Shown: positions 1-64,000 of the stretch, piece after piece
Layout: each line of letters starts with the position of its first letter
Position numbering within the stretch: position 1 is the first letter of the stretch
The notes under the pieces: model-generated
The model's database searches: none
What the model saw: the letters and a program-made list of their open reading frames with translations, nothing else
Told to the model about the DNA's origin: nothing
Program-made: the position numbers and the translations under genes
Source: an uncultured Pseudomonadota bacterium
Lineage (GTDB): Bacteria > Myxococcota_A > UBA796 > GCA-2862545
Assembly (NCBI GenBank): GCA_913061235.1
Contig: CAJXTB010000001.1
Span: forward strand, 124,001-188,000
Reading direction: 5' to 3'
DNA length: 64,000 nt

Positions 1-19
1 CTAGCCCAAAAGCACGCGG

Positions 20-955
20 CTAGCGCGTAGCTTCGACGGTTGCTTCCAGTTCATCGCTGATGCGTTGCAGTGGTTGGAGCAAACGCTCGAACTGCTGGAA
101 CCAACGCAGCCAAGTCTCATCACTCTGGTCGGACGCAGGAATCTCTGCGTTGACCCGGCGAATAAACTCGGTGAACTGTTGAATACGGTCGGTGGTTCGT
201 GGAAGCACGTTGAAGAAATCGTGGCCGTAGGTGATCAAGCTGCCCGCAGTTCGGTACAACACGCGGTCCGTGGTGCCTTCCTCAATGAGCAAGAACTCCG
301 AGCTGATTAGCGCCGAGTAAAACCCGAATGACCCAATGCTCATCTCTTTCAGCATTGCCGTACGGAACAGGCTTGTCAGAACCTTCTTGTTCAGTCGGAT
401 GTAGTCGTTCACGCGAGGCTTGAGGTAGGACTCAGCCGCACGCGACCGACGACCGGCCCGAGGAACAGGTAGCTGGACCTGAACCATGCGTCCCAGACGG
501 ACGTTGATTCGACACAGCGCCGAAGCATCTGCGTGGTCTTCGTCCGCTGGATGCAGTCGAGGAGCAGAGCCTTCAACAACACGGGCCTCACGGACCTCGC
601 TTGTGTCGTAGACCGGACGCGTACTGTCCGAGTCCGCCTGCTCGACATGGAACAGCCAAAGCATGTACTCACCGTCGGTCTTTGGGACCTCAAGCGGCAC
701 GGCCACGTCGTGCATCAACTGCACGCCCTGGCCTTCTTTGGTGATGGCGTATCCAGCCTTAATGATGGCGACGTATTGCTTCTTCTTCTGCTCAAGCTCT
801 ACCTGCAGACCTTGGACAATGCCGTAGCCATGCAGAAAAAGCGCGTGCCGCTGAAGTGAACGTCGGTGGTAGATCTGCTCATCGCGTAAGTCAGAGGCGG
901 TGAGACAGAGGCCCTCGAAGGGCTGCAGTCGATTGAGTTGGTGCTCGAAGGCCAT
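20..955 (-). CDS. eCIS-linked accessory protein (311 aa)
   Basis: Cytoplasmic-type protein without signal peptide or membrane segment, encoded last in the visible eCIS operon. Its N-terminus (residues 7-50: LNRLQPFEGLCLTASD, then an HGYGIVQGL stretch) matches my recollection of a family seen beside phage-tail-like baseplate genes, whose members begin with a LNYFxGxLLTAxDF...HGxGVVxGL pattern. The biochemical role of that family is not established; a baseplate or fibre-attachment role is inference from position after the J and gpI genes. It starts at an ATG 17 bases after the gpI stop. The C-terminal half is predicted mostly helical and charged. The stop lies inside a 6-bp inverted repeat (bases 1-6 and 18-23) that could be part of a terminator cut by the window edge. 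Confidence 0.6.
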   Translation of the reverse strand: MAFEHQLNRLQPFEGLCLTASDLRDEQIYHRRSLQRHALFLHGYGIVQGLQVELEQKKKQYVAIIKAGYAITKEGQGVQLMHDVAVPLEVPKTDGEYMLWLFHVEQADSDSTRPVYDTSEVREARVVEGSAPRLHPADEDHADASALCRINVRLGRMVQVQLPVPRAGRRSRAAESYLKPRVNDYIRLNKKVLTSLFRTAMLKEMSIGSFGFYSALISSEFLLIEEGTTDRVLYRTAGSLITYGHDFFNVLPRTTDRIQQFTEFIRRVNAEIPASDQSDETWLRWFQQFERLLQPLQRISDELEATVEATR

Positions 956-972
956 GTCCCAAGGACTCCCTA

Positions 973-2082
973 TTACCGGTGTGCGTCAAATTCGATGGTG
1001 AACGATACATGTGTGGGCCGTTCCTGGCTCACAACCTGGACGATACGACGCAACACTGCTGCTGCCCGCTCGCCAAAACGGTTGCGGAAGCGCTCTCGCG
1101 GCTCCAACACAAGCGTAAAGAATGAAGTGTCTGCGCGGGATGTCGGCTCCAAAAGGAAGCACCCCGGCGGCTCCGAGCGACGGTAACGTTCTACGACGTC
1201 ACGGCCGCCAATCACGAAGTTCTTGCCCAGAACAACAGGATGGGCCTTTGCGCGCTCGCGCACCCGAACAGGCGCGGAAGTCAGCACACGGACCATCTCT
1301 TCGATACCCGCACGCGTGCCTCGGGTTCGGTACAAGCGAATCGCCCGACGAACAAGCTCGCGTTGCTGATGAATCGGAAGCGACTCGTCCAGCTCAAAGC
1401 CGACCCATGACGCCAGCCATGGCAAGAACTTGGGCTCACACAACAGCGGGTTGGTGAGGTCAGCCAAGTTGTCGATTTGGTCGGTGATGCGAGTCATCAA
1501 GTGCTGGAACAGGAACAAGAAGCGACGCATCGGGTCTTCGTCGACCTCAACGTCTACCGCTTGCTCATCCGGCAGTCCGCTTCCCCAGCGAACCAGCGCG
1601 GTATCGCGGGCACGAATGACTTCGCGACTCGAAACCGGGCCTTCACCCTGGAAGATAGCGGGAAGATAGCGAAGGTATCCGCGCACCGGAACGTGCAGAA
1701 CAATCTCGTCACCGCGGCGTAGAGCCCGGCCTGTCTGACCAGAGCCGCTAACAACAGGAATGGTACGAACCAGGTGGTCTGGTACAAAGAAGCTGGCAGG
1801 TTCACCATTGGCGAGAATGCGACGCCCGACAATCCAGGTCTGCTGACCCGAGTTCTCATGGCGAATCTCAACGGTACGAACGGTCCCGAGCTGCTCACCA
1901 CGGCGCGATTCGACCAGCTTGAAGCGGATCCGGTTGGCCATGTTCCGCTGCAGGTACTCGCGTGCTTCGCGAATCGGGAACTGAATGCACACCACCTGCT
2001 CTAGGTAGCGAAAGTCCGATGCAGCCTCGGTCGCGACAAGGCTGGTCTGCCCTCTACGTGTCGGGAGTCGACGTCGACGCAT
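973..2082 (-). CDS. phage tail protein I-like baseplate wedge protein (Afp12-like)
   Basis: 369-aa protein. The central part (about residues 150-330) contains the gpI/TIGR02242 phage-tail pattern: RYLPAIFQ, an acidic linker, FLFLFQHL, NPLLCEPKFLPWLASWVG, then RELVRRAIRLYRTRGTRAG. In P2-like tails and Afp-type particles this protein joins the J protein to form the baseplate wedge. The N-terminal 130 residues are extra and Arg-rich; function unknown. The start ATG overlaps the upstream J stop by one base (TAATG), indicating translational coupling. Family call is confident from the motif run and the invariable J-then-I gene order; equivalence to Afp12 is by position. Confidence 0.85.
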   Translation of the reverse strand: MRRRRLPTRRGQTSLVATEAASDFRYLEQVVCIQFPIREAREYLQRNMANRIRFKLVESRRGEQLGTVRTVEIRHENSGQQTWIVGRRILANGEPASFFVPDHLVRTIPVVSGSGQTGRALRRGDEIVLHVPVRGYLRYLPAIFQGEGPVSSREVIRARDTALVRWGSGLPDEQAVDVEVDEDPMRRFLFLFQHLMTRITDQIDNLADLTNPLLCEPKFLPWLASWVGFELDESLPIHQQRELVRRAIRLYRTRGTRAGIEEMVRVLTSAPVRVRERAKAHPVVLGKNFVIGGRDVVERYRRSEPPGCFLLEPTSRADTSFFTLVLEPRERFRNRFGERAAAVLRRIVQVVSQERPTHVSFTIEFDAHR

Positions 2083-5000
2083 TAGTTTCCGACCTCTTCA
2101 ATGGCCACGCGGGCGCGGCGCAAGATGAACAAGTCTGCGTTCTCTAGCAGCATGGTCGACAGACCCGCTCCCTCCTCCCAGCCGGGAGGTGGCGCCTGGC
2201 GGCTCGAGTCGACTTCGTACAACTGCACTTCGACGACATGACGAACCTCGGGAATCACCGAGACCAGACGGCCAAAGTCCTGTGCGTACAATGTGCCACC
2301 GAATGGCCAGCCCGACTTGTCCAGACCCCCCTGGTACGGGTCGAGGAACATCTGAACCCACTGACGGGCGCGTTCGCGGACAGCCAAGATATTGCTGTTC
2401 GCGCGCAGTCGAAGGGTAATAGAAACATCTACTTCTTGGAAGGTCGCCAAGCGGACGTCCGGCTGGACATTCACTAGACAGCGACGAGCCAGGTAGCGTT
2501 GCACGTGGTCTTTGAGACCAGCAGCTAAGAACGTGTCCGGGATGCGCTCCCCTTCCCGCCGCTGGGGAAGGACGATGACGCCAACCGTTCCGTCTTCGCT
2601 CATGTTGCCGTCGCAAGCAGCGCGAGCCACCTCGGCAGACGCTTCCTTCGCGATGACTTCGAAGTCGAGACGGGTAACCGCGCGGTCGCGACTCGTAAGG
2701 ACGGAGGGCGCGCGACGGATAATCTCGTCGATGGTCTCGGCGTTGCGCCCGCCAGAGCCGGGCAGCAAGTTCTGCACAGCAACAAGGTCAGCGTAGCCTT
2801 CACTGATGACAACATCACCAGGGGGAACGTTGCCGACTTCACCAGGAACGGTGTGGTAGACCTCAACAACAACATTGTAGCTGCCGACGGGCACCATGCG
2901 TCCGCGGATGCCATTGCCGAAGGTCAGCAATCCATCGACCGGGTCCACGATGAAGACGCGGTCGTCTTTGGTCGCGGTGAGCAGGGTGTTGCCCGGGGCA
3001 CGACGCCACTCGCGGCGGTTCTCACCCTCATCAACGTACACACGAATGTCTTCGAAGCGATCCGGGTGGACATACTGTGCACGGTCCGACTCTGCATTGT
3101 GCAGGAAGATCGGGAATCGGCGCAGCTGAATGGACTGGTGAGGCGTACCGAGACCGGAGAACTTCTCCATGCGGAAGGCATGCAGGTTGACGGCCTCGAC
3201 CGTGTTCAACATCAGGTGCGAGACTGGCGGAAGCGCCGGTGCGGGACTCTCAGTGGGCCGCCGGTACAACACCCGCATCCAGTTCCCTTCCGGAGGGGCT
3301 GGTTCGGGGTCCGGGTACGGGAACGACAAGGTTCCCGACTGGTTCATCTGGTAGACCTCGGCGCCTTCATCACTGCGGACAACACGGCCCCAAGTCTTGC
3401 GGCCGCGCTTGTCGACCTGCAACATCTCCCAGCTGACAATCATGTCTTCTGGCAAGTAGGTCTCGCCACGTGTCTTGAACAAGATGGCATGCCGGTTGGC
3501 AACCGGAAGCGGACGGTCCAGCTCAAAGTAGATGGCGTGGTGTCCGGTGACCGGTCCGTCAACATCCGCATCTGCGTCGCTGATGTCGATGAACGTGTCA
3601 AACGGGTGGTCTTCGGCCAAGCGCCCAGCGGAGCGCGTCACAACGCGGCTCAGTCGTCGATTCTCGGGACGAATTTCCGCCATGCCGACCTTTAGTCCTG
3701 GCATTGGCTCTTCGTACGTGTCCCGTCCAAGAACACCGTCAACACCTAGCTTCAGCGACAACACGCGCATGACGATGGGCATGGGCGGACTCTTCTTGTC
3801 CGCTTGACGGGTCAAGCGAGACTTCGTGAGCTCAAGACGCAGCCAAGTGGTCTGCTGTGTGGCCAAGATGGCGCGATGTAGACCCTTGAGTTGTTTGCGG
3901 GGGTCGACCAAGATGCGAATCTTGCGCGGTCCGGCTTCAAGAGCGCCTTCGGGGTCAATATCCGCGAAGGTAAACTCAGAGTACAGGTCGTCATCATGGT
4001 GAACGACACGCCACGTGTCCGCTGCGCGGTAGGTCATCTGCAGCGAATAGTCTTCCGTTGGCTCTTCAATGCTCTCACCGTCGAGCTGGAAGTCGATCTC
4101 CAGCTCAATGAGCACCGGCTGCTCTGCACGGTTTTCGAACAGGTCAGCGCCCATGAAGAACTTCATGCCCAAGAGCGGCGGCAGCGTCGGCCCCGGCTGG
4201 AAGGGCAAGACTGGAAGACTGGTCGGATCGATGGGGGCTGCTCCACCTGCATCCGGTCCCGTCGCCAAGTGTAGAACCACGGGCCGTAGCCAAGTCATTT
4301 CCAGGTCGAGGTCCGGAATGAAGCCACGGGTGAACACGACTTCTGCGCGTTCCGCTCGAAGGTTGAAGCCGTCACTCGACATGTCGGACAGCGGTCCGGT
4401 CAGAATGATGGAGGTGTCTTGGTAGCGGACGCGCTCAGCCGGAATCTCTTCCCACTTGTCGCCGCGACGGTAGGTCCAGCGGTACAGCGGCATGTAGTTG
4501 CCGCGCCCAGCGGGAACGGAGCGATCGACCATTGTGAAGGTCACCGTCCAGCCACCACGAATCGGTGGCATGTCCTGAACAAAGAACTCTAGGTTGCGAC
4601 CTGTCGCTCGCACTTCCCAGTTGTTCAGCGGCCGGTCTTCGCCACCACGGTCATCACGCCAGGTGATTTCCAGGTCTTCAACCATGCGATGGGACAACCA
4701 CCGCTCATAGTCGACGGTTCCACGAATCCAGTAGTGGTCGCCCTGAAGCGCCTCCGGAACGGGAAGAAGATTGTCACCGTGCCCGAACTCTTCGGCTTGG
4801 GTGATGCCAGGCATAGAAGCCAACAGACCAATCTCGGGCAGGCCAAGGACTTCGTCCTCTTGCTTGTCAACGTCAATCGGCAACCAAGGCTGCTTCTCGT
4901 CGCCCGTGTAGTACTCCCACTTAAACATGGCGCCGACAGGCAGGTTGGCTTCACCCTTGGAGCGAATGACCATACGCCCAATCGGGATTTCCCCATCAGG

Positions 5001-5612
5001 CTCTAGGTCCATACTGCGGAAGTCGTCGTGACCGATGTACAGGAAGTGATGCGGCGTGAATGACCGTGGGCCGTGGTCAATGTCGTCCATCTGGAACAGG
5101 CTGACACCGCGGCCATTGCCAAACAACAGCGCTTTCGAGCACGTAGGATGGGCTTCGAACGGAATCTCGCGGACGAGCGGACGGGTACCGGCTTGCACAG
5201 AGACAATCCGCGTGATGTCCGCGTCATGCACGGTCAGCGGGTCGGTCGTCAGGTAGTGCAGCGCGTCTACGCCTTCGCCGGCCTTCGTAGACGACCGAGC
5301 GTACGCCGGAAGCTCAGCCTTGTCCGCGTTGGCAGCACGCAGGTCAAAGGTCAGCGGAACGACCGACGGTTGCGCCTGACGGCGCTCTTCCCCAATGAAG
5401 TTGAGGAAGTGGATGTAGGTCTTGTCCGGCACACGGTTGAGCCGGTAGATCGTCATTTCCGTCATCCACGCGAACAGCTGGACCAAGGTCATGCCTGGAT
5501 CGGCATCTCCCAAGTTGGTCCACTCCGGCGTGTACTGCGGAATGAGGGTGCGGGCTTCGTTGACGATGTCCTTGTAGCGACGGTCGTCTAGATTCGGTGG
5601 CTTAATCGGCAT
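2082..5612 (-). CDS. very large putative baseplate assembly protein (gpJ/Afp11-like)
   Basis: 1,176 aa. The N-terminus (PPNLDDRRYKDIVNEAR, then YTPEWTNLGDADPGMTLVQL) is the typical start of the TIGR02243 putative baseplate assembly family. The C-terminal third (about 790-1130) carries baseplate-J features: FGNGIRGRMVPVGSYNV, PGEVGNVPPG, LPGSGGRNAETIDE, and a run on to RHVVEVQLYEVD. This is the main wedge subunit that ties the hub to the sheath. The long middle (about 300-780) is beta-rich and may be a surface insertion; I do not recognise it. It is 10 bases downstream of gp25 and one base upstream-overlapping with gpI, so the three wedge proteins are co-translated. Confidence 0.9.
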   Translation of the reverse strand: MPIKPPNLDDRRYKDIVNEARTLIPQYTPEWTNLGDADPGMTLVQLFAWMTEMTIYRLNRVPDKTYIHFLNFIGEERRQAQPSVVPLTFDLRAANADKAELPAYARSSTKAGEGVDALHYLTTDPLTVHDADITRIVSVQAGTRPLVREIPFEAHPTCSKALLFGNGRGVSLFQMDDIDHGPRSFTPHHFLYIGHDDFRSMDLEPDGEIPIGRMVIRSKGEANLPVGAMFKWEYYTGDEKQPWLPIDVDKQEDEVLGLPEIGLLASMPGITQAEEFGHGDNLLPVPEALQGDHYWIRGTVDYERWLSHRMVEDLEITWRDDRGGEDRPLNNWEVRATGRNLEFFVQDMPPIRGGWTVTFTMVDRSVPAGRGNYMPLYRWTYRRGDKWEEIPAERVRYQDTSIILTGPLSDMSSDGFNLRAERAEVVFTRGFIPDLDLEMTWLRPVVLHLATGPDAGGAAPIDPTSLPVLPFQPGPTLPPLLGMKFFMGADLFENRAEQPVLIELEIDFQLDGESIEEPTEDYSLQMTYRAADTWRVVHHDDDLYSEFTFADIDPEGALEAGPRKIRILVDPRKQLKGLHRAILATQQTTWLRLELTKSRLTRQADKKSPPMPIVMRVLSLKLGVDGVLGRDTYEEPMPGLKVGMAEIRPENRRLSRVVTRSAGRLAEDHPFDTFIDISDADADVDGPVTGHHAIYFELDRPLPVANRHAILFKTRGETYLPEDMIVSWEMLQVDKRGRKTWGRVVRSDEGAEVYQMNQSGTLSFPYPDPEPAPPEGNWMRVLYRRPTESPAPALPPVSHLMLNTVEAVNLHAFRMEKFSGLGTPHQSIQLRRFPIFLHNAESDRAQYVHPDRFEDIRVYVDEGENRREWRRAPGNTLLTATKDDRVFIVDPVDGLLTFGNGIRGRMVPVGSYNVVVEVYHTVPGEVGNVPPGDVVISEGYADLVAVQNLLPGSGGRNAETIDEIIRRAPSVLTSRDRAVTRLDFEVIAKEASAEVARAACDGNMSEDGTVGVIVLPQRREGERIPDTFLAAGLKDHVQRYLARRCLVNVQPDVRLATFQEVDVSITLRLRANSNILAVRERARQWVQMFLDPYQGGLDKSGWPFGGTLYAQDFGRLVSVIPEVRHVVEVQLYEVDSSRQAPPPGWEEGAGLSTMLLENADLFILRRARVAIEEVGN

Positions 5613-5622
5613 GCGTAGTTCC

Positions 5623-6009
5623 CTACCCGCCAGCAGTCAGGAGCATGGACAGCTCCTGCGCCGACTGGGTCGAACGAATGGTGTAGGAAATCTGGACGCG
5701 AATCTTACCAGCGGAATCGGGAAATGCATCCACGTCGCTGACTTCGATTCTCGGCTCCCAGCGCACCAAGGCTTCTTTGATGTGTGCGGAAATCATGTAG
5801 GCAGTCGAGGGAGTGTTCGGCGCGAACATCATCTCGTAGGCTCGGCAACCAAACTCGGGCATCATCTGACGCTCGCCAGGTTTTGTCCCCAAGATGATGG
5901 TCATACAGTCGCGAATGTTGGCTTCATGCTCGCTCATGGTGACGCCACCACGACCCGACTCGAAACCGAAAGGAAAGGCCCAACCGCGACCTAGGAAGTC
6001 TTTGCGCAC
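5623..6009 (-). CDS. GPW/gp25-family baseplate protein (Afp9-like)
   Basis: 128 aa, normal size for gp25-type wedge proteins of contractile tails (lysozyme-like fold without need for lytic activity). Diagnostic stretches: FLGRGWAFPFGFES near the N-terminus, NIRDCMTIILGTKPGERQMM, PEFGCRAYEMMFAPNT, and a final EVSDVDAFPDSAGKIRVQI beta unit. The GTG start at 6009 is chosen because the conserved FLGRGWAFP segment follows it immediately; the later ATG would remove it. It directly precedes the large J gene (10-base gap). A 238-base non-coding stretch and a terminator separate it from the hub gene, so it probably has its own promoter. Confidence 0.92.
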   Translation of the reverse strand: MRKDFLGRGWAFPFGFESGRGGVTMSEHEANIRDCMTIILGTKPGERQMMPEFGCRAYEMMFAPNTPSTAYMISAHIKEALVRWEPRIEVSDVDAFPDSAGKIRVQISYTIRSTQSAQELSMLLTAGG

Positions 6010-6208
6010 CTTCGGACCCCCATCCCCGCGAACATGTGCGGGACATCACGCCACCGGAGTGTGCCGGGGCGGCGTGAACCTTACCTCATAGGCCACTCGC
6101 GATTCCAGCCGTGGCTCGGATTGTCCAACGACCCGCACATCCGCCTGACAACGAGACGGTTAAACGCCAACAAATAGAGGCAACCTGCCCGACGCCAGAA
6201 ACAGAAAA

Positions 6209-6240
6209 CCCCAGCGTCTGCGAGTGCAGAAGCGCTGGGG
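6209..6240 (-). terminator. intrinsic terminator after hub gene
   Basis: Read on the minus strand, CCCCAGCG pairs with CGCTGGGG, with an inner TCTGC/GCAGA stem and a two-base bulge, followed by TTTT. It starts 8 bases after the hub stop codon and splits the eCIS gene run into two transcriptional blocks, or attenuates read-through to gp25-J-I. I see no open reading frame in the remaining 6010-6204 stretch, which presumably holds the promoter for gp25; no clear -10/-35 pair stands out. Confidence 0.8.
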
Positions 6241-6247
6241 ATCGTCG

Positions 6248-7294
6248 CTACTGGTCGACGGTGTGCGTATTGCCCGAGAAAATGATCTGAGAGCTGTGCA
6301 GCCCGCCTGGCTCTAGAGTGTGGCGCACCGAGATGACGTAGCCTTCGGCAGCCATGCCCTTGTGCTGACCAGTAAGCTTGATCGTACAGCCGGCGCGAAC
6401 TTCCCCCGTGCCGTTGACCGTGGCGCGTCCCTTCATGAAGCCACGTGCCAGTCGGTTCAACTCACCGATGGCCATCAGCTTGGCGGCGTCTTGGCTCGCC
6501 ACCTGAACGTCCGTAATGAAGCTCTTGCCAGACCAGATGGGTCCGGCCTTGTCCACGGCTCCCTCACCACTGCCCATCTTCTCAATGTCAGCCTTCGTGG
6601 CCGTGCCCTCAACCTTCGCCTTTGTGACCGGATCCCAACCAATGACGGTCAGCTCGGTAGGAATCTGCTGATCCGTGAACTCAAAGTCCATGTTCGACAG
6701 CTTCGAAGCCGGAATCTCAATCGTATCGCCCTGGAAAGACGGCTTAATGAAGTTGATCTGTCCAGCATCCGCATTGACTTGGTAGCCATTGCGTGAGGCG
6801 AGTCGCTTCACGAACTCCAGATCCGACTCGTTGCGCTGAACAACGTGTGGGCTCTTACCGCTCGTTGAATCGACGGTGCCTGTTTCCAGTCCCGCCTCTC
6901 CAATGACCTGCTCGAAAATCTCCGAGTCCGTCATTTCCTCGAACGTACGCGTGTTGCGAGACGATGCCAGCTTTGTGGTGGGGTCCAGGGCCGTCAGAGT
7001 GACAACGGCCTTACCAGCCTGCCACGAGTGTCGTTTACCCGTCACCAACCCCTTGAAAGCCGCCTTGTCGCCGCCACCGAAGTGACACTCGACATCATCG
7101 CCAATGGCAATGTCACCCCAAGGGGACTTCTCGCCAGCGTTCGTGTTGAGGGTAATCTGGGCCATACCCATCATGTCTACGTGGTCCTCGACAACGAGGT
7201 TCACGAGGCCATTGGGTTCCGCCTGGGTGATCTCTACTCCTTTCAAGACAACCTTGAAATCTGGAGTGAGTTTCTTGTGTGTCAACTCCGCCAT
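6248..7294 (-). CDS. gpD/gp27-like baseplate hub protein (Afp8-like)
   Basis: 348 aa. The sequence follows late-control-D/VgrG N-terminal hub architecture: an initial beta domain (KLTPDFKVVLKGVEI), then GDDVECHFGGGD, a DPTTKLASSRNTRTFE segment, SEIFEQVIGEAGL, VVQRNESDLEFVKRLASRNG (the most diagnostic part) and a C-terminal IISGNTH-like beta strand region. It forms the trimeric hub that receives the tube. In Afp8 and VgrG the hub is fused to an OB-fold plus beta-helix spike; here the protein ends after the hub domains, so a separate spike protein must exist, and none is visible in the window. ATG start has GGGAG/AGAGC upstream. Confidence 0.85.
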   Translation of the reverse strand: MAELTHKKLTPDFKVVLKGVEITQAEPNGLVNLVVEDHVDMMGMAQITLNTNAGEKSPWGDIAIGDDVECHFGGGDKAAFKGLVTGKRHSWQAGKAVVTLTALDPTTKLASSRNTRTFEEMTDSEIFEQVIGEAGLETGTVDSTSGKSPHVVQRNESDLEFVKRLASRNGYQVNADAGQINFIKPSFQGDTIEIPASKLSNMDFEFTDQQIPTELTVIGWDPVTKAKVEGTATKADIEKMGSGEGAVDKAGPIWSGKSFITDVQVASQDAAKLMAIGELNRLARGFMKGRATVNGTGEVRAGCTIKLTGQHKGMAAEGYVISVRHTLEPGGLHSSQIIFSGNTHTVDQ

Positions 7295-7360
7295 GGTGCT
7301 CTCCCGAACTCGGTCAAAGGCGAATGTGGAGAGCGCCTAGACGCCCCCCCATCGGGTTGC

Positions 7361-8968
7361 TTAGCTGTCGTCATTGCCGCGGTTGCGATTGGCACGACTC
7401 ACGGAGTCCACTGCTTCCTTGAGGGAAACCTTGGCCGGAGCCGCAGGCTTAGCGGCGCTTGATGCGGCGGCACTTGATGCGGCGGCTGTCGACTCGGACG
7501 GTGAAGATTCACCAGATGCCTCTGCGGCCGGCTCACTCGGACGTTCCATAGTCGAGGAACTTGAACCGGAACTCGACTCTGAAGCGGAGCCTGCTGCAGC
7601 CCCACCCTGGTCATCATCATCCGACGACGCGTAGAGCGAGAACACATCGGACGAGCCCGATTCACCATGCTCAAACTCGGACGCGTCAGGACGGTCACCA
7701 TCGTATCCGGAGACGCCTGGGCCAGCGGCCATAGCTTGCGCACCGTCACCTTCGGAATTGATAGCTTCGAAACCATCAGGAGCTGCGTCAGGTGCGTCGA
7801 ACGTACTCGCCTCTACCGCACTCGCCGAGTACTCGGAGACACCCGGTCCAGCGGCTACGCCTTGTGCACCGTCACCTTCCGCCTTGATGGGCTCAAAGCC
7901 GTCGTCAACAGCTGGAGGAGCCTCAAACGTCGTGGCTTCAGGGGGTGCGCCTTCGTACTCAGACATTGCCCAATCGCCGCTGACCTGGTCACCGACGCCC
8001 ACTTCGAGAGCGGTCTCGGCGCCTAGGTCCTCGAGCTCTTGCTCAGCAAACGGATCCCACTCGCCATCGTAGATAGCGAAGATGTCGGCCAAGTCGGAGT
8101 CTGGGTTGAGCTGCGGGTCGTAGTCACCCCAGTACCAGTTGTCCTCCGGTGGCATGTGCTGGAAAATCTCCGCGCACTGCTGGTTCGGCGGAATCACCAG
8201 GGTGTCACCCGGTGTGAGGTTCATGGGGTCATCGATGTTATTCGCGCAGGCAATCCACCAAAACTCAATGGAGAGGAACAAGGCGATACCGCTGAGGGTG
8301 TCCCCTTCTTGCACGGTGTAGGTCGAGACTCCCGTAAAGCCCGTCGCGGTCTGAGTCGCGTTCGTCCCAACGCCCGCATGGTCTTGCGCAGCCGCGGACT
8401 GTCCTTGACCCGCGCCAGCGCTGATCTTGGCAGACTCGGTGCGACTGTTTGAACGGCCGCCAAACGCGGACACGGGCGCAGACAGTGTGACCCCTTCTTT
8501 GGAGCCAGTCCCAATCTGGTCTTCGCATCGCTCTTTGAGAGTAATGGAGACCTTGGCACGCAGTGGATTTCCGTTGCTCGCGAACATGATGAAAGAGGTA
8601 GAGACCTTTTCAATCACCGCCGGAAAGCTGAACGAACCCCAATTAAACGTGCATCTGGGCGGACGGGTCGCGTCGTGGACGTTGTCCGTGTCACTGACCG
8701 TGACGGACACAAAACCAGCCAGCTTGCTCGTCCACTTCTCACGAACATCATCACCAGAATCCGTCGTGTCGAAGATGAGTTCCATTGTCAGGGATGATGC
8801 CTTGCCGCGGTCGAATTCAACCAGTGGCTTGTCGATCTGAAACTCTTCCGACTCCTTCCAGGCCGCAGCCTCGTCGAGCTTCATTTCCTTAGGATTAAAC
8901 TGAACATAAAAAGTGGCGCCGCCGTCATCGTTGATGAAGTACGCCTTTTCGCTACCAATAGAACTCAT
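7361..8968 (-). CDS. CIS tube-domain/LysM baseplate protein with acidic repeat tail (Afp7-like)
   Basis: 535 aa in three parts. Residues 1-150 match the contractile-injection-system tube/gp53-like domain (FYVQFNPKEMKLDE, LTMELIFDTTDSGDDVR, PPRCTFNWGSF, NGNPLRAKVSITLKE). Residues about 215-265 are a LysM domain (YTVQEGDTLSGIALFL ... NLTPGDTLVIPP). The rest is a disordered, strongly acidic Ser/Ala/Glu/Asp tail containing a 42-residue repeat. Afp7-type proteins sit at the tube-baseplate junction; the long acidic tail is not usual for the family. The ATG lies three bases after the stop of the Arg-rich giant gene, with GGTGGTGA upstream, so the two are co-translated and probably made in a fixed ratio. 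Confidence 0.85.
   Translation of the reverse strand: MSSIGSEKAYFINDDGGATFYVQFNPKEMKLDEAAAWKESEEFQIDKPLVEFDRGKASSLTMELIFDTTDSGDDVREKWTSKLAGFVSVTVSDTDNVHDATRPPRCTFNWGSFSFPAVIEKVSTSFIMFASNGNPLRAKVSITLKERCEDQIGTGSKEGVTLSAPVSAFGGRSNSRTESAKISAGAGQGQSAAAQDHAGVGTNATQTATGFTGVSTYTVQEGDTLSGIALFLSIEFWWIACANNIDDPMNLTPGDTLVIPPNQQCAEIFQHMPPEDNWYWGDYDPQLNPDSDLADIFAIYDGEWDPFAEQELEDLGAETALEVGVGDQVSGDWAMSEYEGAPPEATTFEAPPAVDDGFEPIKAEGDGAQGVAAGPGVSEYSASAVEASTFDAPDAAPDGFEAINSEGDGAQAMAAGPGVSGYDGDRPDASEFEHGESGSSDVFSLYASSDDDDQGGAAAGSASESSSGSSSSTMERPSEPAAEASGESSPSESTAAASSAAASSAAKPAAPAKVSLKEAVDSVSRANRNRGNDDS
7704..7955 (-). repeat. 126-bp tandem repeat in the acidic LysM tail
   Basis: Two in-frame copies of a 126-bp (42-aa) unit, 7704-7829 and 7830-7955, with partial copies on both sides. 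Each encodes a segment of the form DGFExIxxEGDGAQxxAAGPGVSxY preceded by ExSTFxAP. The unit is rich in Asp, Glu, Gly and Ala with almost no positive charge. Because the period is a multiple of three, gain or loss of a copy would keep the reading frame. Confidence 0.8.
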
Positions 8969-8971
8969 TTA

Positions 8972-11900
8972 TCACCACCCATTAGAACTTCCCTGACCAC
9001 GTTGCTGCGAGAGCTCCATCTCGCGCAACACTGCCTCGTACACTGCGCGCTGAAGCGCCTTAATATTCGGTGCCTCGACAGATTCTCCCGAAGCTGCCTC
9101 GCCGCCGCTACCACCCGCGTGCTCACCTTCTTGCGCCATGCGAACATGACGCTGTGCATCGGCCAAACGCCGCTCATTCTCTGCAAGGTGAACCAACTGC
9201 ATGAGCTTGTTTGCCAAGCGCATAGACTGCCCAGCACCGGCTTGACTACGGCGCGCAGGACGCGACCGCTGGCCATTCCAGGTGTTCTGAGTTGAGAACG
9301 ACTCTTCTGTGTCTGATGAGGGCGCCCGGTTGTGAACCGAGAGTGGCGCCAGCTCATCGACAGGCATGACATTGGCGGACAAGACCTGAGCTTCGTCCGT
9401 AGCGCGGACAATGCGCTGAACAAGCTCAACAGCAGGTCCAGGAAGCTCCTTCGAGATTCCACGCAAGCCGTCTGCACGCTCCATAATGACGCGAATGACG
9501 TCTTCTGCGCTTGTGGCTCTTGCGAGAGCGTGAAGCACCGTTCCAGCACCAGGTCGTGCCAGCGGTGTTCCGTCGGCAGCCCGTGGGCCAGCCTCTACAG
9601 AAGTAGCGGGTCCTCGAACGACTCCACTGCCGGTCTCAGCCCGGTGTGACCAAGCACGACCGTCATCTTCGACAGGGGTATTACTCGATGCCGTTGCCAG
9701 CGTTCCGACCGGTGCTGTCGACCGAGCGATGCGACCGAGCGTTTGCGACAAGCTTGGTCGCCGGCCAGCGCTAGTCGAGACCGAACGTGCCGAACGTGCC
9801 GAACGTGCCGAACGTGCCGAACGTGCCGAACGTGCAGACGACGGTGAAGTGCTCGCTGCGGATACGCGACGTTGTGCGGGAAGACGAGACGGTGCAACAC
9901 CGTATGTGTTCGACGTCGTGGCACGGCGCTCTGCATGAGCCACGGAAGACGAGCCGACGTAGCCATGACCCGAATGTGAAGCCGTGAACTCGTCAACGGG
10001 CTCGGCGGAGTCCACCATTGCCGATTGCGCGAGAACACCGGTCTGCCCCACGGCGGACCGATTCCGACGAGTTGCTGGAGCGGAAGAACCAAACTCCGCG
10101 CGACCGGTATCGGAGCGAGCTGCACTCGAACCCGCCGCAGTTGGACGACTCGTACCCGAAACACCACGCCCCACGACAGCGCCAGCGACCGTGCGCTTGC
10201 CTACCCGTTGAGAAACAGGCGACCGAGACATGGTTGGTGCGTACGCCTTTGTACGTTCAGGTTGGTGCTGGGCAACGCGCTGGGCGACAGACGTTGCGAC
10301 ACGCGGGCGCTCGGCACGCTCAAGCGCACGAACCACACCCGAGACTTGCTTCAACACGGAGTTGAGGTCGGCGCGACTCAATGGACCGCTGGCTTCAATC
10401 CGAATCGAAGGTGCCCCAGACGCAGCCGGGACGGATGTCCGTGTACGGGCACGTTCGGCGGGGGCCTGCGGTTCGGAAACCTCGGGGACCAACAAGCTGA
10501 AGTCGCGCGACGCACTGGCGTAGCCGACGGGACGCATGGAACGACGACGACGAGCAGCAAGAGGTGTCTGGGCGCGGCGCGAGACAGGTCCAGAAGACGA
10601 TTCGTCTGGAGTTGCCAAGGCCTGTTCAACCCGAGCCGCCGCATAGACGACTGAACCCGTTCCGACAGACGCCTTGCGGACGAGGCGACCTTCGACATCT
10701 TGGACCCGCACAGGTGCAGGGCGACGCTTCGACGATGACACTCCAGTTGAACGGGCCGCACCGTCTTGGACAGACTCGGGCGTTTCCACCGTTGGTGCCA
10801 GGAGTGTTCCGTCCGCCGACCGCATGCGGGTACGGCGTGTCGGTGTGTCTGCCGTTGCACGAACGGGGCGTTGAGCCCGCTCTACAGCAACAGTCTCGGC
10901 CGTCTGTGTCCGCGAACGAACCGAACGACGACGGGCCACGGGAGCCTCTGCGTTCGATGCCACGGCCGGAAGGCGGTCGGCGGCAGACAACTGTGCGGTG
11001 CCACCCTTGGAGCGCTGAGCCATGCGTGCTGTCGGCGATTCCACAGCAGCAGGGCCTTCGGGCCGTAGGACTACCGAATCAGGTGCCACTGTCCGGATGC
11101 GACGCACTGGCGATTTGGACAGCGGTTGTTCGCCGGCTTCTGTGCGCTGACGCACGTAGCGAGCTGGAGAGGCCGTCTGCAGAGCAACATCACGGTCGTC
11201 AACACGAGAGACCAAGTCGGCACGTTCATGCGCACGGGTCGTCGGACGACTGGAACGGGCGAGAGGTGCTGCAGCTTCCAAGGAGGTCTCGGACGCGACG
11301 GCGAGCTGGACAAAGTCCGTTGGCGACGGAGCCAGGTGAACATGCCGACGACGCGCTGGCGCCGAAGATGACGCAGCCACTCGCGACGACCGGCGTGACG
11401 GCTCGAATGCCGCAGCATGGCGAGCAAACGGAGCATCTACGCCACCAACGACGGGGCCTGCAGCGACTGGGCTCTGTGCCACTCGACGTAGACGGCGCGC
11501 CGCCCGTGCAGTGGGACGAGACACAGCTCGCTCGCTACGGTGTGATGCTTCCCGCGACAATGCAACCCGGGTCCGAGCAGTGCCCGTTGAGGGGCGGTCC
11601 GCAGTGGCTACGGTCTCAGAGTCATCGGCTCCAACAGGCTGTGCATACTGGAACCCAGTGGCGGTCTGGACCCTGCGGCGCGGTTGACCCATCGTAGGCT
11701 CGCTACGAAGTGACTCTTCGCGGCGAGCGGCAACACTCGTAAGAGCCGTGCCTGCCGTGCGACGTGTGACGGTCGATAGGACCTCCGACTCTTCGGCTTC
11801 GACAGGCTGGGCGTACTGGAACCCTGTGGCGGTCTGAACCATGCGACGAGGCCGGCGAACCGGTTCGCTTTGCGCAGCTACAGCACGGCTGACACCTGGA

Positions 11901-13240
11901 ATACGCAATGCCGTCGGCCCGTCCGGAGACACTGGGGCAAACATCGTCGCCTGAAGGCGAGTACCGGGACCAGCAACCGTGTGACGACGCGACAAGCGCC
12001 GACGCGGTGCGACGTCGTTCACGTAGGAGGTCGGCGACGCAGTCAGAGGACCGTTGACGTCAGCGACAGATGCGCGACGGACGACCCTAGTTTGAGCAGC
12101 ATGGGCTCGCACCGTGGACGGCTCGACAACCTGAGTACCGCGTGAGGTAGGAAGAATCGTTTCGATGGAAGCGGCTCGGGAGCGACGCGCAGCGCGAACC
12201 ATTGGCTGGACGCGGTCGACTCGCGGTGCTTCCGCCGAGATGGCGGACACCGAAGCCGAGCGTGGACCAGCCCGGCCGGCAGCAACCTGCTGCTGAACGT
12301 CACGGGAAGCGCTCGCGACAGAGACGCGACGACGGGCTGCCGTTGGCCGTGGCGCGGTCACAGGACGCAGCCGAGGCTGGACCTCCAACGGAGCCTGAAC
12401 CGCATCGTCAAACATCAAGGTCTTGAGAGTCGGCGACCCATGAAGTACGGGGCGAAGGCCCTTCCGACGGGACGCTTTTGCGTTTCCGCGGTCAGCCGCG
12501 ACGGCCACGGGACGAAGGTCCAAGGAATCACTGACGCCACCAGCCTCGACAACAGCCAAGCGACGCAGCGGACCGCGTACTCCACTTGCCAATTGCTTGA
12601 CCACGACCACCTGTTCGGCTTCATCGAGGTCAACAATCTGCTGACGGATGCGCTGGACGGCGCGACGGGTCGTTGGCGCAGCGGCCTCAATAGTGTCCAA
12701 CAATGACTGTGCGGCTGGAGCAAGCCTACGGCTCTTGCGGCGCAACCGGCGTGTCGGCGACTCCCGACGACGCGTTCCTGCGGGCGTCCATCCTTCCGCT
12801 TCGAGTTCTTCGATCAGCTCTTCACGAGAGACTGGGCGCTCAACCATGGTGAGCATGCTGTCTGTCGCCAAGTCGCTTCCGAGCGAGAAGCGCCTGACGC
12901 CCGCTGTGTCGGGGGCGACGCGGCGACGCGATGCGCCAGCACTGAACGAGTCCGATTGTGCCGCGATACGGCCGAGAAGGCGACGGCGAGCACGGGATGA
13001 GCGCCAAGATGCCTGCGCACGGAGTGCTGCGTAGTACGGCTCTGCCGACAAGAACGAGTACAGCCCGTCTTCATCGTTCAGACAATCCGTACCGACAAAC
13101 CCACGCTCGGAGAGGGGGTCAGCAAGGCCGAAGCGCTCGTAAAAGGCGGCAGGCGTTCCAATGGAGGGCCGTACGGTGCCGCGTCGCAATACGCGGGCGG
13201 ACAGGCGTTCTCCAGGAATTCGTCGTGTGTCGCTGCTCAT
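8972..13240 (-). CDS. giant Arg/Ser/Ala-rich disordered eCIS protein with PGExLSxRV N-terminus
   Basis: 1,422 aa, not assigned to a known family. It is dominated by Arg, Ser, Ala, Val and Thr, with short repeated segments (RRVQTATGFQYAQPV twice; six ARS tripeptides) and few long hydrophobic runs, so most of it is probably disordered and very basic. Only the first about 250 residues and last about 180 look foldable (helices with LIEELEAEG, VLHALARATSAEDVIRVI, MRLANKLMQLVHLAENE). The start at 13240 has GAGGA six bases upstream and yields MSSDTRRIPGERLSARV, whose PGExLSxRV recurs at the N-terminus of the DUF4157 protein at 22312. It sits between tube and LysM genes. Possible roles: tube-lumen filler or cargo, tape-measure analogue, or scaffold; all inference. 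Confidence 0.75.
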   Translation of the reverse strand: MSSDTRRIPGERLSARVLRRGTVRPSIGTPAAFYERFGLADPLSERGFVGTDCLNDEDGLYSFLSAEPYYAALRAQASWRSSRARRRLLGRIAAQSDSFSAGASRRRVAPDTAGVRRFSLGSDLATDSMLTMVERPVSREELIEELEAEGWTPAGTRRRESPTRRLRRKSRRLAPAAQSLLDTIEAAAPTTRRAVQRIRQQIVDLDEAEQVVVVKQLASGVRGPLRRLAVVEAGGVSDSLDLRPVAVAADRGNAKASRRKGLRPVLHGSPTLKTLMFDDAVQAPLEVQPRLRPVTAPRPTAARRRVSVASASRDVQQQVAAGRAGPRSASVSAISAEAPRVDRVQPMVRAARRSRAASIETILPTSRGTQVVEPSTVRAHAAQTRVVRRASVADVNGPLTASPTSYVNDVAPRRRLSRRHTVAGPGTRLQATMFAPVSPDGPTALRIPGVSRAVAAQSEPVRRPRRMVQTATGFQYAQPVEAEESEVLSTVTRRTAGTALTSVAARREESLRSEPTMGQPRRRVQTATGFQYAQPVGADDSETVATADRPSTGTARTRVALSREASHRSERAVSRPTARAARRLRRVAQSPVAAGPVVGGVDAPFARHAAAFEPSRRSSRVAASSSAPARRRHVHLAPSPTDFVQLAVASETSLEAAAPLARSSRPTTRAHERADLVSRVDDRDVALQTASPARYVRQRTEAGEQPLSKSPVRRIRTVAPDSVVLRPEGPAAVESPTARMAQRSKGGTAQLSAADRLPAVASNAEAPVARRRSVRSRTQTAETVAVERAQRPVRATADTPTRRTRMRSADGTLLAPTVETPESVQDGAARSTGVSSSKRRPAPVRVQDVEGRLVRKASVGTGSVVYAAARVEQALATPDESSSGPVSRRAQTPLAARRRRSMRPVGYASASRDFSLLVPEVSEPQAPAERARTRTSVPAASGAPSIRIEASGPLSRADLNSVLKQVSGVVRALERAERPRVATSVAQRVAQHQPERTKAYAPTMSRSPVSQRVGKRTVAGAVVGRGVSGTSRPTAAGSSAARSDTGRAEFGSSAPATRRNRSAVGQTGVLAQSAMVDSAEPVDEFTASHSGHGYVGSSSVAHAERRATTSNTYGVAPSRLPAQRRVSAASTSPSSARSARSARSARSARSARSVSTSAGRRPSLSQTLGRIARSTAPVGTLATASSNTPVEDDGRAWSHRAETGSGVVRGPATSVEAGPRAADGTPLARPGAGTVLHALARATSAEDVIRVIMERADGLRGISKELPGPAVELVQRIVRATDEAQVLSANVMPVDELAPLSVHNRAPSSDTEESFSTQNTWNGQRSRPARRSQAGAGQSMRLANKLMQLVHLAENERRLADAQRHVRMAQEGEHAGGSGGEAASGESVEAPNIKALQRAVYEAVLREMELSQQRGQGSSNGW
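9782..9835 (-). repeat. six perfect 9-bp tandem repeats (ARS tripeptide)
   Basis: The plus strand reads CGAACGTGC six times without a mismatch. On the coding strand this gives repeated Ala-Arg-Ser inside the giant eCIS protein. The period is a multiple of three, so slippage would change protein length without a frameshift. It is the only perfect short-unit array noticed in the window. Confidence 0.95.
11513..11848 (-). repeat. 168-bp tandem duplication in the giant eCIS gene
   Basis: Two adjacent copies of about 168 bp (56 aa), aligned by the shared RRVQTATGFQYAQPV / RRMVQTATGFQYAQPV stretch at the start of each, followed by an acidic E/D-S-E segment and a TGTA-rich stretch ending in SxRSE. 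Copies have diverged considerably, so this is an old in-frame duplication. Boundaries are approximate. Confidence 0.7.
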
Positions 13241-13300
13241 GGCAATCCTCAAAAACAGATGCATTCAGTGACGAGGCAGAGGCCCCGCCGCGGATCCGTA

Positions 13301-14089
13301 CTAGCGGCTCGGCTCTGGAGTGGGCGATGTCGCCGCTTCCAAAGTTCGTGTCTTCAGGCCATCATGGGCCAGTTCCAGAGTCTCAATGGCGAGGTCTGAA
13401 CCGCCGCCGTTCAACGATGGGCCCTCCCAAGAGACCGGCCAAGCATTCTCAAAAGCGTACTCGCGCAGAACTTCACCGTCATTGCGGCGTAGCTGGATGG
13501 CACCGGAGTACTTGGTGCGCTCGCTGAAGGAGTCCTTCAGAAAGGCGTCGCGCCACTCCAGCATGAACGTACTGGCAGAAGTAGCGTAGCGAAGCGACAA
13601 ATTGTCCCACTTGCTCTGCCCAGCACGCTTGTGAGTGAAGCCGTTCACCCCGCCCTCTTCAATCTCGAAGACGGCAGCGGTGCTCTTCATTCCCGACATT
13701 TCCATGAAGTGGGCGACCTCGTGCAGCTGACTAGAGTCACCGCCGAAGCTGTACGTCCCCTTGCCCTTAAGGATCTGGAGGGCAAAGTAGTACCCACCCC
13801 AAGGATCGATATCGAGCACGCCACCTTCGGTAGGAGTGTAGCGGCCCGTATTGTACTGTCCCGTTGGGCGATGCACATCACGGGCCTCGAAGCGGCCTAC
13901 GTTGTATGCGCCGTTCGGCTGGGGCAAGTCCCGGTTTTCGTACCCGCCGCCAGGGTTGTAGTCACCCGACGGTTTGGCAACATACCGAGGCTCAAAAGAA
14001 CCGGGGTTGTACGGTGCCGCTCCCATTCGCAGAGATGCCCGAAAGGAAAAGCCCTTGGTCATCCACGAGGGCTTGCTGTAGCCAGCCAT
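13301..14089 (-). CDS. gp19-like tail tube protein with N-terminal YNxG repeat extension
   Basis: 262 aa. Residues about 100-250 are a T4 gp19/Afp1-type tube domain: YYFALQILKGKGTYSFGG, HEVAHFMEMSGMKSTAAVFE, WDNLSLRYATSASTFMLEWR, RRNDGEVLREYAFENAWPV, then DLAIETLELAHDGL. Ordinary tube subunits are about 150 aa; here the first about 95 residues are a Pro/Gly/Tyr/Asn/Arg-rich extension with four imperfect copies of a 17-residue unit (PxGxYNxGRFExRDVxx). Tube subunits stack as hexameric rings that carry cargo in the lumen. This is the only tube gene seen, whereas Afp has three. It lies 21 bases downstream of the second sheath gene. Start ATG is preceded by GGGAG. Confidence 0.88.
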   Translation of the reverse strand: MAGYSKPSWMTKGFSFRASLRMGAAPYNPGSFEPRYVAKPSGDYNPGGGYENRDLPQPNGAYNVGRFEARDVHRPTGQYNTGRYTPTEGGVLDIDPWGGYYFALQILKGKGTYSFGGDSSQLHEVAHFMEMSGMKSTAAVFEIEEGGVNGFTHKRAGQSKWDNLSLRYATSASTFMLEWRDAFLKDSFSERTKYSGAIQLRRNDGEVLREYAFENAWPVSWEGPSLNGGGSDLAIETLELAHDGLKTRTLEAATSPTPEPSR

Positions 14090-14110
14090 AAAAAGCTCCC
14101 ACTAAAAAAA

Positions 14111-15298
14111 CTAAACAGAACCTGGGCCCCCAAGACGGAGCTCCACAACAATATACTCCGCAGTTGTGACTGGGCGTACCAAAACTTTCACATGTATCTG
14201 CCCGGCGTCCCGAATCTCGGGCGGATTCAGCTCCTCATCGCACTGTACGAGGTACTCTGTGCCCACTTTCTGTCCGGTCAGCATCCCACCAGCCCACAGC
14301 TCATCGAGGCGCGAGCGAATGGTGCGCTCGACAACACGCCAGAGCTCTGGTCGCTGATTTTCGAACACGACCCACTCAGAATCGCGGCGAATCTGCTCGG
14401 TGAGGTAGTTCATGATTCGACGCGAATTGATGTGTAGGAACGCCGAATCTCGTGAAAGTGTGCGGGAGCCCCACACCACCACGCCACGTGTTGGTTGAAC
14501 CAAGATCGGGTTGATCCCGGCCTCATTCAACGCACCAGACTCCTTCCACTTCACTTCGACTGCCGGGTGGGTCACGCCCTCAATCACTTCATTTGCTGGG
14601 GGCCAACGAACACCAAACGGATTGTTCTTGTTTTCAACCCGAGCAAACACACCCGCAACGCTTCCGGATGGCGGAAACATCTCGTCTCCGTTCATCAGCC
14701 ATGGGTAGTAGATGGCGCCAAAGGACGCAAAGGTGGAGTAGCGCTTCCGAAAGTCCCCTACCCACTTCACCAATTGATCTTCGTGCAAGTCGCGGGGCGT
14801 ATCGAAGATGGCGAAGCGGTTGTTCATCTGGTGGCAATGCTGAAGCAACAACGCCATGATTGGCTCGGCCTTCACCTCAACCTGATCTCGCCCAAACCGA
14901 ACAGGCAAATAGGCCAGCAGCGGCATGGTGATGAGGCCAATGTCTTCCTCGCCTCGCAACCGGTCTAGAACCGGGTCCCACACAAGGTTCGAGGGGTCAT
15001 CTGTCAGGAGGTCGTCTTGCGACGTGATGCAGATACCGATGAGCTTCGCCGTCCGCCCACCGTTGCCAAAGAAGCTCTTCACCGCGCGTACGCTGACCGG
15101 GTCAAACATTCCTCGAGCAGGGTTGCGCGCAAACTCGGCCCAAGACTGCAGAGTGAACTCTATGTAGTCACCGCGCACAGCTCCCCGTGGCCATCGAGAG
15201 CCAGGGATGATGGCCAGAAACGCCGTAATATCACTACGGACCAGATCGCTCTCTTCAGAGCGCTCCGTCGCGTGTTGAATGGTAATACCAGCGCGCAA
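14111..15298 (-). CDS. second, short tail sheath protein
   Basis: 395 aa sheath-family protein. The C-terminal half has the conserved sheath core: YYPWL, PPSGSVAGVFARVE, GVRWPPANEVIEGVTHP, NPILVQPTRGVVVWGSRTLS, FLHINSRRIMNYLTEQIR and YLVQCDEELNPPEI. The N-terminus lacks the usual HPGVYxEE start and the large outer insertion domain of the main sheath. eCIS particles normally have several sheath paralogues, short forms being placed near the baseplate. The TTG start at 15298 is selected because GGAGGA lies seven bases upstream (in TTCGGAGGAACGGC) and no upstream ATG is in frame. Confidence 0.92.
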   Translation of the reverse strand: MRAGITIQHATERSEESDLVRSDITAFLAIIPGSRWPRGAVRGDYIEFTLQSWAEFARNPARGMFDPVSVRAVKSFFGNGGRTAKLIGICITSQDDLLTDDPSNLVWDPVLDRLRGEEDIGLITMPLLAYLPVRFGRDQVEVKAEPIMALLLQHCHQMNNRFAIFDTPRDLHEDQLVKWVGDFRKRYSTFASFGAIYYPWLMNGDEMFPPSGSVAGVFARVENKNNPFGVRWPPANEVIEGVTHPAVEVKWKESGALNEAGINPILVQPTRGVVVWGSRTLSRDSAFLHINSRRIMNYLTEQIRRDSEWVVFENQRPELWRVVERTIRSRLDELWAGGMLTGQKVGTEYLVQCDEELNPPEIRDAGQIHVKVLVRPVTTAEYIVVELRLGGPGSV

Positions 15299-15321
15299 GC
15301 CGTTCCTCCGAAGCCGGTCCG

Positions 15322-15480
15322 TTAGGCCGGCTTGTTAATCTTCTCATTGATGGTCGAGATTTCTTTGACCCAAGCATGTCGCTCACGATGCGACATGCTC
15401 TGAATCTCTTCTCGGGTCCAATGGAAGTGGTAGGCGATGAAAGCTACCTCCTTGAAGATATTCTCCAGGGGGTAGCTTAC
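15322..15480 (-). CDS. DUF6760-like eCIS mini-protein, start codon unclear
   Basis: A 52-53-residue frame between two confident eCIS genes. It reads YPLENIFKEVAFIAYHFHW, then TREEIQSMSHRERHAWVKEI, ending NEKINKPA, which matches my recollection of the small DUF6760 proteins found in this position of many eCIS and phage-tail clusters (EVAF.AYHFHW ... RR.WV.EI..IN). The family role is unknown. No ATG, GTG or TTG precedes the conserved segment in frame: the first codons after the in-frame TGA include ATC (15483-15481) and GTA (15480-15478). A rare ATC/ATT-type start with the GGGGGA just upstream, or a ribosomal slip from the overlapping upstream gene, is possible. Coordinates begin at the GTA codon. 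Confidence 0.7.
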   Translation of the reverse strand, partial: VSYPLENIFKEVAFIAYHFHWTREEIQSMSHRERHAWVKEISTINEKINKPA

Positions 15481-15842
15481 GATTCCCCCAGGCGTCCAAA
15501 CTCCCGGTCAAACCGGTGGCCACATTCTGGGCACGTCACACGAACGACGGCTTCGTCTTCGTTGATTCGATTGTACAGTTCTTCGAGGAACCGAAGGTCA
15601 CCCGCGAACATGTTCTCGATGACGCCTGTGTTCACCTCGCCGAGCGTGCCCAGCTTAGTGATGACGCGCGAGAGCAGCACGATGATGAGGTAGGCCCGGT
15701 TGCGCTGGACGCGAAGGTCATTCAACGGAATGATTTCGTCTTTGGCATTGGCCAAACGCATCACACCGTCACGATGAATGTTGCCGTCGGCGTCGACGTA
15801 GCCACGGGGGAGAGTGAACTCGTACTCAGTCTTGAGTTCCAT
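15477..15842 (-). CDS. eCIS phage tail assembly protein
   Basis: 121 aa from the ATG at 15842 (MELKTEYEFTLPRGYVD); the frame extends 21 codons upstream but GGAG sits before this ATG and homologues as I recall begin here. Conserved features: TLPRGYVDADGNIHRDGVMR, NDLRVQRNRAYLIIVLLSRV, LEELYNRIN, and a terminal CPECGHRF knuckle with one CxxC. The family lies beside sheath genes in eCIS clusters and is thought to help tail assembly, analogous to phage tail assembly chaperones; the evidence for that is positional. Its end overlaps the DUF6760-like frame, an arrangement often used for coupled or slipped translation. Confidence 0.8.
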   Translation of the reverse strand: MELKTEYEFTLPRGYVDADGNIHRDGVMRLANAKDEIIPLNDLRVQRNRAYLIIVLLSRVITKLGTLGEVNTGVIENMFAGDLRFLEELYNRINEDEAVVRVTCPECGHRFDREFGRLGES

Positions 15843-15907
15843 GCGGGGTGCTCCAAAAAGGCAAATCAGGTGGTTGGATACATAAAACGTGTCCGGTGAG
15901 GACAAAC

Positions 15908-15937
15908 CCCGCCGCCACCAAAAGTGGCGACGGCGGG
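15908..15937 (-). terminator. hairpin after main sheath gene
   Basis: Minus-strand inverted repeat CCCGCCGTCGCCAC / GTGGCGGCGGG with a TTTTG loop, starting 17 bases after the sheath stop. The tail downstream is GTTTGTC rather than a clean U-run, so it is more likely a partial terminator or a 3-prime stabiliser that keeps sheath mRNA more abundant than the downstream genes. Confidence 0.55.
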
Positions 15938-15954
15938 ATTAGGAAGCCCGAAGG

Positions 15955-17736
15955 CTACTCTTCGATGGCGGCGCCGCCGTCCCACTGACCGATCGAGAAG
16001 ATCACGAACTCGGCAGGCTTGACGGGGCAGAGACCAACTTGGACGTTGACCTGGCCGGCGTCAATGAGGTAGCGCGGGTTCGTTTCTTCGTCACACTTGA
16101 CGTAGAACGCTTCTTCTGGCGTCTTGCCGAAGAGTGCGCCCGAGCGCCAGACACGGAGCAGGTAGCTGCGAACGTCACGTGAGAGCTTGGCCCACAAGTT
16201 GTGATCATTCGGTTCGAACACGGCCCACTGCATGCCATTGATGATCGACTGCTCAATCATGATGAACAAGCGGCGAACGTTGATGTACTTCCAGCTCGGG
16301 TCCGACTTGGTAGCCAAGGTGCGAGCACCCCAGACACGGATTCCACGGTCCTTGAAGATACGGATGACGTTGACGCCACGGTCATTGTACTGACCCTGCT
16401 CGATCTTGTTGATCTTCTGCGACAAGCCCGTGATTCCCATGAGAATCTCGTTGGCCGGTGCCTTGTGCACACCGCGCTCGCCATCGACGCGGGCGAAGAG
16501 GCCTGCGACGTGACCGGAAGGTGGCAGGTAGAGTTCCTGACCCTTTTCGGCCTTGATGAGCTTACGACGAAGCGGGCCCGAGACGCTGATGTCTTGTTCG
16601 CCAACGTACCAGCTTGGCTGGGTGACCTTGACCCAAGGCACGTACATAGCGCCGTAGCCCTTGTTCGATGCGGGGATGTCAACATCACCGGTCGAGAGCA
16701 ACGGTCCATCAAGAATCGCGAAGCGGTCCTTGCGGGTTTCACAATGCTCAAGCATTTCGCGCTGCTGGTTGAAGGACAAGCCTGTTGCAACGTGCATGGC
16801 CATGTCTTCGCAATCATCGAATGCGTAAAGACCGACCTTGTCAGCCTGGTTTTCGCGAATCGAGCACTGGAGGTTCTGGACGCCGAGGAGGTAGACGTAC
16901 GCCTTGCCGCCACCATTGTCGTAGAATCCATTCACAGATGCGACGAAGTTGAACACGGAGTCCTGTGACAGGAACTCGCGGAACTGCGTCTTGAGGCTGT
17001 CATCGTTGGCCAAGGCCTCAAAGACGGCGTCAGCAGCTTCATCTGGGTCGTCGATCTTCTCGCCAACCAGCTCTTCGATGGACTTGGTCTCAACGAGGTA
17101 CTGTGCGAAGAAGCTCTGGAGCCAGCGGAAGAATTCCGACTTGTTGGTAACGCCGAACGGCGAGACCGAGTACTCGCTGAGCATCGCGGTGCCCTTGGCA
17201 CTCTGGAACTCGTAGCCGTAGACTTCAAGGAGGTCCTTGGCGGCCTTCGGCTTCGGAGCACCGATTGCGAAGTTCTCGTTGACGTCGTTGAGGAGTTGTT
17301 CCACAGCGATGTCGTCGTCAGTAAGGACGGCGCCCTTAGTGTCGAGAAGGTCAGCGCTGACCTCCATGGACTCCTTGCCGACCGTAATCTTGGTCATGCC
17401 CTTGCCACCAGCGCCGAACGTCGGCTTGTGGCCGTTGAGTTCGAGCAACTTGGCAACATTGCGAACCTGGCCGCGCTTCAGCTTGAACGCTTGGGTAAGC
17501 GCCGTGACGGCCTCTTCCGAGTCGCCGGTCACCTTTCCGCTGCTGTCGACCAGCTGCGGAATGACCTTGCCGGTCACGGTCTTCGTGCCGTCGCTACCGG
17601 TCAGTGCAATCGCATCAGTCGGCGGCTCGAACTCAAACAGTCCGAGAAAGCCGGGAATCGACGTCGCAACGGACGAGATGGGCTTCGGTCCGGAGTCGAC
17701 CTCGCGGATGTATACGCCTGGTGTATGGTATTCCAT
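15955..17736 (-). CDS. main contractile tail sheath protein
   Basis: 593 aa. N-terminus EYHTPGVYIREVDSGPKPI is the canonical sheath start; SSVATSIPGFLGLFE follows. The variable outer domain (about 45-250) includes YGYEFQSAKGTAM and an acidic helical region. The conserved C-terminal core: ERCxTRKDRFAILDGP, YGAMYVPWVKV, PPSGHVAGLFARVDGE, APANEILMGITGL, IRVWGARTLATKSDPSW, YINVRRLFIMIEQSI, FYVKCDEETNPRYLIDAGQ. Sheath subunits form the outer helical cylinder whose contraction drives the tube. It is followed by a hairpin that may set its high expression relative to the rest of the operon. Homology is unambiguous. Confidence 0.96.
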   Translation of the reverse strand: MEYHTPGVYIREVDSGPKPISSVATSIPGFLGLFEFEPPTDAIALTGSDGTKTVTGKVIPQLVDSSGKVTGDSEEAVTALTQAFKLKRGQVRNVAKLLELNGHKPTFGAGGKGMTKITVGKESMEVSADLLDTKGAVLTDDDIAVEQLLNDVNENFAIGAPKPKAAKDLLEVYGYEFQSAKGTAMLSEYSVSPFGVTNKSEFFRWLQSFFAQYLVETKSIEELVGEKIDDPDEAADAVFEALANDDSLKTQFREFLSQDSVFNFVASVNGFYDNGGGKAYVYLLGVQNLQCSIRENQADKVGLYAFDDCEDMAMHVATGLSFNQQREMLEHCETRKDRFAILDGPLLSTGDVDIPASNKGYGAMYVPWVKVTQPSWYVGEQDISVSGPLRRKLIKAEKGQELYLPPSGHVAGLFARVDGERGVHKAPANEILMGITGLSQKINKIEQGQYNDRGVNVIRIFKDRGIRVWGARTLATKSDPSWKYINVRRLFIMIEQSIINGMQWAVFEPNDHNLWAKLSRDVRSYLLRVWRSGALFGKTPEEAFYVKCDEETNPRYLIDAGQVNVQVGLCPVKPAEFVIFSIGQWDGGAAIEE

Positions 17737-17772
17737 CGTTTCTAAGTCCTCACTCGTGGGCTGGCGTCAGCG

Positions 17773-18579
17773 TCAAGAATCGTCGTCGCCGGGGTTGATG
17801 TCTGTGATGCGGCGCGCAGGGCGTGCTCGCATTCGTCCACTGGCAGATTCTCTGCCAGAGGAACGTTGGTTGGTTCTGGGAGCCGCAAGGGCTTCCTGGT
17901 TGAAATCGAAATCGGTTGCGAATGGGAGGTCCGTGACCAGCGACCCTTCAATAGCACAACGTGCTTTGTAGGTCAGGAATGGACGGTATGGAGCCTCATG
18001 AATCGTGAAGAAGTTGATGGCGTCACCCACGGTGAGATCATCTACAAGCGCGAGTGCGACTTTTTCGTAGATTACCTCATCTCCAGTGTTCTCTGGCCCC
18101 CATTGGTTGCCCGTGGAATCCACGGCCTGCCCATCTGGCAGGAGGTACTTGCGGGGACGGTACAGCAAGTGAGTCGCTTCGTGAAGCCGCAGAAGCAACC
18201 AACCCAACAATCGTTCAGCGTCCGATCGAAACTTGGAGTGCACGGCAATCAAATAATGCAGTTCCAAGTACAAAGGTGGGCGTTCCCAGTAGACCTCTTT
18301 CGGGTCGAGAATCCCTTGAGCATTTTCTTCCGCAGTGAACTTTGCCATGCGGCGCCGCTTGGAGTTGATGAGCGAGGTGTTCTGGGTCGTCTTGTACATG
18401 TAGACGTAAACAACCTCTTCCCGGTCCTTTGGAACGAAAGAAAGATCTTCCTCGATGCGCGGCTTCGGCCCGTCCGACTTCCAGCCGTCGAGCAGGAAGC
18501 GGTGAAGGGCTTCGGTCACTTCGCCAATCGTATGGCGCCCCTGCATCGGTCCAGTGGTGCGTGTCGACTCTTCGCTCAT
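17773..18579 (-). CDS. Pvc16/Afp16-like tail terminator protein (DUF4255)
   Basis: 268 aa from the ATG at 18579, which overlaps the preceding stop (ATGA) and has GAGGGA upstream; an upstream in-frame TTG is less likely. Residues about 20-200 show the DUF4255/Pvc16 N-terminal pattern: TIGEVTEALHRFLLDGW, VYVYMYKTTQNTSLIN, RPPLYLELHYLIAVHSK, AERLLGWLLLRLHEATHLL, then FFTIHEAPYRPFLTYKAR. The protein caps the tube-sheath end and terminates assembly. The last about 50 residues are a disordered Arg-rich tail (SSGRESASGRMRARPARR), a composition shared with the neighbouring 159-aa and giant proteins. Confidence 0.85.
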   Translation of the reverse strand: MSEESTRTTGPMQGRHTIGEVTEALHRFLLDGWKSDGPKPRIEEDLSFVPKDREEVVYVYMYKTTQNTSLINSKRRRMAKFTAEENAQGILDPKEVYWERPPLYLELHYLIAVHSKFRSDAERLLGWLLLRLHEATHLLYRPRKYLLPDGQAVDSTGNQWGPENTGDEVIYEKVALALVDDLTVGDAINFFTIHEAPYRPFLTYKARCAIEGSLVTDLPFATDFDFNQEALAAPRTNQRSSGRESASGRMRARPARRITDINPGDDDS

Positions 18580-19055
18580 TGTCCGTCCCTCGTCAGCCAA
18601 TCATCGACCGATGGAATCGTGGGCATTGCTGCCCGGGGCGCTGGATCGGTTCTCAACGGGCTGCCACCCTTTAGGGCTGCACGAAGGTCGATCAAGGCTG
18701 TGCTCACCGGTTCACGTCCGTCCAGACGGCACGCGTCCCAAGGAATAGGCTCGACTATCTTCAGCCGGCGCCCACTCGCGGTGTGTTGGCGGTAGGGGTA
18801 GCGCACCAGTCTCTTTAGAAGCGGTGCGTTCGGCCAGGGCTTGCCCAAGTTCTGAATCCGCCTTGGCTTTCCTTCCCGCACCCGAACTTTCGACTCCCGC
18901 ACGGCAGGTGCTTCACGCAACGGCTTGTCTCGGGCACCGAGACGCGCCATCTCCGGGCGAGGGTCAGAAAGACCTTCTCCGGGGTATTTGCGCTTGAGAC
19001 GATCGCGAGGGTCCATGTGAGTCCATGTGGCGGGGAGCCGGAAACTCATCATCAT
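18576..19055 (-). CDS. unknown basic eCIS-operon protein with PGExLS motif
   Basis: 159 aa, or 146 aa if translation starts at the internal ATG giving MDPRDRLKRKYPGEGLS. I do not recognise the family. Strongly basic, Pro/Arg-rich, without membrane segment; the only foldable-looking part is the C-terminal half (PWDACRLDGREPVSTALID, LRAALKGG). A KYPGEGLS segment resembles the N-terminal PGExLS motif of the giant and DUF4157 proteins, although the following residues differ. As first gene of the minus-strand eCIS operon, coupled (ATGA) to the Pvc16-like gene, it probably belongs to the particle or its assembly. Neither start has a strong Shine-Dalgarno sequence. Confidence 0.6.
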   Translation of the reverse strand: MMMSFRLPATWTHMDPRDRLKRKYPGEGLSDPRPEMARLGARDKPLREAPAVRESKVRVREGKPRRIQNLGKPWPNAPLLKRLVRYPYRQHTASGRRLKIVEPIPWDACRLDGREPVSTALIDLRAALKGGSPLRTDPAPRAAMPTIPSVDDWLTRDGQ

Positions 19056-19116
19056 CTTGGGCCGAGGTCAACCCCGAAGCTCGGATCGGTTGAATTGAGG
19101 CTAGGCCGACGCGCTG

Positions 19117-19128
19117 CCTGACGTCAGG
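19117..19128. promoter_or_regulatory. 12-bp perfect palindrome in the eCIS divergent promoter region
   Basis: CCTGACGTCAGG is its own reverse complement and lies in the 89-base space between the minus-strand eCIS operon and the plus-strand 234-aa gene, 17 bases upstream of the latter's ATG. Its position suits an operator for a dimeric regulator controlling both directions. No clear -35/-10 pair could be assigned, and no regulator gene is adjacent. Confidence 0.4.
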
Positions 19129-19144
19129 TGCTACGTTCCCTGTC

Positions 19145-19849
19145 ATGCAGGATGCACACAAACAGTCTGGGAAGAAGGGCAAGAAGGGAAGCAGCTCTGG
19201 GTCCGCGGCGCATGCGGACAAGGGCGGCGACCGCTCCACTGAACAGCTGAAAGCCATGGGCAAGAAGCTGGGTAACGACGAACTTCAGCAGCGCATCCAG
19301 AAGGGCAACGCCACCCGCGACGAGTTGATGGACTTCCTCCACGACAGGCTCAAGAACATGCGCGCAGTGCAAGAGCGCGAAATTGGGATGAGCGACAAAC
19401 GCAGCAGCCGCGAACACTGGCGCCAGATCTCGGACAAACAAAAGACCGAGTACACCAATCCCGACCCCACGCGGTGGCGCGAATCGGCAAAGCTGTACGA
19501 GCAGGCGGCGTTCCAATTGGCCAGGGGCTCACTCGGACGCGGCGCGCAGCTCGTCAAGAAGGCTCTGGGCGAGGAGCGGAAGACCTTCGACAAGCTCTCT
19601 GTCGTCGTAAAGGTCACGCAAGAGGAGCGCGAAGGACTCGACAGTGGGCCCGAGGCTGTCGGAGATGTCGCTCCGAATGAGGGCTGCAGCGCGACCGAAA
19701 TGCCGAGTGAAATCCGCGACCTTGCACGTAAAATTCAGAACGTCACCGAAAAAGCTCCTGAACTCCCTGGTCGCAAGAGGGTCCGTGACCCTTGGTGGAC
19801 AGAGGAGGAAGAGGAGGAAGAGGAAGAAGGCAATGCCGGGTCCGGTTGA
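19145..19849 (+). CDS. unknown eCIS-linked protein, basic head and poly-Glu tail
   Basis: 234 aa, no recognised family. N-terminal 35 residues are Lys/Gly/Ser-rich (KKGKKGSSSGS). Residues about 35-165 are helical and charged (KLGNDELQQRIQKGNATRD, ELMDFLHDRLKNMRAVQERE, YEQAAFQLARGSLGRGAQLV). The C-terminus is PWWT followed by nine consecutive Glu and GNAGSG. No signal peptide. It is divergent from the main eCIS operon and its end overlaps argE by 17 bases. Helical start and opposite charged ends suggest an adaptor or chaperone binding a basic partner such as the giant protein; that is inference. The ATG has no obvious Shine-Dalgarno sequence. Confidence 0.65.
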   Translation: MQDAHKQSGKKGKKGSSSGSAAHADKGGDRSTEQLKAMGKKLGNDELQQRIQKGNATRDELMDFLHDRLKNMRAVQEREIGMSDKRSSREHWRQISDKQKTEYTNPDPTRWRESAKLYEQAAFQLARGSLGRGAQLVKKALGEERKTFDKLSVVVKVTQEEREGLDSGPEAVGDVAPNEGCSATEMPSEIRDLARKIQNVTEKAPELPGRKRVRDPWWTEEEEEEEEEGNAGSG

Positions 19850-20972
19850 ACACCTAAAGCAGCTGATCGCGATGGACACCACGTCACACCGAGCGGTCAC
19901 CGAATTGTCGGCGTACGTCGCCTCCAGGCTAGAATCCATGGGCTTCCGTATCGAGCGTTTCGGCTCCGACGCGAAGCACAATCTTGTAGCGAGCGTTGGC
20001 CCCATCGGGACGGACGGCCTTGTACTGTCTGGCCACATGGACACGGTGCCAACGGAGGGCCAGCCGTGGACATGCGACCCGTTCAAACTGACAGAGCGCG
20101 ACGGGAATCTGGTAGGTCGCGGCACCGCTGACATGAAGGGGTTCTTGGCAGCGACACTCACGGCCCTCGAAGGGCTCGACTTGGCCACGTTGGACCGCGA
20201 GCTGGTACTCATCTGGACACATGATGAAGAGGTCGGATGCCTGGGTTCGTCTCAATTGGCGGAGCAGTTGCTCGCTGATGGACGTCCACTACCGAAGGCA
20301 TGTGTGATCGGTGAACCCACAGGGTTTGAGGTACTTCGTATGCACCCCGGGCATGTCGCCTCAGAGTTTGTCTTCAAGGGCGCGGCTGCACACTCCTCTC
20401 GCCCGGACCTGGGTTCAAACGCGATTGAGGCCGCCGCCGACGCCATCGTAGCCATCCGTCAACTCGCCAAAGAGCTTGAGACTGAGACGTGCTTCGAAGA
20501 CTTGTTGGAGCGCCCTTGGGTCGCCGTCAACACCGCCACGATTCAAGGAGGCAGCGCCATCAACATTGTGCCGGACCGGTGCGTGGTGCGACTCGGATAC
20601 CGCCCCCTACCCGGCTCAGATCCGGTGGACGTCCACAATCGCGTACGAGAGCGCATTGCGTCGCTCGGACTGACGAACGTCGACGACCGGGTCTTGCGCA
20701 TCACTCCATCCATGCTGACCGACCTGTCGAGCCGAACCATGCGGCTGCTCACTCCCCATTCGCCATGCGAGCACGCAGGCGCCGCAACCTTCGCGACAGA
20801 CGGAGGCAACCTGGCCAAACTGGGAATGGAGCCGCTGGTGTTCGGGCCGGGCAGCATCAACGTTGCGCATCAAGCAGACGAGTTCATTCCACGCGCGGAC
20901 CTCGAACGAACCGTAGGCATGGTGCAGCAGATGGTCCGCACCCAATGCATGTCAGGCGCGCACAGCCGCTAG
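19833..20972 (+). CDS. argE: acetylornithine deacetylase (M20 family)
   Basis: 379 aa, about the size of E. coli ArgE. M20 zinc-site residues are visible: H68 and D70 in LSGHMDTVP, D100 in GRGTADMKG, E132/E133 in HDEEVGCLG, a GEPTG glutamate, and the late histidine in PGSINVAHQADEF. It removes acetyl from N-acetylornithine (arginine synthesis); related desuccinylases share the fold, so substrate is likely rather than proven. Start at 19833 is chosen over a longer frame because AGAAGG precedes it and the M20 N-terminus begins here. It overlaps the 234-aa gene by 17 bases and its 3-prime end overlaps hutF by 21 bases. A housekeeping gene inside an eCIS locus is unexpected. Confidence 0.85.
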   Translation: MPGPVEHLKQLIAMDTTSHRAVTELSAYVASRLESMGFRIERFGSDAKHNLVASVGPIGTDGLVLSGHMDTVPTEGQPWTCDPFKLTERDGNLVGRGTADMKGFLAATLTALEGLDLATLDRELVLIWTHDEEVGCLGSSQLAEQLLADGRPLPKACVIGEPTGFEVLRMHPGHVASEFVFKGAAAHSSRPDLGSNAIEAAADAIVAIRQLAKELETETCFEDLLERPWVAVNTATIQGGSAINIVPDRCVVRLGYRPLPGSDPVDVHNRVRERIASLGLTNVDDRVLRITPSMLTDLSSRTMRLLTPHSPCEHAGAATFATDGGNLAKLGMEPLVFGPGSINVAHQADEFIPRADLERTVGMVQQMVRTQCMSGAHSR

Positions 20973-22271
20973 CGCCAGTTTGGCTGCTTCAATGATCTCG
21001 CGGTGCATCGCGTGATGTCCGTCGCGAACGACCTCCTGACCGCCAACCCAAACATCAGTGACGTTGTTGGCTCCCGCCCCGAAGGCAACGGCCTCGAGTG
21101 GGTCCACGCCCAAAAACGACGCAGACGAAAGGTCTACAGCGACGAGATCAGCCGGTCTTCCAACCGCGATGCCTGACTCAAAACCAATGGACTGCGCACC
21201 GCCTGCACACGCGCTCTGCAGAATTCCAATGGCTGGACGCTCTCCGCCAATTCCGCGTCGTCCGGCATGAGCCCGTCCGACGGTATGGGCGAGCCTAGCC
21301 TCCTCCAAAATATCAATGCGAGCATGACTGTCGGTGCCTACGCACACCCTTCCGGGCCAGTCCTGTATCGGAAAAATGCCGTCACCAAGGTCGTACTCGG
21401 TCGTCGGGCACACACAGACCCCCCCCCCCGCAGCGGCGAGTCTGGCCAGGTCTCCGTCGCCGGGCCAGGTCAAGTGGACCGCTGTGAATCGCTCGCTGAC
21501 CAGACCACTGTCCGCAAAAACGGCCAGGGGTGAGCGTCCTAGAGCATCTAGGCATTGGCGCACCTCAGCCGGCTGCTCCGCTACGTGTGCGTGGACGACT
21601 CCCTCGAACGACGCCAACTCCCGCAGCCAACTCTCGGGAACGGCACGAATTGAGTGCGGTGCTAGGCCGATCCGCACGTAGTCGTCCGTTCGGTCAGACA
21701 ATACCGACACCGCCTCGAGGCTGGCCTCAGGCGACACATCGCAGAATCGACGCTGCTCGGGCTTGGCAGGAATACCAATCGCGCTCGTGTTGTAAGTGAC
21801 GCGCAATAGAGCAATGCGAATGCCGACATCTCGTGCCGCTTGGATGACGCGATGCGCCAGTTCATTAGGGTCGTCGTACGGGCGACCGTTCGCCTGGTGA
21901 TGGACATAGTGAAACTCACCAACCGCGGTCACGCCGCCAAGCGCCATCTCTAGAAATGCGAGGCGAGAAATGGGGCCGATGGTGTCCGGAGTGAGGGCGC
22001 CGGCAACGCCATACATTGCGGTACGCCACGACCAAAAGTCATCGCTGGTGCCACCCATGTGCTGCACACCACCTCGAATCGCACGCTGAAAGGCGTGGGA
22101 GTGCGCGTTCACCAGGCCGGGAATGATGATCTTCCCAGCCAAGCGCCGTGTGTAGTTCGACTGGCGCGAAGCCGGCCTAAGGTCTACAATACAACCGTGT
22201 TCTACGGCTACATCGGTATTTGTGACGACACCTTCTGGAGTCAACACGTAGTCCGGCCGTAAGATCTCCAA
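20952..22271 (-). CDS. hutF: formimidoylglutamate deiminase
   Basis: 439-aa amidohydrolase that converts N-formimino-glutamate to N-formylglutamate and ammonia in the five-step histidine degradation pathway. Recognised by PGLVNAHSHAFQRAIRG (metal-binding HxH), DDFWSWRTAMYGVAG, GEFHYVHHQANG, a VHAHVAEQ histidine site and VCVGTDSHA. Length is normal for HutF (about 450). The TTG at 22271 is selected because GGAG lies eight bases upstream and the conserved sequence starts just after; the longer frame would run into the divergent DUF4157 gene. No other hut gene is nearby. Divergent to the DUF4157 gene with only 40 bases between. Confidence 0.88.
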   Translation of the reverse strand: MEILRPDYVLTPEGVVTNTDVAVEHGCIVDLRPASRQSNYTRRLAGKIIIPGLVNAHSHAFQRAIRGGVQHMGGTSDDFWSWRTAMYGVAGALTPDTIGPISRLAFLEMALGGVTAVGEFHYVHHQANGRPYDDPNELAHRVIQAARDVGIRIALLRVTYNTSAIGIPAKPEQRRFCDVSPEASLEAVSVLSDRTDDYVRIGLAPHSIRAVPESWLRELASFEGVVHAHVAEQPAEVRQCLDALGRSPLAVFADSGLVSERFTAVHLTWPGDGDLARLAAAGGGVCVCPTTEYDLGDGIFPIQDWPGRVCVGTDSHARIDILEEARLAHTVGRAHAGRRGIGGERPAIGILQSACAGGAQSIGFESGIAVGRPADLVAVDLSSASFLGVDPLEAVAFGAGANNVTDVWVGGQEVVRDGHHAMHREIIEAAKLALAAVRA

Positions 22272-22311
22272 GCTTCTATCTCCGTTTTTGTTTCTATATT
22301 TGGGAGACCCT

Positions 22312-22914
22312 ATGTCTAACCGCACTGTTCCCGGCGAGTCACTTTCTCGTCGCGTAGCCTCCCGCGATGCCGGCCTCATGCGCCGCACCATGTCTGACGG
22401 TGGCGAGGTCTATAGCGGTCCCCTCGCCCGTCGTGCTCTCCGTGCTCTCGGCGCGCGCGCCATGACCATGGACCACACAATCCTTGTCGACGACGACTTC
22501 GATGAGAGCAATCCAGAAGACCAAGCGCTGTACGCCCATGAGCGATTTCACCAGATGGAATCCGGCGGCGCAGACAACTCGGACGACCTACACGACGCCG
22601 AGGAAATGGGTGCGCAGGCCGTGGAACGTATGGTGTTGCACCGTGCGCACGCTGGCGAAGACTTCGGCGCCATCATGCGAGACGTCAAGGCTGGCGGCGG
22701 TGCGACTCATAGCTCAGACTCCATGGGCCCCAGCCCTGCGACTACCGGCGGCCCGGGACAAGACCTGAGCGTCGAACAGAAGGCCTACATGGCCCTGCGA
22801 AAGCAGGGAAAGAGCCACACGGCTATTGTAACCGAGCTCGCCCGCAAGGTTGTCGAGGGCATGAAGAAGCAGGAAGAGTCCGCTCCAATGCGCGGCGGTA
22901 GCAGCCGCTGGTAG
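22312..22914 (+). CDS. solo DUF4157 (eCIS core) protein with PGExLSxRV N-terminus
   Basis: 200 aa. Residues 35-85 match the DUF4157/eCIS-core domain: LARRALRALGARAMTM, a short ILVDDDF strand, NPEDQALYAHERFHQMESG. The HERFH at 76-80 fits the HExxH metalloprotease motif. In other bacteria this domain is a hallmark of eCIS loci and is often fused to large cargo; here it is short and alone. The N-terminus MSNRTVPGESLSRRV and C-terminus RGGSSRW resemble the ends of the giant protein. A C-terminal helix (VTELARKVVEGMKKQEE) precedes the end. ATG at 22312 has GGGAG upstream; an earlier TTG is not needed. Next gene downstream is the eCIS ATPase. Confidence 0.8.
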   Translation: MSNRTVPGESLSRRVASRDAGLMRRTMSDGGEVYSGPLARRALRALGARAMTMDHTILVDDDFDESNPEDQALYAHERFHQMESGGADNSDDLHDAEEMGAQAVERMVLHRAHAGEDFGAIMRDVKAGGGATHSSDSMGPSPATTGGPGQDLSVEQKAYMALRKQGKSHTAIVTELARKVVEGMKKQEESAPMRGGSSRW

Positions 22915-22979
22915 TCAACTTAGCGGGCATCCTGCGCTGACCAGCGCCAGCCGGTACACTGCCCGCCACGAGGGTGTGT

Positions 22980-25076
22980 ATGTCGTCGACAGTGTTCTCT
23001 GACCTCGCGCGGCGCTTGCGTCGTACCGATTTGTTGCTCCTACGCGCGGTGCGCCGTCAGCGTGCTCGCCCAGCCATGCGGGCCAAGGGCCAGTTCTGGG
23101 GCTCCGTCATTACTGACGACGAAGTCGATGCTCTGCTCCGTGCACATGGGGAGATTGACTACGTCATCGGTGCGGACGGTCTAGACGATGCCATTGCTGC
23201 ATCCGTCAGCTACCGCGACGCACCGACCGGTCGTTTTGCACGTCTAAAGAGGGCTTTCGATCTAGACGGCGACGACATTGACCTGCTGCTTCTGTCACTG
23301 GCACCTGAGATTAGCGCCGGCTACGGCAAGATCTTCGCCTACCTGAACGACAACTTGAACCAAGCGTATCTAACGGTCGACTTGGCGAGTCGCGTGCTTC
23401 GCCAGGAGCGACGGCAGCGACTGGCCCTCCAGAGCCGCCTACTGCCTGGCTCTCCCACCATCCAGAACCGACTGCTACTGCTCAACCCATCGGAAGGTGT
23501 AGAGACGCACACGTCGCGCCGACTGCATCCTGCCCCGCGCTTGCTGCGGTGGTTGCTCCAAGAGACCGTGGCGCTGGGGGACGGTGCAACAACCATGGAT
23601 ACGTCTGCCGCGCCGTTCATCCCAGGACAATCAAAGGAGCGGCTTGAGCAGCTACAAGGGTCACTAAACTCACCCATCACGGTCGCAATCGTGGGTGGAA
23701 CCGGAGGACTGCGCGAAGGCGTGGCCATCGAAGTAGCCCGACAGGCGGGGCGTCCGCTCGTTCGTATCGACGTCGAACGCATCAAGCCGTACTTGGACAA
23801 GCCGTACGAGCTGATTCGCGACCTGCGTCTCGATGGCGCCGTTCCCTACCTCATCAACGTACCCGACACGGATGACGAGCCTGCACTGCGTATGCAGATG
23901 ATGGCCATGGGTACTGCACTTCGCTCCCTTCCCTTCCCAGTTTGTGTAGGCGGCAACGACCGGCGTGCCGTCGCCGCCATGCTCGGAAGCGACCGGGTCA
24001 ATGTGACCGTTCCCGTCGGGCGTTCCACCAGCGAAGAGCGTGTGGGCGCGTGGACTGAGGCCATTGGTGGTCGTGGGTGGGACGTGAACATGGCGGCCGA
24101 GATCTCTGAACGCTTCTACAGCGTGGGCGGCACGACCATCCACCGGGTGTTGGAGCGCGCCGAGGCAGAAGCTGGCGGCATTGAACCAGACATCGAGCTC
24201 ATTTGGGCGGCATGTCGGGAAGCGGCCCGGCCCGAGTTCAGCGGCTTGGCTGAGCATGTGGTTCCTCGGTACAACTGGGAGGACCTCATCCTGCCGGAGA
24301 ACATTCTCTACCAACTCAAGCACCTAGAGAACTACCTGGCTCAGCAAGAGACGGTCATGCACAAGTGGGGCGGTAAGAAAATCCGCCCCCGTGGCTACGG
24401 CATCAAGGCCCTGTTTTCTGGGGCGCCAGGTACCGGAAAGACGATGTGCGCCGAGGTTATCGCCGGCGCGCTTGGCCTGGACTTGTTCAAGGTCGACCTA
24501 TCCAGCGTCATTAGTCGCTGGGTTGGTGAGACCGAGAAGAATCTCAAGGAAATCTTCGACTCCGCAGAAGGCGGAAGCTCCATCATCCTGTTTGACGAAG
24601 GCGACGCCCTGTTCGGCTCTCGTGGTGAAGTGAAGGGTGCACAGGACAAGTTCGCTAACCAAGAGGTCAGCTACCTGCTGCAACGCCTCGAAGTCTTCGA
24701 AGGCTGCTGCGTCATTACCACCAACCTCCAAGAGAACATTGATGAGGCGTTCTTACGACGCTTCGGAGCTGTGATTGAGTTTCCGATGCCTACGGCTGAC
24801 GAAAGAGAAAAGCTCTGGAACCGCGCGATTCCCCCATACGCCCCTCGCAGCGGCGACCTCGACACCCGCTACCTTGCCGAGCAATTCTCCCTGGCTGGCG
24901 GTAGCATCATCAATGCGTCCATCAACGCCTGCATTGTTGCGGCGTCGCGCTCAGAAGACGTAGGCATGACGCACTGCGTAGAGGCCATTGCGCGTGAGTT
25001 GTACAAGATGGGCAAGCAGGTCAATCGCGTGCACTTCGGCAGGTACTACGACGATATCTCGCACATCTTCAACTAG
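22980..25076 (+). CDS. eCIS AAA+ ATPase (Afp15-like)
   Basis: 698 aa. C-terminal AAA module: Walker A SGAPGTGKTM (about residue 480), Walker B IILFDEGDALFGSR (about 535-548), sensor VITTNL, and a DEAFLRRFGAVIEFPMP arginine-finger region. In typical eCIS ATPases Walker B reads DEADALFG; here the third position is Gly, but the catalytic Asp-Glu pair is kept. The N-terminal about 430 residues include a helical domain (DGDDIDLLLLSLAPEIS) and a degenerate first AAA-like region (VAIVGGTGGLREGVA). Afp15 homologues are needed for particle assembly. ATG at 22980 has GAGGG upstream. It follows the DUF4157 gene by 65 bases and is separated from the structural operon by argE-hutF. Confidence 0.92.
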   Translation: MSSTVFSDLARRLRRTDLLLLRAVRRQRARPAMRAKGQFWGSVITDDEVDALLRAHGEIDYVIGADGLDDAIAASVSYRDAPTGRFARLKRAFDLDGDDIDLLLLSLAPEISAGYGKIFAYLNDNLNQAYLTVDLASRVLRQERRQRLALQSRLLPGSPTIQNRLLLLNPSEGVETHTSRRLHPAPRLLRWLLQETVALGDGATTMDTSAAPFIPGQSKERLEQLQGSLNSPITVAIVGGTGGLREGVAIEVARQAGRPLVRIDVERIKPYLDKPYELIRDLRLDGAVPYLINVPDTDDEPALRMQMMAMGTALRSLPFPVCVGGNDRRAVAAMLGSDRVNVTVPVGRSTSEERVGAWTEAIGGRGWDVNMAAEISERFYSVGGTTIHRVLERAEAEAGGIEPDIELIWAACREAARPEFSGLAEHVVPRYNWEDLILPENILYQLKHLENYLAQQETVMHKWGGKKIRPRGYGIKALFSGAPGTGKTMCAEVIAGALGLDLFKVDLSSVISRWVGETEKNLKEIFDSAEGGSSIILFDEGDALFGSRGEVKGAQDKFANQEVSYLLQRLEVFEGCCVITTNLQENIDEAFLRRFGAVIEFPMPTADEREKLWNRAIPPYAPRSGDLDTRYLAEQFSLAGGSIINASINACIVAASRSEDVGMTHCVEAIARELYKMGKQVNRVHFGRYYDDISHIFN

Positions 25077-25093
25077 GGGCCCGTAACAGAGCG

Positions 25094-26038
25094 CTACTCG
25101 GCGGCTTCCAGAGACGGATCCCGCTCTCCACTTTCTCCGAGTTCAACACGAGCGCGCGGATCGATCCAGCGCGCTTCACTACGCTGACGGTAGCCAGCAT
25201 TACTGCCCTCTCCAAGGGTGGCCGATGCGGTGCTCACCGCAGTTGTGACATAGCTCTGCCTGACCAAGTACCCCTGGCCGGCGTCGAATCCGAGGTTGCC
25301 AGTCAGCTCCATGTCGTATTGGTTCCGGGGACGTTCAACTCCGTTGATTGTGACCATCTCTCCGGTGCCCATGATGCCGACAGCCGTAGAGTCCATGTTC
25401 ACGACGTCGCCCTCTTGCCCGGTCACGGTGTAGGTGATGTCGGCCCGCCCGATGCTGCCGAGGATGCTCGGGAACTGCATGGCCATCGAACCCACCTGCC
25501 GCCAGCTATTCGCGCCTCGATCGGTCCCCTTACGTGGAAGTCGAACCTCAAGGGGTGCAAACGCGCGACGGACCATCTCGCGGAAAGGCTGATGAATCTG
25601 ATTGTTGCGACGATCCGTCTCGTCAATCCCCTCAATCTCGAAGCTGCGAATCTTTCCGTCTCGATTGAACGCCAACTCAACAGGCTTACCGGTGTACAGC
25701 GCGTCGAGTTCCTTCGCGAGTTCTTCCATAATACCCGGTTCGGACGGTGCTTCGTCGAACATCACCGTCAGGTCGTCCATGGTGCAAATCACCTCCCAGC
25801 CGCGGCGGCCTTGGGCATCACCTCCGACACAGGTGGTGACGATATCGACGGAAAAACCAACGATTCGAGAGTCTCGACTCACATTGGAGCGAATCCAGAT
25901 GACCTCTGCAAGTTGTACATCGGTGCGCAACAGGTAGCGGTGGGTCTTGCCTTCCCAGTCCCAAGCCAGTCCATCCGTGGCGCTGGCCGTTGAGGTCGCG
26001 ACTGCTCCAAGGGCCAATGCCATCATCCACCGAACCAT
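25094..26038 (-). CDS. secreted protein of unknown function
   Basis: 314 aa beginning MVRWMMALALGAVATSTASA, a clear signal peptide; the ATG at 26038 has GGAGGA six bases upstream, so 19 codons of the longer frame are excluded. The mature part is beta-rich (YLLRTDVQLAEVIWIRSN, ITYTVTGQEGDVVNMDST, NQYDMELTGNLGFD) and has one disulphide-type cysteine pair (TTCVG ... VICTM). Layout resembles periplasmic beta-sheet proteins that read out substrate or lipoprotein binding, but I cannot name a family. It ends 17 bases from the convergent eCIS ATPase and is last in a run of envelope genes transcribed the same way. Confidence 0.6.
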   Translation of the reverse strand: MVRWMMALALGAVATSTASATDGLAWDWEGKTHRYLLRTDVQLAEVIWIRSNVSRDSRIVGFSVDIVTTCVGGDAQGRRGWEVICTMDDLTVMFDEAPSEPGIMEELAKELDALYTGKPVELAFNRDGKIRSFEIEGIDETDRRNNQIHQPFREMVRRAFAPLEVRLPRKGTDRGANSWRQVGSMAMQFPSILGSIGRADITYTVTGQEGDVVNMDSTAVGIMGTGEMVTINGVERPRNQYDMELTGNLGFDAGQGYLVRQSYVTTAVSTASATLGEGSNAGYRQRSEARWIDPRARVELGESGERDPSLEAAE

Positions 26039-26141
26039 GCTGTGTCCTCCGCTGTCTACACCACCAAGTTGGATGGTGTACTGGTGAGCAAACACGTAAA
26101 CGACCTAGACCGGTCCGGAGGCATTCTCCGACACAAGCCGA

Positions 26142-27632
26142 CTAAAATCGTGTCGCGAAGCCCAAGCGGAAGAACAGCAGGTCCATGGGAATGCGGTCTG
26201 CGAAGACACCGTCCCAGGACTTGGTCACGTTGCCCGCATGTGCACCACCCGCTGTGACACGGAACCAGGTGCCGTCGTCGTCGATTGGAAGGCCGAGAAT
26301 GACCCGTCCCCCCAGCCCAGCATGACCAGGGCTCAGGTGGCTGTACGTTCCGGCCAAGAGCAAGGTAGGACGCGGCTTATTAGGGCGAAGAATGTACAAG
26401 CCTACGCCACCCCAAGGCTGCGGAAGCACAGCCGTGGAGTTGTTTTCGGTCTGGTCTTTGTTGCCGTAGGTGACGGTCTCGGTCGGAGTGAACGCCGCCT
26501 CCATTCCACCCATCAGAGCGAAATGCGAGATGCCGAGCTCAATACCAAGCCCACCTTGCACACCTGGGGCACCGACCGTCTCGCCATTCGCACCGTCAAA
26601 CAATGGACTGGAGACCAGCCCAAATCCGATTTCGCCGGTTCCCATAAAGGTGAGCAAGCGCTTTCCGACGAGCTCCGCACCGCGGTAGGGGCGAATTTCG
26701 ACGCGACCGTCATCATCTACAGCAGCGAGGAATACGCCCTGCCGTAGGGTCCGCTGAATCGCGTCCAGAGACGTTGAGACGTCTTCCGGGAACGCGCCCA
26801 TGCTTCCTTCTAGAAACGCACTTCGCGCAGCAGCAAGTTCTCCATCATCGACGGCCATCGGCGTAGCGATAGAGCGACCGGATTCAACCCGGACAACTTG
26901 ACGCCCAGAGACGCGCCCGCCACGAACAACGTGGAAGTAGTGCTCCCCCGGGGGCAGCTCGATGCCAGCGATGCCGGTCCCCACAAACGTCCCGTCTACG
27001 TACACCTGTGCGGTGTCAGGCACTCGGTCCAGCTCGATGGTCCCCACTGGGAACTCAGCTGCACGGCGCTGCACGAGTGCGAAGTCGTCAAACGGTGCGC
27101 CATCTGCAATGTCGGCCCGCGCAAACGTGCGCCCCGTGTCCAGAGCCATTGCCGTGTACCAGCCACGGTTGATGGGACCGCCAGGGGCATCCAAACGAAA
27201 CGGCTCACCTGCAGGTAGCGTCGAAAATTCGCTGGGAGGAAACGCGCGACTGACTGCGGCTCCGGCCAACAAGTGGGCATCTACGACGTCTCGCAGGTCG
27301 CGGTCGTTTCGTACGACGGTGACCTCTTGTAGGGCTTCGTAGAGGTCTTGAGCGAGCTTCAGCTCAATGTCCCACTCATCCCAGCTAGCGCGCCCGTCAA
27401 TGACAGCTGCGCGTAGTGCGTCATAGGCGGCATCATCGGATGCGTCTGGGACATTCGGCGGGAAGGCGAGGTCAACGTGCGACAGGTGCGTGGCTTCCCC
27501 GGCGTTTGACTCAGCTTTGCGTACAGCCCGTGTGTCCGGGACCTGCGGCTCCAGCCACACCACCAAGGGACCCGCTGACGCCACTTGGGCACTGGCGACA
27601 ACCGCGGCAATCGAGACGAAGAAACGGCGCAT
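26142..27632 (-). CDS. PEGA-domain outer-membrane-type protein
   Basis: 496 aa: signal peptide (MRRFFVSIAAVVASAQVASA), a helical N-terminal domain (about 60-150), a PEGA-like beta domain (about 195-250: VGTIELDRVPDTAQVYVDG, TGIAGIELPPGEHYFHVV), then a Gly/aromatic alternating C-terminal region (about 325-496) ending in a terminal Phe (LFFRLGFATRF), typical of an outer-membrane beta barrel. PEGA domains are common surface modules in Myxococcota proteins. Function unknown. It follows the 621-aa barrel protein by 77 bases on the same strand and may share its transcript. Confidence 0.65.
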   Translation of the reverse strand: MRRFFVSIAAVVASAQVASAGPLVVWLEPQVPDTRAVRKAESNAGEATHLSHVDLAFPPNVPDASDDAAYDALRAAVIDGRASWDEWDIELKLAQDLYEALQEVTVVRNDRDLRDVVDAHLLAGAAVSRAFPPSEFSTLPAGEPFRLDAPGGPINRGWYTAMALDTGRTFARADIADGAPFDDFALVQRRAAEFPVGTIELDRVPDTAQVYVDGTFVGTGIAGIELPPGEHYFHVVRGGRVSGRQVVRVESGRSIATPMAVDDGELAAARSAFLEGSMGAFPEDVSTSLDAIQRTLRQGVFLAAVDDDGRVEIRPYRGAELVGKRLLTFMGTGEIGFGLVSSPLFDGANGETVGAPGVQGGLGIELGISHFALMGGMEAAFTPTETVTYGNKDQTENNSTAVLPQPWGGVGLYILRPNKPRPTLLLAGTYSHLSPGHAGLGGRVILGLPIDDDGTWFRVTAGGAHAGNVTKSWDGVFADRIPMDLLFFRLGFATRF

Positions 27633-27709
27633 ATCGGATGGACTCCAAGGGTCGTGAGCGAACTAACCCGCGCGAGCCAGCATCGTACTGACTCACATCG
27701 AGCGATTGG

Positions 27710-29575
27710 CTAGAAGGTCAGTCCAACTCCGGCGGTTAGACCGAAGTTGAGCACGGGTTTCTCGCGGTTGGTATTCGAGAATGGGATCATTGTCCCAATG
27801 AATCCATCCGCATCGACGAGCAGCTTGACCCGTCCATCCTTCTCTTCTCCAGGTGGCTCCAAGGTGATGCCACCGTGTGCGCTCAAGTCGAGCATATGCG
27901 GGACGTTGTACCAACCCACGCGGACGTAGGCTCGTGGTCCAAGACCCGTCGCTGCGTTCTTGCCCAACATTCCGCCGAAGCCCATGTAGATCAAGCGGCT
28001 CCACTCGCGCTGCTTGAGTCCGTTGGGGTTGTCGCCCTCGGGATCGACGCCCGTGAGGTCAACGTCGAAGTCATCTGTTTGGTAGACGTCTTCCCAAGGT
28101 GAGCCGGTGAGTGACTTGCTGAATTCCACACCCGCAACGGCCATCAGGCGGCTGTAGTGAGCGCGCAGCTGGAAGAAGACGGGCAGTCCTGCTGGGGTGA
28201 ACTCGGGCTCCGGCGCGGACGGTGGAACGGGGTCCTCACCGGGTGCGGGAACCTCGGGATTCTCTTGAGTGACGTTCGCCCCACTAAACGTGGCACCTGC
28301 CCCAGTCAGAACGGCGAACCGAACCGGGAACCCGGCAGATGGGTCCAAGACCTTCACAAGCGCAGCCGATGGCCGGTTCCAGCGCCACAACAACACCTTG
28401 TTCGGATTACCCGCCTCCGGAACGGCAAAGTAGACCTCCGAGTCCGGATGCAGCTGCGCGTAGATAGCGATGTACGTCAGGATGTCGCCCTCAACCCGCG
28501 GCGAGCACTCATTGGGGTGCTCCATGAGCTGGTCGATGAGGTCAACACCCATGCGCTTACGTGCGACGTCGCGCACGAAGTAGACCTTGCCGTCCAACTT
28601 ATCGAGATCAACGCGGTCCGAGATGGAGTGACCATCGCTGCGCTTGAGGTACACGTCGACGCGACCTGGAGGCACCTCGTACAAGCTGCGTGGGTCGTCG
28701 ATTAGAACTTCCAGGCCGTTGATGAAGACTTGGTAGTCGCCGGCAAACTTGCGCGCGTCCCAAGAACCAGCGTCCTCGAAGGACAGCGTCATGAAGTCGA
28801 TTTCGCGGTTGTCTAGAAGATCTTTGTAGTACTCGACGGATGCACGGAGAGTTGGGTCGGTGATCTCGTCCAGCAGGGTTGGGTCCTCGTAGGCCATTGT
28901 GCCCGCCAAGTACCAGTAGTTATTCAGCAGTTGTCCAGAGATAAACTGGTAGAATGGCGCTACCGAATTGTTCATGTTCTCGGCCGAACGACCGATCTGA
29001 ACATACAGAAGGAACAGCGGACGACGGAGTTCTTCGCGGTCGACGAACCAGATCTCTTCGGCCAAGTCACGTAGGTTGTTTGCCGTGATTCCCCAGTCTG
29101 ACTCCGGCATGGCGTTCCAGCCAACGGTCTCGATGTCTTCGACGGCGAGCATGACCGTGTCCATCGACTCGACAGGCACTGTTCCACGCTGTTCCGCAGG
29201 CGTGCGGGTACGGTCCGGCTCCCGGCGTCCCACCTGGTACAGGTCGATCTCGGGGTAGAAGTGCGCGTCTGGACGCGCGATTCGCGCTTTGACGTTTCGC
29301 ACCAGTGTGCCGTTTTCATAGCCAACATCACTGCCAGCCCAACGCAGCACCACAACACGCGCAGCTTTCTCAGCCTGGGAGGCCTCGAGCGCAGCCATTC
29401 GCGCATCACGCGCAGCTTCTTGCTCCGCACGACGGGCCGCCATGTCGCCCATAGGATCCGGCGCGTCTTGAGCAGACGCATCCGCAATCAACATGCCCAT
29501 GAGTTCCCCGCTATCTAGCGGACTTCCGAGCGACGCGGTGAACACCGCGAGCAGAACAAACAGCACCCGAACCAT
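27710..29575 (-). CDS. secreted barrel-tailed protein of unknown function
   Basis: 621 aa with an N-terminal signal sequence (MVRVLFVLLAVFTASLG) followed by a short Ala/Arg/Glu-rich coiled-coil-like stretch (about 40-75: MAARRAEQEAARDARMAAL). The middle (80-400) is a soluble domain with FYQFISGQLLNNYWYLAG and PNECSPRVEGDILTYIA; a Pro-rich linker (about 440-465) leads to alternating strands ending VLNFGLTAGVGLTF, consistent with a C-terminal outer-membrane barrel. I do not recognise a family. It lies 44 bases downstream of the Ser/Thr kinase and is likely co-transcribed, so it may be an output or structural partner of that module. Confidence 0.55.
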   Translation of the reverse strand: MVRVLFVLLAVFTASLGSPLDSGELMGMLIADASAQDAPDPMGDMAARRAEQEAARDARMAALEASQAEKAARVVVLRWAGSDVGYENGTLVRNVKARIARPDAHFYPEIDLYQVGRREPDRTRTPAEQRGTVPVESMDTVMLAVEDIETVGWNAMPESDWGITANNLRDLAEEIWFVDREELRRPLFLLYVQIGRSAENMNNSVAPFYQFISGQLLNNYWYLAGTMAYEDPTLLDEITDPTLRASVEYYKDLLDNREIDFMTLSFEDAGSWDARKFAGDYQVFINGLEVLIDDPRSLYEVPPGRVDVYLKRSDGHSISDRVDLDKLDGKVYFVRDVARKRMGVDLIDQLMEHPNECSPRVEGDILTYIAIYAQLHPDSEVYFAVPEAGNPNKVLLWRWNRPSAALVKVLDPSAGFPVRFAVLTGAGATFSGANVTQENPEVPAPGEDPVPPSAPEPEFTPAGLPVFFQLRAHYSRLMAVAGVEFSKSLTGSPWEDVYQTDDFDVDLTGVDPEGDNPNGLKQREWSRLIYMGFGGMLGKNAATGLGPRAYVRVGWYNVPHMLDLSAHGGITLEPPGEEKDGRVKLLVDADGFIGTMIPFSNTNREKPVLNFGLTAGVGLTF

Positions 29576-29619
29576 CGACGACTCCTTCGCGGAGCCTTCA
29601 TACCATTCCTAGCGACGTC

Positions 29620-31844
<2,225 letters not shown>

Positions 31845-31845
<1 letters not shown>

Positions 31846-33290
31846 CAAGAGGTCTTCGTCTTCTTGCGACCACGCGCACGGCGAGTCACCGCGCGCCGAC
31901 CATTGAAGCTCGCAGCACCGAAGAAGTGAAGAAGAATGAGTCCACTTAGGATGGGTAGCACCAGTGCAATCGCCGCACGCATGCCAGGAGGACGGGTCCG
32001 TGTTGAGCCAGGCTCCCGCACTGGCGTAGGTCCATCAAGCCACCCGCTTGGGTGCACCGGAACCGCGACACCAGCGTTGGCGAAGCTCCTGAGCTTCAAA
32101 CCCGACTCAAACGAGCGTCGGTGGTAGTAAGGGTCGACTGAATACTCAAGGTCGTACCATGAATACCGGACAGCAGCAGCGTCCAAAAAGACCTTCGACA
32201 GTCCGCGATAGTTCCGGGCAACGTAGCTCTCGCCTTTGCCGTACTCGGCAATCCACTCCAGAGAGGCGTTGTCAATGCCAACTTCTTCCAAGTTGCCATC
32301 GATTCGTACCCCGCCGTACTCGCCACACAGAGCCTCAACGGTGGGCTGCATTGCACGATAATCGCTGATATCCCAATCCGGCCAAACGGCTCGTCCCAAG
32401 CCAACAGTATACACGCGAGGACGCTTGTGCAGCGGCAAGGACTGGGCATCGCCTAGAACGGTCAGCAAGTCCTGGAGGCGGGTCACATTGTCACCACACT
32501 GGTCTTCGGAGCGCTGGTTGTTGAACCCATCAGTGATGGCAATGACAGTGGGCTCCGCGCGACGCAGAGCCAACCAATCCTTGATTCCGTCTTCCTCAGC
32601 CAGCTGCGAGACCGTGTACTCAATCCCGCTGTACAGGTGAGTAAAGCCACGGTTTCCACCCTGAATGTGGCCGCGAACCATCTGCTTGTATTCCGCAGCA
32701 CTGGAGATGACGCGTGGAGGACCGCCGTCAAGCCCAACCACTTCGTCAGTGAACCGAAGTAGTACAACACCCGTCTGAATGTCTGGATTGTTAGGGAAGA
32801 ATGCTTCGCTGACAGAGTCCTGCATCAGCGCGGCATAGACCCTATCAATCATGGGCTCTTCGCCCTTGTACATGCTGCCGGACCCGTCCAACAGCACCAC
32901 GAACAACTGAGAGACACGAATTGGGTCGTGTGGTGTGAGCTGAACGGCACTCGGAATACTCTGGCCGTCATGGGTGACGACGAGGTCATCTGCAGTCAGG
33001 GGTAGCGGGTAGGAATAGCCCGAGCCCTGGTCCTTGAAGGAGAAGGACAGATGAACCTGACCAGTTGCGCGGTCAATGGACGGCACACATACGTCCAGGT
33101 CCTCAACTGCAACCTCTCGCTTGGCCCGACAGTATTCGCGAGACGTGAACACATCGACGGTCAGGTCAGCATCTTCCATTTGGATGGGGGCGCCAATGCG
33201 GTAGGTCGTGCCTTCCACAAGAAACGGCCCCTCCTCGGGGTTGACGCAAGCTGCGACAAGCAACGGAATCGTAAGGAATAGCCTTGTCAT
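31845..33290 (-). CDS. VWA-domain lipoprotein with C-terminal membrane anchor
   Basis: 481 aa. Lipobox LLVAAC puts the lipidated cysteine at 15. A von Willebrand A domain (about 128-360) has an intact MIDAS start, DGSGSM at 135-140, followed by [10 protein letters not shown] (threonine position) and AITDGFN (distal Asp). A second hydrophobic segment near 443-463 ([18 protein letters not shown]) is followed by a basic tail ([10 protein letters not shown]), so the C-terminus probably crosses the inner membrane. VWA domains bind protein partners through a metal. Start ATG overlaps the upstream membrane-protein stop (ATGA), and its own stop overlaps the kinase start, so the three are co-translated. 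Confidence 0.85.
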
Positions 33291-34306
33291 CGCTCTTCCT
33301 TTGGCAGCAGCAGGAACTCAACCTCGGACTGGGTGGCGCCTGCCCCCATCACAATGCGGTCCTCATTCTGCAGTTCCGTCTCTAAGGGGGCAGGCCGCCG
33401 GGGGTCGTAGCGAAGGTCCACGCTCTCCATCAGCCGCTTCACCATCGTGGGTTGCTGTGACAGTCCGCGAATCGCGTAGTGGTGCTCACTGTCCACAACG
33501 AAGGACGTGTGCAGCTCCGCTACGCCGTTCTCAACAGACAAGAAGGTGTCCAACCCGCGCGGGAAGTGTCCAACAAAACGCTCGGAGGGCCCGCCTTCGA
33601 GGGTGTCCACAGGCACACGCCATGCGAAGCGTTCCGACGACAGAACACGCACCCAGCCGGCGTACAACTCCGATGGTATGCCCCAGACAAACAAGCCGTG
33701 AGTCAGGCCCCAGACAAAACAAGCAAAGGCGCTGGCAAGGTACATGTCGCCAAGGATTTGGTAGCCGAGCCAATGCCAGACGGCCCCAGCGAGGCCACCC
33801 GCAGCAAAGCCCCCCAAAAAGTGAAGGAAAATACCCGAGAACTTGCGGAGCAAGAGCGGTCCCATGGCCGAAGCTACCCCGCAGAACATCCAGGTAAGAA
33901 GGCGGTACCGGAGGGAAACAAGAGACGGGTCAGACACCATTGGCCGCAGCTCACTACCCGTGAAGATGTGGCGCATGATGAAGGTCGTCATGAAGATGCC
34001 GAAGAGCGCTATGGCAAAGCTGATGGCCCCGCCGAGCACAGGCAACGCCACCCGTTTCCACAAGGGTGAGCGACGCAACGAGTGCTCGGCAAGCAGAGAT
34101 GCCCCACCAATCGCACCGGCCGTGGTTGCCAAAAACAACGTTCCCTCGGAGCCAGTCGTCGGAAGCAGACCGTACTGCTCCAGCGTTGGCCCGGCCCACA
34201 CAATCCAGTGTAGGAAGACAAACCAATTCAGCAGACCTGCGCCGCCGACCACGAGCCCAACGGCGATGTGCCGCGTCCAGGTGTGTGGAATCAAGAAGAT
34301 GTTCAT
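33287..34306 (-). CDS. multi-span membrane protein with C-terminal FHA-like domain
   Basis: 339 aa. About six hydrophobic segments in residues 12-215 (for example VGLVVGGAGLLNWFVFLHWIV, ALPVLGGAISFAIALFGIF, GGFAAGGLAGAVWHWLGY). The C-terminal about 100 residues look like a divergent FHA domain: ERFVGHFPRG, VAELHTSFVVDSEHHYAIR, then ELQNEDRIVMGAG. FHA domains read phosphothreonine, which fits the kinase two genes downstream, but key Ser/Arg contacts are not clear, so phospho-binding is uncertain. First gene of the tight operon membrane/FHA - VWA - kinase; the 89-base space to the divergent FHA-like gene should hold both promoters. Confidence 0.65.
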   Translation of the reverse strand: MNIFLIPHTWTRHIAVGLVVGGAGLLNWFVFLHWIVWAGPTLEQYGLLPTTGSEGTLFLATTAGAIGGASLLAEHSLRRSPLWKRVALPVLGGAISFAIALFGIFMTTFIMRHIFTGSELRPMVSDPSLVSLRYRLLTWMFCGVASAMGPLLLRKFSGIFLHFLGGFAAGGLAGAVWHWLGYQILGDMYLASAFACFVWGLTHGLFVWGIPSELYAGWVRVLSSERFAWRVPVDTLEGGPSERFVGHFPRGLDTFLSVENGVAELHTSFVVDSEHHYAIRGLSQQPTMVKRLMESVDLRYDPRRPAPLETELQNEDRIVMGAGATQSEVEFLLLPKEER

Positions 34307-34395
34307 TCAGTGACTCGTCATGGGGGGCCACTCTACCTCGGAACTCACGTCTGCTGGCTTTGGGTAGGGTAAGCTACTGGCGCGATGGAGACCCG

Positions 34396-35997
34396 ATGCA
34401 CGGCCAGTTGACCTTCTTGCAGCTTTCCGCCGAGTTTGGCGGCACAAAATTTGGTCCCTTTCCAGGGCCAGAAATCCGCTTGGGTTCCGACGAAGCGGCC
34501 AGTGACATTACCTTGCCCGAAGCACTCGGCGTGCTGCCACAGCACGTCAAGATTTTGATCCAATCGGACGGAAGCTTCATCGTTGCACCAACGGAGCGCA
34601 CGGCAGCGGTTCACGTATTCCGGGGCAGTGGTCGTCCCAAGCACATTGCCACCGCGACCGCGTTGGCTGCCAACGACTCGTTTTCCCTGGTCACAGCGGA
34701 AGGCCCACGCTTCATCATCCTCGCGGAGCAGCCCAAGCAGGACAAGAAGAAGTTCGACAAGAAAAAGAAGAGTTTAGCGCCCACCAAAGAAGGTATCTGG
34801 GCCGAAATCAAGCGCGTTGGATTCACGCAGGTTTTTCGCACAGGTATCGGCAATACGGCCATGCGCTGGTGGGCTCGGCTCAAGTCCGGAACCCTGTTTA
34901 CCCCGCGCGTCATTATTGGATTCTTGTTCCTGTCCACAGGTTGGATTGCCGCGATTGGAGCGGGTCTTGCGGCAGTTGGCGGCCTGTTCGCCTACAACGG
35001 TGCACAAGACGAAATCACCGAAGTCCGCGGCGACCTCGCTGACTGCAAGAGCACCGGTGATGGCGAGGAGAACATCTTCACGGTCTCCGAGCGCATCTTG
35101 GGTGACGACGAATGGGCCTCCACCTTGCGCGGGGATGACGCCTTTCGCGAAGCGTACATCGAAGGCATTCGTTCCGTTCACGCCAACCAAGACGACTACA
35201 CTTGGGTCTACACCAACCCCAGCTCAGACTTCACCGCCCTCCGCACCCAAGCGATTCGCGACAGCAACCTCGGGTCCAACTTTGGCGAGGTCTTCTCCTA
35301 CGTTGCAGCGACACCCGGCTCCCTTCCACTCCGAGATTGGTACTTGTGGAGAGAGACCCCCCTCGGTGAGAAGGATTGTGGTCGCGGCCCATCTCGCATG
35401 ACGTACCTCCAAGCTCGCAACCTCGACATTGCTGTCATGCCGACAGTCCTGGAACAGAGCTCGACCTTCGACATGCTGTCTACAGAGGACAAACGCACGA
35501 CCGTGTTGAGCGCACAAGGTCTGACCGAATCGGAGATCGAGAGCTTCCGGGCGGCCAACGACGAGATGACCGTGGCACCGATCGGATCGAACTTGGCATG
35601 TGTATATCTGGAGGGCCAGGATGACCGTGCAGAGGCACGAGATATCGTGCGCGCGTTGACTCGCACGCTGGGACCTGAAGCTCGCAACATCCCCGGAGAA
35701 GGTCAAAACTACTGGATTGCGTCCCGCTTGGTCCGCTACTTCGCCGCCGGTATCGACTACGACTACGAGACCATCCAGTTCGACGGCAATCCACCTACGC
35801 CCGAGCTCGATGAGCTGCCAAGTGCGCAGAAAGACTACATCGTCAAGATGGCCGCCACCACGGCAGCACGTGCCGCGACGATTCGCTGCCTTGCTGCACT
35901 GGATGACGACAACCGCGACGCCGCAGAGGGCATTGTTGGTACAGTTCCGAGCAAGATCCCCTGCTACGTCCTGTTCGACGAAGCGGGCGTCCTTTAG
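34396..35997 (+). CDS. FHA-like membrane protein with large extracytoplasmic domain
   Basis: 533 aa from ATG 34396 (GGAG five bases upstream); the longer frame overlaps the divergent gene and is rejected. Residues about 20-110 have an FHA-like beta pattern (GPEIRLGSDEAASDITLP, VLPQHVKILIQSDGSFIVA, ALAANDSFSLVT). A Lys-rich stretch (115-127) precedes one strong membrane segment (171-200: RVIIGFLFLSTGWIAAIGAG, then LAAVGGLFAY). The remaining about 330 residues are outside the cytoplasm, helical, with several cysteines (DCKST, DCGRG, LACVYLE, CYVLF); no known family. Together with the divergent operon it forms a plausible kinase/phospho-reader system at the envelope. Confidence 0.65.
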   Translation: MHGQLTFLQLSAEFGGTKFGPFPGPEIRLGSDEAASDITLPEALGVLPQHVKILIQSDGSFIVAPTERTAAVHVFRGSGRPKHIATATALAANDSFSLVTAEGPRFIILAEQPKQDKKKFDKKKKSLAPTKEGIWAEIKRVGFTQVFRTGIGNTAMRWWARLKSGTLFTPRVIIGFLFLSTGWIAAIGAGLAAVGGLFAYNGAQDEITEVRGDLADCKSTGDGEENIFTVSERILGDDEWASTLRGDDAFREAYIEGIRSVHANQDDYTWVYTNPSSDFTALRTQAIRDSNLGSNFGEVFSYVAATPGSLPLRDWYLWRETPLGEKDCGRGPSRMTYLQARNLDIAVMPTVLEQSSTFDMLSTEDKRTTVLSAQGLTESEIESFRAANDEMTVAPIGSNLACVYLEGQDDRAEARDIVRALTRTLGPEARNIPGEGQNYWIASRLVRYFAAGIDYDYETIQFDGNPPTPELDELPSAQKDYIVKMAATTAARAATIRCLAALDDDNRDAAEGIVGTVPSKIPCYVLFDEAGVL

Positions 35998-36088
35998 TCA
36001 CCATCTGGGACCGATCTGGCCTTTATTGCCGGTCTGTATTAAGGGCGCGGGTCGCTCCCCTACCGGGTGAGCCCCACGGAGACTGCGC

Positions 36089-36859
36089 ATGACCAAAGTA
36101 GCCACGATCACGAGCTTGAACCGTACCGCCGCAAAGGATGAGCCGCTGTTCATCGAGACCTGCCAGATGGTCTTGAACGACGAGCCGCTTGAGCGCGTTG
36201 CAGAGTTCTTCGACAGCCTCAACATTCCACGATCAGTCGGCTCTGCTCACACGCTCGACCCCATGTCCTCGTTCAGCATTGTGAACGAACGCATTGGCAA
36301 CTACGCGGAAGAGAAGGCCATCTCCGACGGAATGCAGAAGTTCTTGGACCGTCACATCCGGAAGATCAAGTGGCACGCCAAGCACCCGAGCATCGAAGGC
36401 GCCGAGAACGTCTTGTTCCTCACCCGCTGCGCCATCATGGTCACCGAAGCCCGCGTCAACCGCTTGGAGCTCTTGCTCAAGAGCCAAGACGAGCTCGACC
36501 CGATCGAGTGGTCGTACGCACGTGAGCTGATGAACAAGTCCTACCTCGCCTTCCGCAACTTCCTCAACGAGTTGGCTGGCGACTGGATCGAAGCCATGCA
36601 GACCGCCGTATCGCGCGAAGACCTGCTCACGCGCCTGGGTAGCTTCTACGAGTTCGTCGACGCACAGATTCGTCGCCTCGAAACCGCCCGCGAGCGTCTC
36701 GAAGACCGCCGCATGGAACTGACCGTCATTCCGGAGTTCTACCCGCCAGTCAAGCCGCCATTGTACTTCCATGGTGACCTGATGGCACGTGGACCGTGGA
36801 AGCAGTTCTGGTCGGTCATCGACAACAAGGCCCACCAGTTCCGTGAAGTGGCAGGCTAG
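36089..36859 (+). CDS. unknown soluble helical protein (256 aa)
   Basis: I do not recognise this protein. It has no signal peptide or membrane segment and reads as all-helical, with charged helices (ARVNRLELLLKSQDELD, RRLETARERLEDRRMELT) and an aromatic/Pro C-terminus (IPEFYPPVKPPLYFHGD, GPWKQFWSVI). Codon choice is strongly biased to C-ending codons compared with neighbours, a sign of high expression. GGAG lies seven bases before the ATG. Its stop is 2 bases before the likely queE start, so the two may be co-translated; whether it acts in tRNA modification is unknown. Confidence 0.6.
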   Translation: MTKVATITSLNRTAAKDEPLFIETCQMVLNDEPLERVAEFFDSLNIPRSVGSAHTLDPMSSFSIVNERIGNYAEEKAISDGMQKFLDRHIRKIKWHAKHPSIEGAENVLFLTRCAIMVTEARVNRLELLLKSQDELDPIEWSYARELMNKSYLAFRNFLNELAGDWIEAMQTAVSREDLLTRLGSFYEFVDAQIRRLETARERLEDRRMELTVIPEFYPPVKPPLYFHGDLMARGPWKQFWSVIDNKAHQFREVAG

Positions 36860-36861
36860 TT

Positions 36862-37521
36862 CTGGACCAGACGCGCCAAGACACCCTCCGAATTACGGAG
36901 ATCTACGCGTCGGTTCAGGGGGAGACGACGCACACGGGTAAACCGTGTGTTTTCGTACGTCTGACCGGGTGCAACTTGCGCTGCACGTGGTGTGACTCTG
37001 TCTACACCTTTACGGGTGGCGACCACCACTCGGTTGAGGAGGTTGCCCAGAAAGCCCATGCGCTGGGCATTCATTGTGTGGAAGTCACCGGCGGTGAACC
37101 GCTGGTGCAGAAAGCCGCGATTCCACTGATGGAGAGACTGCTTGAGCTTGGACACGAAGTCCTGCTGGAGACCTCCGGAAGCCGGGACATCTCGGTCGTT
37201 CCAGATGCCGTGCACGTCATCATGGACCTCAAAGCACCTGCTTCAGGTGAGGTGGAGAGCAACCTGTGGTCGAACATCGATCACTTGCTCCCCCACCACG
37301 AAGTGAAGTTCGTGGTGGCCGACCGCGCAGACTACGACTGGTCCTGCGAGATCATTCGCCGCTATGGACTGGGTGATCGATGCACAGTGCTGATCTCACC
37401 GGCATGGGGGCTGATCAACATTGCCAAATTGGTAGATTGGATGCTGGAGGACGCGATTCCAGCACGATTGAGTCTCCAGATCCACAAGGTCGTTTGGGGT
37501 AAAGACGCAATCGGGGTGTAG
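36862..37521 (+). CDS. queE: 7-carboxy-7-deazaguanine synthase, probable CTG start
   Basis: 219 aa radical-SAM enzyme that converts 6-carboxy-tetrahydropterin to 7-carboxy-7-deazaguanine for queuosine synthesis. The modified cluster motif is visible as C37xxxC41xxC44 in TGCNLRCTWCDSVYTF, preceded by TEIYASVQGETTHTGKPCVF and followed by VEVTGGEPLVQ, LLETSGSRDI and MDLKAP. The conserved N-terminus extends 40 residues upstream of the first ATG, so the ATG at 36976 must be internal. The only plausible initiators after the in-frame stop are CTG at 36862 (GGCAGG six bases upstream) or a later ATT. queC, queD and queF are not in the window. Confidence 0.88.
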   Translation: MDQTRQDTLRITEIYASVQGETTHTGKPCVFVRLTGCNLRCTWCDSVYTFTGGDHHSVEEVAQKAHALGIHCVEVTGGEPLVQKAAIPLMERLLELGHEVLLETSGSRDISVVPDAVHVIMDLKAPASGEVESNLWSNIDHLLPHHEVKFVVADRADYDWSCEIIRRYGLGDRCTVLISPAWGLINIAKLVDWMLEDAIPARLSLQIHKVVWGKDAIGV

Positions 37522-37583
37522 AAAGTTCCTACGACCCGTGAACCTTTCGCGTCCTCGCGACACTAATGGGTTGGGAGCCTGCC

Positions 37584-37784
37584 ATGACCACCTTGACCGA
37601 ACTGCCCAATGGGCCACAACGACGCCTGTTCGTGGTTGCAGCTATCGCCGCTGTCATGCTGTTTGGGCTTGCCCTGTATGCTTGGTCCCAAGGTGTGGAT
37701 TCCACCAGTCTGTCGATCGGCGCCGGAGTCACAGATGCTCGGGCAGCAGGCTCCAGCTACCTTAGTGCCCCCAACACCCATTAA
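37584..37784 (+). CDS. small single-span membrane protein
   Basis: 66 aa from the ATG at 37584, with GGGAG six bases upstream. A short N-terminal cytoplasmic segment (MTTLTELPNGPQRR) precedes one hydrophobic helix (LFVVAAIAAVMLFGLALYAW) and a Ser/Ala/Gly-rich tail of about 30 residues. No family recognised. The Shine-Dalgarno sequence, positive-inside arrangement and lack of overlap with other genes support it as real. Confidence 0.5.
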   Translation: MTTLTELPNGPQRRLFVVAAIAAVMLFGLALYAWSQGVDSTSLSIGAGVTDARAAGSSYLSAPNTH

Positions 37785-37836
37785 GCGGGAACGGGATGGG
37801 GCACTGCCGGGTTAGGCGGCCGGACACGGAGGCCCC

Positions 37837-38493
37837 ATGACTCGCACCGCCCTACTCGCCCTTGCCCTCATGGCTGGCACCCTCGCAACCGCCACGGCTG
37901 CAGACCCGAACACCGCCCACCCGCATCAGGGCGTGCTCACCCCGTACCCCACACCGCCGACAGCCCCAACGTTGACCGCGGATGAGCAGGCCAAGTTGCT
38001 CGCCGGAGACGTAGTTCGCAAGCAGACTCAGGGAGACAGCGGCGGACGTGGGATCGCAGTGCAGGACATCCACGCAACGCCAGATGTCATCTGGTCGAAG
38101 ATTCTCGACTACCCGAACTACCCAACAATGGTGGACGGCGTGCTGGAGTGCGAGCAATACGCGCAGTCAGGCAGTGAGCTGAAGGCTCGGTTCAAGATTG
38201 GCGCCATGGGCACGCGGGTCGAGTACTTCATCGACCACGAGATCCACACAGATGCCAACTGGATGACGTGGACACTCGACTACACACGCGAGTCTGACCT
38301 CGACGACTCTGTTGGATACTGGCTCATTGAGCCACTCGCCGACCGCCCTGGCTACTCGCGGGTCTACTACTCGGTGGCCGTCCAGATGCGCGGCTGGGTC
38401 CCCGGATTCATTGAGTCGATGATTGCACGCAAGGGCCTGACCCAGGCAACTGAGTGGGTCAAGGCAGAGAGCGAGTCCGCTGCCGGTCACTAG
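37837..38493 (+). CDS. periplasmic START/SRPBCC-like protein
   Basis: 218 aa: signal peptide (MTRTALLALALMAGTLATATA), a Pro/Thr linker, then an SRPBCC (polyketide cyclase/START) pattern from about residue 65: GGRGIAVQDIHATPDVIWSK, ILDYPNYPTMVDGVLECE, FKIGAMGTRVEYFIDHE, MTWTLDYTRESDLDDSVGYW, SRVYYSVAVQMRGWVPGFIE. This fold holds a hydrophobic ligand; ligand unknown. GGAGGCCCC precedes the ATG. It is 52 bases after the small membrane gene and 56 bases before a lipoprotein gene, all on the plus strand. Confidence 0.75.
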   Translation: MTRTALLALALMAGTLATATAADPNTAHPHQGVLTPYPTPPTAPTLTADEQAKLLAGDVVRKQTQGDSGGRGIAVQDIHATPDVIWSKILDYPNYPTMVDGVLECEQYAQSGSELKARFKIGAMGTRVEYFIDHEIHTDANWMTWTLDYTRESDLDDSVGYWLIEPLADRPGYSRVYYSVAVQMRGWVPGFIESMIARKGLTQATEWVKAESESAAGH

Positions 38494-38549
38494 TCTCGGG
38501 CACTGACAGACGCGGGTTACGCATCAATCCTACGAACATCGAGGGTTCC

Positions 38550-39269
38550 ATGCGTCATCTCCTGCTGCTCACACTCCTGCTAACATCCGCCTGTGACCCC
38601 TTTGCTGCCGCCCAAAAGGCAGACAGCATCGAAGCGTATGAGGCGTTCCTCGCGGAAAACCCGAACAGTGCGTGGTACCCGCAAGCAGCCGACAGACTTC
38701 AGGTCTTACTGTTCGAAGCTGCGATGGAGGAGAATACCCTTCCGGCGTATGACGCATGGCTGGCCCGTTTTCCTTCCAGTTCTATGCGCGACGACGTCAT
38801 GTCCGCACGCTCTGGAAGCTTGTACACGTGGGCTCGCGACACGGACACGGTAGAGTCCTGGCAAGCGTTCCTCACCGAGTACCCGGAGAGTCGTCGTCGC
38901 CCCAATGCAGAACGCGGACAGCGTGCGGCTCGGTACCGTCCACAGCTCACAGTTGGTGAGCCCCGCTCGTCCCGTACCAACCTGGCGGAAGACCCCGAAG
39001 GCCCACTCAATGGCTGGCTCATTGAAGCAGATGTCACGAATACTGGGGAGTCCGCATTCAAGACCGTCATCCTCCACCCCACCTCACCGGCGGAACTGTC
39101 GACGCTGGAGTGGCCAGTCGCTGCACCACGCTGGACCTTGCCGCTCACGGACGAACAGAAGCGCCCACTGCGACCCGGTGAGACACGAACGTGGTCGTGG
39201 ACGACGGATGACCTGGACGAGTCGTGGGACGGAAACTTCCAGATCGTAGTGAGCGACGCCGCACAGTGA
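38550..39269 (+). CDS. lipoprotein with tetratricopeptide-like helical repeats
   Basis: 239 aa from ATG 38550 (GAGGG upstream). Lipobox LLTSAC. Residues 22-130 contain three helix-pair units of the form SIEAYEAFLAENPNSAWYP, LPAYDAWLARFPSSSMRDD and TVESWQAFLTEYPESRRRP, a tetratricopeptide-like array. The C-terminal 100 residues are a beta domain with two Trp-rich strands (NGWLIEADVTNTGESAFK, RPGETRTWSWTTDDLDES) resembling an FxLYD-like or immunoglobulin-like module. Stop overlaps the next gene start (GTGA), so both are co-translated. Partner and role unknown. Confidence 0.65.
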   Translation: MRHLLLLTLLLTSACDPFAAAQKADSIEAYEAFLAENPNSAWYPQAADRLQVLLFEAAMEENTLPAYDAWLARFPSSSMRDDVMSARSGSLYTWARDTDTVESWQAFLTEYPESRRRPNAERGQRAARYRPQLTVGEPRSSRTNLAEDPEGPLNGWLIEADVTNTGESAFKTVILHPTSPAELSTLEWPVAAPRWTLPLTDEQKRPLRPGETRTWSWTTDDLDESWDGNFQIVVSDAAQ

Positions 39270-41233
39270 CCCGTACGGTCGCGATGGCACTGCTGCTCTC
39301 GGGCTGTGTAGACGTCCCACCGCTCGTTTTGGTGGACTCTTGTGACCCGTCTCAACCAGACAGCGGGGTGTGGATAGAGCGCGTGGACTGCCGCGAGCGA
39401 ATTCCTAGACGTGGTGGCGCCGATGTTGTCGACACATGGGTCGCGACGCCGTTCTTTCGGGCCATTGTCCGGCACCCACAAGCGGCGCGCACACTGCCTG
39501 GCCTAGGCGGCGGTACGCTGGTGGACGTCGCGCTGTGGGACGGACGCGACGTTGCCTATGAGTGGGTCCCGCTAGTTGGTGGTGGGTGGCTTAGCGTTGA
39601 CACGATTGACGCTGAACCCGACGGCGTTGTGGTCAGCGGAACCATTCGTTCTCTGCCAGACAGAGCAGTCGATGAGGGAGCCCCGGCCTCTGTGCGCTGG
39701 CGTTTTGATGCAGACGAGTCCCGCATCCATCTAGAGGGAGCGGACGGCCTGTGGCTTCACCCCCATGCCGGGAGTGTACGACTGGGCCCAGGCATCGTGA
39801 CCGACCGAACTCTCGTCGTCACGGATGCCACAACGGTACGGGACTTGGGCGGTGCCTTGCGCATGCATGGTGTTCAGACCATCGCCGTGTCTTCACTGGC
39901 GAATCCAGACTGGCTCGACCACCCCACCCAACAAGTCGAGGTCCTCGCACCCGCAGCGACTCAGCTAGCCCTCAACATCGACGATGAGGTTGTGACGGTC
40001 CCGCTCGTCGCCGAACACCTCACTTGGACCCTTCCGAGCACCGTCACCCGCGTTCGTTCCGAGCGCAGAGGGTTCGCTGCGTCTCCATGGCGCCGAGTGC
40101 AGGACACCCAAGCGCTGATTCTTGGTGAGACCGGCCAGGTCATCGTGGCCATGACCGGGGATGTTGCGGATACCACCGTACGGTGGACCCATAACGATGG
40201 ACGAACGGGCGTCGGTTTTACAGACAACGGCCTGACCGTGCTCGATGTTGGCGCCGGCAACGTCACGTTGCAAGCCGGAGGCGCGCGGGTTTCGCCATGG
40301 ATTGAACAGGTCACCGTCGTCAGCCAAGGCCCCACCTTCTTGCCGGCCAGCCTTCAACGCCCCTTTGAGATGAACAAGCACGTTCCCTCCGCCCTTCGAT
40401 GGCCCGGAGAGCGTGACCGGACCACTCGACGAACCGATACCCAGAGCCTCCAAGACGCTGCTACTGCCGGCTTCCCCTTCACCGTACTCGCCCCAAGAGA
40501 CGATGTCGCGGACACAGACATCGATGCCCTGATTCGGGTACGAAATGGCGCTACCCTGACCTCTCCCGACGGCTGGTCTGTCGTGGCCTGGCCGTGGAAT
40601 GCCCATGCCCGCCTAGGCGCCCACGGCGCCCCTTCCGTCATCAACCACTCACCAGAAGACGCGCTGGCCTTGGCCTTTGCAGGCCCCACCTTCAACCGCT
40701 TCTTGGTGGTCGACGAGCAATGGCTGCTACAAGCGGAGCCAGAGCTCACAGACCCGCTGCCCACTGCCGCATGGCTCAACAGCGCAGACCAACTCGACGC
40801 ATGGTTTGTCTGGCTGGATGCGGGCATCGCCCTACCTCCCGTCGGCCCCCGCACGTGGACGGAAGTCCCGGTTCCGGACAACGTCCTGGCAGTGGAAGTG
40901 GAACGTCAGCTCGTCCGCGGCAACACCGTCGCCAGCACAGAGGGACGGATTGACCTTCAGATCGGCGGCGAGTCTCCTGGAGGCCGGGTCGTGCGAACCC
41001 AGCTGGCCCGCGGAACAGCCGTCATTCACACCGCAGGTGCGCTGACCAGTGCCCAGCTCATCGAGGATGGTGTAGCCACCGATACGTGGATGGCCGTGGA
41101 CGGGCAGCCACACACGGTAACCGTCGACAGTGACACCCAGTGGGCTGTGGTTGTGGCGACTGGAGACGACGGAGACTTTGCGGTCACCGGACCGATTTGG
41201 TTCGGTGCGACACCGGCTGTCATGAGTCGCTAG
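39266..41233 (+). CDS. large lipoprotein of unknown function
   Basis: 655 aa starting at the GTG that overlaps the previous stop (GTGA); MTRTVAMALLLSGC gives a lipobox with Cys at 14. Early cysteines (VDSCDPSQPDS, RVDCRERIP) may form a disulphide. The rest is beta-rich, with many Val/Thr/Trp strands and no membrane segments. A segment near 395-470 (TDTQSLQDAATAGFPFTVLA, IRVRNGATLTSPDGWSVVAW, then PWNAHARLGAHGAPS) recalls the PHP/CehA-type arrangement of secreted phosphoesterase-like proteins, but metal-binding His/Asp pairs are not convincing. I leave it unassigned. Probably co-translated with the repeat lipoprotein upstream. Confidence 0.6.
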   Translation: MTRTVAMALLLSGCVDVPPLVLVDSCDPSQPDSGVWIERVDCRERIPRRGGADVVDTWVATPFFRAIVRHPQAARTLPGLGGGTLVDVALWDGRDVAYEWVPLVGGGWLSVDTIDAEPDGVVVSGTIRSLPDRAVDEGAPASVRWRFDADESRIHLEGADGLWLHPHAGSVRLGPGIVTDRTLVVTDATTVRDLGGALRMHGVQTIAVSSLANPDWLDHPTQQVEVLAPAATQLALNIDDEVVTVPLVAEHLTWTLPSTVTRVRSERRGFAASPWRRVQDTQALILGETGQVIVAMTGDVADTTVRWTHNDGRTGVGFTDNGLTVLDVGAGNVTLQAGGARVSPWIEQVTVVSQGPTFLPASLQRPFEMNKHVPSALRWPGERDRTTRRTDTQSLQDAATAGFPFTVLAPRDDVADTDIDALIRVRNGATLTSPDGWSVVAWPWNAHARLGAHGAPSVINHSPEDALALAFAGPTFNRFLVVDEQWLLQAEPELTDPLPTAAWLNSADQLDAWFVWLDAGIALPPVGPRTWTEVPVPDNVLAVEVERQLVRGNTVASTEGRIDLQIGGESPGGRVVRTQLARGTAVIHTAGALTSAQLIEDGVATDTWMAVDGQPHTVTVDSDTQWAVVVATGDDGDFAVTGPIWFGATPAVMSR

Positions 41234-41472
41234 GCTCGGTGCTGCAAGACTCCCCCACACCATCACCGACTGCGTGTGCGCGTACAGACACACGGCCGGA
41301 AGAGCACGGTTGAGACCTGATGGCGGAGGTGTCGCTGCCAAGGCGCCACGCCCCTACTGCACACCCGCGCGTGGGGTCCGTCGCCACACACCAGAGAACG
41401 TCGGACCTACCGCCTCTCGGGCACTGCGCTGCAGGTGGGTGACGGCACGACAGCTTCGGGGTACGGCTGGCC

Positions 41473-41994
41473 ATGCGCATTCTTCTACTTCTTGCTCTCT
41501 TCGTTGCCGTCGACGCAGCCGCCATGACCGAGCCCGATAGCGGGGCCTGGATTGGTGCCGGCACGGGCCTGGCTATCGACACCAAAGCAGACCTCGGCGT
41601 CGGACTCGGATGGCAGGCGACGGCTGGGCTGTGGTTCGGAAAGCACGACGCTGTCTATGCCTTCGGCAAGTACACTGGCATTGGTGTGACGGTTCGCCAA
41701 GCCTACTTAGGCGGCAACCTCGTCACAGAGCCAATGCTCGAGTTTCGACGTGGCGCCGACATTGTGGTGGTGACCACCCAGATGTTCATCTCCGGCGGTC
41801 CGCAGATTGCCTACGGTGAAATTGGTGCGGTCGTAGTGGCGGGCGGCGGCATAAAGTACCGGATGACCCCTCAGTTTGGCATTGTTGTGCGGGCGGAGTT
41901 CGGTGCGAGTATGCTCGCAGGTTCGTGGGCGTTCCGCAACAATGTTGTGGCCGGAATTGAGTTCGCCGCCCCATGGTCAGGACGTCGCGAATGA
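41473..41994 (+). CDS. small outer-membrane beta-barrel-like protein
   Basis: 173 aa: signal peptide (MRILLLLALFVAVDAAAM) followed by alternating Gly/hydrophobic strands (GAWIGAGTGLAIDT, GVGLGWQATAGLWFG, IVVVTTQMFISGGPQIAYG, EIGAVVVAGGGIKYRM, VAGIEFAAPW), which would suit an 8-strand barrel. No family identified. Stop overlaps the SURF1 start (ATGA). The 239 bases before it (41234-41472) show no gene, tRNA or clear promoter. Confidence 0.5.
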   Translation: MRILLLLALFVAVDAAAMTEPDSGAWIGAGTGLAIDTKADLGVGLGWQATAGLWFGKHDAVYAFGKYTGIGVTVRQAYLGGNLVTEPMLEFRRGADIVVVTTQMFISGGPQIAYGEIGAVVVAGGGIKYRMTPQFGIVVRAEFGASMLAGSWAFRNNVVAGIEFAAPWSGRRE

Positions 41995-42740
41995 GCTTCC
42001 GTCCATCGGCAATCCCGACCGTCTTCGTGGCGCTCGGACTCATCATCCTGCTGAACCTTGGCGCGTGGCAGCTCCGGCGGAACACCTGGCGAACGGTGTT
42101 TCTCGAGTCCATCGAGATGCGCCTAGAAGACACCCCCACCACCAATGAGACCTTCAACGCGCTCCTTGAAGATGATGTGCTCTCGTGGCGTAAGGCAAAC
42201 TTGCGGGGTCGCTTTCACGACGTCGAGCCCATCTATTTGGCCGGTCGTTTCGAGTTCGGAGAGCCCGGGTACGACCTAATCCAGCCTTTTGAGCTTGAGA
42301 ATGGACCGTCTCTCATGGTGGTTCGGGGTTGGGTTCCCTCGTCCGACTGGCGCGCCATCGTGGAAGACATTCGGCCCACCAATGAGCTGATCACCCTGCA
42401 AGGGCTGCTGATCGAGCCGCTTGGGGAGCCAGATGCAGTGGTCATTCCGGCCAGTGACATTGCTCCAAAGCGCCTTCGCCGCGACTCGTTTGAAGCAGCG
42501 CGCAACCAGAGTGACATTCCGACCGCACCCGTGGTTCTGGTCGTTGGCCAGCAACTCCAAGCAGGCGCGTTGAAGTCGCGCGAGGGCTACCCCGTGACTG
42601 GCTACGTTCCAAAGCCCAAGTCATTGCCCCACGTGCAGTACGCCGTCACATGGTTCCTGATTGCCGGCACCCTCGTCATCATCTGGCTGCTCACTGGCTT
42701 TCGCCGTGGAGCCGCTATGGCTGCACAGGCTCGCCCGTAA
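41991..42740 (+). CDS. SURF1-family cytochrome oxidase assembly protein
   Basis: 249 aa; SURF1 helps insert haem a into cytochrome c oxidase subunit I. Two membrane helices flank a periplasmic domain, as expected: IPTVFVALGLIILLNLGAWQ at the N-terminus and TWFLIAGTLVIIWLLTGF near the end. Between them: LGAWQLRR, VEPIYLAGRFE, GPSLMVVRGWVP and YPVTGYVPKPKSLPHVQYAV, the standard SURF1 landmarks. The ATG at 41991 overlaps the upstream stop (ATGA). It points toward the minus-strand oxidase cluster, overlapping the di-haem peroxidase gene by 26 bases tail to tail. Confidence 0.88.
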   Translation: MSFRPSAIPTVFVALGLIILLNLGAWQLRRNTWRTVFLESIEMRLEDTPTTNETFNALLEDDVLSWRKANLRGRFHDVEPIYLAGRFEFGEPGYDLIQPFELENGPSLMVVRGWVPSSDWRAIVEDIRPTNELITLQGLLIEPLGEPDAVVIPASDIAPKRLRRDSFEAARNQSDIPTAPVVLVVGQQLQAGALKSREGYPVTGYVPKPKSLPHVQYAVTWFLIAGTLVIIWLLTGFRRGAAMAAQARP

Positions 42741-43947
42741 GGCTGGACAGGAACGCCACTACACCGGAACGCTCGGTAGCGGTCAGCCCGAGCGGCTTGA
42801 GGGTCAGCTCGCGGTGACCGACAGCCGGACTCCCCGGAAGGGTGTCGTAGAAGGCCACAACGTCGTCTAGGGTCTCGTGTGAGCCGTTGTGGAAGTACGG
42901 CGCTGTTTGGTCCACGTACCGCAGGCTCGGCGTCTTGAAGGCCGACTGGAAGTCGTCGAAGGACGGGTCTAAGTAATCCAGCTCGTCGCACTGCTCTTGT
43001 TCACTGAAGACACCGCGACAGTTGAACGGGCTGCCTAGGACGATGGGAGCGCCGCTCCGACGCCCCGGGTCGTAGCCAGGCCGACTCTCGGCCACACCGT
43101 TGTTGTGGAACGCACGGTCGGTAAACAACGGACCGTTGTGGCACAGCGTACACTGCCCTTTGCCTAAGAACACGTCGAGCCCAAGCACCTGTTCGTCGGT
43201 GAGGTGCCCACCCCCCGTTGAGTCACCGGAGAGGACGGCGTCAACGTACCGGTCAAATGGCGCTTCGGTGGGCATCAACGTGCTTTCATAAGCGGCGATT
43301 GCCTTACCAAGCTTCGCGAACTCAGTGTTGATGATCAGCTGGTCCGCAGGTGACATGGTGTCCCAGGCACGCGCCATCCACGCCTGGTCACCGGTCGCAG
43401 CGGGGCGCGCACGTTCTGGAAAGCGGGTGAGATCCGTCACATCCGGCACTTCACCGTACGCCCTTTCCAGTGATTCCGCATGGTGTGTCGCGACGTAGCG
43501 CACAATGCTGACCCGGTCTCCGGCCATCTCAGCGGGGTGCTCCATGGGGCTGAGGGCCTGGGACCAGAGCGAGTCGGCTCGGCCGTCCCAGTAGAACCAC
43601 GGGCCCTGCTGGCTACCCACAATGCTCGGCGTGTGACGGTTCGTCTCGCCCAGACCCCGACTCAGCGGGGTGACGTCCGAGAAGTTGTGCTCGGGTTTGT
43701 GACAGGTGCCACAAGACACCTGGTCATTGCTGGACAACCCCGGGTCGAAGAAGAGGATGCCACCCAGACCGATCAGCGCGTCTTCCGTTCCACGGGGATT
43801 GCTCAAATCCGCAGGCCACGCCTCCGGCAGTCGCAGACGCTGGAGTTTGGAACGCTCACTCGCTGTCCACTCACCGGGCGGAGAGGTGTCGACCAGTTCC
43901 GAAGCGCACCCCGTGATGAGGACCAAGCCGACGATTAGAGGCCGCAT
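42715..43947 (-). CDS. di-haem cytochrome c peroxidase/MauG-family lipoprotein
   Basis: 410 aa with lipobox GLVLITGC and two c-type haem sites: CGTCH (in SNDQVSCGTCHKPEHNFSD) and CTLCH (in GKGQCTLCHNGPLFTD), spaced as in bacterial cytochrome c peroxidases. TPSIVGSQQGPWFYWDGRAD and FKTPSLRYVDQTAPYFHNG are further family landmarks. Likely periplasmic peroxide reductase or MauG-like oxidising enzyme. The ATG at 43947 overlaps the YtkA-like gene stop (TGATG), linking it to the oxidase assembly cluster. An in-frame GTG one codon earlier is possible. Confidence 0.9.
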   Translation of the reverse strand: MRPLIVGLVLITGCASELVDTSPPGEWTASERSKLQRLRLPEAWPADLSNPRGTEDALIGLGGILFFDPGLSSNDQVSCGTCHKPEHNFSDVTPLSRGLGETNRHTPSIVGSQQGPWFYWDGRADSLWSQALSPMEHPAEMAGDRVSIVRYVATHHAESLERAYGEVPDVTDLTRFPERARPAATGDQAWMARAWDTMSPADQLIINTEFAKLGKAIAAYESTLMPTEAPFDRYVDAVLSGDSTGGGHLTDEQVLGLDVFLGKGQCTLCHNGPLFTDRAFHNNGVAESRPGYDPGRRSGAPIVLGSPFNCRGVFSEQEQCDELDYLDPSFDDFQSAFKTPSLRYVDQTAPYFHNGSHETLDDVVAFYDTLPGSPAVGHRELTLKPLGLTATERSGVVAFLSSLTGEPVQP

Positions 43948-44384
43948 CACTGCATATCGTAGATGTAGGTGACATCATCCACGCCATTCGGGCCCGTCAC
44001 AATCACAGCGACCGTCCAAGGGCCACCCATGTGGAACTTGAAGCCACTCGTCTCGTACACACCACCGGGATGGGTACACGTGCCGTCGTCGTCACACACA
44101 CCGGGTTCGTCTCGTGGGGAGGTCATCATTCCGTGCCCATGATGCGGCATCGTCGCGTTGAGGGAGACTGTGGCATCTTCGATAGGTACGCCGGCCGAGT
44201 CCTTCAAGGTCGCCCGAGCCGTGAACAGGTCGGACATGCCGGGTGGGTCTGGGTCGAAAGCGACGGACACGAGGTACGTGCCCGACTGGGTCTCGCGCTC
44301 AGCACCAAAGACGTCAGCAGACTCCGGTTCAGTCGGACCGCTTGTACACGCCGCGAACAAAAGCACCGGTAATAGCGGCCTCAT
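43947..44384 (-). CDS. YtkA/FixH-like lipoprotein
   Basis: 145 aa, lipobox LLFAAC. One immunoglobulin-like domain with the YtkA pattern: SDLFTARATLKDSAGVPIED, NATMPHHGHGMMT, then GVYETSGFKFHMGGPWTVAV. The His/Met-rich MPHHGHGMM segment suggests metal, probably copper, contact. Such proteins are common next to cytochrome oxidase assembly genes. Its ATG overlaps the ctaG stop (ATGA) and its stop overlaps the peroxidase start, so ctaG, this gene and the peroxidase form one translationally coupled unit. Confidence 0.7.
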   Translation of the reverse strand: MRPLLPVLLFAACTSGPTEPESADVFGAERETQSGTYLVSVAFDPDPPGMSDLFTARATLKDSAGVPIEDATVSLNATMPHHGHGMMTSPRDEPGVCDDDGTCTHPGGVYETSGFKFHMGGPWTVAVIVTGPNGVDDVTYIYDMQ

Positions 44385-45319
44385 GCAGCCACCACCGGTT
44401 GCTTGGTTGATGACTTGGGCTTGCCACTACGGGCGTAGACCACATCTTTGTAGAAGTGGCGGAAGAAGATGACGCCGATGGTCACCCAAAACACCAATCC
44501 GCCCGGAATCCACATGATGAGCCCGCCGAGGCGCTGGTCAAACATGGGGTCCATACCGAACATACGAGGTTGCACAGAGTAGAACGGGTACAGGATGTAG
44601 TCACTGACGGTGATAATGGCACCGAGTCCCTTCATGGGGATGGTGCACAAGAACAAGTAGACCATCAGCATGCCAGGCGTGAGCTTGGGGATTTCTGGAA
44701 TGCGCGAGTAAGCAGGCCACCACATGACGACCGCCGAGACCATAAAGCTGACATGCTCGATGATGTGCACGTCATGATTGGCCATGGCCCACTCATACAT
44801 GGCCGGCACATGCCACAAGTACAGAGTGGTGGTGCCGATAGCGAAGGCCATCAACGGCTTGGTCAAGAAGCGACCAACGGCCGTGATCCACCCTACAGAC
44901 ACAACCGGCTTCCACATCCAAGGCGGAATGCCGACAATCAGCAATGGTGGAAATATGAGTGTGATGAGCAAGTGCTGCACCATGTGGCCGCTGAACAGGT
45001 AGACGTCGGACAGTTCGTGGAGTGGCCCTTGTAGGCTGAAGAAGACGACGAACATGGAGAGCAGGAAGGCAGTCCAGTCTCGAGCTGTGGGCCCCACGTC
45101 CGACAGGTTCCAGCGGCGACGCCCAGGACCCGCCATGAATACGTAGGTCGCAATCATCAACGCCACACCAATGACAATCGACGGGTAGAAATCCCACACA
45201 TTCCAGGCGCCCGGTTCGGCATCCGGAAGGTCGGACCAGTCGTACACACCCCGGATTGGTACTGCCCCAGGGTGGGCCTCAGCGGTCTTTGCCAGCAGCA
45301 ACACGAGCCAAGCGAACAT
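44381..45319 (-). CDS. ctaG: caa3-type cytochrome oxidase assembly protein CtaG
   Basis: 312 aa polytopic protein of the CtaG_Caa3 family, required for assembly of caa3 oxidase, probably in copper delivery. A signal-like start (MFAWLVLLLAKTAEAHPG) is followed by about seven membrane helices. Landmarks: GPLHELSDVYLFSGHMVQHL, LITLIFPPLLIVGIP, LYLWHVPAMYEWAM, then IIEHVSFMVSAVVMWWP with conserved His residues on helices, and DQRLGGLIMWIPGG. The ATG at 45319 is favoured over a GTG three codons earlier because AGGTGA lies six bases upstream. Confidence 0.88.
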   Translation of the reverse strand: MFAWLVLLLAKTAEAHPGAVPIRGVYDWSDLPDAEPGAWNVWDFYPSIVIGVALMIATYVFMAGPGRRRWNLSDVGPTARDWTAFLLSMFVVFFSLQGPLHELSDVYLFSGHMVQHLLITLIFPPLLIVGIPPWMWKPVVSVGWITAVGRFLTKPLMAFAIGTTTLYLWHVPAMYEWAMANHDVHIIEHVSFMVSAVVMWWPAYSRIPEIPKLTPGMLMVYLFLCTIPMKGLGAIITVSDYILYPFYSVQPRMFGMDPMFDQRLGGLIMWIPGGLVFWVTIGVIFFRHFYKDVVYARSGKPKSSTKQPVVAA

Positions 45320-45421
45320 GCGTTTCACCTACAGAAGAACCGCTAGTAGCGCGGCACCGCCGACAGGCCAAGGGTCGCGCAACCCGCAGATGCGCAACGA
45401 GCACCTCGCTACAAACAAAAA

Positions 45422-45450
45422 GCCCCGGAGGCCAGTGAGGCGCCCGGGGC
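45422..45450 (-). terminator. intrinsic terminator of the oxidase structural operon
   Basis: On the minus strand GCCCCGGGCGCC ... GGCCTCCGGGGC forms a strong GC stem and is followed by TTTTTGTTTG. It lies 40 bases after the stop of the subunit IV/cytochrome c gene and separates the structural genes from ctaG-YtkA-peroxidase, which must be read through or have their own promoter in 45320-45421. Confidence 0.8.
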
Positions 45451-45489
45451 ATTCAGACAGCTTCGACCCATTGGGCCGTCAACAGGAAC

Positions 45490-46347
45490 CTACGGGGTCC
45501 AGGGACCATCCGTACGAGCCTGAGCGACGTCGGCTGGGAGAACCATGCCGTCTTCGTTGCCCCATGAGTGACGCACGTAGGTCAACACGGCTGCGAGCTC
45601 AACGTCTGTGAGGTCATTCTGCGCTGGCATGACACCGGCGTAGTCGACACCCAACACGTTGATGGGCACGTTGTTCAGACCATGCACAACGATGCGCGCG
45701 TGGTTGACCGGCGTACCGTAGAACTCTCCGGCACCGGCGAGGGCCGGGTAAGCACCGCCACCGAGACCGTCTGCCTGATGACACTGGGCACACCGAGCGC
45801 TGTAGACCTTGCCGCCGAACTCTGTGAGTCCTGCAAGCTTTTCGGGGTCAGACGCCGCATCAACGTTGATGCTGATGTTGCCCCACTCCGGACCGCCACC
45901 ACCGATACGGACCATACGGGCCATATCGATTGCCGGCGACGCGCAGTACCAACGGTTGGTACGCGAGCTGCGCAACCAAGACGTGCACTCAGAGCTGTAG
46001 TTGGTCCAGTAGCGTTCTTGGACAGCGAAGCTGTCCTCTTGGTTCGTTGGGTTGTAGCCATCGAACAAGAGCATCAGCGCTGCGACCATCAAGGTGGCAC
46101 CGACCATCGGAGGCGCAAACATGCGCGTGAAGATGGGGGCGTCGTCCCACAAGTGCATGAAGAAGGCGACAACGATGAAGAACTTCACCGCTGACATAGC
46201 CAACAACACGATGACGGGGATGTTGTACCAGTCGAAGAGAGGTCCGAGCTCGATGCCAGTCACGATTGCGAGGAAGACGCCGATACCGACGTAGATCCCC
46301 CAGTGGTGAATGTGCTCTTCGTGCTCGTCATGTGCTTGGGCGCTCAT
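45490..46347 (-). CDS. cytochrome oxidase subunit IV fused to cytochrome c
   Basis: 285 aa. Residues 1-100 are a His-rich cytoplasmic head and three membrane helices typical of small prokaryotic oxidase subunit IV (WGIYVGIGVFLAIVTGIELG, MSAVKFFIVVAFFMHLWDD, PPMVGATLMVAALMLLFDG). Residues about 170-285 form a periplasmic class I cytochrome c: YSARCAQCHQADGLGGGAYP (CAQCH haem site) with a VMPAQNDLTDVELAAVLTYV ligand methionine region. Between them are several cysteines (SECTSW, WYCASP). Subunit IV and cytochrome c are usually separate. ATG overlaps the subunit III stop (ATGA). The fusion would tether a haem c next to the oxidase core. Confidence 0.88.
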   Translation of the reverse strand: MSAQAHDEHEEHIHHWGIYVGIGVFLAIVTGIELGPLFDWYNIPVIVLLAMSAVKFFIVVAFFMHLWDDAPIFTRMFAPPMVGATLMVAALMLLFDGYNPTNQEDSFAVQERYWTNYSSECTSWLRSSRTNRWYCASPAIDMARMVRIGGGGPEWGNISINVDAASDPEKLAGLTEFGGKVYSARCAQCHQADGLGGGAYPALAGAGEFYGTPVNHARIVVHGLNNVPINVLGVDYAGVMPAQNDLTDVELAAVLTYVRHSWGNEDGMVLPADVAQARTDGPWTP

Positions 46348-46997
46348 CGGACGAACTCCAGCAAGTAGACCAAGGTGAAGATGACAATCCAGACGATGTC
46401 GACAAAGTGCCAGTAAAGGCCCGTGACGTCGACACGGTCAGCAAAGTCACCACGAATCCACTTCATCGGAATCCAAATACAGGACTCGATGAGCAGCCAC
46501 AAGACGCCAATGGCGACGTGAGTGCCGTGGAAACCCGTGAGGGTGTAGAAGGTCGAGCCAAACAGGTTGCCCTGCAGGGTCAGGCCTTCATGGTAAAAGT
46601 GATTGAACTCGTACACCTGGAAGCCAACGAAGATGGCTCCCATGGCGGCGGTCGCCCACATCCAACCCATCACCGTCAGAGGGAGCGACTCGCTCTTGCT
46701 CTGCTGGTGAATCTTTGCTGCGCGAACTGCCAACACCATGGTCAGCGAGCTCATGAGCAGCAAGAAGGTGGAGATGGACGTGACCTCAACCGAGAACACA
46801 TCTTGTGGGTACGGCCCTACGAGGCTCTTGCCCCGGTAGGACATGTACGTGCCGATAAGCGAGCCGAAGAAGAAACAGTCCGACGCGAGGAACACCCAGA
46901 AGGCTAGCTTCAGGTTGCTCACGCCGAGGGACGTACGTTCCTCGTGGTGCTCTTCATGATGGTCAACATGACCGGAACCGTGTGCAACTGAGTCCAC
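46344..46997 (-). CDS. ctaE: cytochrome c oxidase subunit III
   Basis: 217 aa starting at GTG 46997, chosen because GGAGGA lies five bases upstream; a TTG four codons earlier would place that sequence inside the gene. After a His-rich head (HVDHHEEHHEER) five membrane helices follow: LKLAFWVFLASDCFFFGSLI, SISTFLLLMSSLTMVLAV, WMWATAAMGAIFVGFQVYEF, TFYTLTGFHGTHVAIGVLWL and YWHFVDIVWIVIFTLVYLLE. The last two carry the family signature (GFHGxHVxxG, WHFVDxVWxxxF). Five helices and about 200 aa indicate the short, caa3/bo3-type form. Confidence 0.95.
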   Translation of the reverse strand: MDSVAHGSGHVDHHEEHHEERTSLGVSNLKLAFWVFLASDCFFFGSLIGTYMSYRGKSLVGPYPQDVFSVEVTSISTFLLLMSSLTMVLAVRAAKIHQQSKSESLPLTVMGWMWATAAMGAIFVGFQVYEFNHFYHEGLTLQGNLFGSTFYTLTGFHGTHVAIGVLWLLIESCIWIPMKWIRGDFADRVDVTGLYWHFVDIVWIVIFTLVYLLEFVR

Positions 46998-47012
46998 GGG
47001 TTCCTCCAAAGT

Positions 47013-48896
47013 CTAGCGGTGCGTGGCGTCTTCGCGAATCCACGCGAGGATAGAAAGGAGCATGCCCAGGGCGAAGACACTCTGGATTGCGACTTGGACC
47101 TTAAAGGCCTCCAGGTCGAATCCATCCGCGCCCTTACCGAACATGAATGCGATGAACACACCGGCCGTGAAGAAGGCTGCAACAAGCGGCCAGTACGACG
47201 GTGGTGGCATGGGCACATGGTGCTCGCCAGGACCCGCCAACTTCTCTTGACTGACCACGGGGCCATTCTCGTGCTTCTCGTCCCAGAAGGGGCGGTCCGA
47301 ATGGACTTCGGGAATCACAGCGAAGTTGTAGTGGTGCGGCGGGCTTGCAATGGCCCAGTCGAGGGTAGCGCCATCCCATGGGTCCGACGGAGCATCCTGA
47401 GGACGCAGGAAGGAGGAGAGCATGGCGTACAAGTGAATCGCAGTACCGATAGCGATGATGACCGCACCGACGCTGGCGATGGCGTTGGAGGTTTCCCAAC
47501 CAAGGCCCTCTTCGTAGCGGAAGATTCGCCGCGGCATTCCCTGAACTCCCAAGAAGTGCATTGGGAAGAAGGTCAGGTTCATTCCGACGAAGAAGAACCA
47601 GAAACCAATCTTACCGAGGCGCTCAGACAGCATGCGTCCGAACATCTTGGGCCAGTAGAAGTACATGCCGCAGAACAAGCCAATCACCGAGCCGCCGAAC
47701 AGCACGTAGTGGAAGTGAGCCACAACAAAGTAGCTGTCCTGGTGCTGAAGGTCGACGGGAGGCGAGGCGTGCATGACGCCCGACAGTCCACCAATGGTGA
47801 ACAGCGCGATGAAGCCGACTGCGTGGTACATCGCTGCGGTGAAGCGAAGCTTGCCGCCCCACATCGTTGCAATCCAGTTGAAGATCTTCACAGCGGTCGG
47901 AATGGCGATGAGCATGGTGGTCAGCGAGAACGCCGAGTCCGCCACGGGGCCGAGGCCCGTCGTGAACATGTGGTGAGACCACACGCCGAAGCCCAAGAAG
48001 CCAATCAGGATGCCCGAGAAGATGACAAACGGTGCGCCGAACAATGGCTTGCGGGAGAAGGTCGGGAGGACCTCCGACACAATGCCCATCGACGGCAGGA
48101 TGAGGATGTACACCTCGGGGTGGCCAAACAACCAGAAGAGGTGCTGCCACAAGAGCGGGTCGCCGCCCTTTGCCGGGATGTAGAAGTTGGTGCCGTAGTT
48201 CCGATCGAACAAGAGCAGAATCTGGGCGACCGTGAGCATTGGGAAGCTCATGACGACCAGGAACTGCACAACCGTGAACATCCAGGTGAGGACCGGCATG
48301 CGGAACAGGGACATGCCCGGAGCGCGCAGGTTCAACACAGTGGTGATGAAGTTGAATCCTGCCGTCATGGACGACAGCCCCAGAATCATCAGGCCGATGT
48401 TCCAGAAGTCCATGGCTGGGCCAGGGCTGTACTGGGTACCGCTCATGTTCGCGTAGCCGAACCAACCACCGTCAGGGAAGGCCCCGACAAGGAAGGAGCT
48501 GTTGATGAACAGCGCGCCGGCCAACCACAGCCAGTAGCTGTACGCGTTGAGTCGTGGGAACACGACGTCACGCGCGCCAATCTGGAGCGGTAGGAAGAAG
48601 TTGGTGAACCCTGCCGCCATTGGCATGACCGATAGGAAGATCATGGTGGTGGCGTGCATGGTGAAGAGCTCGTTGTACCGCTGCGCAGAGATAAAGTCTG
48701 CGTTGGGCACTGAGAGCTGAAGACGAATGGCGAGGGCTTCCACACCACCGACGACGAAGAACAAGAGACCGGACAGCAGATACAGCCGTCCGATAGTCTT
48801 GTGGTCGACCGTGGTGAGGATGCTCCACAACCACTGAGCAGTGGACTGGTCCTCTGCGTGGCTGTGGGTCTCTACCTGGGTGCTGACTGCTGACAT
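47013..48896 (-). CDS. ctaD: cytochrome c oxidase subunit I
   Basis: 627 aa haem-copper oxidase catalytic subunit. Helix II haem ligand in MHATTMIFL; helix VI WLFGHPEVYILILPSMG with the Glu and cross-linked Tyr of A1-type oxidases; the HH copper pair in GVWSHHMFTTG; helix VIII region MWGGKLRFTAAM (K channel); haem ligands in HFHYVLFGG. Twelve or more helices plus two C-terminal extra helices (FFTAGVFIAFMFG, VFALGMLLSILAWI) are consistent with fused extra segments seen in caa3 enzymes. It reduces oxygen to water and pumps protons. Located between subunits II and III as in classical cta operons. Confidence 0.97.
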   Translation of the reverse strand: MSAVSTQVETHSHAEDQSTAQWLWSILTTVDHKTIGRLYLLSGLLFFVVGGVEALAIRLQLSVPNADFISAQRYNELFTMHATTMIFLSVMPMAAGFTNFFLPLQIGARDVVFPRLNAYSYWLWLAGALFINSSFLVGAFPDGGWFGYANMSGTQYSPGPAMDFWNIGLMILGLSSMTAGFNFITTVLNLRAPGMSLFRMPVLTWMFTVVQFLVVMSFPMLTVAQILLLFDRNYGTNFYIPAKGGDPLLWQHLFWLFGHPEVYILILPSMGIVSEVLPTFSRKPLFGAPFVIFSGILIGFLGFGVWSHHMFTTGLGPVADSAFSLTTMLIAIPTAVKIFNWIATMWGGKLRFTAAMYHAVGFIALFTIGGLSGVMHASPPVDLQHQDSYFVVAHFHYVLFGGSVIGLFCGMYFYWPKMFGRMLSERLGKIGFWFFFVGMNLTFFPMHFLGVQGMPRRIFRYEEGLGWETSNAIASVGAVIIAIGTAIHLYAMLSSFLRPQDAPSDPWDGATLDWAIASPPHHYNFAVIPEVHSDRPFWDEKHENGPVVSQEKLAGPGEHHVPMPPPSYWPLVAAFFTAGVFIAFMFGKGADGFDLEAFKVQVAIQSVFALGMLLSILAWIREDATHR

Positions 48897-48915
48897 AGCG
48901 TGTGCTCCCGCCCCC

Positions 48916-49983
48916 TTACTGGAGGGCGCTCAGGTAAGTGGCCAAGGCGTCGACCTGCTGTTCGGACAATTCGACCGGAATCAGCATGCCGTCAAAGCGT
49001 GGGTCGCCGAGCTTGTTGTAAGACGTGCCGGGCTTCCACTCTTCCTGGTTTTCAATCCAGGACGCCAAGTGTTCGGTGGTGTTCTCCATCGTGCCCGAGG
49101 CAATCATCCGGCGGTTGCCGAGACGTGTCAGGTTCGGGCCGATGCGAGCAACAGCGCCGTCGATGTTGGTGAGGGCGTGGCAACCAATGCAACCACCAGC
49201 GGCGAACGCCTCCTCCCCTGCTTCACGAACGGCAGCGTCTGCGACGACGGGAGGAGCCTTCATCAGCTCCAGCCATTCGGCGTAGCCAGCATCGTCATGA
49301 GCGATGACGTCGAACTTCATCAGAGCGTGCGACTCACCACAGTACTCGGCGCATTCGCCCCGGTACAGGATGGTCTCGCCAGCTGCGACTTCGTCAGTAA
49401 TCGTCCACCACATACGGTTGATGCGTCCAGGGACAGCATCCCGCTTTCCGCCAAGGCGTGGAACCCAGAAGGAGTGGATGACCGAGTCAGACTCGATGAG
49501 CAAGTTGACGGGGCGACCAGCCGGAACGTGAATCTCGTTCGCGGTGATGATGCCCTCTTCGATGTACTCGAACTCCCACCACCAGCGTTTGCCGACGACA
49601 CGAATCTCGATGGCATCATCTGGAGCGGCGTCTGCAATCTCAAAGATGGTCCGAATGGTCGGAACCACCATGAAGATCACGAGCACAACTGGAATCAGTG
49701 TCCAGCCCAGCTCCATGGCGGTGTTGCCATGGACCTGCTCGGGATTACCGGGCGAGCCATCATCGCGGAACTTAATGAGCACGTAGACCATGAGAATGGC
49801 TACGAGCACACCAACAACGCAAGTAATCCAGGTAATTAGCGAATACACGCCAAGGATTGCGTCGCTGAAGTCCGATGAGGACTCGACGGTGGTGAATGGA
49901 TTGTCTTCTGCGGGCCAGAGGCTGCAACCAGACAGCCAAAGGGACGCACAGACAGAGGCAAAAAGCGCGCGGAAGCGACTCAC
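48916..49983 (-). CDS. ctaC: cytochrome c oxidase subunit II with fused cytochrome c
   Basis: 355 aa. Lipobox-like signal (FASVCASLWLSGC), two membrane helices (ITWITCVVGVLVAILMVYVL and LGWTLIPVVLVIFMVVPTI), the CuA domain (GKRWWWEFEY, VIHSFWVPRLGGKRDAVPG, then ECAEYCGESHALMKF supplying Cys, Cys, His, Met) and a C-terminal cytochrome c with CIGCH in AAGGCIGCHALTN. This is the caa3 arrangement, where the fused haem passes electrons to CuA. The GTG start overlaps the ctaB stop (GTGA) and has GGGGGT upstream. Confidence 0.95.
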   Translation of the reverse strand: MSRFRALFASVCASLWLSGCSLWPAEDNPFTTVESSSDFSDAILGVYSLITWITCVVGVLVAILMVYVLIKFRDDGSPGNPEQVHGNTAMELGWTLIPVVLVIFMVVPTIRTIFEIADAAPDDAIEIRVVGKRWWWEFEYIEEGIITANEIHVPAGRPVNLLIESDSVIHSFWVPRLGGKRDAVPGRINRMWWTITDEVAAGETILYRGECAEYCGESHALMKFDVIAHDDAGYAEWLELMKAPPVVADAAVREAGEEAFAAGGCIGCHALTNIDGAVARIGPNLTRLGNRRMIASGTMENTTEHLASWIENQEEWKPGTSYNKLGDPRFDGMLIPVELSEQQVDALATYLSALQ

Positions 49984-50900
49984 GCGGACCCCCAGGGAAT
50001 CGACATGTCGACAAGCATCGCAAGGAACAAGAACGACAAGTAAGCGATGGAGGTCCGGAAGACCTGCCGATCAATACCAACGTCTTGTGCGATGAGAGAA
50101 CGGATGACGTGGCTTGTAAACCACACGCCGAGGACAGCACCTGCAATGGCGTAAAGCCAATTCAAGTAGCCAAGCCAAACCGGCAACAACGTAAAAGGAA
50201 CGAGAAGAAGAGTGTACGCGAGCATACGCCAGCGGGTCGGCTGATTGCCAACCACCGACGGCATCATTGGGATGCCAGCGTTCGCGTACTCGCTCTTTCG
50301 GAACAGAGCGATGGCCCAAAAATGGGGGGGCGTCCACAAGAAGACGATGCCGAACAGAATCCAGGCACCAATCGAAATGTGTCCGTCCATGGCGGCTGAG
50401 GCAATGAGCGGAGCCGTTGCTCCCGCGGCGCCGCCAATGACAATGTTCTGCGGAGTCCGTGGCTTGAGCCACATGGTGTAGACGCCGACGTAGAACAGAA
50501 TGGTCGCAACACCAACGATGGCCGCGACCGGACCGCCAATCGCGTACAGCACGACGGTAGAGAGAACCGAGAGGGTCAATCCGTACCAAAGCACGACGTT
50601 GGGTAGCAGGGTCGCCGCGGGGATTGGCCGCTCACGGGTACGCGCCATCTTTGCGTCAGAGTCACGTTCTACGTAGGCATTTAGAGCACTACATGCGGCG
50701 CCAGCAAGCGCCGTGCCGAACAGAACCGTCACTGCAGTACTCAAGCTCGGCCAGCCGTCTTTGCCAAGAGCGAGCGCAGGAACTCCAGTGAACATCACCA
50801 GCGCGATCACCTTTGGGCGTGCGATATCCAGAAAGATCCTGGCCGTCTCAGACCGGGACCTCGCTGAAACCGTCGGCATCACCTCGGGAATCGTGCTCAT
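49980..50900 (-). CDS. ctaB: protohaem IX farnesyltransferase (haem o synthase)
   Basis: 306 aa UbiA-family membrane enzyme that adds a farnesyl group to haem b. First Asp-rich motif region NAYVERDSDAKMARTRERPI and second loop FLWTPPHFWAIALFRKSEYA are diagnostic, with about eight membrane helices. The ATG at 50900 overlaps the ctaA stop (ATGA) with GGAGG upstream, so the longer frame is rejected. It supplies haem o to CtaA and thereby haem a to the downstream oxidase. Confidence 0.95.
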   Translation of the reverse strand: MSTIPEVMPTVSARSRSETARIFLDIARPKVIALVMFTGVPALALGKDGWPSLSTAVTVLFGTALAGAACSALNAYVERDSDAKMARTRERPIPAATLLPNVVLWYGLTLSVLSTVVLYAIGGPVAAIVGVATILFYVGVYTMWLKPRTPQNIVIGGAAGATAPLIASAAMDGHISIGAWILFGIVFLWTPPHFWAIALFRKSEYANAGIPMMPSVVGNQPTRWRMLAYTLLLVPFTLLPVWLGYLNWLYAIAGAVLGVWFTSHVIRSLIAQDVGIDRQVFRTSIAYLSFLFLAMLVDMSIPWGSA

Positions 50901-51835
50901 AGGGCCTCCTGTGCGGCAAACGCGGCACCCTCGGGCCGGCTGATAGCGGCAGGAGACGGTGCGCGCCACGCTTCCAAGTTCAGGAATAGCGTCAAGAGCA
51001 CCAGGGCTGCGGCACCGGCAGAGTGAAGAATCGTGACGGACTCAGGAAGCTGGTTCATCACATTGAGGATGCCAAGCACAACTTGGCCGAGAACGACAAG
51101 CACAAGTACTCCGGATGCGGCACCGAATTGGCCGCGCAATCTCGACGAGAAAAAGACACCGAATGCCACGGCGGCAACGGTGTAGGCAGTGATGCGGTGC
51201 ATGACCTGCAATCCGACCAAGCCCTCGAAGGTTGGGAACCAACCGTTCCCGTTGCACGACGGCCACGTTCCACACGCCAAGCCCGCATGAGATGCTGAGA
51301 CCATGCCCCCCAGAGCAAGCTGAGCGAACAGAGTCACGGCAAGAGCACCGGCCGCGACCTTCGGCAACAGCCCCATGGGCGCACGTTGACGCGGGTAGCC
51401 AGCCTCACGCAGCGTCAGGGCCAGACCAAACAGGAGCGCCGAAAACGTATTGCCCAGAAGCAGGTGGGTCGTGACGACCGGCGGGTTGAGCAGTTCGGTG
51501 ACGGTCAGGGCGCCGAACACGATCTGCGTTGCGAGAACAACAGCCCCCACCCCAATCCAAGGACCCGCCCGACGGCGCAGCTGTGGATGGATCAATGCCA
51601 GCGTGCTGACAACCACGAACACCAATGAGATGAAGCCGGCGAGGTACCGATGTCCGACCTCGAAGGCAATCTCAAGATTGAAGACTGGCACCGCCTCGCC
51701 AAAGCACAACGGCCAGTCAGGACACGCAAGACCGGCTTCAAATGCCCGGACGCTGCTGCCCAACACCACGAGTCCATACGTCGCAACAACCAGTGCGAAC
51801 GGTAGAACGGTCAGCCATCGTGACTGGAGCTTCAT
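50897..51835 (-). CDS. ctaA: haem A synthase
   Basis: 312 aa, eight predicted helices. Haem-ligand histidines in EVGHRYLAGF, VTTHLLLGNTFSAL, LQVMHRITAYTVAA and TILHSAGAAAL, and cysteine pairs in periplasmic loops (LACPDWPLCFGE, LACGTWPSC), which mark the COX15/CtaA family. It oxidises haem o to haem a. The ATG at 51835 is preferred; AGGAGG lies about 12 bases upstream, and an in-frame GTG at 51892 would add 19 residues. First gene of the operon; the upstream 170 bases contain no other gene and should hold the promoter. Confidence 0.92.
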   Translation of the reverse strand: MKLQSRWLTVLPFALVVATYGLVVLGSSVRAFEAGLACPDWPLCFGEAVPVFNLEIAFEVGHRYLAGFISLVFVVVSTLALIHPQLRRRAGPWIGVGAVVLATQIVFGALTVTELLNPPVVTTHLLLGNTFSALLFGLALTLREAGYPRQRAPMGLLPKVAAGALAVTLFAQLALGGMVSASHAGLACGTWPSCNGNGWFPTFEGLVGLQVMHRITAYTVAAVAFGVFFSSRLRGQFGAASGVLVLVVLGQVVLGILNVMNQLPESVTILHSAGAAALVLLTLFLNLEAWRAPSPAAISRPEGAAFAAQEAL

Positions 51836-52005
51836 CGGGGGTGCGGTCCTCCTAGACGGGCCTAGGTAGCCCGACGTCGGGGTTGTCGTCACGAACTCGG
51901 TCTCACACCGTCATGTGAGCAGCCAATTCCGCCCTTTTGCACTTGCCTTCTGACCAAGCAACACGCCGTTGCGGCGCAGCGGGCTGAGGCGCAACCCGAC
52001 TCACC

Positions 52006-52854
52006 TCACAGAGCGAAATCGTCTGAGTTGGGTGCAGTACGCTGACAGATAAAGTGTCCGGTTCGCTCTGTGTAGCATGGCAAATTGGCCCCACCACATG
52101 CAGGAGACGCCAGAGGCACGGCCTCAACGGGACGTCCAAAGCAGAAGTCGGACGACGAGCCATTTCCTTCCAAGGGCGGCTTGTCTTTGATCAGCGCCAA
52201 GAAGCCAAGGTCTGGACTGTAGTCGGCCGCGTCGGCACCGTTCACGCCATCCGACGCACACAAGCGAGCTTCAGGAACGAGGCCGCCGCCGATAAACTCC
52301 CACTGTCCCGGAACGACGTCTTGGGGCGAGCCACCACCTGGAAACGGTGCGTTGGGATTGAATTGTATTCCAATGTAGCCGGCCCACACTTCTTGGCCGT
52401 CCGGCAGCGCATCGAGTGCTTGGACGATGCTCGCGGGATCCGACTGAGCGAACAGTCCCCCACCCCACCCAACAGGTCCACACGCATCTTCAGCGGCGCG
52501 CGCCCAGACAACGGCACTACTGGTATGAACTGCGACGACTTCTGACGCACCCACAACAACACCGACGACCTGAGTGGGCTCGCCTCCGTTATTAACGAGT
52601 TGATCCGGACAGATTGAGCCGGACCGGCCCGTGATCGTTGGGTCGGTATCGTCACAATCGCGGTCGTTCACGGCGGTGTAGTCACCACTCGGTCCGCACG
52701 CGTCTTGGCTGTCGCCGGCGAGTCCCCATTGGTCGTCATCACCATCCAAATACCAAGCGCGAAGCTCGGCACAATCGGTGTCGACGTTCGCTTCCCAAGA
52801 GAAGCGACATCCAGAGAACAAAATGAGAGCTGCGATGCAGGGGAGCGAGCGCAC
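52006..52854 (-). CDS. lipoprotein with MopE-like metal-binding motif and lectin-like domain
   Basis: 282 aa starting at GTG 52854 (GGAGG four bases upstream), with lipobox LILFSGC. Residues about 33-75 (WYLDGDDDQWGLAGDS, VNDRDCDDTDPTITG) match the putative metal-binding DxDxDG...DCDD pattern of MopE-type proteins common in Myxococcota. The remaining domain has paired cysteines and Trp-rich strands (EVWAGYIGIQFN, PGQWEFIGGGLVPEARLC, then CYTERTGHFICQR) reminiscent of a C-type lectin fold. Surface ligand unknown. Divergent to the M16 peptidase pair. Confidence 0.6.
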   Translation of the reverse strand: MRSLPCIAALILFSGCRFSWEANVDTDCAELRAWYLDGDDDQWGLAGDSQDACGPSGDYTAVNDRDCDDTDPTITGRSGSICPDQLVNNGGEPTQVVGVVVGASEVVAVHTSSAVVWARAAEDACGPVGWGGGLFAQSDPASIVQALDALPDGQEVWAGYIGIQFNPNAPFPGGGSPQDVVPGQWEFIGGGLVPEARLCASDGVNGADAADYSPDLGFLALIKDKPPLEGNGSSSDFCFGRPVEAVPLASPACGGANLPCYTERTGHFICQRTAPNSDDFAL

Positions 52855-52942
52855 CTGACCTCCAATGCAGAGAGTGTAGACCGCGGCACTCGGAATGTCT
52901 TGCCACGGCATTGGTTAAGGGGGCGCCCTACAAGGAGGACCT

Positions 52943-54340
52943 GTGTCCCGTACACTCTGTCTCATGGCGCTCACAGCGCTGATTGGCTGCCCCAAGCCGA
53001 CCGTACCCACCGAGCCCGCCGCACCTTTGGAGGTCGTCGAGCCCGAGATGACCCTGCCGGAAATTCCGTTCGAGCAGTACACGCTCGACAACGGCTTGAC
53101 CGTCATTCTGGCGCCGGATCACTCCACGCCAATCGTTTACACGAACGTCTGGTACCACGTCGGATCACGTGACGAAGAACCGGGACTCACCGGCTTTGCC
53201 CACCTCTTTGAGCACCTAATGTTCCAGGGTTCTGCCAACGCGCCGGGCGAGTACTTCACGCCGCTACAAGAGGTTGGTGCCACGATCAACGGCACAACGT
53301 CCTTCGACCGCACCAACTACTACGAAGAAGTGCCTGCACAGCACCTTCCATTGGCGCTCTTCATGGAGTCGGACCGGATGGGTCACCTGCTTGAAGTGCT
53401 CGATCAGGACAAGCTGGACAACCAACGCGAAGTTGTCCGAAACGAACGCCGCCAGCGCTACGAGAACCCTCCCTACGGAGAGGCATACAAAAAACTGTAC
53501 GAGATGGCGTTCCCTGAAGGTCACCCCTACGCGCACATGCCGATCGGAAGCCATGCGGACCTCGAAGCCGCCAACTTGGACACCGTCAAAGACTTCTTCC
53601 GTAAGTGGTACGTGCCCAACAACGCGTCGCTGGTCATTGCTGGAGATTTCGACACGGAAACCGCCAAGGCGCTTGTCGACCAATACTTCGGTCCGATTCC
53701 CCGCGGCGAAGCCCCCGTCCGTCGGACTGCCGAGCCGTTCACCATCGCGGAGAACATGGAAGTCCGTCAGTATGACGACGTCCCCGAGCGCAAGGTGTGG
53801 CTGGCCTACTCAACGCCTGGTTTCTACCAAGACGGAGACGCAGAGCTCGACCTGCTCTCGAGCGTCCTGTCCGGCGGCAAGGACAGCCGTCTGTACACCG
53901 CTCTGGTCAAAGAACAGCAAGTCGCCAAGGACATCGCCGCCTACCAGAGTTCCCTGGGGCTCGGCTCGTTGTTCGTGATTCAAGGCACCGCCGCCGGTGA
54001 CCACACAACAGACGAGTTGGTCGCAGCTGTAGACGCCGTTCTGGCCGACGTCATGGGTGAAAACCCACCGACGGTCGACGAGCTCGACGGCGCTCGCGCG
54101 AACTTCGAGGCCGGCTTCTACTCCGGCCTGCAGACCATCTCTGGCAAGGGAGACACCATCAATCGCTACTTTATGTACTCGGGCGACCCCGGCTACATGG
54201 GTGCCGATCTCACTCGCTACTTTGAAGCCGATGCCGCGGACGTTCTCGCATCCGGCCAGCAATTCTTGATGGCTCCGCGCGTCGCGCTGCACATCATGCC
54301 CACCGCCGACAATGTCGACGAAGAAGGAGGTGCCCAATGA
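52943..54340 (+). CDS. M16-family zinc metallopeptidase, catalytic subunit, lipoprotein
   Basis: 465 aa. Inverted zinc motif HLFEH at residues 87-91 in GFAHLFEHLMFQGS, with the downstream glutamates of NQREVVRNERRQ about 75 residues later. GTG start has AGGAGG five bases upstream. Lipobox LTALIGC puts it on a membrane. M16 enzymes cut peptides inside a closed chamber and often work as a catalytic/non-catalytic pair, which fits the next gene. The C-terminal M16 half (FYSGLQTISGKGDTINRYF) is present, giving a normal length. Confidence 0.92.
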   Translation: MSRTLCLMALTALIGCPKPTVPTEPAAPLEVVEPEMTLPEIPFEQYTLDNGLTVILAPDHSTPIVYTNVWYHVGSRDEEPGLTGFAHLFEHLMFQGSANAPGEYFTPLQEVGATINGTTSFDRTNYYEEVPAQHLPLALFMESDRMGHLLEVLDQDKLDNQREVVRNERRQRYENPPYGEAYKKLYEMAFPEGHPYAHMPIGSHADLEAANLDTVKDFFRKWYVPNNASLVIAGDFDTETAKALVDQYFGPIPRGEAPVRRTAEPFTIAENMEVRQYDDVPERKVWLAYSTPGFYQDGDAELDLLSSVLSGGKDSRLYTALVKEQQVAKDIAAYQSSLGLGSLFVIQGTAAGDHTTDELVAAVDAVLADVMGENPPTVDELDGARANFEAGFYSGLQTISGKGDTINRYFMYSGDPGYMGADLTRYFEADAADVLASGQQFLMAPRVALHIMPTADNVDEEGGAQ

Positions 54341-55764
54341 TGCGCGCCGCAAGCATTCTGGCTCTGGTTGCTCTGACCTCCACGGCCATGGCTCAAGACA
54401 GCACCATCCCCTTCCCCGAGCCGCTCCCCACACCGGACTTCGAGCTGCCGGAAGCCACATCGCACACCCTGTCCAACGGGCTTGAGGTGCGCATTGTCGA
54501 GAACCACGAGGTCCCACTGTGGGGCGCACGCTTGGTGATTCGCGGTGGAACGGGCCTCGATCCAATGGACAAGGCCGGCCTCGCGTCGGTCGCCGTGGAC
54601 ATGATGGACGACGGCGCTGGCGACTTGTCCTCGTCAGACATCTCTCGTCGCGTGAAGCGCTTGGGCTCCTCACTCTCCACCAGTGCAGGCCTCGACTCGT
54701 CGACCGTCTCGGCTGGCGGCATCTTGCGCAACATGGATGAGACTCTCGGCATCATGGCCAAGGTCGTCACTCAGCCGACCTTCCCCGAAGACGAGTGGTC
54801 CATCTTGCAATCGCGGCGCGTGGCAAATGCCAACGCCAAGCTTGAAGACCCGGACACTGTGGGACGCGAAGCCTTCTACAAGCAGCTGTACGCGGGTACG
54901 TACCAAGGCAGCGTCACTACTGCCGAGACCTACGGCGCCATCAGTCTAGACGACATGAAGGCCTTCCACGCAGCCCAGTTCCGTCCCGACAACGCACTGC
55001 TGCTCGTTGGCGGCGACATCGACCCGGCTACCGCCCTGCCTATCCTCGAAAAGCACTTCGGTAGCTGGACGGTCGATGGCGAAGCAACGGTCATTGCCGC
55101 ACCCGAGCCTGCAATGGTCGAAGAGTCGGTGATGTACTTCATCGACAAGCCAGGAGCCGCACAGAGCGTCATTCGCTTGGGCGGATTCATCGGCACGCGC
55201 ATGGACGACGACTACTACGACCTGCACATCGGCAATGCCGCCTTCGGCGGTGCGTTCACTGCACGGGTGAACATGAACCTGCGCGAAGACAAGGGCTACA
55301 CCTACGGCGCGCGCTGCCGTGCGTGGTACCCCGAAGGTCCGGGCGTTTGGTTCTGTTCGACCAGTGTCCGTACAGACGCCACAGGCGCTTCACTCGACGA
55401 AATCAAGATGGAGATCACCGACGTTCTCGGTGACCGCCCGATTGATACCGACGAAGTCGCCTACAACGTGTCGTCCGAAGTCAACGGCTTCCCTGGCCAA
55501 TACGAGACCGTCAGTACCGTGCTCAGCGAGCATGCCGACATCTGGATTCATGGCCTCCCCTCGGACTGGCAAGGACGTTACCTCCCCGGTGTGCAAGCCG
55601 TGACGGTGGACTCCGCCAACGCTGCACTGGCCGCCCGCCTTGTACCAGAGCACATCGTCTGGACCGTCGTTGGCGACCGTGAAGCGGTGTACAGCGACCT
55701 CGAGGCGTTCGGTCTCCCGATCATCGAGCTGGACCGCCAAGGCAACCCCATTCAAGGGAACTGA
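54337..55764 (+). CDS. M16-family non-catalytic partner, secreted
   Basis: 475 aa with signal peptide (RAASILALVALTSTAMAQ). It has the M16 fold (HTLSNGLEVRIVENHEVPL, PTFPEDEWSILQSRRVANAN, GAAQSVIRLGGFIG, NMNLREDKGYTYGARC with the substrate-binding Arg/Tyr region) but the zinc motif position reads AGLASVAVDMMDD, without HxxEH, so it should be inactive. Such partners supply the other half of the chamber. ATG overlaps the first subunit's stop (ATGA), giving equal expression. Confidence 0.9.
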   Translation: MMRAASILALVALTSTAMAQDSTIPFPEPLPTPDFELPEATSHTLSNGLEVRIVENHEVPLWGARLVIRGGTGLDPMDKAGLASVAVDMMDDGAGDLSSSDISRRVKRLGSSLSTSAGLDSSTVSAGGILRNMDETLGIMAKVVTQPTFPEDEWSILQSRRVANANAKLEDPDTVGREAFYKQLYAGTYQGSVTTAETYGAISLDDMKAFHAAQFRPDNALLLVGGDIDPATALPILEKHFGSWTVDGEATVIAAPEPAMVEESVMYFIDKPGAAQSVIRLGGFIGTRMDDDYYDLHIGNAAFGGAFTARVNMNLREDKGYTYGARCRAWYPEGPGVWFCSTSVRTDATGASLDEIKMEITDVLGDRPIDTDEVAYNVSSEVNGFPGQYETVSTVLSEHADIWIHGLPSDWQGRYLPGVQAVTVDSANAALAARLVPEHIVWTVVGDREAVYSDLEAFGLPIIELDRQGNPIQGN

Positions 55765-55765
55765 G

Positions 55766-56683
55766 ATGAGCACCAAGGCCGACTGGATCTGGTTTGACGG
55801 TAAGATCGTCCCCTATGAGGAAGCGACCACCCACGTGTTGTCGCACACTCTGCACTACGGCCTTGGCGCCTTCGAAGGCATTCGGGCGTACACCCAAGAA
55901 GACGGTCGCCCAGGCATCTGGGCGCTCGACGACCACATGACCCGTCTCTTCGACACAATGAAGATGATGGAGATGAAGACCGAGTTTACTCGTGAAGACG
56001 TCACCCAGGCGTGTCACGAAGTCCTCCGGCGCAACGACATGAGCGAGGCCTACCTGCGTCCTCTTGCCTTCATTGGTGAAGGGGCACTGGGTCTCGGTGT
56101 CCGTACCAATCCCGTCCACGTAGTCGTGGGCGCGTGGAAATGGGGCGCTTACTTGGGCGAAGAAGGCATCAAGAACGGCGTTGACGTCAAGATCAGCACG
56201 TTCACGCGGCATCACCCCAACGCTGCCATGCAGCGCGCAAAGGTCGTTGGCCACTACGTCAACAGCATCATGGCCCGCTACGAAGCGAACGCAGACGGCT
56301 ACGACGAAGCCATCATGCTCGACCACCACGGCTTTGTTGCCGAGGGCACCGGCGAGAACGTGTTCGTGGTCAAGGGTCGGCACGTCAAGACGCCGCCAGT
56401 GGCCAACATCCTGCCGGGCATCACGCGCAAGTCCATCATCGAAATCCTCAAGCATGAGGGCTACGAAGTGGAAGAGACATGGTTCGGCCGAGATGCCTTC
56501 TACGTTGCTGACGAAGCCTTCATGGTGGGTACGGCAGCAGAGGTCACCCCGATTCATTCCGTCGACCGCAAGGTTGTCGGTCTGGGCAAGCCGGGCCCCG
56601 TCACGAAGCTGTCGCTGAAGCTTTACCACCAGGCAGTACGCGGCAAGCTCGACTTCATGAAGCGTCACATCGCTGTCGTCTAG
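55766..56683 (+). CDS. ilvE: branched-chain amino acid aminotransferase
   Basis: 305 aa, fold-type IV PLP enzyme that makes or degrades Leu, Ile and Val. Landmarks: HTLHYGLGAFEGIRAYT, catalytic Lys159 in RAKVVGHYVNSIMARYEA, DGYDEAIMLDHHGFVAEGTG, NVFVVKG, LPGITRKSIIEI. The canonical region reads KATGNYLNS in many relatives; here KVVGHYVNS. ATG follows the M16 stop at one base after TGA (CTGAGATG). Three plus-strand genes thus form one transcription unit, although a peptidase-transaminase link could simply reflect peptide use. Confidence 0.92.
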   Translation: MSTKADWIWFDGKIVPYEEATTHVLSHTLHYGLGAFEGIRAYTQEDGRPGIWALDDHMTRLFDTMKMMEMKTEFTREDVTQACHEVLRRNDMSEAYLRPLAFIGEGALGLGVRTNPVHVVVGAWKWGAYLGEEGIKNGVDVKISTFTRHHPNAAMQRAKVVGHYVNSIMARYEANADGYDEAIMLDHHGFVAEGTGENVFVVKGRHVKTPPVANILPGITRKSIIEILKHEGYEVEETWFGRDAFYVADEAFMVGTAAEVTPIHSVDRKVVGLGKPGPVTKLSLKLYHQAVRGKLDFMKRHIAVV

Positions 56684-56693
56684 CGCCTGCCCA

Positions 56694-57527
56694 CTAGGTC
56701 CATGGAGCGGCGAAGGGTAAAACCGTCGACCGCTCCCATAAATGGGCCGGCAGGACTTCTTTGAACCGGGCCTCGGCCCACTCGTTTCCGTAGCGAACGG
56801 AGCGGTGGGTAAACAGAATGGCTTCGTTCTGAAACAGGTCGGCGCGCTCCACGACTTCATCGATGTGTACGTGCCCTTTCGCACGTGCCTTTTCGACGGA
56901 GACCTTGTCGTCTAGGAAGGTCACTTCCAAAATGAGCAAGCGAGCCGCACGGACCAGAGGCTCTCGGTCCACCACGTCAATGGTCGTATCCCCGCAGAAC
57001 GCAACTTCGACGGTTTCAACCGGCGTAGTGATTGCTTCTCCCGCCAGGCGTGCATCTCGAATCGCCTCTCGAGGCAGACCCTTGTACTCGTCCTTCAGCA
57101 CGTCTTTTTGGGTGCAGATGGCGTAGCCAATGCTGGGAACCCGGTGAATGGCGCGGAAGAACTTGGCGGTGCGTCCGCGTCCCAGGTCAACGCTGCCGCC
57201 CGGCGAGGCGGGAACGACGGTACACGGCAATGGAGAGCGGTCGAGCTTGCGCCAAGCGGTCATCATCTCCAAGAACGCTTCTTCGTTCTCCGCCGGCATC
57301 ACGTATGTGGGTGGCGGCATGCTGGTCAGGTCGCGGGTCGCACAGTGGTGAATGACCCCGCCCATGTGGTCGGTGTGCGCATGGGTAAACAACACCGTGG
57401 GCAAGCGCGTTGCAGACGGTGGACAGCGCCCAATATCAAAGCAGAGCTTGTAGTTGGGCAGCTCAATGCACGTCTCCAGTCCTCCGACAGAGACGGCGTT
57501 CACGTTGTGGCCAGCGAGAGTCAGCAT
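56694..57527 (-). CDS. metallo-beta-lactamase-fold hydrolase (RNase Z-like)
   Basis: 277 aa. Zinc motif HxHxDH at 49-54 in LFTHAHTDHMGG; further ligands probable in VAFCGDTTIDVV and the KGHVHIDEV histidine; TVLPFAAPWT closes the sequence. Layout resembles RNase Z/ElaC relatives (VGGLETCIELPNYKLCFDIG at the front) but lacks the long exosite arm, so tRNA processing cannot be asserted; a general phosphodiesterase or hydrolase is equally possible. Convergent with ilvE (10-base gap). Confidence 0.8.
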   Translation of the reverse strand: MLTLAGHNVNAVSVGGLETCIELPNYKLCFDIGRCPPSATRLPTVLFTHAHTDHMGGVIHHCATRDLTSMPPPTYVMPAENEEAFLEMMTAWRKLDRSPLPCTVVPASPGGSVDLGRGRTAKFFRAIHRVPSIGYAICTQKDVLKDEYKGLPREAIRDARLAGEAITTPVETVEVAFCGDTTIDVVDREPLVRAARLLILEVTFLDDKVSVEKARAKGHVHIDEVVERADLFQNEAILFTHRSVRYGNEWAEARFKEVLPAHLWERSTVLPFAAPWT

Positions 57528-57569
57528 GGCCCCTGTTTAGCGCCTTGACGGGCCAAGACAACGGGTGAC

Positions 57570-57598
57570 TTGCAACCGTCCCAGATGAGGGCACTAAT
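57570..57598 (+). promoter_or_regulatory. possible sigma-70-type promoter for the DegP-like gene
   Basis: TTGCAA (57570-57575) and ACTAAT (57593-57598) are 17 bases apart, about 30 bases before the ATG of the protease gene, and GGAG lies between. The -10 match is only partial, and an overlapping TAATAC with 19-base spacing is an alternative. Confidence 0.3.
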
Positions 57599-57627
57599 AC
57601 CGTGTACCCATTTGGAGAGTCCTACGA

Positions 57628-58995
57628 ATGCTGACACGCACAACGGCCCTGTTCGCACTCATCGCAGCCCCTTCCCTGGCGCTCGCGGTTCCCGCACTTC
57701 CCGGTGACTACGACCCGCGCATCTCCCTGGCCCCACTCGTTGACGCGGTCCAGCCAGCCGTGGTGTCCATTGAAGTCAGTGGCGTGCAGCAGGTGCAGAG
57801 TCAACTTCCCCCAGAGTTCCGACGCTTCTTTGGGGCGCCACAGGGCATGCGTCCCTTCCAAGGCGAAGGCAGTGGCTTCGTCATCAGTGAAGACGGCCTC
57901 GTCCTCACCAACCATCACGTGATTGGCGATGCCTCAGAGATCACGGTCATCTTCAATGAGGGCGAGCGCGTCACTGCACAGCTCATTGGGTCCGACGAGA
58001 GCCTCGATGTCGCGCTGCTCCAGCTTCCACAGGACCGTGACTGGCCATACGTCGCAATGGGGTCGTCCGAGGAGGCGCGTGTTGGCGACCGAGTGCTGGC
58101 GGTTGGAAACCCGCTCGGTCTGGGCCTGACCGTCACAACCGGCATCTTGTCCGGCAAGGGACGACACTCCAACATGAGTGCGTTCCAAGACTTCCTCCAG
58201 ACAGATGCGGCCATCAATCCCGGAAACTCTGGGGGTCCACTGTTCACCCTCGACGGGCGCGTTGTGGGGATGAACACCGCCATTATTCAAGGCGCGAACA
58301 CGGTTGGATTCGCCGTGCCGGCAGACGCTATCCAAGGCGTTGTTGAAGACCTACAGACCGACGGTCGCGTTCGACGCGGATTCCTCGGTGTCGGCCTGCA
58401 AGAGCTGACCCCACAAATGCGCAATACATGGAGCGTTCCTGGCGATGGTGGTGTGGTCATTAGCTACATCCAACAGGGGCTTCCTGGAGACGTCGCCGGG
58501 CTTGCGGCTGGGGATGTTGTGTTGCGCGTAGACGACGTTGAGATGGAAGACGTTCGCACATTCATGCAAGCTGTCGGAACCAACCGGGCCGGCGACGAGA
58601 TCGATCTCGATATCTGGCGCGAGGGCCGTCAGCGAAAGGTGACCGCACGCCTCGTCGAACGCGGGCAGCCGGTCGCTGAAGCGCCGCCATCGAGGCAAAA
58701 GCCGTCGGCCAATTCACAGAGTGCCACAGCGGCTCTGGGTCTTCAGACCGTTGTGCTTCCGTCCAGCATTGCCGCGGAACGCGGGCTCGACAGCGGTCTG
58801 CTTGTCGAGAGCGTTCGCGCCAACAGCGCCGCTGCAGGCAACCTCGAAGCGGGTGATGTCATCTTGCAGATCAACCGCCGTGCCGTAGACACCGTAGACA
58901 CCGCTGAAGCCATCCTGCGTCGCAGTAGTGGGGCTGTGACCCTGCTCATCATGCGCGGAGAAGAGCAGCGTTTTGTGGTGTTGTCTCGCCGTTGA
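57628..58995 (+). CDS. DegP/HtrA-like periplasmic serine protease
   Basis: 455 aa with signal peptide (MLTRTTALFALIAAPSLALA). Catalytic triad visible: His97 in VLTNHHVIG, Asp127 in ESLDVALLQ, Ser201 in INPGNSGGPLF. PDZ1 (about 240-345) with VRRGFLGVGLQEL and two-residue spacing; PDZ2 (about 365-455) with ERGLDSGLLVESV, NLEAGDVILQINRRAV. The LA loop (about 50-80) is Gln-rich and short. This is the classic chaperone-protease of the periplasm. Preceded by GGAG. Confidence 0.93.
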   Translation: MLTRTTALFALIAAPSLALAVPALPGDYDPRISLAPLVDAVQPAVVSIEVSGVQQVQSQLPPEFRRFFGAPQGMRPFQGEGSGFVISEDGLVLTNHHVIGDASEITVIFNEGERVTAQLIGSDESLDVALLQLPQDRDWPYVAMGSSEEARVGDRVLAVGNPLGLGLTVTTGILSGKGRHSNMSAFQDFLQTDAAINPGNSGGPLFTLDGRVVGMNTAIIQGANTVGFAVPADAIQGVVEDLQTDGRVRRGFLGVGLQELTPQMRNTWSVPGDGGVVISYIQQGLPGDVAGLAAGDVVLRVDDVEMEDVRTFMQAVGTNRAGDEIDLDIWREGRQRKVTARLVERGQPVAEAPPSRQKPSANSQSATAALGLQTVVLPSSIAAERGLDSGLLVESVRANSAAAGNLEAGDVILQINRRAVDTVDTAEAILRRSSGAVTLLIMRGEEQRFVVLSRR

Positions 58996-59052
58996 CCGTC
59001 GCATGGACGCAGGGTGCACAACCTCGGATTACAGGTCGAATCCGAGGTGCCC

Positions 59053-60786
59053 ATGCCGTCCTTTGCCTTTGCCGAAGCCCCCGCTACGGTCGACCCCACA
59101 CCGACAGCAACGCTCGACCAACTGGTCAGCAACGCCGTAGACCACAAGCAGGCCTGGGTCCAGACGGACCTCGCTGAGCGCTTGTCATTGCTCGACACCT
59201 TGGTCGAGCGCACCGTTGAAAACGCGGACAGGTGGGCACGGGCCGAGGCCAACGCCAAAGGACTCAACCCAGACGGTCCTGAGATCAACGAGGGCTACCA
59301 GAACGTCTTCGCGTCACTGCGCGGCCTGACCGCCATGAAGACCACCCTTCGAGCCCTACAGAAGACCGGCAAGGCTCCTAAGCCTGCCGGTGGGTACTCC
59401 ACCCGGGCAGACGGTCGCGTCGTCGCACACACCATGCCGGAATCCACCTGGGACAAGCTGCTATTCCCAGGAATTACCGGTGAAGTTTGGATGCAACCGG
59501 GCGTCACCCGAGAGACGGTCGCGGGTACCCAAGCACTCGAGTACGCCAAGCCCTCCCATCCCGAAGGACGGGTCAGCTTGGTGCTCGGCGCGGGTAACCA
59601 GTCGTCCATCCCCTACCTGGATGCGCTGACCGCGCTGTACGACGAGAACTGCGTCGTCATCATCAAGATGAACCCGGTCAATGAGTACTTGGGGCCCATC
59701 TTTCACGACATCTGGAAGCCATTTGTCGACCGGGGCTGGGCAGCCTTTGTGTACGGCGGCGCAGAAGTCGGCAAGCACTTGACCCACCATAATGAAATCG
59801 ACAAGGTGCATATCACCGGCAGCGACGCCACCCATGACGCAATCATCTGGGGTCCACGGGAGGGGCGCGACGCGCGCAAGGCAGCGGGCGACAAGGTGTT
59901 GGACATCGAGATCACCAGCGAGCTCGGAAACGTCACACCGGTCATTGTGGTCCCGGCAAAGTGGTCCGCCAAGGACATGGACTTTCAGGTTCGCAACGTG
60001 GCGTCCATGCTCACCCACAACGCGTCGTTCAACTGCCTGGCCCTCAAGGTTCTGGTGACCAGCGCAGACTGGCCACAGCGCACCGAGTTCCTGGACAAGC
60101 TGCGAGCACATCTGGGCAAGACGGGCACACGACAGGCCTACTACCCGGGCGCCGAAGACCGTTGGTCGCAGTTTCAACAGGCGTACCCAAACGGACAAGC
60201 CTGCGGAAGTCCCGGCGAAGGTGAGCTTGCCTGGCTCGTCATCGACAGCGTGGACCACACCGATTCAGACGCGATGGCCTTCACCAAAGAAGCGTGGTGT
60301 GGCGTGCTCGCTGAGACCGCACTGCCTGGAGCGACTGCCGCAGAGTTCTTGCCGGGCGCGGTCGCCTTCTGCAATGACACACTGTGGGGAACGCTCGCCT
60401 GCGGCATGCTCGTGCACCCCTCGATCACGAAAGACCCGTCTGGCAATGCCGCGGTTGAGACCGCTCTCGATGAGCTGCGCTACGGAAGCATCACGCTGAA
60501 CCACAATCCCTTTCTTGGATATGGGCTGCCGACTCTTCCTTGGGGTGCTCACCCAGGTCACACCCTTGAAAACATTGGCTCGGGCATCGGTAAGGTGCAC
60601 AACAGCTTGCTGTACAGTCAGACCCAGAAGGGTATCGTTCGAGGCCCCTGGGGCTTCCTAGGCAAGCCGCCGTGGTTCCCGGACCACACTCGTGCTCACC
60701 AGCTCTGGCCCCGCCTCGTCCGTTTCGAGGCCAACCATTCGGTGCTCAAGCTCCCCGGCATCTTCTCCGCATTCCTACGAGGCTAA
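59053..60786 (+). CDS. atypical aldehyde dehydrogenase superfamily protein
   Basis: 577 aa from ATG 59053 (GAGGTG just upstream; the TTG/ATG 13 codons earlier is weaker). ALDH fold features: cofactor region VSLVLGAGNQSSIPYLDAL, VIIKMNPVNEYLGPI, VHITGSDATHDAII, general-base region DIEITSELGNVTPVIVVP, and a candidate nucleophile Cys in HNASFNCLALKVLV. Spacing and the SFNC context differ from standard GQxC, so activity or substrate (perhaps acyl-CoA- or phosphate-dependent reductase) is open. Followed after three bases by a Rossmann-fold gene, a likely partner. No signal peptide. Confidence 0.75.
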   Translation: MPSFAFAEAPATVDPTPTATLDQLVSNAVDHKQAWVQTDLAERLSLLDTLVERTVENADRWARAEANAKGLNPDGPEINEGYQNVFASLRGLTAMKTTLRALQKTGKAPKPAGGYSTRADGRVVAHTMPESTWDKLLFPGITGEVWMQPGVTRETVAGTQALEYAKPSHPEGRVSLVLGAGNQSSIPYLDALTALYDENCVVIIKMNPVNEYLGPIFHDIWKPFVDRGWAAFVYGGAEVGKHLTHHNEIDKVHITGSDATHDAIIWGPREGRDARKAAGDKVLDIEITSELGNVTPVIVVPAKWSAKDMDFQVRNVASMLTHNASFNCLALKVLVTSADWPQRTEFLDKLRAHLGKTGTRQAYYPGAEDRWSQFQQAYPNGQACGSPGEGELAWLVIDSVDHTDSDAMAFTKEAWCGVLAETALPGATAAEFLPGAVAFCNDTLWGTLACGMLVHPSITKDPSGNAAVETALDELRYGSITLNHNPFLGYGLPTLPWGAHPGHTLENIGSGIGKVHNSLLYSQTQKGIVRGPWGFLGKPPWFPDHTRAHQLWPRLVRFEANHSVLKLPGIFSAFLRG

Positions 60787-60789
60787 GCG

Positions 60790-62469
60790 ATGTACCGCGA
60801 CTTTCTACTCCTTGGTGGTGCTGGCCTTGTCGGCCTGCAGACCTGTCGGCGCATTGCCACTGCTCTCGACCCCCGCCGCATCGTTGTGGCGTCGCTGCTT
60901 GAACCCGAAGCACGCGAAGCATGCGAGGTCCTTCGGGCCGAGTTCGGCCGTCGGATCGCATTCGTTCCTGCGTGGGGAAACCTGTTTGTTCCCAGCGATC
61001 TCGCAAACATGCACCGTAACGACATCCTGGCAGACGGCACCCGACGCCGACGCCTGCTGGATGGTCTGTACGGCGAGTTTGACGACGCATACACCGAGAA
61101 CCATCTGGTCCAGATGCTCGGTGAACACCGCCCAGAAGTCGTCATTGACTGTGTGAATACAGCGACCGGCTTGTCCTACCAGAACGTGTTTGAGGGCGCT
61201 GCCACAGTGCTCGACCACCTGGGTACGGACACCTACAATGACGCAGGCGTCAAGGACCTCGAACAGTTCCTTCTCAGCCAGTCGGTTCCCCAGCTCATTC
61301 GCCACGTACGCTTCGTGCACCGCGCAACCACCGAGTTCGGCACGCGGGTCTACCTCAAGGTCGGAACGACGGGTACTGGCGGCATGGGCTTGAACATTCC
61401 GTACACCCACTCGGAAGACAAGCCCAGCAAGGTGCTCCTGGCCAAGACGGAGGCTGCATTCGGCCACACCGGACTGCTGTTCTTGCTGGCCCGCACGCCC
61501 AACTCGCCCATCGTCAAAGAGGTCAAGCCAGCGGCGATGATTGGCTACCGCGGCGTGCGCACGGTCTCGGTTGCGGACAAGCACGGCAACCGTGACCTGT
61601 ACAAGCCCATCACCATTCCCGTGAAGGGCGACCTGGAGCTCAAGCAGGACGCAAGCCAGTACACCCAAGACGGTGAGCTGAAGGTCGCTGTTGTGGACAC
61701 CGGTGAGAACGGCGTGTTCACTCGCGGAGAGTTCGCCGCTATCACCGCACATGGCCAGATGGAGTACATCACACCCGAAGAGATTGCTCGGGTCGTCGTA
61801 CGCGAAATCCAAGGCGCAAACACGGGCCAAGACATCATCAGTGCCCTCGACGCGTCCGTGCTCAACCCGTCCTACAAGGCCGGATTGGTACGTGCCGCCG
61901 CCATGAGCGACCTGGCACTTGCAGACGAAGCGGCGAACCTTCCAAGCGTGGCTCTTGGCCGTCTCGGGCCACCCGAACTGTCGAAGCTCCTGTTTGAAGC
62001 ACAGCTGCTCAAGGAGTGCTTCGGCTCACTTCGCGGTGTACTCGACGGCAAGAAGGGTCCCCGCAAGCCCGGCGAATTGTCGACGACGTTGACCGAGCAC
62101 CTCAAGACATCCGGCATTCTGCGCACCGCGCCATCCATCGGCATTCCGATCCTGTCAGCGGATGCCCGTACTCTGACTCGCGGTCCACGCATCAATGTGC
62201 CCGAGCTGTCTGGCCTCAAACACTCGGTCAGCCTCGACAATGCTGACCAGGTGGGCGCCTGGGCGGAGAAGGGCTGGATTGACCTTCGCCCCATCAACAT
62301 GGAGTGTTGGCTGGCTCGATTGGGACAGATGGTGGAAGCACGCCTCGAGCTGCGCGACCACGGCTCCGCCGCGGCCTCCATCCGCTCCTACCTGCCTACG
62401 ACCTTCGAGATTGGTGAGGTTGTGGCCTGGATCTTCAACAATGAGATGGGCGGATACCGCGTCAAATAG
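60790..62469 (+). CDS. Rossmann-fold NAD(P)-dependent oxidoreductase-like protein
   Basis: 559 aa. N-terminal dinucleotide-binding loop LLLGGAGLVGLQTCRRI (residues 6-22), then VVIDCVNTATGLSY and FVHRATTEFGTRVYLKVGTTG, an extended short-chain-dehydrogenase/epimerase-like core, and a C-terminal helical part (SLDNADQVGAWAEKGWIDLR). No catalytic YxxxK can be stated with confidence. Starting three bases after the aldehyde dehydrogenase stop, it is co-transcribed and probably acts on the same substrate. Family name not recognised. Confidence 0.65.
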   Translation: MYRDFLLLGGAGLVGLQTCRRIATALDPRRIVVASLLEPEAREACEVLRAEFGRRIAFVPAWGNLFVPSDLANMHRNDILADGTRRRRLLDGLYGEFDDAYTENHLVQMLGEHRPEVVIDCVNTATGLSYQNVFEGAATVLDHLGTDTYNDAGVKDLEQFLLSQSVPQLIRHVRFVHRATTEFGTRVYLKVGTTGTGGMGLNIPYTHSEDKPSKVLLAKTEAAFGHTGLLFLLARTPNSPIVKEVKPAAMIGYRGVRTVSVADKHGNRDLYKPITIPVKGDLELKQDASQYTQDGELKVAVVDTGENGVFTRGEFAAITAHGQMEYITPEEIARVVVREIQGANTGQDIISALDASVLNPSYKAGLVRAAAMSDLALADEAANLPSVALGRLGPPELSKLLFEAQLLKECFGSLRGVLDGKKGPRKPGELSTTLTEHLKTSGILRTAPSIGIPILSADARTLTRGPRINVPELSGLKHSVSLDNADQVGAWAEKGWIDLRPINMECWLARLGQMVEARLELRDHGSAAASIRSYLPTTFEIGEVVAWIFNNEMGGYRVK

Positions 62470-63040
62470 TCGGCTTCGTCGCCAGCTTCGCGAAGACCAT
62501 CGTGTCTTGCCACCCACCATCGAGCCACACATTGTCGCGCAGAGTGCCCTCGAGCTGGTAGCCGAGGCGCTCTGCCACAGCGACGCTGCGCACGTTGCGT
62601 GGGTCGCAGCGAATCTCAATGCGGTGCATGCCCACATCAAACATGGCTTGTTCCACCAGGGCCACGGCTTCGCTAACGTAGCCAAGGCCTTCGAAGTCGC
62701 CTGCAATCCAGTAGCCAAGCTCACAACATCCGTGTGCCCAACGGAGTTGATGTACACCGACGTTGCCGCAGAACACGCCATCGTCGCGACGCAAGATGCC
62801 GAAATCGTACAGGCTGCCGTCTTTCCAGGTCTCTTGGGTGTGGCGGATGTACGACTGCTCATCCGCCAGCGTCAGCGTGGACTCCACCCAGGGTAGCCAC
62901 GCCGCGAGCCGGCCGCGGTCCTCTTGCACAAGCGCAAACATCGCCTCGGCCCGGCTCAGCTGGTGCGGCTCCAGCACAATGCGCTGCCCGACCAAGGGGG
63001 TCGTTGGTGCTGTTGGGCGACCGCTAGGGGGACTCGACAT
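62462..63040 (-). CDS. GNAT-family N-acetyltransferase (RimJ/RimL-like)
   Basis: 192 aa from ATG 63040 with GGAG five bases upstream; the 47 extra codons of the longer frame are excluded. RimJ/RimL pattern: VGQRIVLEPHQLSRAEAMFA, FCGNVGVHQLRWAHGCCELG, YWIAGDFEGLGYVSEAVALV, HRIEIRCDPRNVRSVAVAER, LGYQLEGTLRDNVWLDGGWQD. Acetyl-CoA loop is the GLGYVSEA region. Target protein or small molecule unknown. Its stop overlaps the Rossmann gene end by 8 bases in convergent orientation. Confidence 0.88.
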   Translation of the reverse strand: MSSPPSGRPTAPTTPLVGQRIVLEPHQLSRAEAMFALVQEDRGRLAAWLPWVESTLTLADEQSYIRHTQETWKDGSLYDFGILRRDDGVFCGNVGVHQLRWAHGCCELGYWIAGDFEGLGYVSEAVALVEQAMFDVGMHRIEIRCDPRNVRSVAVAERLGYQLEGTLRDNVWLDGGWQDTMVFAKLATKPTI

Positions 63041-63195
63041 CAAAACTCCATGCCCGAGTGTACCGGTAGCGAGCCCGCTCCAACTTTCGCCCCTGCTACA
63101 CCCCAGACAATGCCCCGGGAATTGTGTCAGTCCAACCCGGTACGAACGCGCCCACAGCGCAGATGTTATGCACGTTGCCATCGCTTGGAGGCACC

Positions 63196-64000
63196 ATGAA
63201 GCTCACTGGGAACGTCCTACACCTTTTGGAAGACTCGCTCCTCGTGCGCGCGCAGCTCGATGGGAACACTGTCGAGACAGACGGTCAGAGCTACCACTAC
63301 GGCGTGAACACAGACGCCATGATCTCGGGACAAGCCTGCACCCTCGGCTACACCCCGGTCATCTTGGGCCCGCACTTCCTGCGCAACTTCAAGGAAGTCG
63401 TTGTGGACTCTGCCGTTCAAGACGGTGGATTTCAGGTCATCGTGGGCGGAGACGCCTACGGTTCTGGAAGCTCGCGTGAAGTCGCTGTCGTCGCCCACGT
63501 GGGTGCCGGAATCGAGCTGGTCATCGCAGACAGCTTCCAGCGTATCTTCCAAGAGAACATGGTCTACGGCGGCATGCCCTTCACCACGGACCGAACCGTT
63601 CTCGACCGTCTGAAGGCCGGTGAAGAGCTCGATGTCACATCGCTCTACGCCGCACTGCCGCCCTTCTTCCGAGCCGTCAGCGAAGCCGGTGGTCTGATGC
63701 GCTACGGCACCCAGCTACTGGCCGGAGACATTGCGCCTACCTACGACGTCTCCCCTACCCCACGCGCCATGAACATCGCTGAGAAGTTGATTGCCAGGCG
63801 TGCTTGGGCCGGACACGGACAGCCTGTTGGCATCGCCAGCGTCAAACCTGGCGACCAAGTACTCGCCAATGCGGGCTTCCGAGGAATGCACGAGTACACG
63901 ACCGGCATGGTCGTGGACCTGTACCGGAAGGAGTGGGGCGACGCCCCGATGGCCGCACCTGAGCAAGTCGCAGCCTTTGAAGACCACTTCGTTCTCATTG
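63196..64000 (+). CDS. isopropylmalate dehydratase/aconitase-type enzyme, swivel domain first (partial)
   Basis: At least 268 aa, open at the right edge. Residues 1-165 are a LeuD/swivel domain: GVNTDAMISGQACTLG, VIVGGDAYGSGSSREVAVVA, AGIELVIADSFQRIFQENMV. From about residue 190 a LeuC/aconitase large-domain start follows: PRAMNIAEKLIARRAWAG, VKPGDQVLANA, ending EQVAAFEDHFVLI (start of the FDHxxP-type region). Order small-then-large in one chain recalls AcnB/homoaconitase-like fusions, not the usual separate LeuC and LeuD. GGAGG precedes the ATG. Iron-sulphur cysteines would lie beyond the window. Confidence 0.85.
   Translation, partial: MKLTGNVLHLLEDSLLVRAQLDGNTVETDGQSYHYGVNTDAMISGQACTLGYTPVILGPHFLRNFKEVVVDSAVQDGGFQVIVGGDAYGSGSSREVAVVAHVGAGIELVIADSFQRIFQENMVYGGMPFTTDRTVLDRLKAGEELDVTSLYAALPPFFRAVSEAGGLMRYGTQLLAGDIAPTYDVSPTPRAMNIAEKLIARRAWAGHGQPVGIASVKPGDQVLANAGFRGMHEYTTGMVVDLYRKEWGDAPMAAPEQVAAFEDHFVLI

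What the first reader, a model, noticed from the sequence alone, without database searches (positions are those of the whole stretch)
8972..13240. 1,422-aa basic, disordered protein between tube and LysM genes: candidate new eCIS component
Known Afp/PVC operons have no protein of this composition at this position. It is very Arg-rich, repetitive and apparently disordered, yet its small N- and C-terminal domains look folded, and its gene is coupled to the LysM baseplate gene. Tape-measure proteins are long but helical; cargo toxins are usually encoded at the 3-prime end. Possible roles are lumen filler or nucleic-acid-like packing agent, cargo carrier, or scaffold. Position and coupling are seen; role is inference.
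Basis: partly seen in the sequence, partly recalled or inferred. Interest (0 to 1): 0.75.

Follow-up and report, generated by a model that had tools for sequence, protein, structure and literature searches.

The report
Giant arginine-rich injection-tube plug protein
This bacterium's phage-tail-like injection machine encodes a 1,422-residue, strongly positively charged protein that sits in the gene position of a tiny known "plug" protein and ends in a plug-like helix, so it most likely anchors at the base of the injection tube and runs a long charged arm up its bore.

Summary
In detail: window 8972-13240 (minus strand) encodes a real 1,422-aa protein, X (14.5% Arg, 1% Lys, net +89, pI 11.6), between a tail-tube gene and the LysM gene of an eCIS operon. 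It is selected as protein (dN/dS 0.06-0.35 in relatives) and conserved: 52 of 63 genomes of its order carry X, usually 1,000-1,900 aa. The two ends are conserved and predicted helical; the middle is variable and polycationic. X's last helix fits the solved Alg6 helix in exact register (P about 2e-4). A wider Myxococcota family of roughly 1,000-1,800-aa slot proteins shares that helix and a positive net charge. X lacks Alg6's N-terminal strand and fails the Pfam threshold. Best reading: a plug-type anchor with a giant cationic luminal arm, a new variant of a known kind. A tape measure is possible; no other candidate was seen in the operon. But a 206-aa and a 545-aa form exist, indel balance fits drift, and some relatives lack the gene. 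Role is inferred.

The parts
8972..13240 (-). X: 1,422-aa Arg-rich protein in the plug (Cis6) slot, including stop codon
   Evidence: ORF and composition; homologues at the same place; purifying selection
12851..13240 (-). Conserved N-terminal region (130 aa): motif RRIPGERLSARV and FYERFGLADP...FLSAEPYY; helices predicted
   Evidence: alignment A4, AlphaFold helices 11-22, 31-37, 67-99, mean pLDDT 72
9725..12850 (-). Variable polycationic middle (about +84), length-variable in relatives; proposed luminal arm
9374..9538 (-). Helical C-terminal domain (residues 63-117 of the last 250 aa)
   Evidence: AlphaFold, block pLDDT 82-92; conserved in A3
9107..9250 (-). 48-residue conserved helix (LANKLMQLVHLAENERRLADAQRHVRMAQ)
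8999..9067 (-). C-terminal plug-like helix NIKALQRAVYEAVLREMELSQQR
   Evidence: AlphaFold helix 221-241; match to Alg6 helix; match to distant slot proteins
7361..8968 (-). LysM tube-initiator gene (Cis7-like; CIS_tube + LysM) with an acidic C-terminal tail (-47)
13301..14089 (-). Tail tube (gp19/CIS tube), 262 aa with a repetitive N-terminal extension
6248..7294 (-). Spike/hub (Phage_GPD, VgrG/Cis8-like): proposed docking site of the plug helix
   Evidence: docking inferred from PMC8894135
14111..15298 (-). Second sheath protein
15955..17736 (-). Main sheath protein
17773..18600 (-). Cap protein (Pvc16_N)
   Evidence: only Pvc16 match in the genome
20..6009 (-). Baseplate genes: gp25 (5623-6009), baseplate J (2082-5612), Tail_P2_I (973-2082), CIS13-like (20-955)
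22288..22914 (+). Small eCIS_core (PF13699) protein beside the AAA+ ATPase, co-restricted with X
22974..25076 (+). AAA+ ATPase with winged-helix domain (Cis15/Pvc15-like)

Best explanation
X is a plug-type luminal protein of the eCIS. Its C-terminal helix, probably as a trimer as in Alg6, seats in the tube-facing cavity of the spike next to the LysM tube initiator. The very long Arg-rich middle runs into and largely fills the tube bore, held by its positive charge against the acidic tube wall. Shown here: gene slot, conserved helix with register match to solved Alg6, conserved ends, conserved positive charge, length range. Inferred: docking on the spike, trimer state, luminal location, charge pairing.
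For: Slot: in solved CISs the gene between tube and LysM is Cis6/Alg6, a trimer of N-terminal strand + loop + C-terminal helix in the spike cavity; its loop reaches into the lumen, the lumen is negatively charged, and deleting Alg6 abolishes particles (PMC8894135, PMC8894136). A true 53-aa Alg6 relative (DUF5908; hits PDB 7aef and 7b5h) fills this slot in a phylum relative. X's last helix aligns without gaps to Alg6's (D, L, E, V, L, E, R shared with the X consensus); an X profile ranks Alg6's helix above all 35,611 core-protein 23-mers, composition-shuffle P 1.5e-4, best window exactly at Alg6's C terminus. Distant Myxococcota slot proteins share the helix (hhalign P 8.7e-6), and a profile built only from them finds X in five order members (E 1.8e-5 to 5.5e-4). 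Of 33 such proteins or fragments 31 are net positive; the two exceptions are fragments of 201 aa or less. Three copies of X would fill about 60% of a 3.6 x 90 nm lumen.
Against: No member passes the DUF5908 cut-off (2 of 24 sub-threshold, best E 0.038); hhalign of X against the three Alg6-type sequences is weak (P 0.0099). X lacks Alg6's N-terminal MPxEIxEL strand. Profile searches of the PDB found no Alg6. Class-level relatives (L158, L162, L163) have no plug in the slot and none was found elsewhere in the locus. The lumen charge of this particular tube was not determined.
Confidence: 0.6

Rival explanations
1. X is the tape-measure protein of this eCIS: its length sets the tube length, with N and C ends anchored at cap and spike.
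For: It lies in the tape-measure position of P2/Mu-type phages (general knowledge), is the longest ORF of the operon, has conserved ends and a variable middle, and no other tape-measure candidate was seen in the operon. Most complete copies are 1,189-1,430 aa (interquartile range). Some CISs lack Afp14 (PMC10066040).
Against: Complete copies of about 206 aa (G022) and 545 aa (G031) occur beside intact tube and LysM genes. Net length change between close pairs equals a random walk of indels. Relatives without any such gene exist. No tape-measure homology. The middle does not look like a long helix (Pro 7%, Gly 6%; inference).
Confidence: 0.25
2. X is mainly cargo: a tape-measure-like effector ejected into the target or acting in the producer, like Tme of Streptomyces davawensis.
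For: Tme lies just upstream of the baseplate genes, is about 70% disordered and carries a cationic segment (PMC11126660). X's distribution matches that of a small eCIS_core protein beside the AAA+ ATPase, and their N termini share a short PGExLSxR(V/L)xxR motif in some genomes.
Against: X has no eCIS_core or other domain match; the most conserved end is the C terminus, which looks like an anchor; the motif is short and not in all orthologues.
Confidence: 0.25
3. X is a nucleic-acid-binding or packaging protein.
For: Arg-rich, pI 11.6.
Against: No nucleic-acid-binding domain found; slot and plug helix point to the spike; CIS particles carry no genome (general knowledge).
Confidence: 0.05

Closest known systems
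Alg6 / Cis6 / Afp6 / Pvc6 spike plug (Pfam DUF5908)
   Same: Gene slot between tube and LysM; C-terminal helix in the same register at or near the C terminus
   Different: X is 1,422 aa instead of about 50, lacks the N-terminal strand, adds a polycationic middle and two further conserved regions, and fails the Pfam threshold
Tme, tape-measure-related effector of the Streptomyces davawensis CIS (PMC11126660)
   Same: Very long, largely disordered, with a cationic stretch, encoded just before the baseplate genes
   Different: Tme has a DUF4157 domain, transmembrane helices and a C-terminal nuclease; X matches no such domain and ends in a conserved helix
Afp14/Cis14 and phage tape-measure proteins
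   Same: Long, conserved ends, variable middle, phage-like position
   Different: No homology found; short forms exist; in Afp the tape measure is encoded elsewhere in the operon (general knowledge)

Membership tests
Cis6/Alg6 spike plug (DUF5908) | Gene directly between tube/initiator and LysM (Cis7) | tested here: met
Cis6/Alg6 spike plug (DUF5908) | C-terminal amphipathic helix matching the plug helix | tested here: met
   P about 2e-4, exact register; AlphaFold helix
Cis6/Alg6 spike plug (DUF5908) | Pfam PF19265 score over cut-off | tested here: not met
   best E 0.038, sub-threshold
Cis6/Alg6 spike plug (DUF5908) | Small protein (about 50-60 aa) with N-terminal MPxEIxEL strand | tested here: not met
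   X is 1,422 aa; its N-terminal consensus differs
Cis6/Alg6 spike plug (DUF5908) | Trimer seated in the spike cavity; needed for assembly | not testable with these tools
   needs a structure and a knock-out
Tape-measure protein | Sequence or profile homology to phage or Afp14 tape measures | tested here: inconclusive
   no hit in Pfam, PHROGs, NCBIfam; no Afp14 sequence was compared directly
Tape-measure protein | Length proportional to tube length | not testable with these tools
   no particle images; length spread 206-1,879 aa
eCIS effector with eCIS_core (DUF4157) | PF13699 domain | tested here: not met
   no Pfam hit in X; the domain is in window 22288-22914 instead

The most novel reading that the evidence does not exclude
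In many Myxococcota CISs the small spike plug and the tape measure are one protein: a plug helix fused to a very long, arginine-rich chain that both fills the tube and measures its length, replacing Cis14.
Probability: 0.22. Interest if true: 0.75.

Novelty: new variant of a known kind. Interest (0 to 1): 0.55.

Why it matters
Several CISs lack a recognised plug or tape measure (Streptomyces, haloarchaea: PMC10066040, PMC11566945), and a recent survey detects Cis6 by homology to the small plugs (PMC12210884), which would miss giant forms. If X is a plug with a luminal arm, it links spike assembly to what occupies the tube, and offers a concrete candidate for how bore filling or length is set where Cis14 is missing.

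Tried and rejected
(1) Direct profile and fold links: Pfam, PHROGs, NCBIfam and PDB sequence searches of X and of both ends gave nothing convincing; the fold comparison of the C-terminal model gave only common helical-bundle matches, Z 6 or less. The N-terminal model was not searched. (2) A 13-residue periodicity in the middle: strong in L042 (z 10.5) and in aromatics of L059/L060/L064, absent from the window's X, and not specific to lag 13 in an independent set of 30 proteins; dropped as a general ruler. (3) Compensated indels as a sign of length constraint: not seen. (4) LysM acidic tail as a partner of X: most relatives have a much shorter LysM protein. (5) Shared N-terminal motif with the small eCIS_core protein as a loading signal: seen in a few genomes, only RLxxR in others; kept as a weak lead. 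(6) Whole-protein genome search with X failed twice on the server, so ends and neighbours were used. (7) I first took 15477-15905 for a tube gene; it is not.

Full report
What is there. The window (G000:C1:124001-188000) holds an eCIS operon on the minus strand: cap Pvc16 (17773-18600), main sheath (15955-17736), a 142-aa conserved gene (15477-15905), second sheath (14111-15298), tube (13301-14089), X (8972-13240), LysM tube initiator (7361-8968), spike/hub (6248-7294), gp25, baseplate J, Tail_P2_I and a CIS13-like gene. An AAA+ ATPase with a winged-helix domain lies divergently at 22974-25076. I saw no other large unassigned gene in the operon.

X itself. X has 1,422 residues, 14.5% Arg and 1.0% Lys, pI 11.6 and net charge +89, nearly all of it in the middle. 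The other operon proteins are mostly net negative. In close relatives N, middle and C parts all evolve under purifying selection (dN/dS 0.06-0.35). AlphaFold on alignments of the two ends gives helices: in the last 250 aa a helical domain (63-117), a 48-residue helix (159-206) and a last helix (221-241), pTM 0.44; in the first 130 aa a 33-residue helix, pTM 0.32. The middle was not folded; its disorder is inferred, and the charge-hydropathy test is borderline.

Distribution. A LysM query found the system in 67 of 94 relatives. Reading the slot in 40 loci showed an Arg-rich ORF in nearly all members of the order. A C-terminal profile finds X in 53 of 71 genomes of the class, 52 of them among the 63 of the order (the one hit outside, G064, is weak). 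Complete copies range from 545 to 1,879 aa, median 1,236, plus one of about 206 aa that keeps a start motif and the C-terminal region without a long middle (G022). Named records of the same loci are mostly uncultured Myxococcota and 'Deltaproteobacteria'. Beyond the order, Myxococcales MAGs and a Planctomycetota MAG have 1,190-1,806-aa proteins in the same slot that end in a related helix; a profile of those C-termini hits 50 of 379 phylum genomes, mostly in ORFs of about 900-1,800 aa, and independently finds X in five order members.

What it is. In AlgoCIS and the Anabaena CIS the gene between tube and LysM is Alg6/Cis6, the orthologue of Afp6: a trimer with a C-terminal helix plugged in the spike cavity, a loop reaching into the bore, contacts to Alg7 and Alg8, and no particles without it; the bore is 3.6 nm wide, 90.2 nm long and negatively charged (PMC8894135, PMC8894136). 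In phylum relative G188 a 53-aa DUF5908 protein that hits the solved Alg6 and Cis6 chains (E 1.2e-6 and 2.6e-4) fills the slot. X's final helix (DIEALxREVLExVxRELExRRER in relatives) aligns without gaps to Alg6's DKQQLVAQCVEQVLDVLKSQKER. An X profile scores Alg6 above every one of 35,611 core-protein 23-mers, and the best position is exactly Alg6's C terminus. Among 12,902 P/G-free 23-mers only seven score as high, and most of those are slot proteins themselves; composition shuffles give P 1.5e-4. Cis6 (P 5.5e-3) and the G188 protein (P 1.9e-3) are weaker. hhalign with only three plug sequences is weak, and no Pfam cut-off is passed. So I claim 'works like a plug, probably related', not 'is a DUF5908 protein'.

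How it would work. The helix seats in the spike; the cationic chain occupies the acidic bore. Slot proteins outside the order are also net positive in 31 of 33 cases. Three copies would take about 60% of a 90-nm bore, so X could be the main luminal content or a brush through which cargo is packed. All of this last step is inference.

Tape measure or cargo. Position and gene size suit a tape measure, and CISs without Cis14 are known (PMC10066040, PMC11566945). But length is only loosely kept: indels between close pairs add up as a random walk, and a 206-aa and a 545-aa form sit in otherwise intact loci. Class-level relatives have 44-51 bases between tube and LysM and no plug found elsewhere in the locus. 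Cargo is suggested by analogy with Tme (PMC11126660) and by co-restriction with a small eCIS_core protein beside the AAA+ ATPase: both genes occur through the order and are essentially missing from families f7-f9. Since this follows the tree, it is weak evidence for a working link.

Limits. Genomes are mostly MAGs; contig ends cut many copies. The Alg6 link rests on one short helix plus synteny. No particle data exist in what I read for this lineage.

Noticed in passing
L002:19083-19991 (G000:C1:123083-123991, directly downstream of the CIS13-like gene): A gene with an N-terminal ubiquitin-like YukD domain, probable membrane helices and a C-terminal RING-like zinc finger follows the baseplate genes; 53 ORF hits across the fetched loci (duplicate loci counted), YukD over the Pfam cut-off in one relative; separate YukD-like and RING-like ORFs sit there in f7 (L068:1-1091).
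   Followed up: partly
window 22288-22914: Small eCIS_core (DUF4157) protein upstream of the AAA+ ATPase; present in 54 of 71 class genomes with a distribution close to X's; shares a short N-terminal motif with X in a few genomes.
   Followed up: partly
G000 (L237-L246): Ten eCIS_core matches, nine over cut-off, are scattered over the genome in ORFs of 220-2,672 aa: a likely cargo set for this eCIS.
   Followed up: no
window 15477-15905: Conserved gene between the two sheath genes, about 120 aa in relatives, with a CPECGH zinc-ribbon-like C-terminus; no family over cut-off.
   Followed up: partly
window 7361-8158: The LysM protein carries a long acidic C-terminal tail (-47) that most relatives lack.
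   Followed up: no
window 13301-14089: The tube protein has an N-terminal extension of short repeats (YNPGSFEPR, YNVGRFEAR, YNTGRYTP).
   Followed up: no
L042:988-4557 and L059, L060, L064: Some X homologues contain clear 13-residue repeats in the middle; the window's X does not.
   Followed up: yes
G031 (C90 and C277): One genome carries two X copies (545 aa, and at least 564 aa cut by a contig end) on different contigs.
   Followed up: no
G188 (C13 and C126): One genome has both a small DUF5908 plug and a separate 1,811-aa ORF with the slot-protein helix.
   Followed up: no
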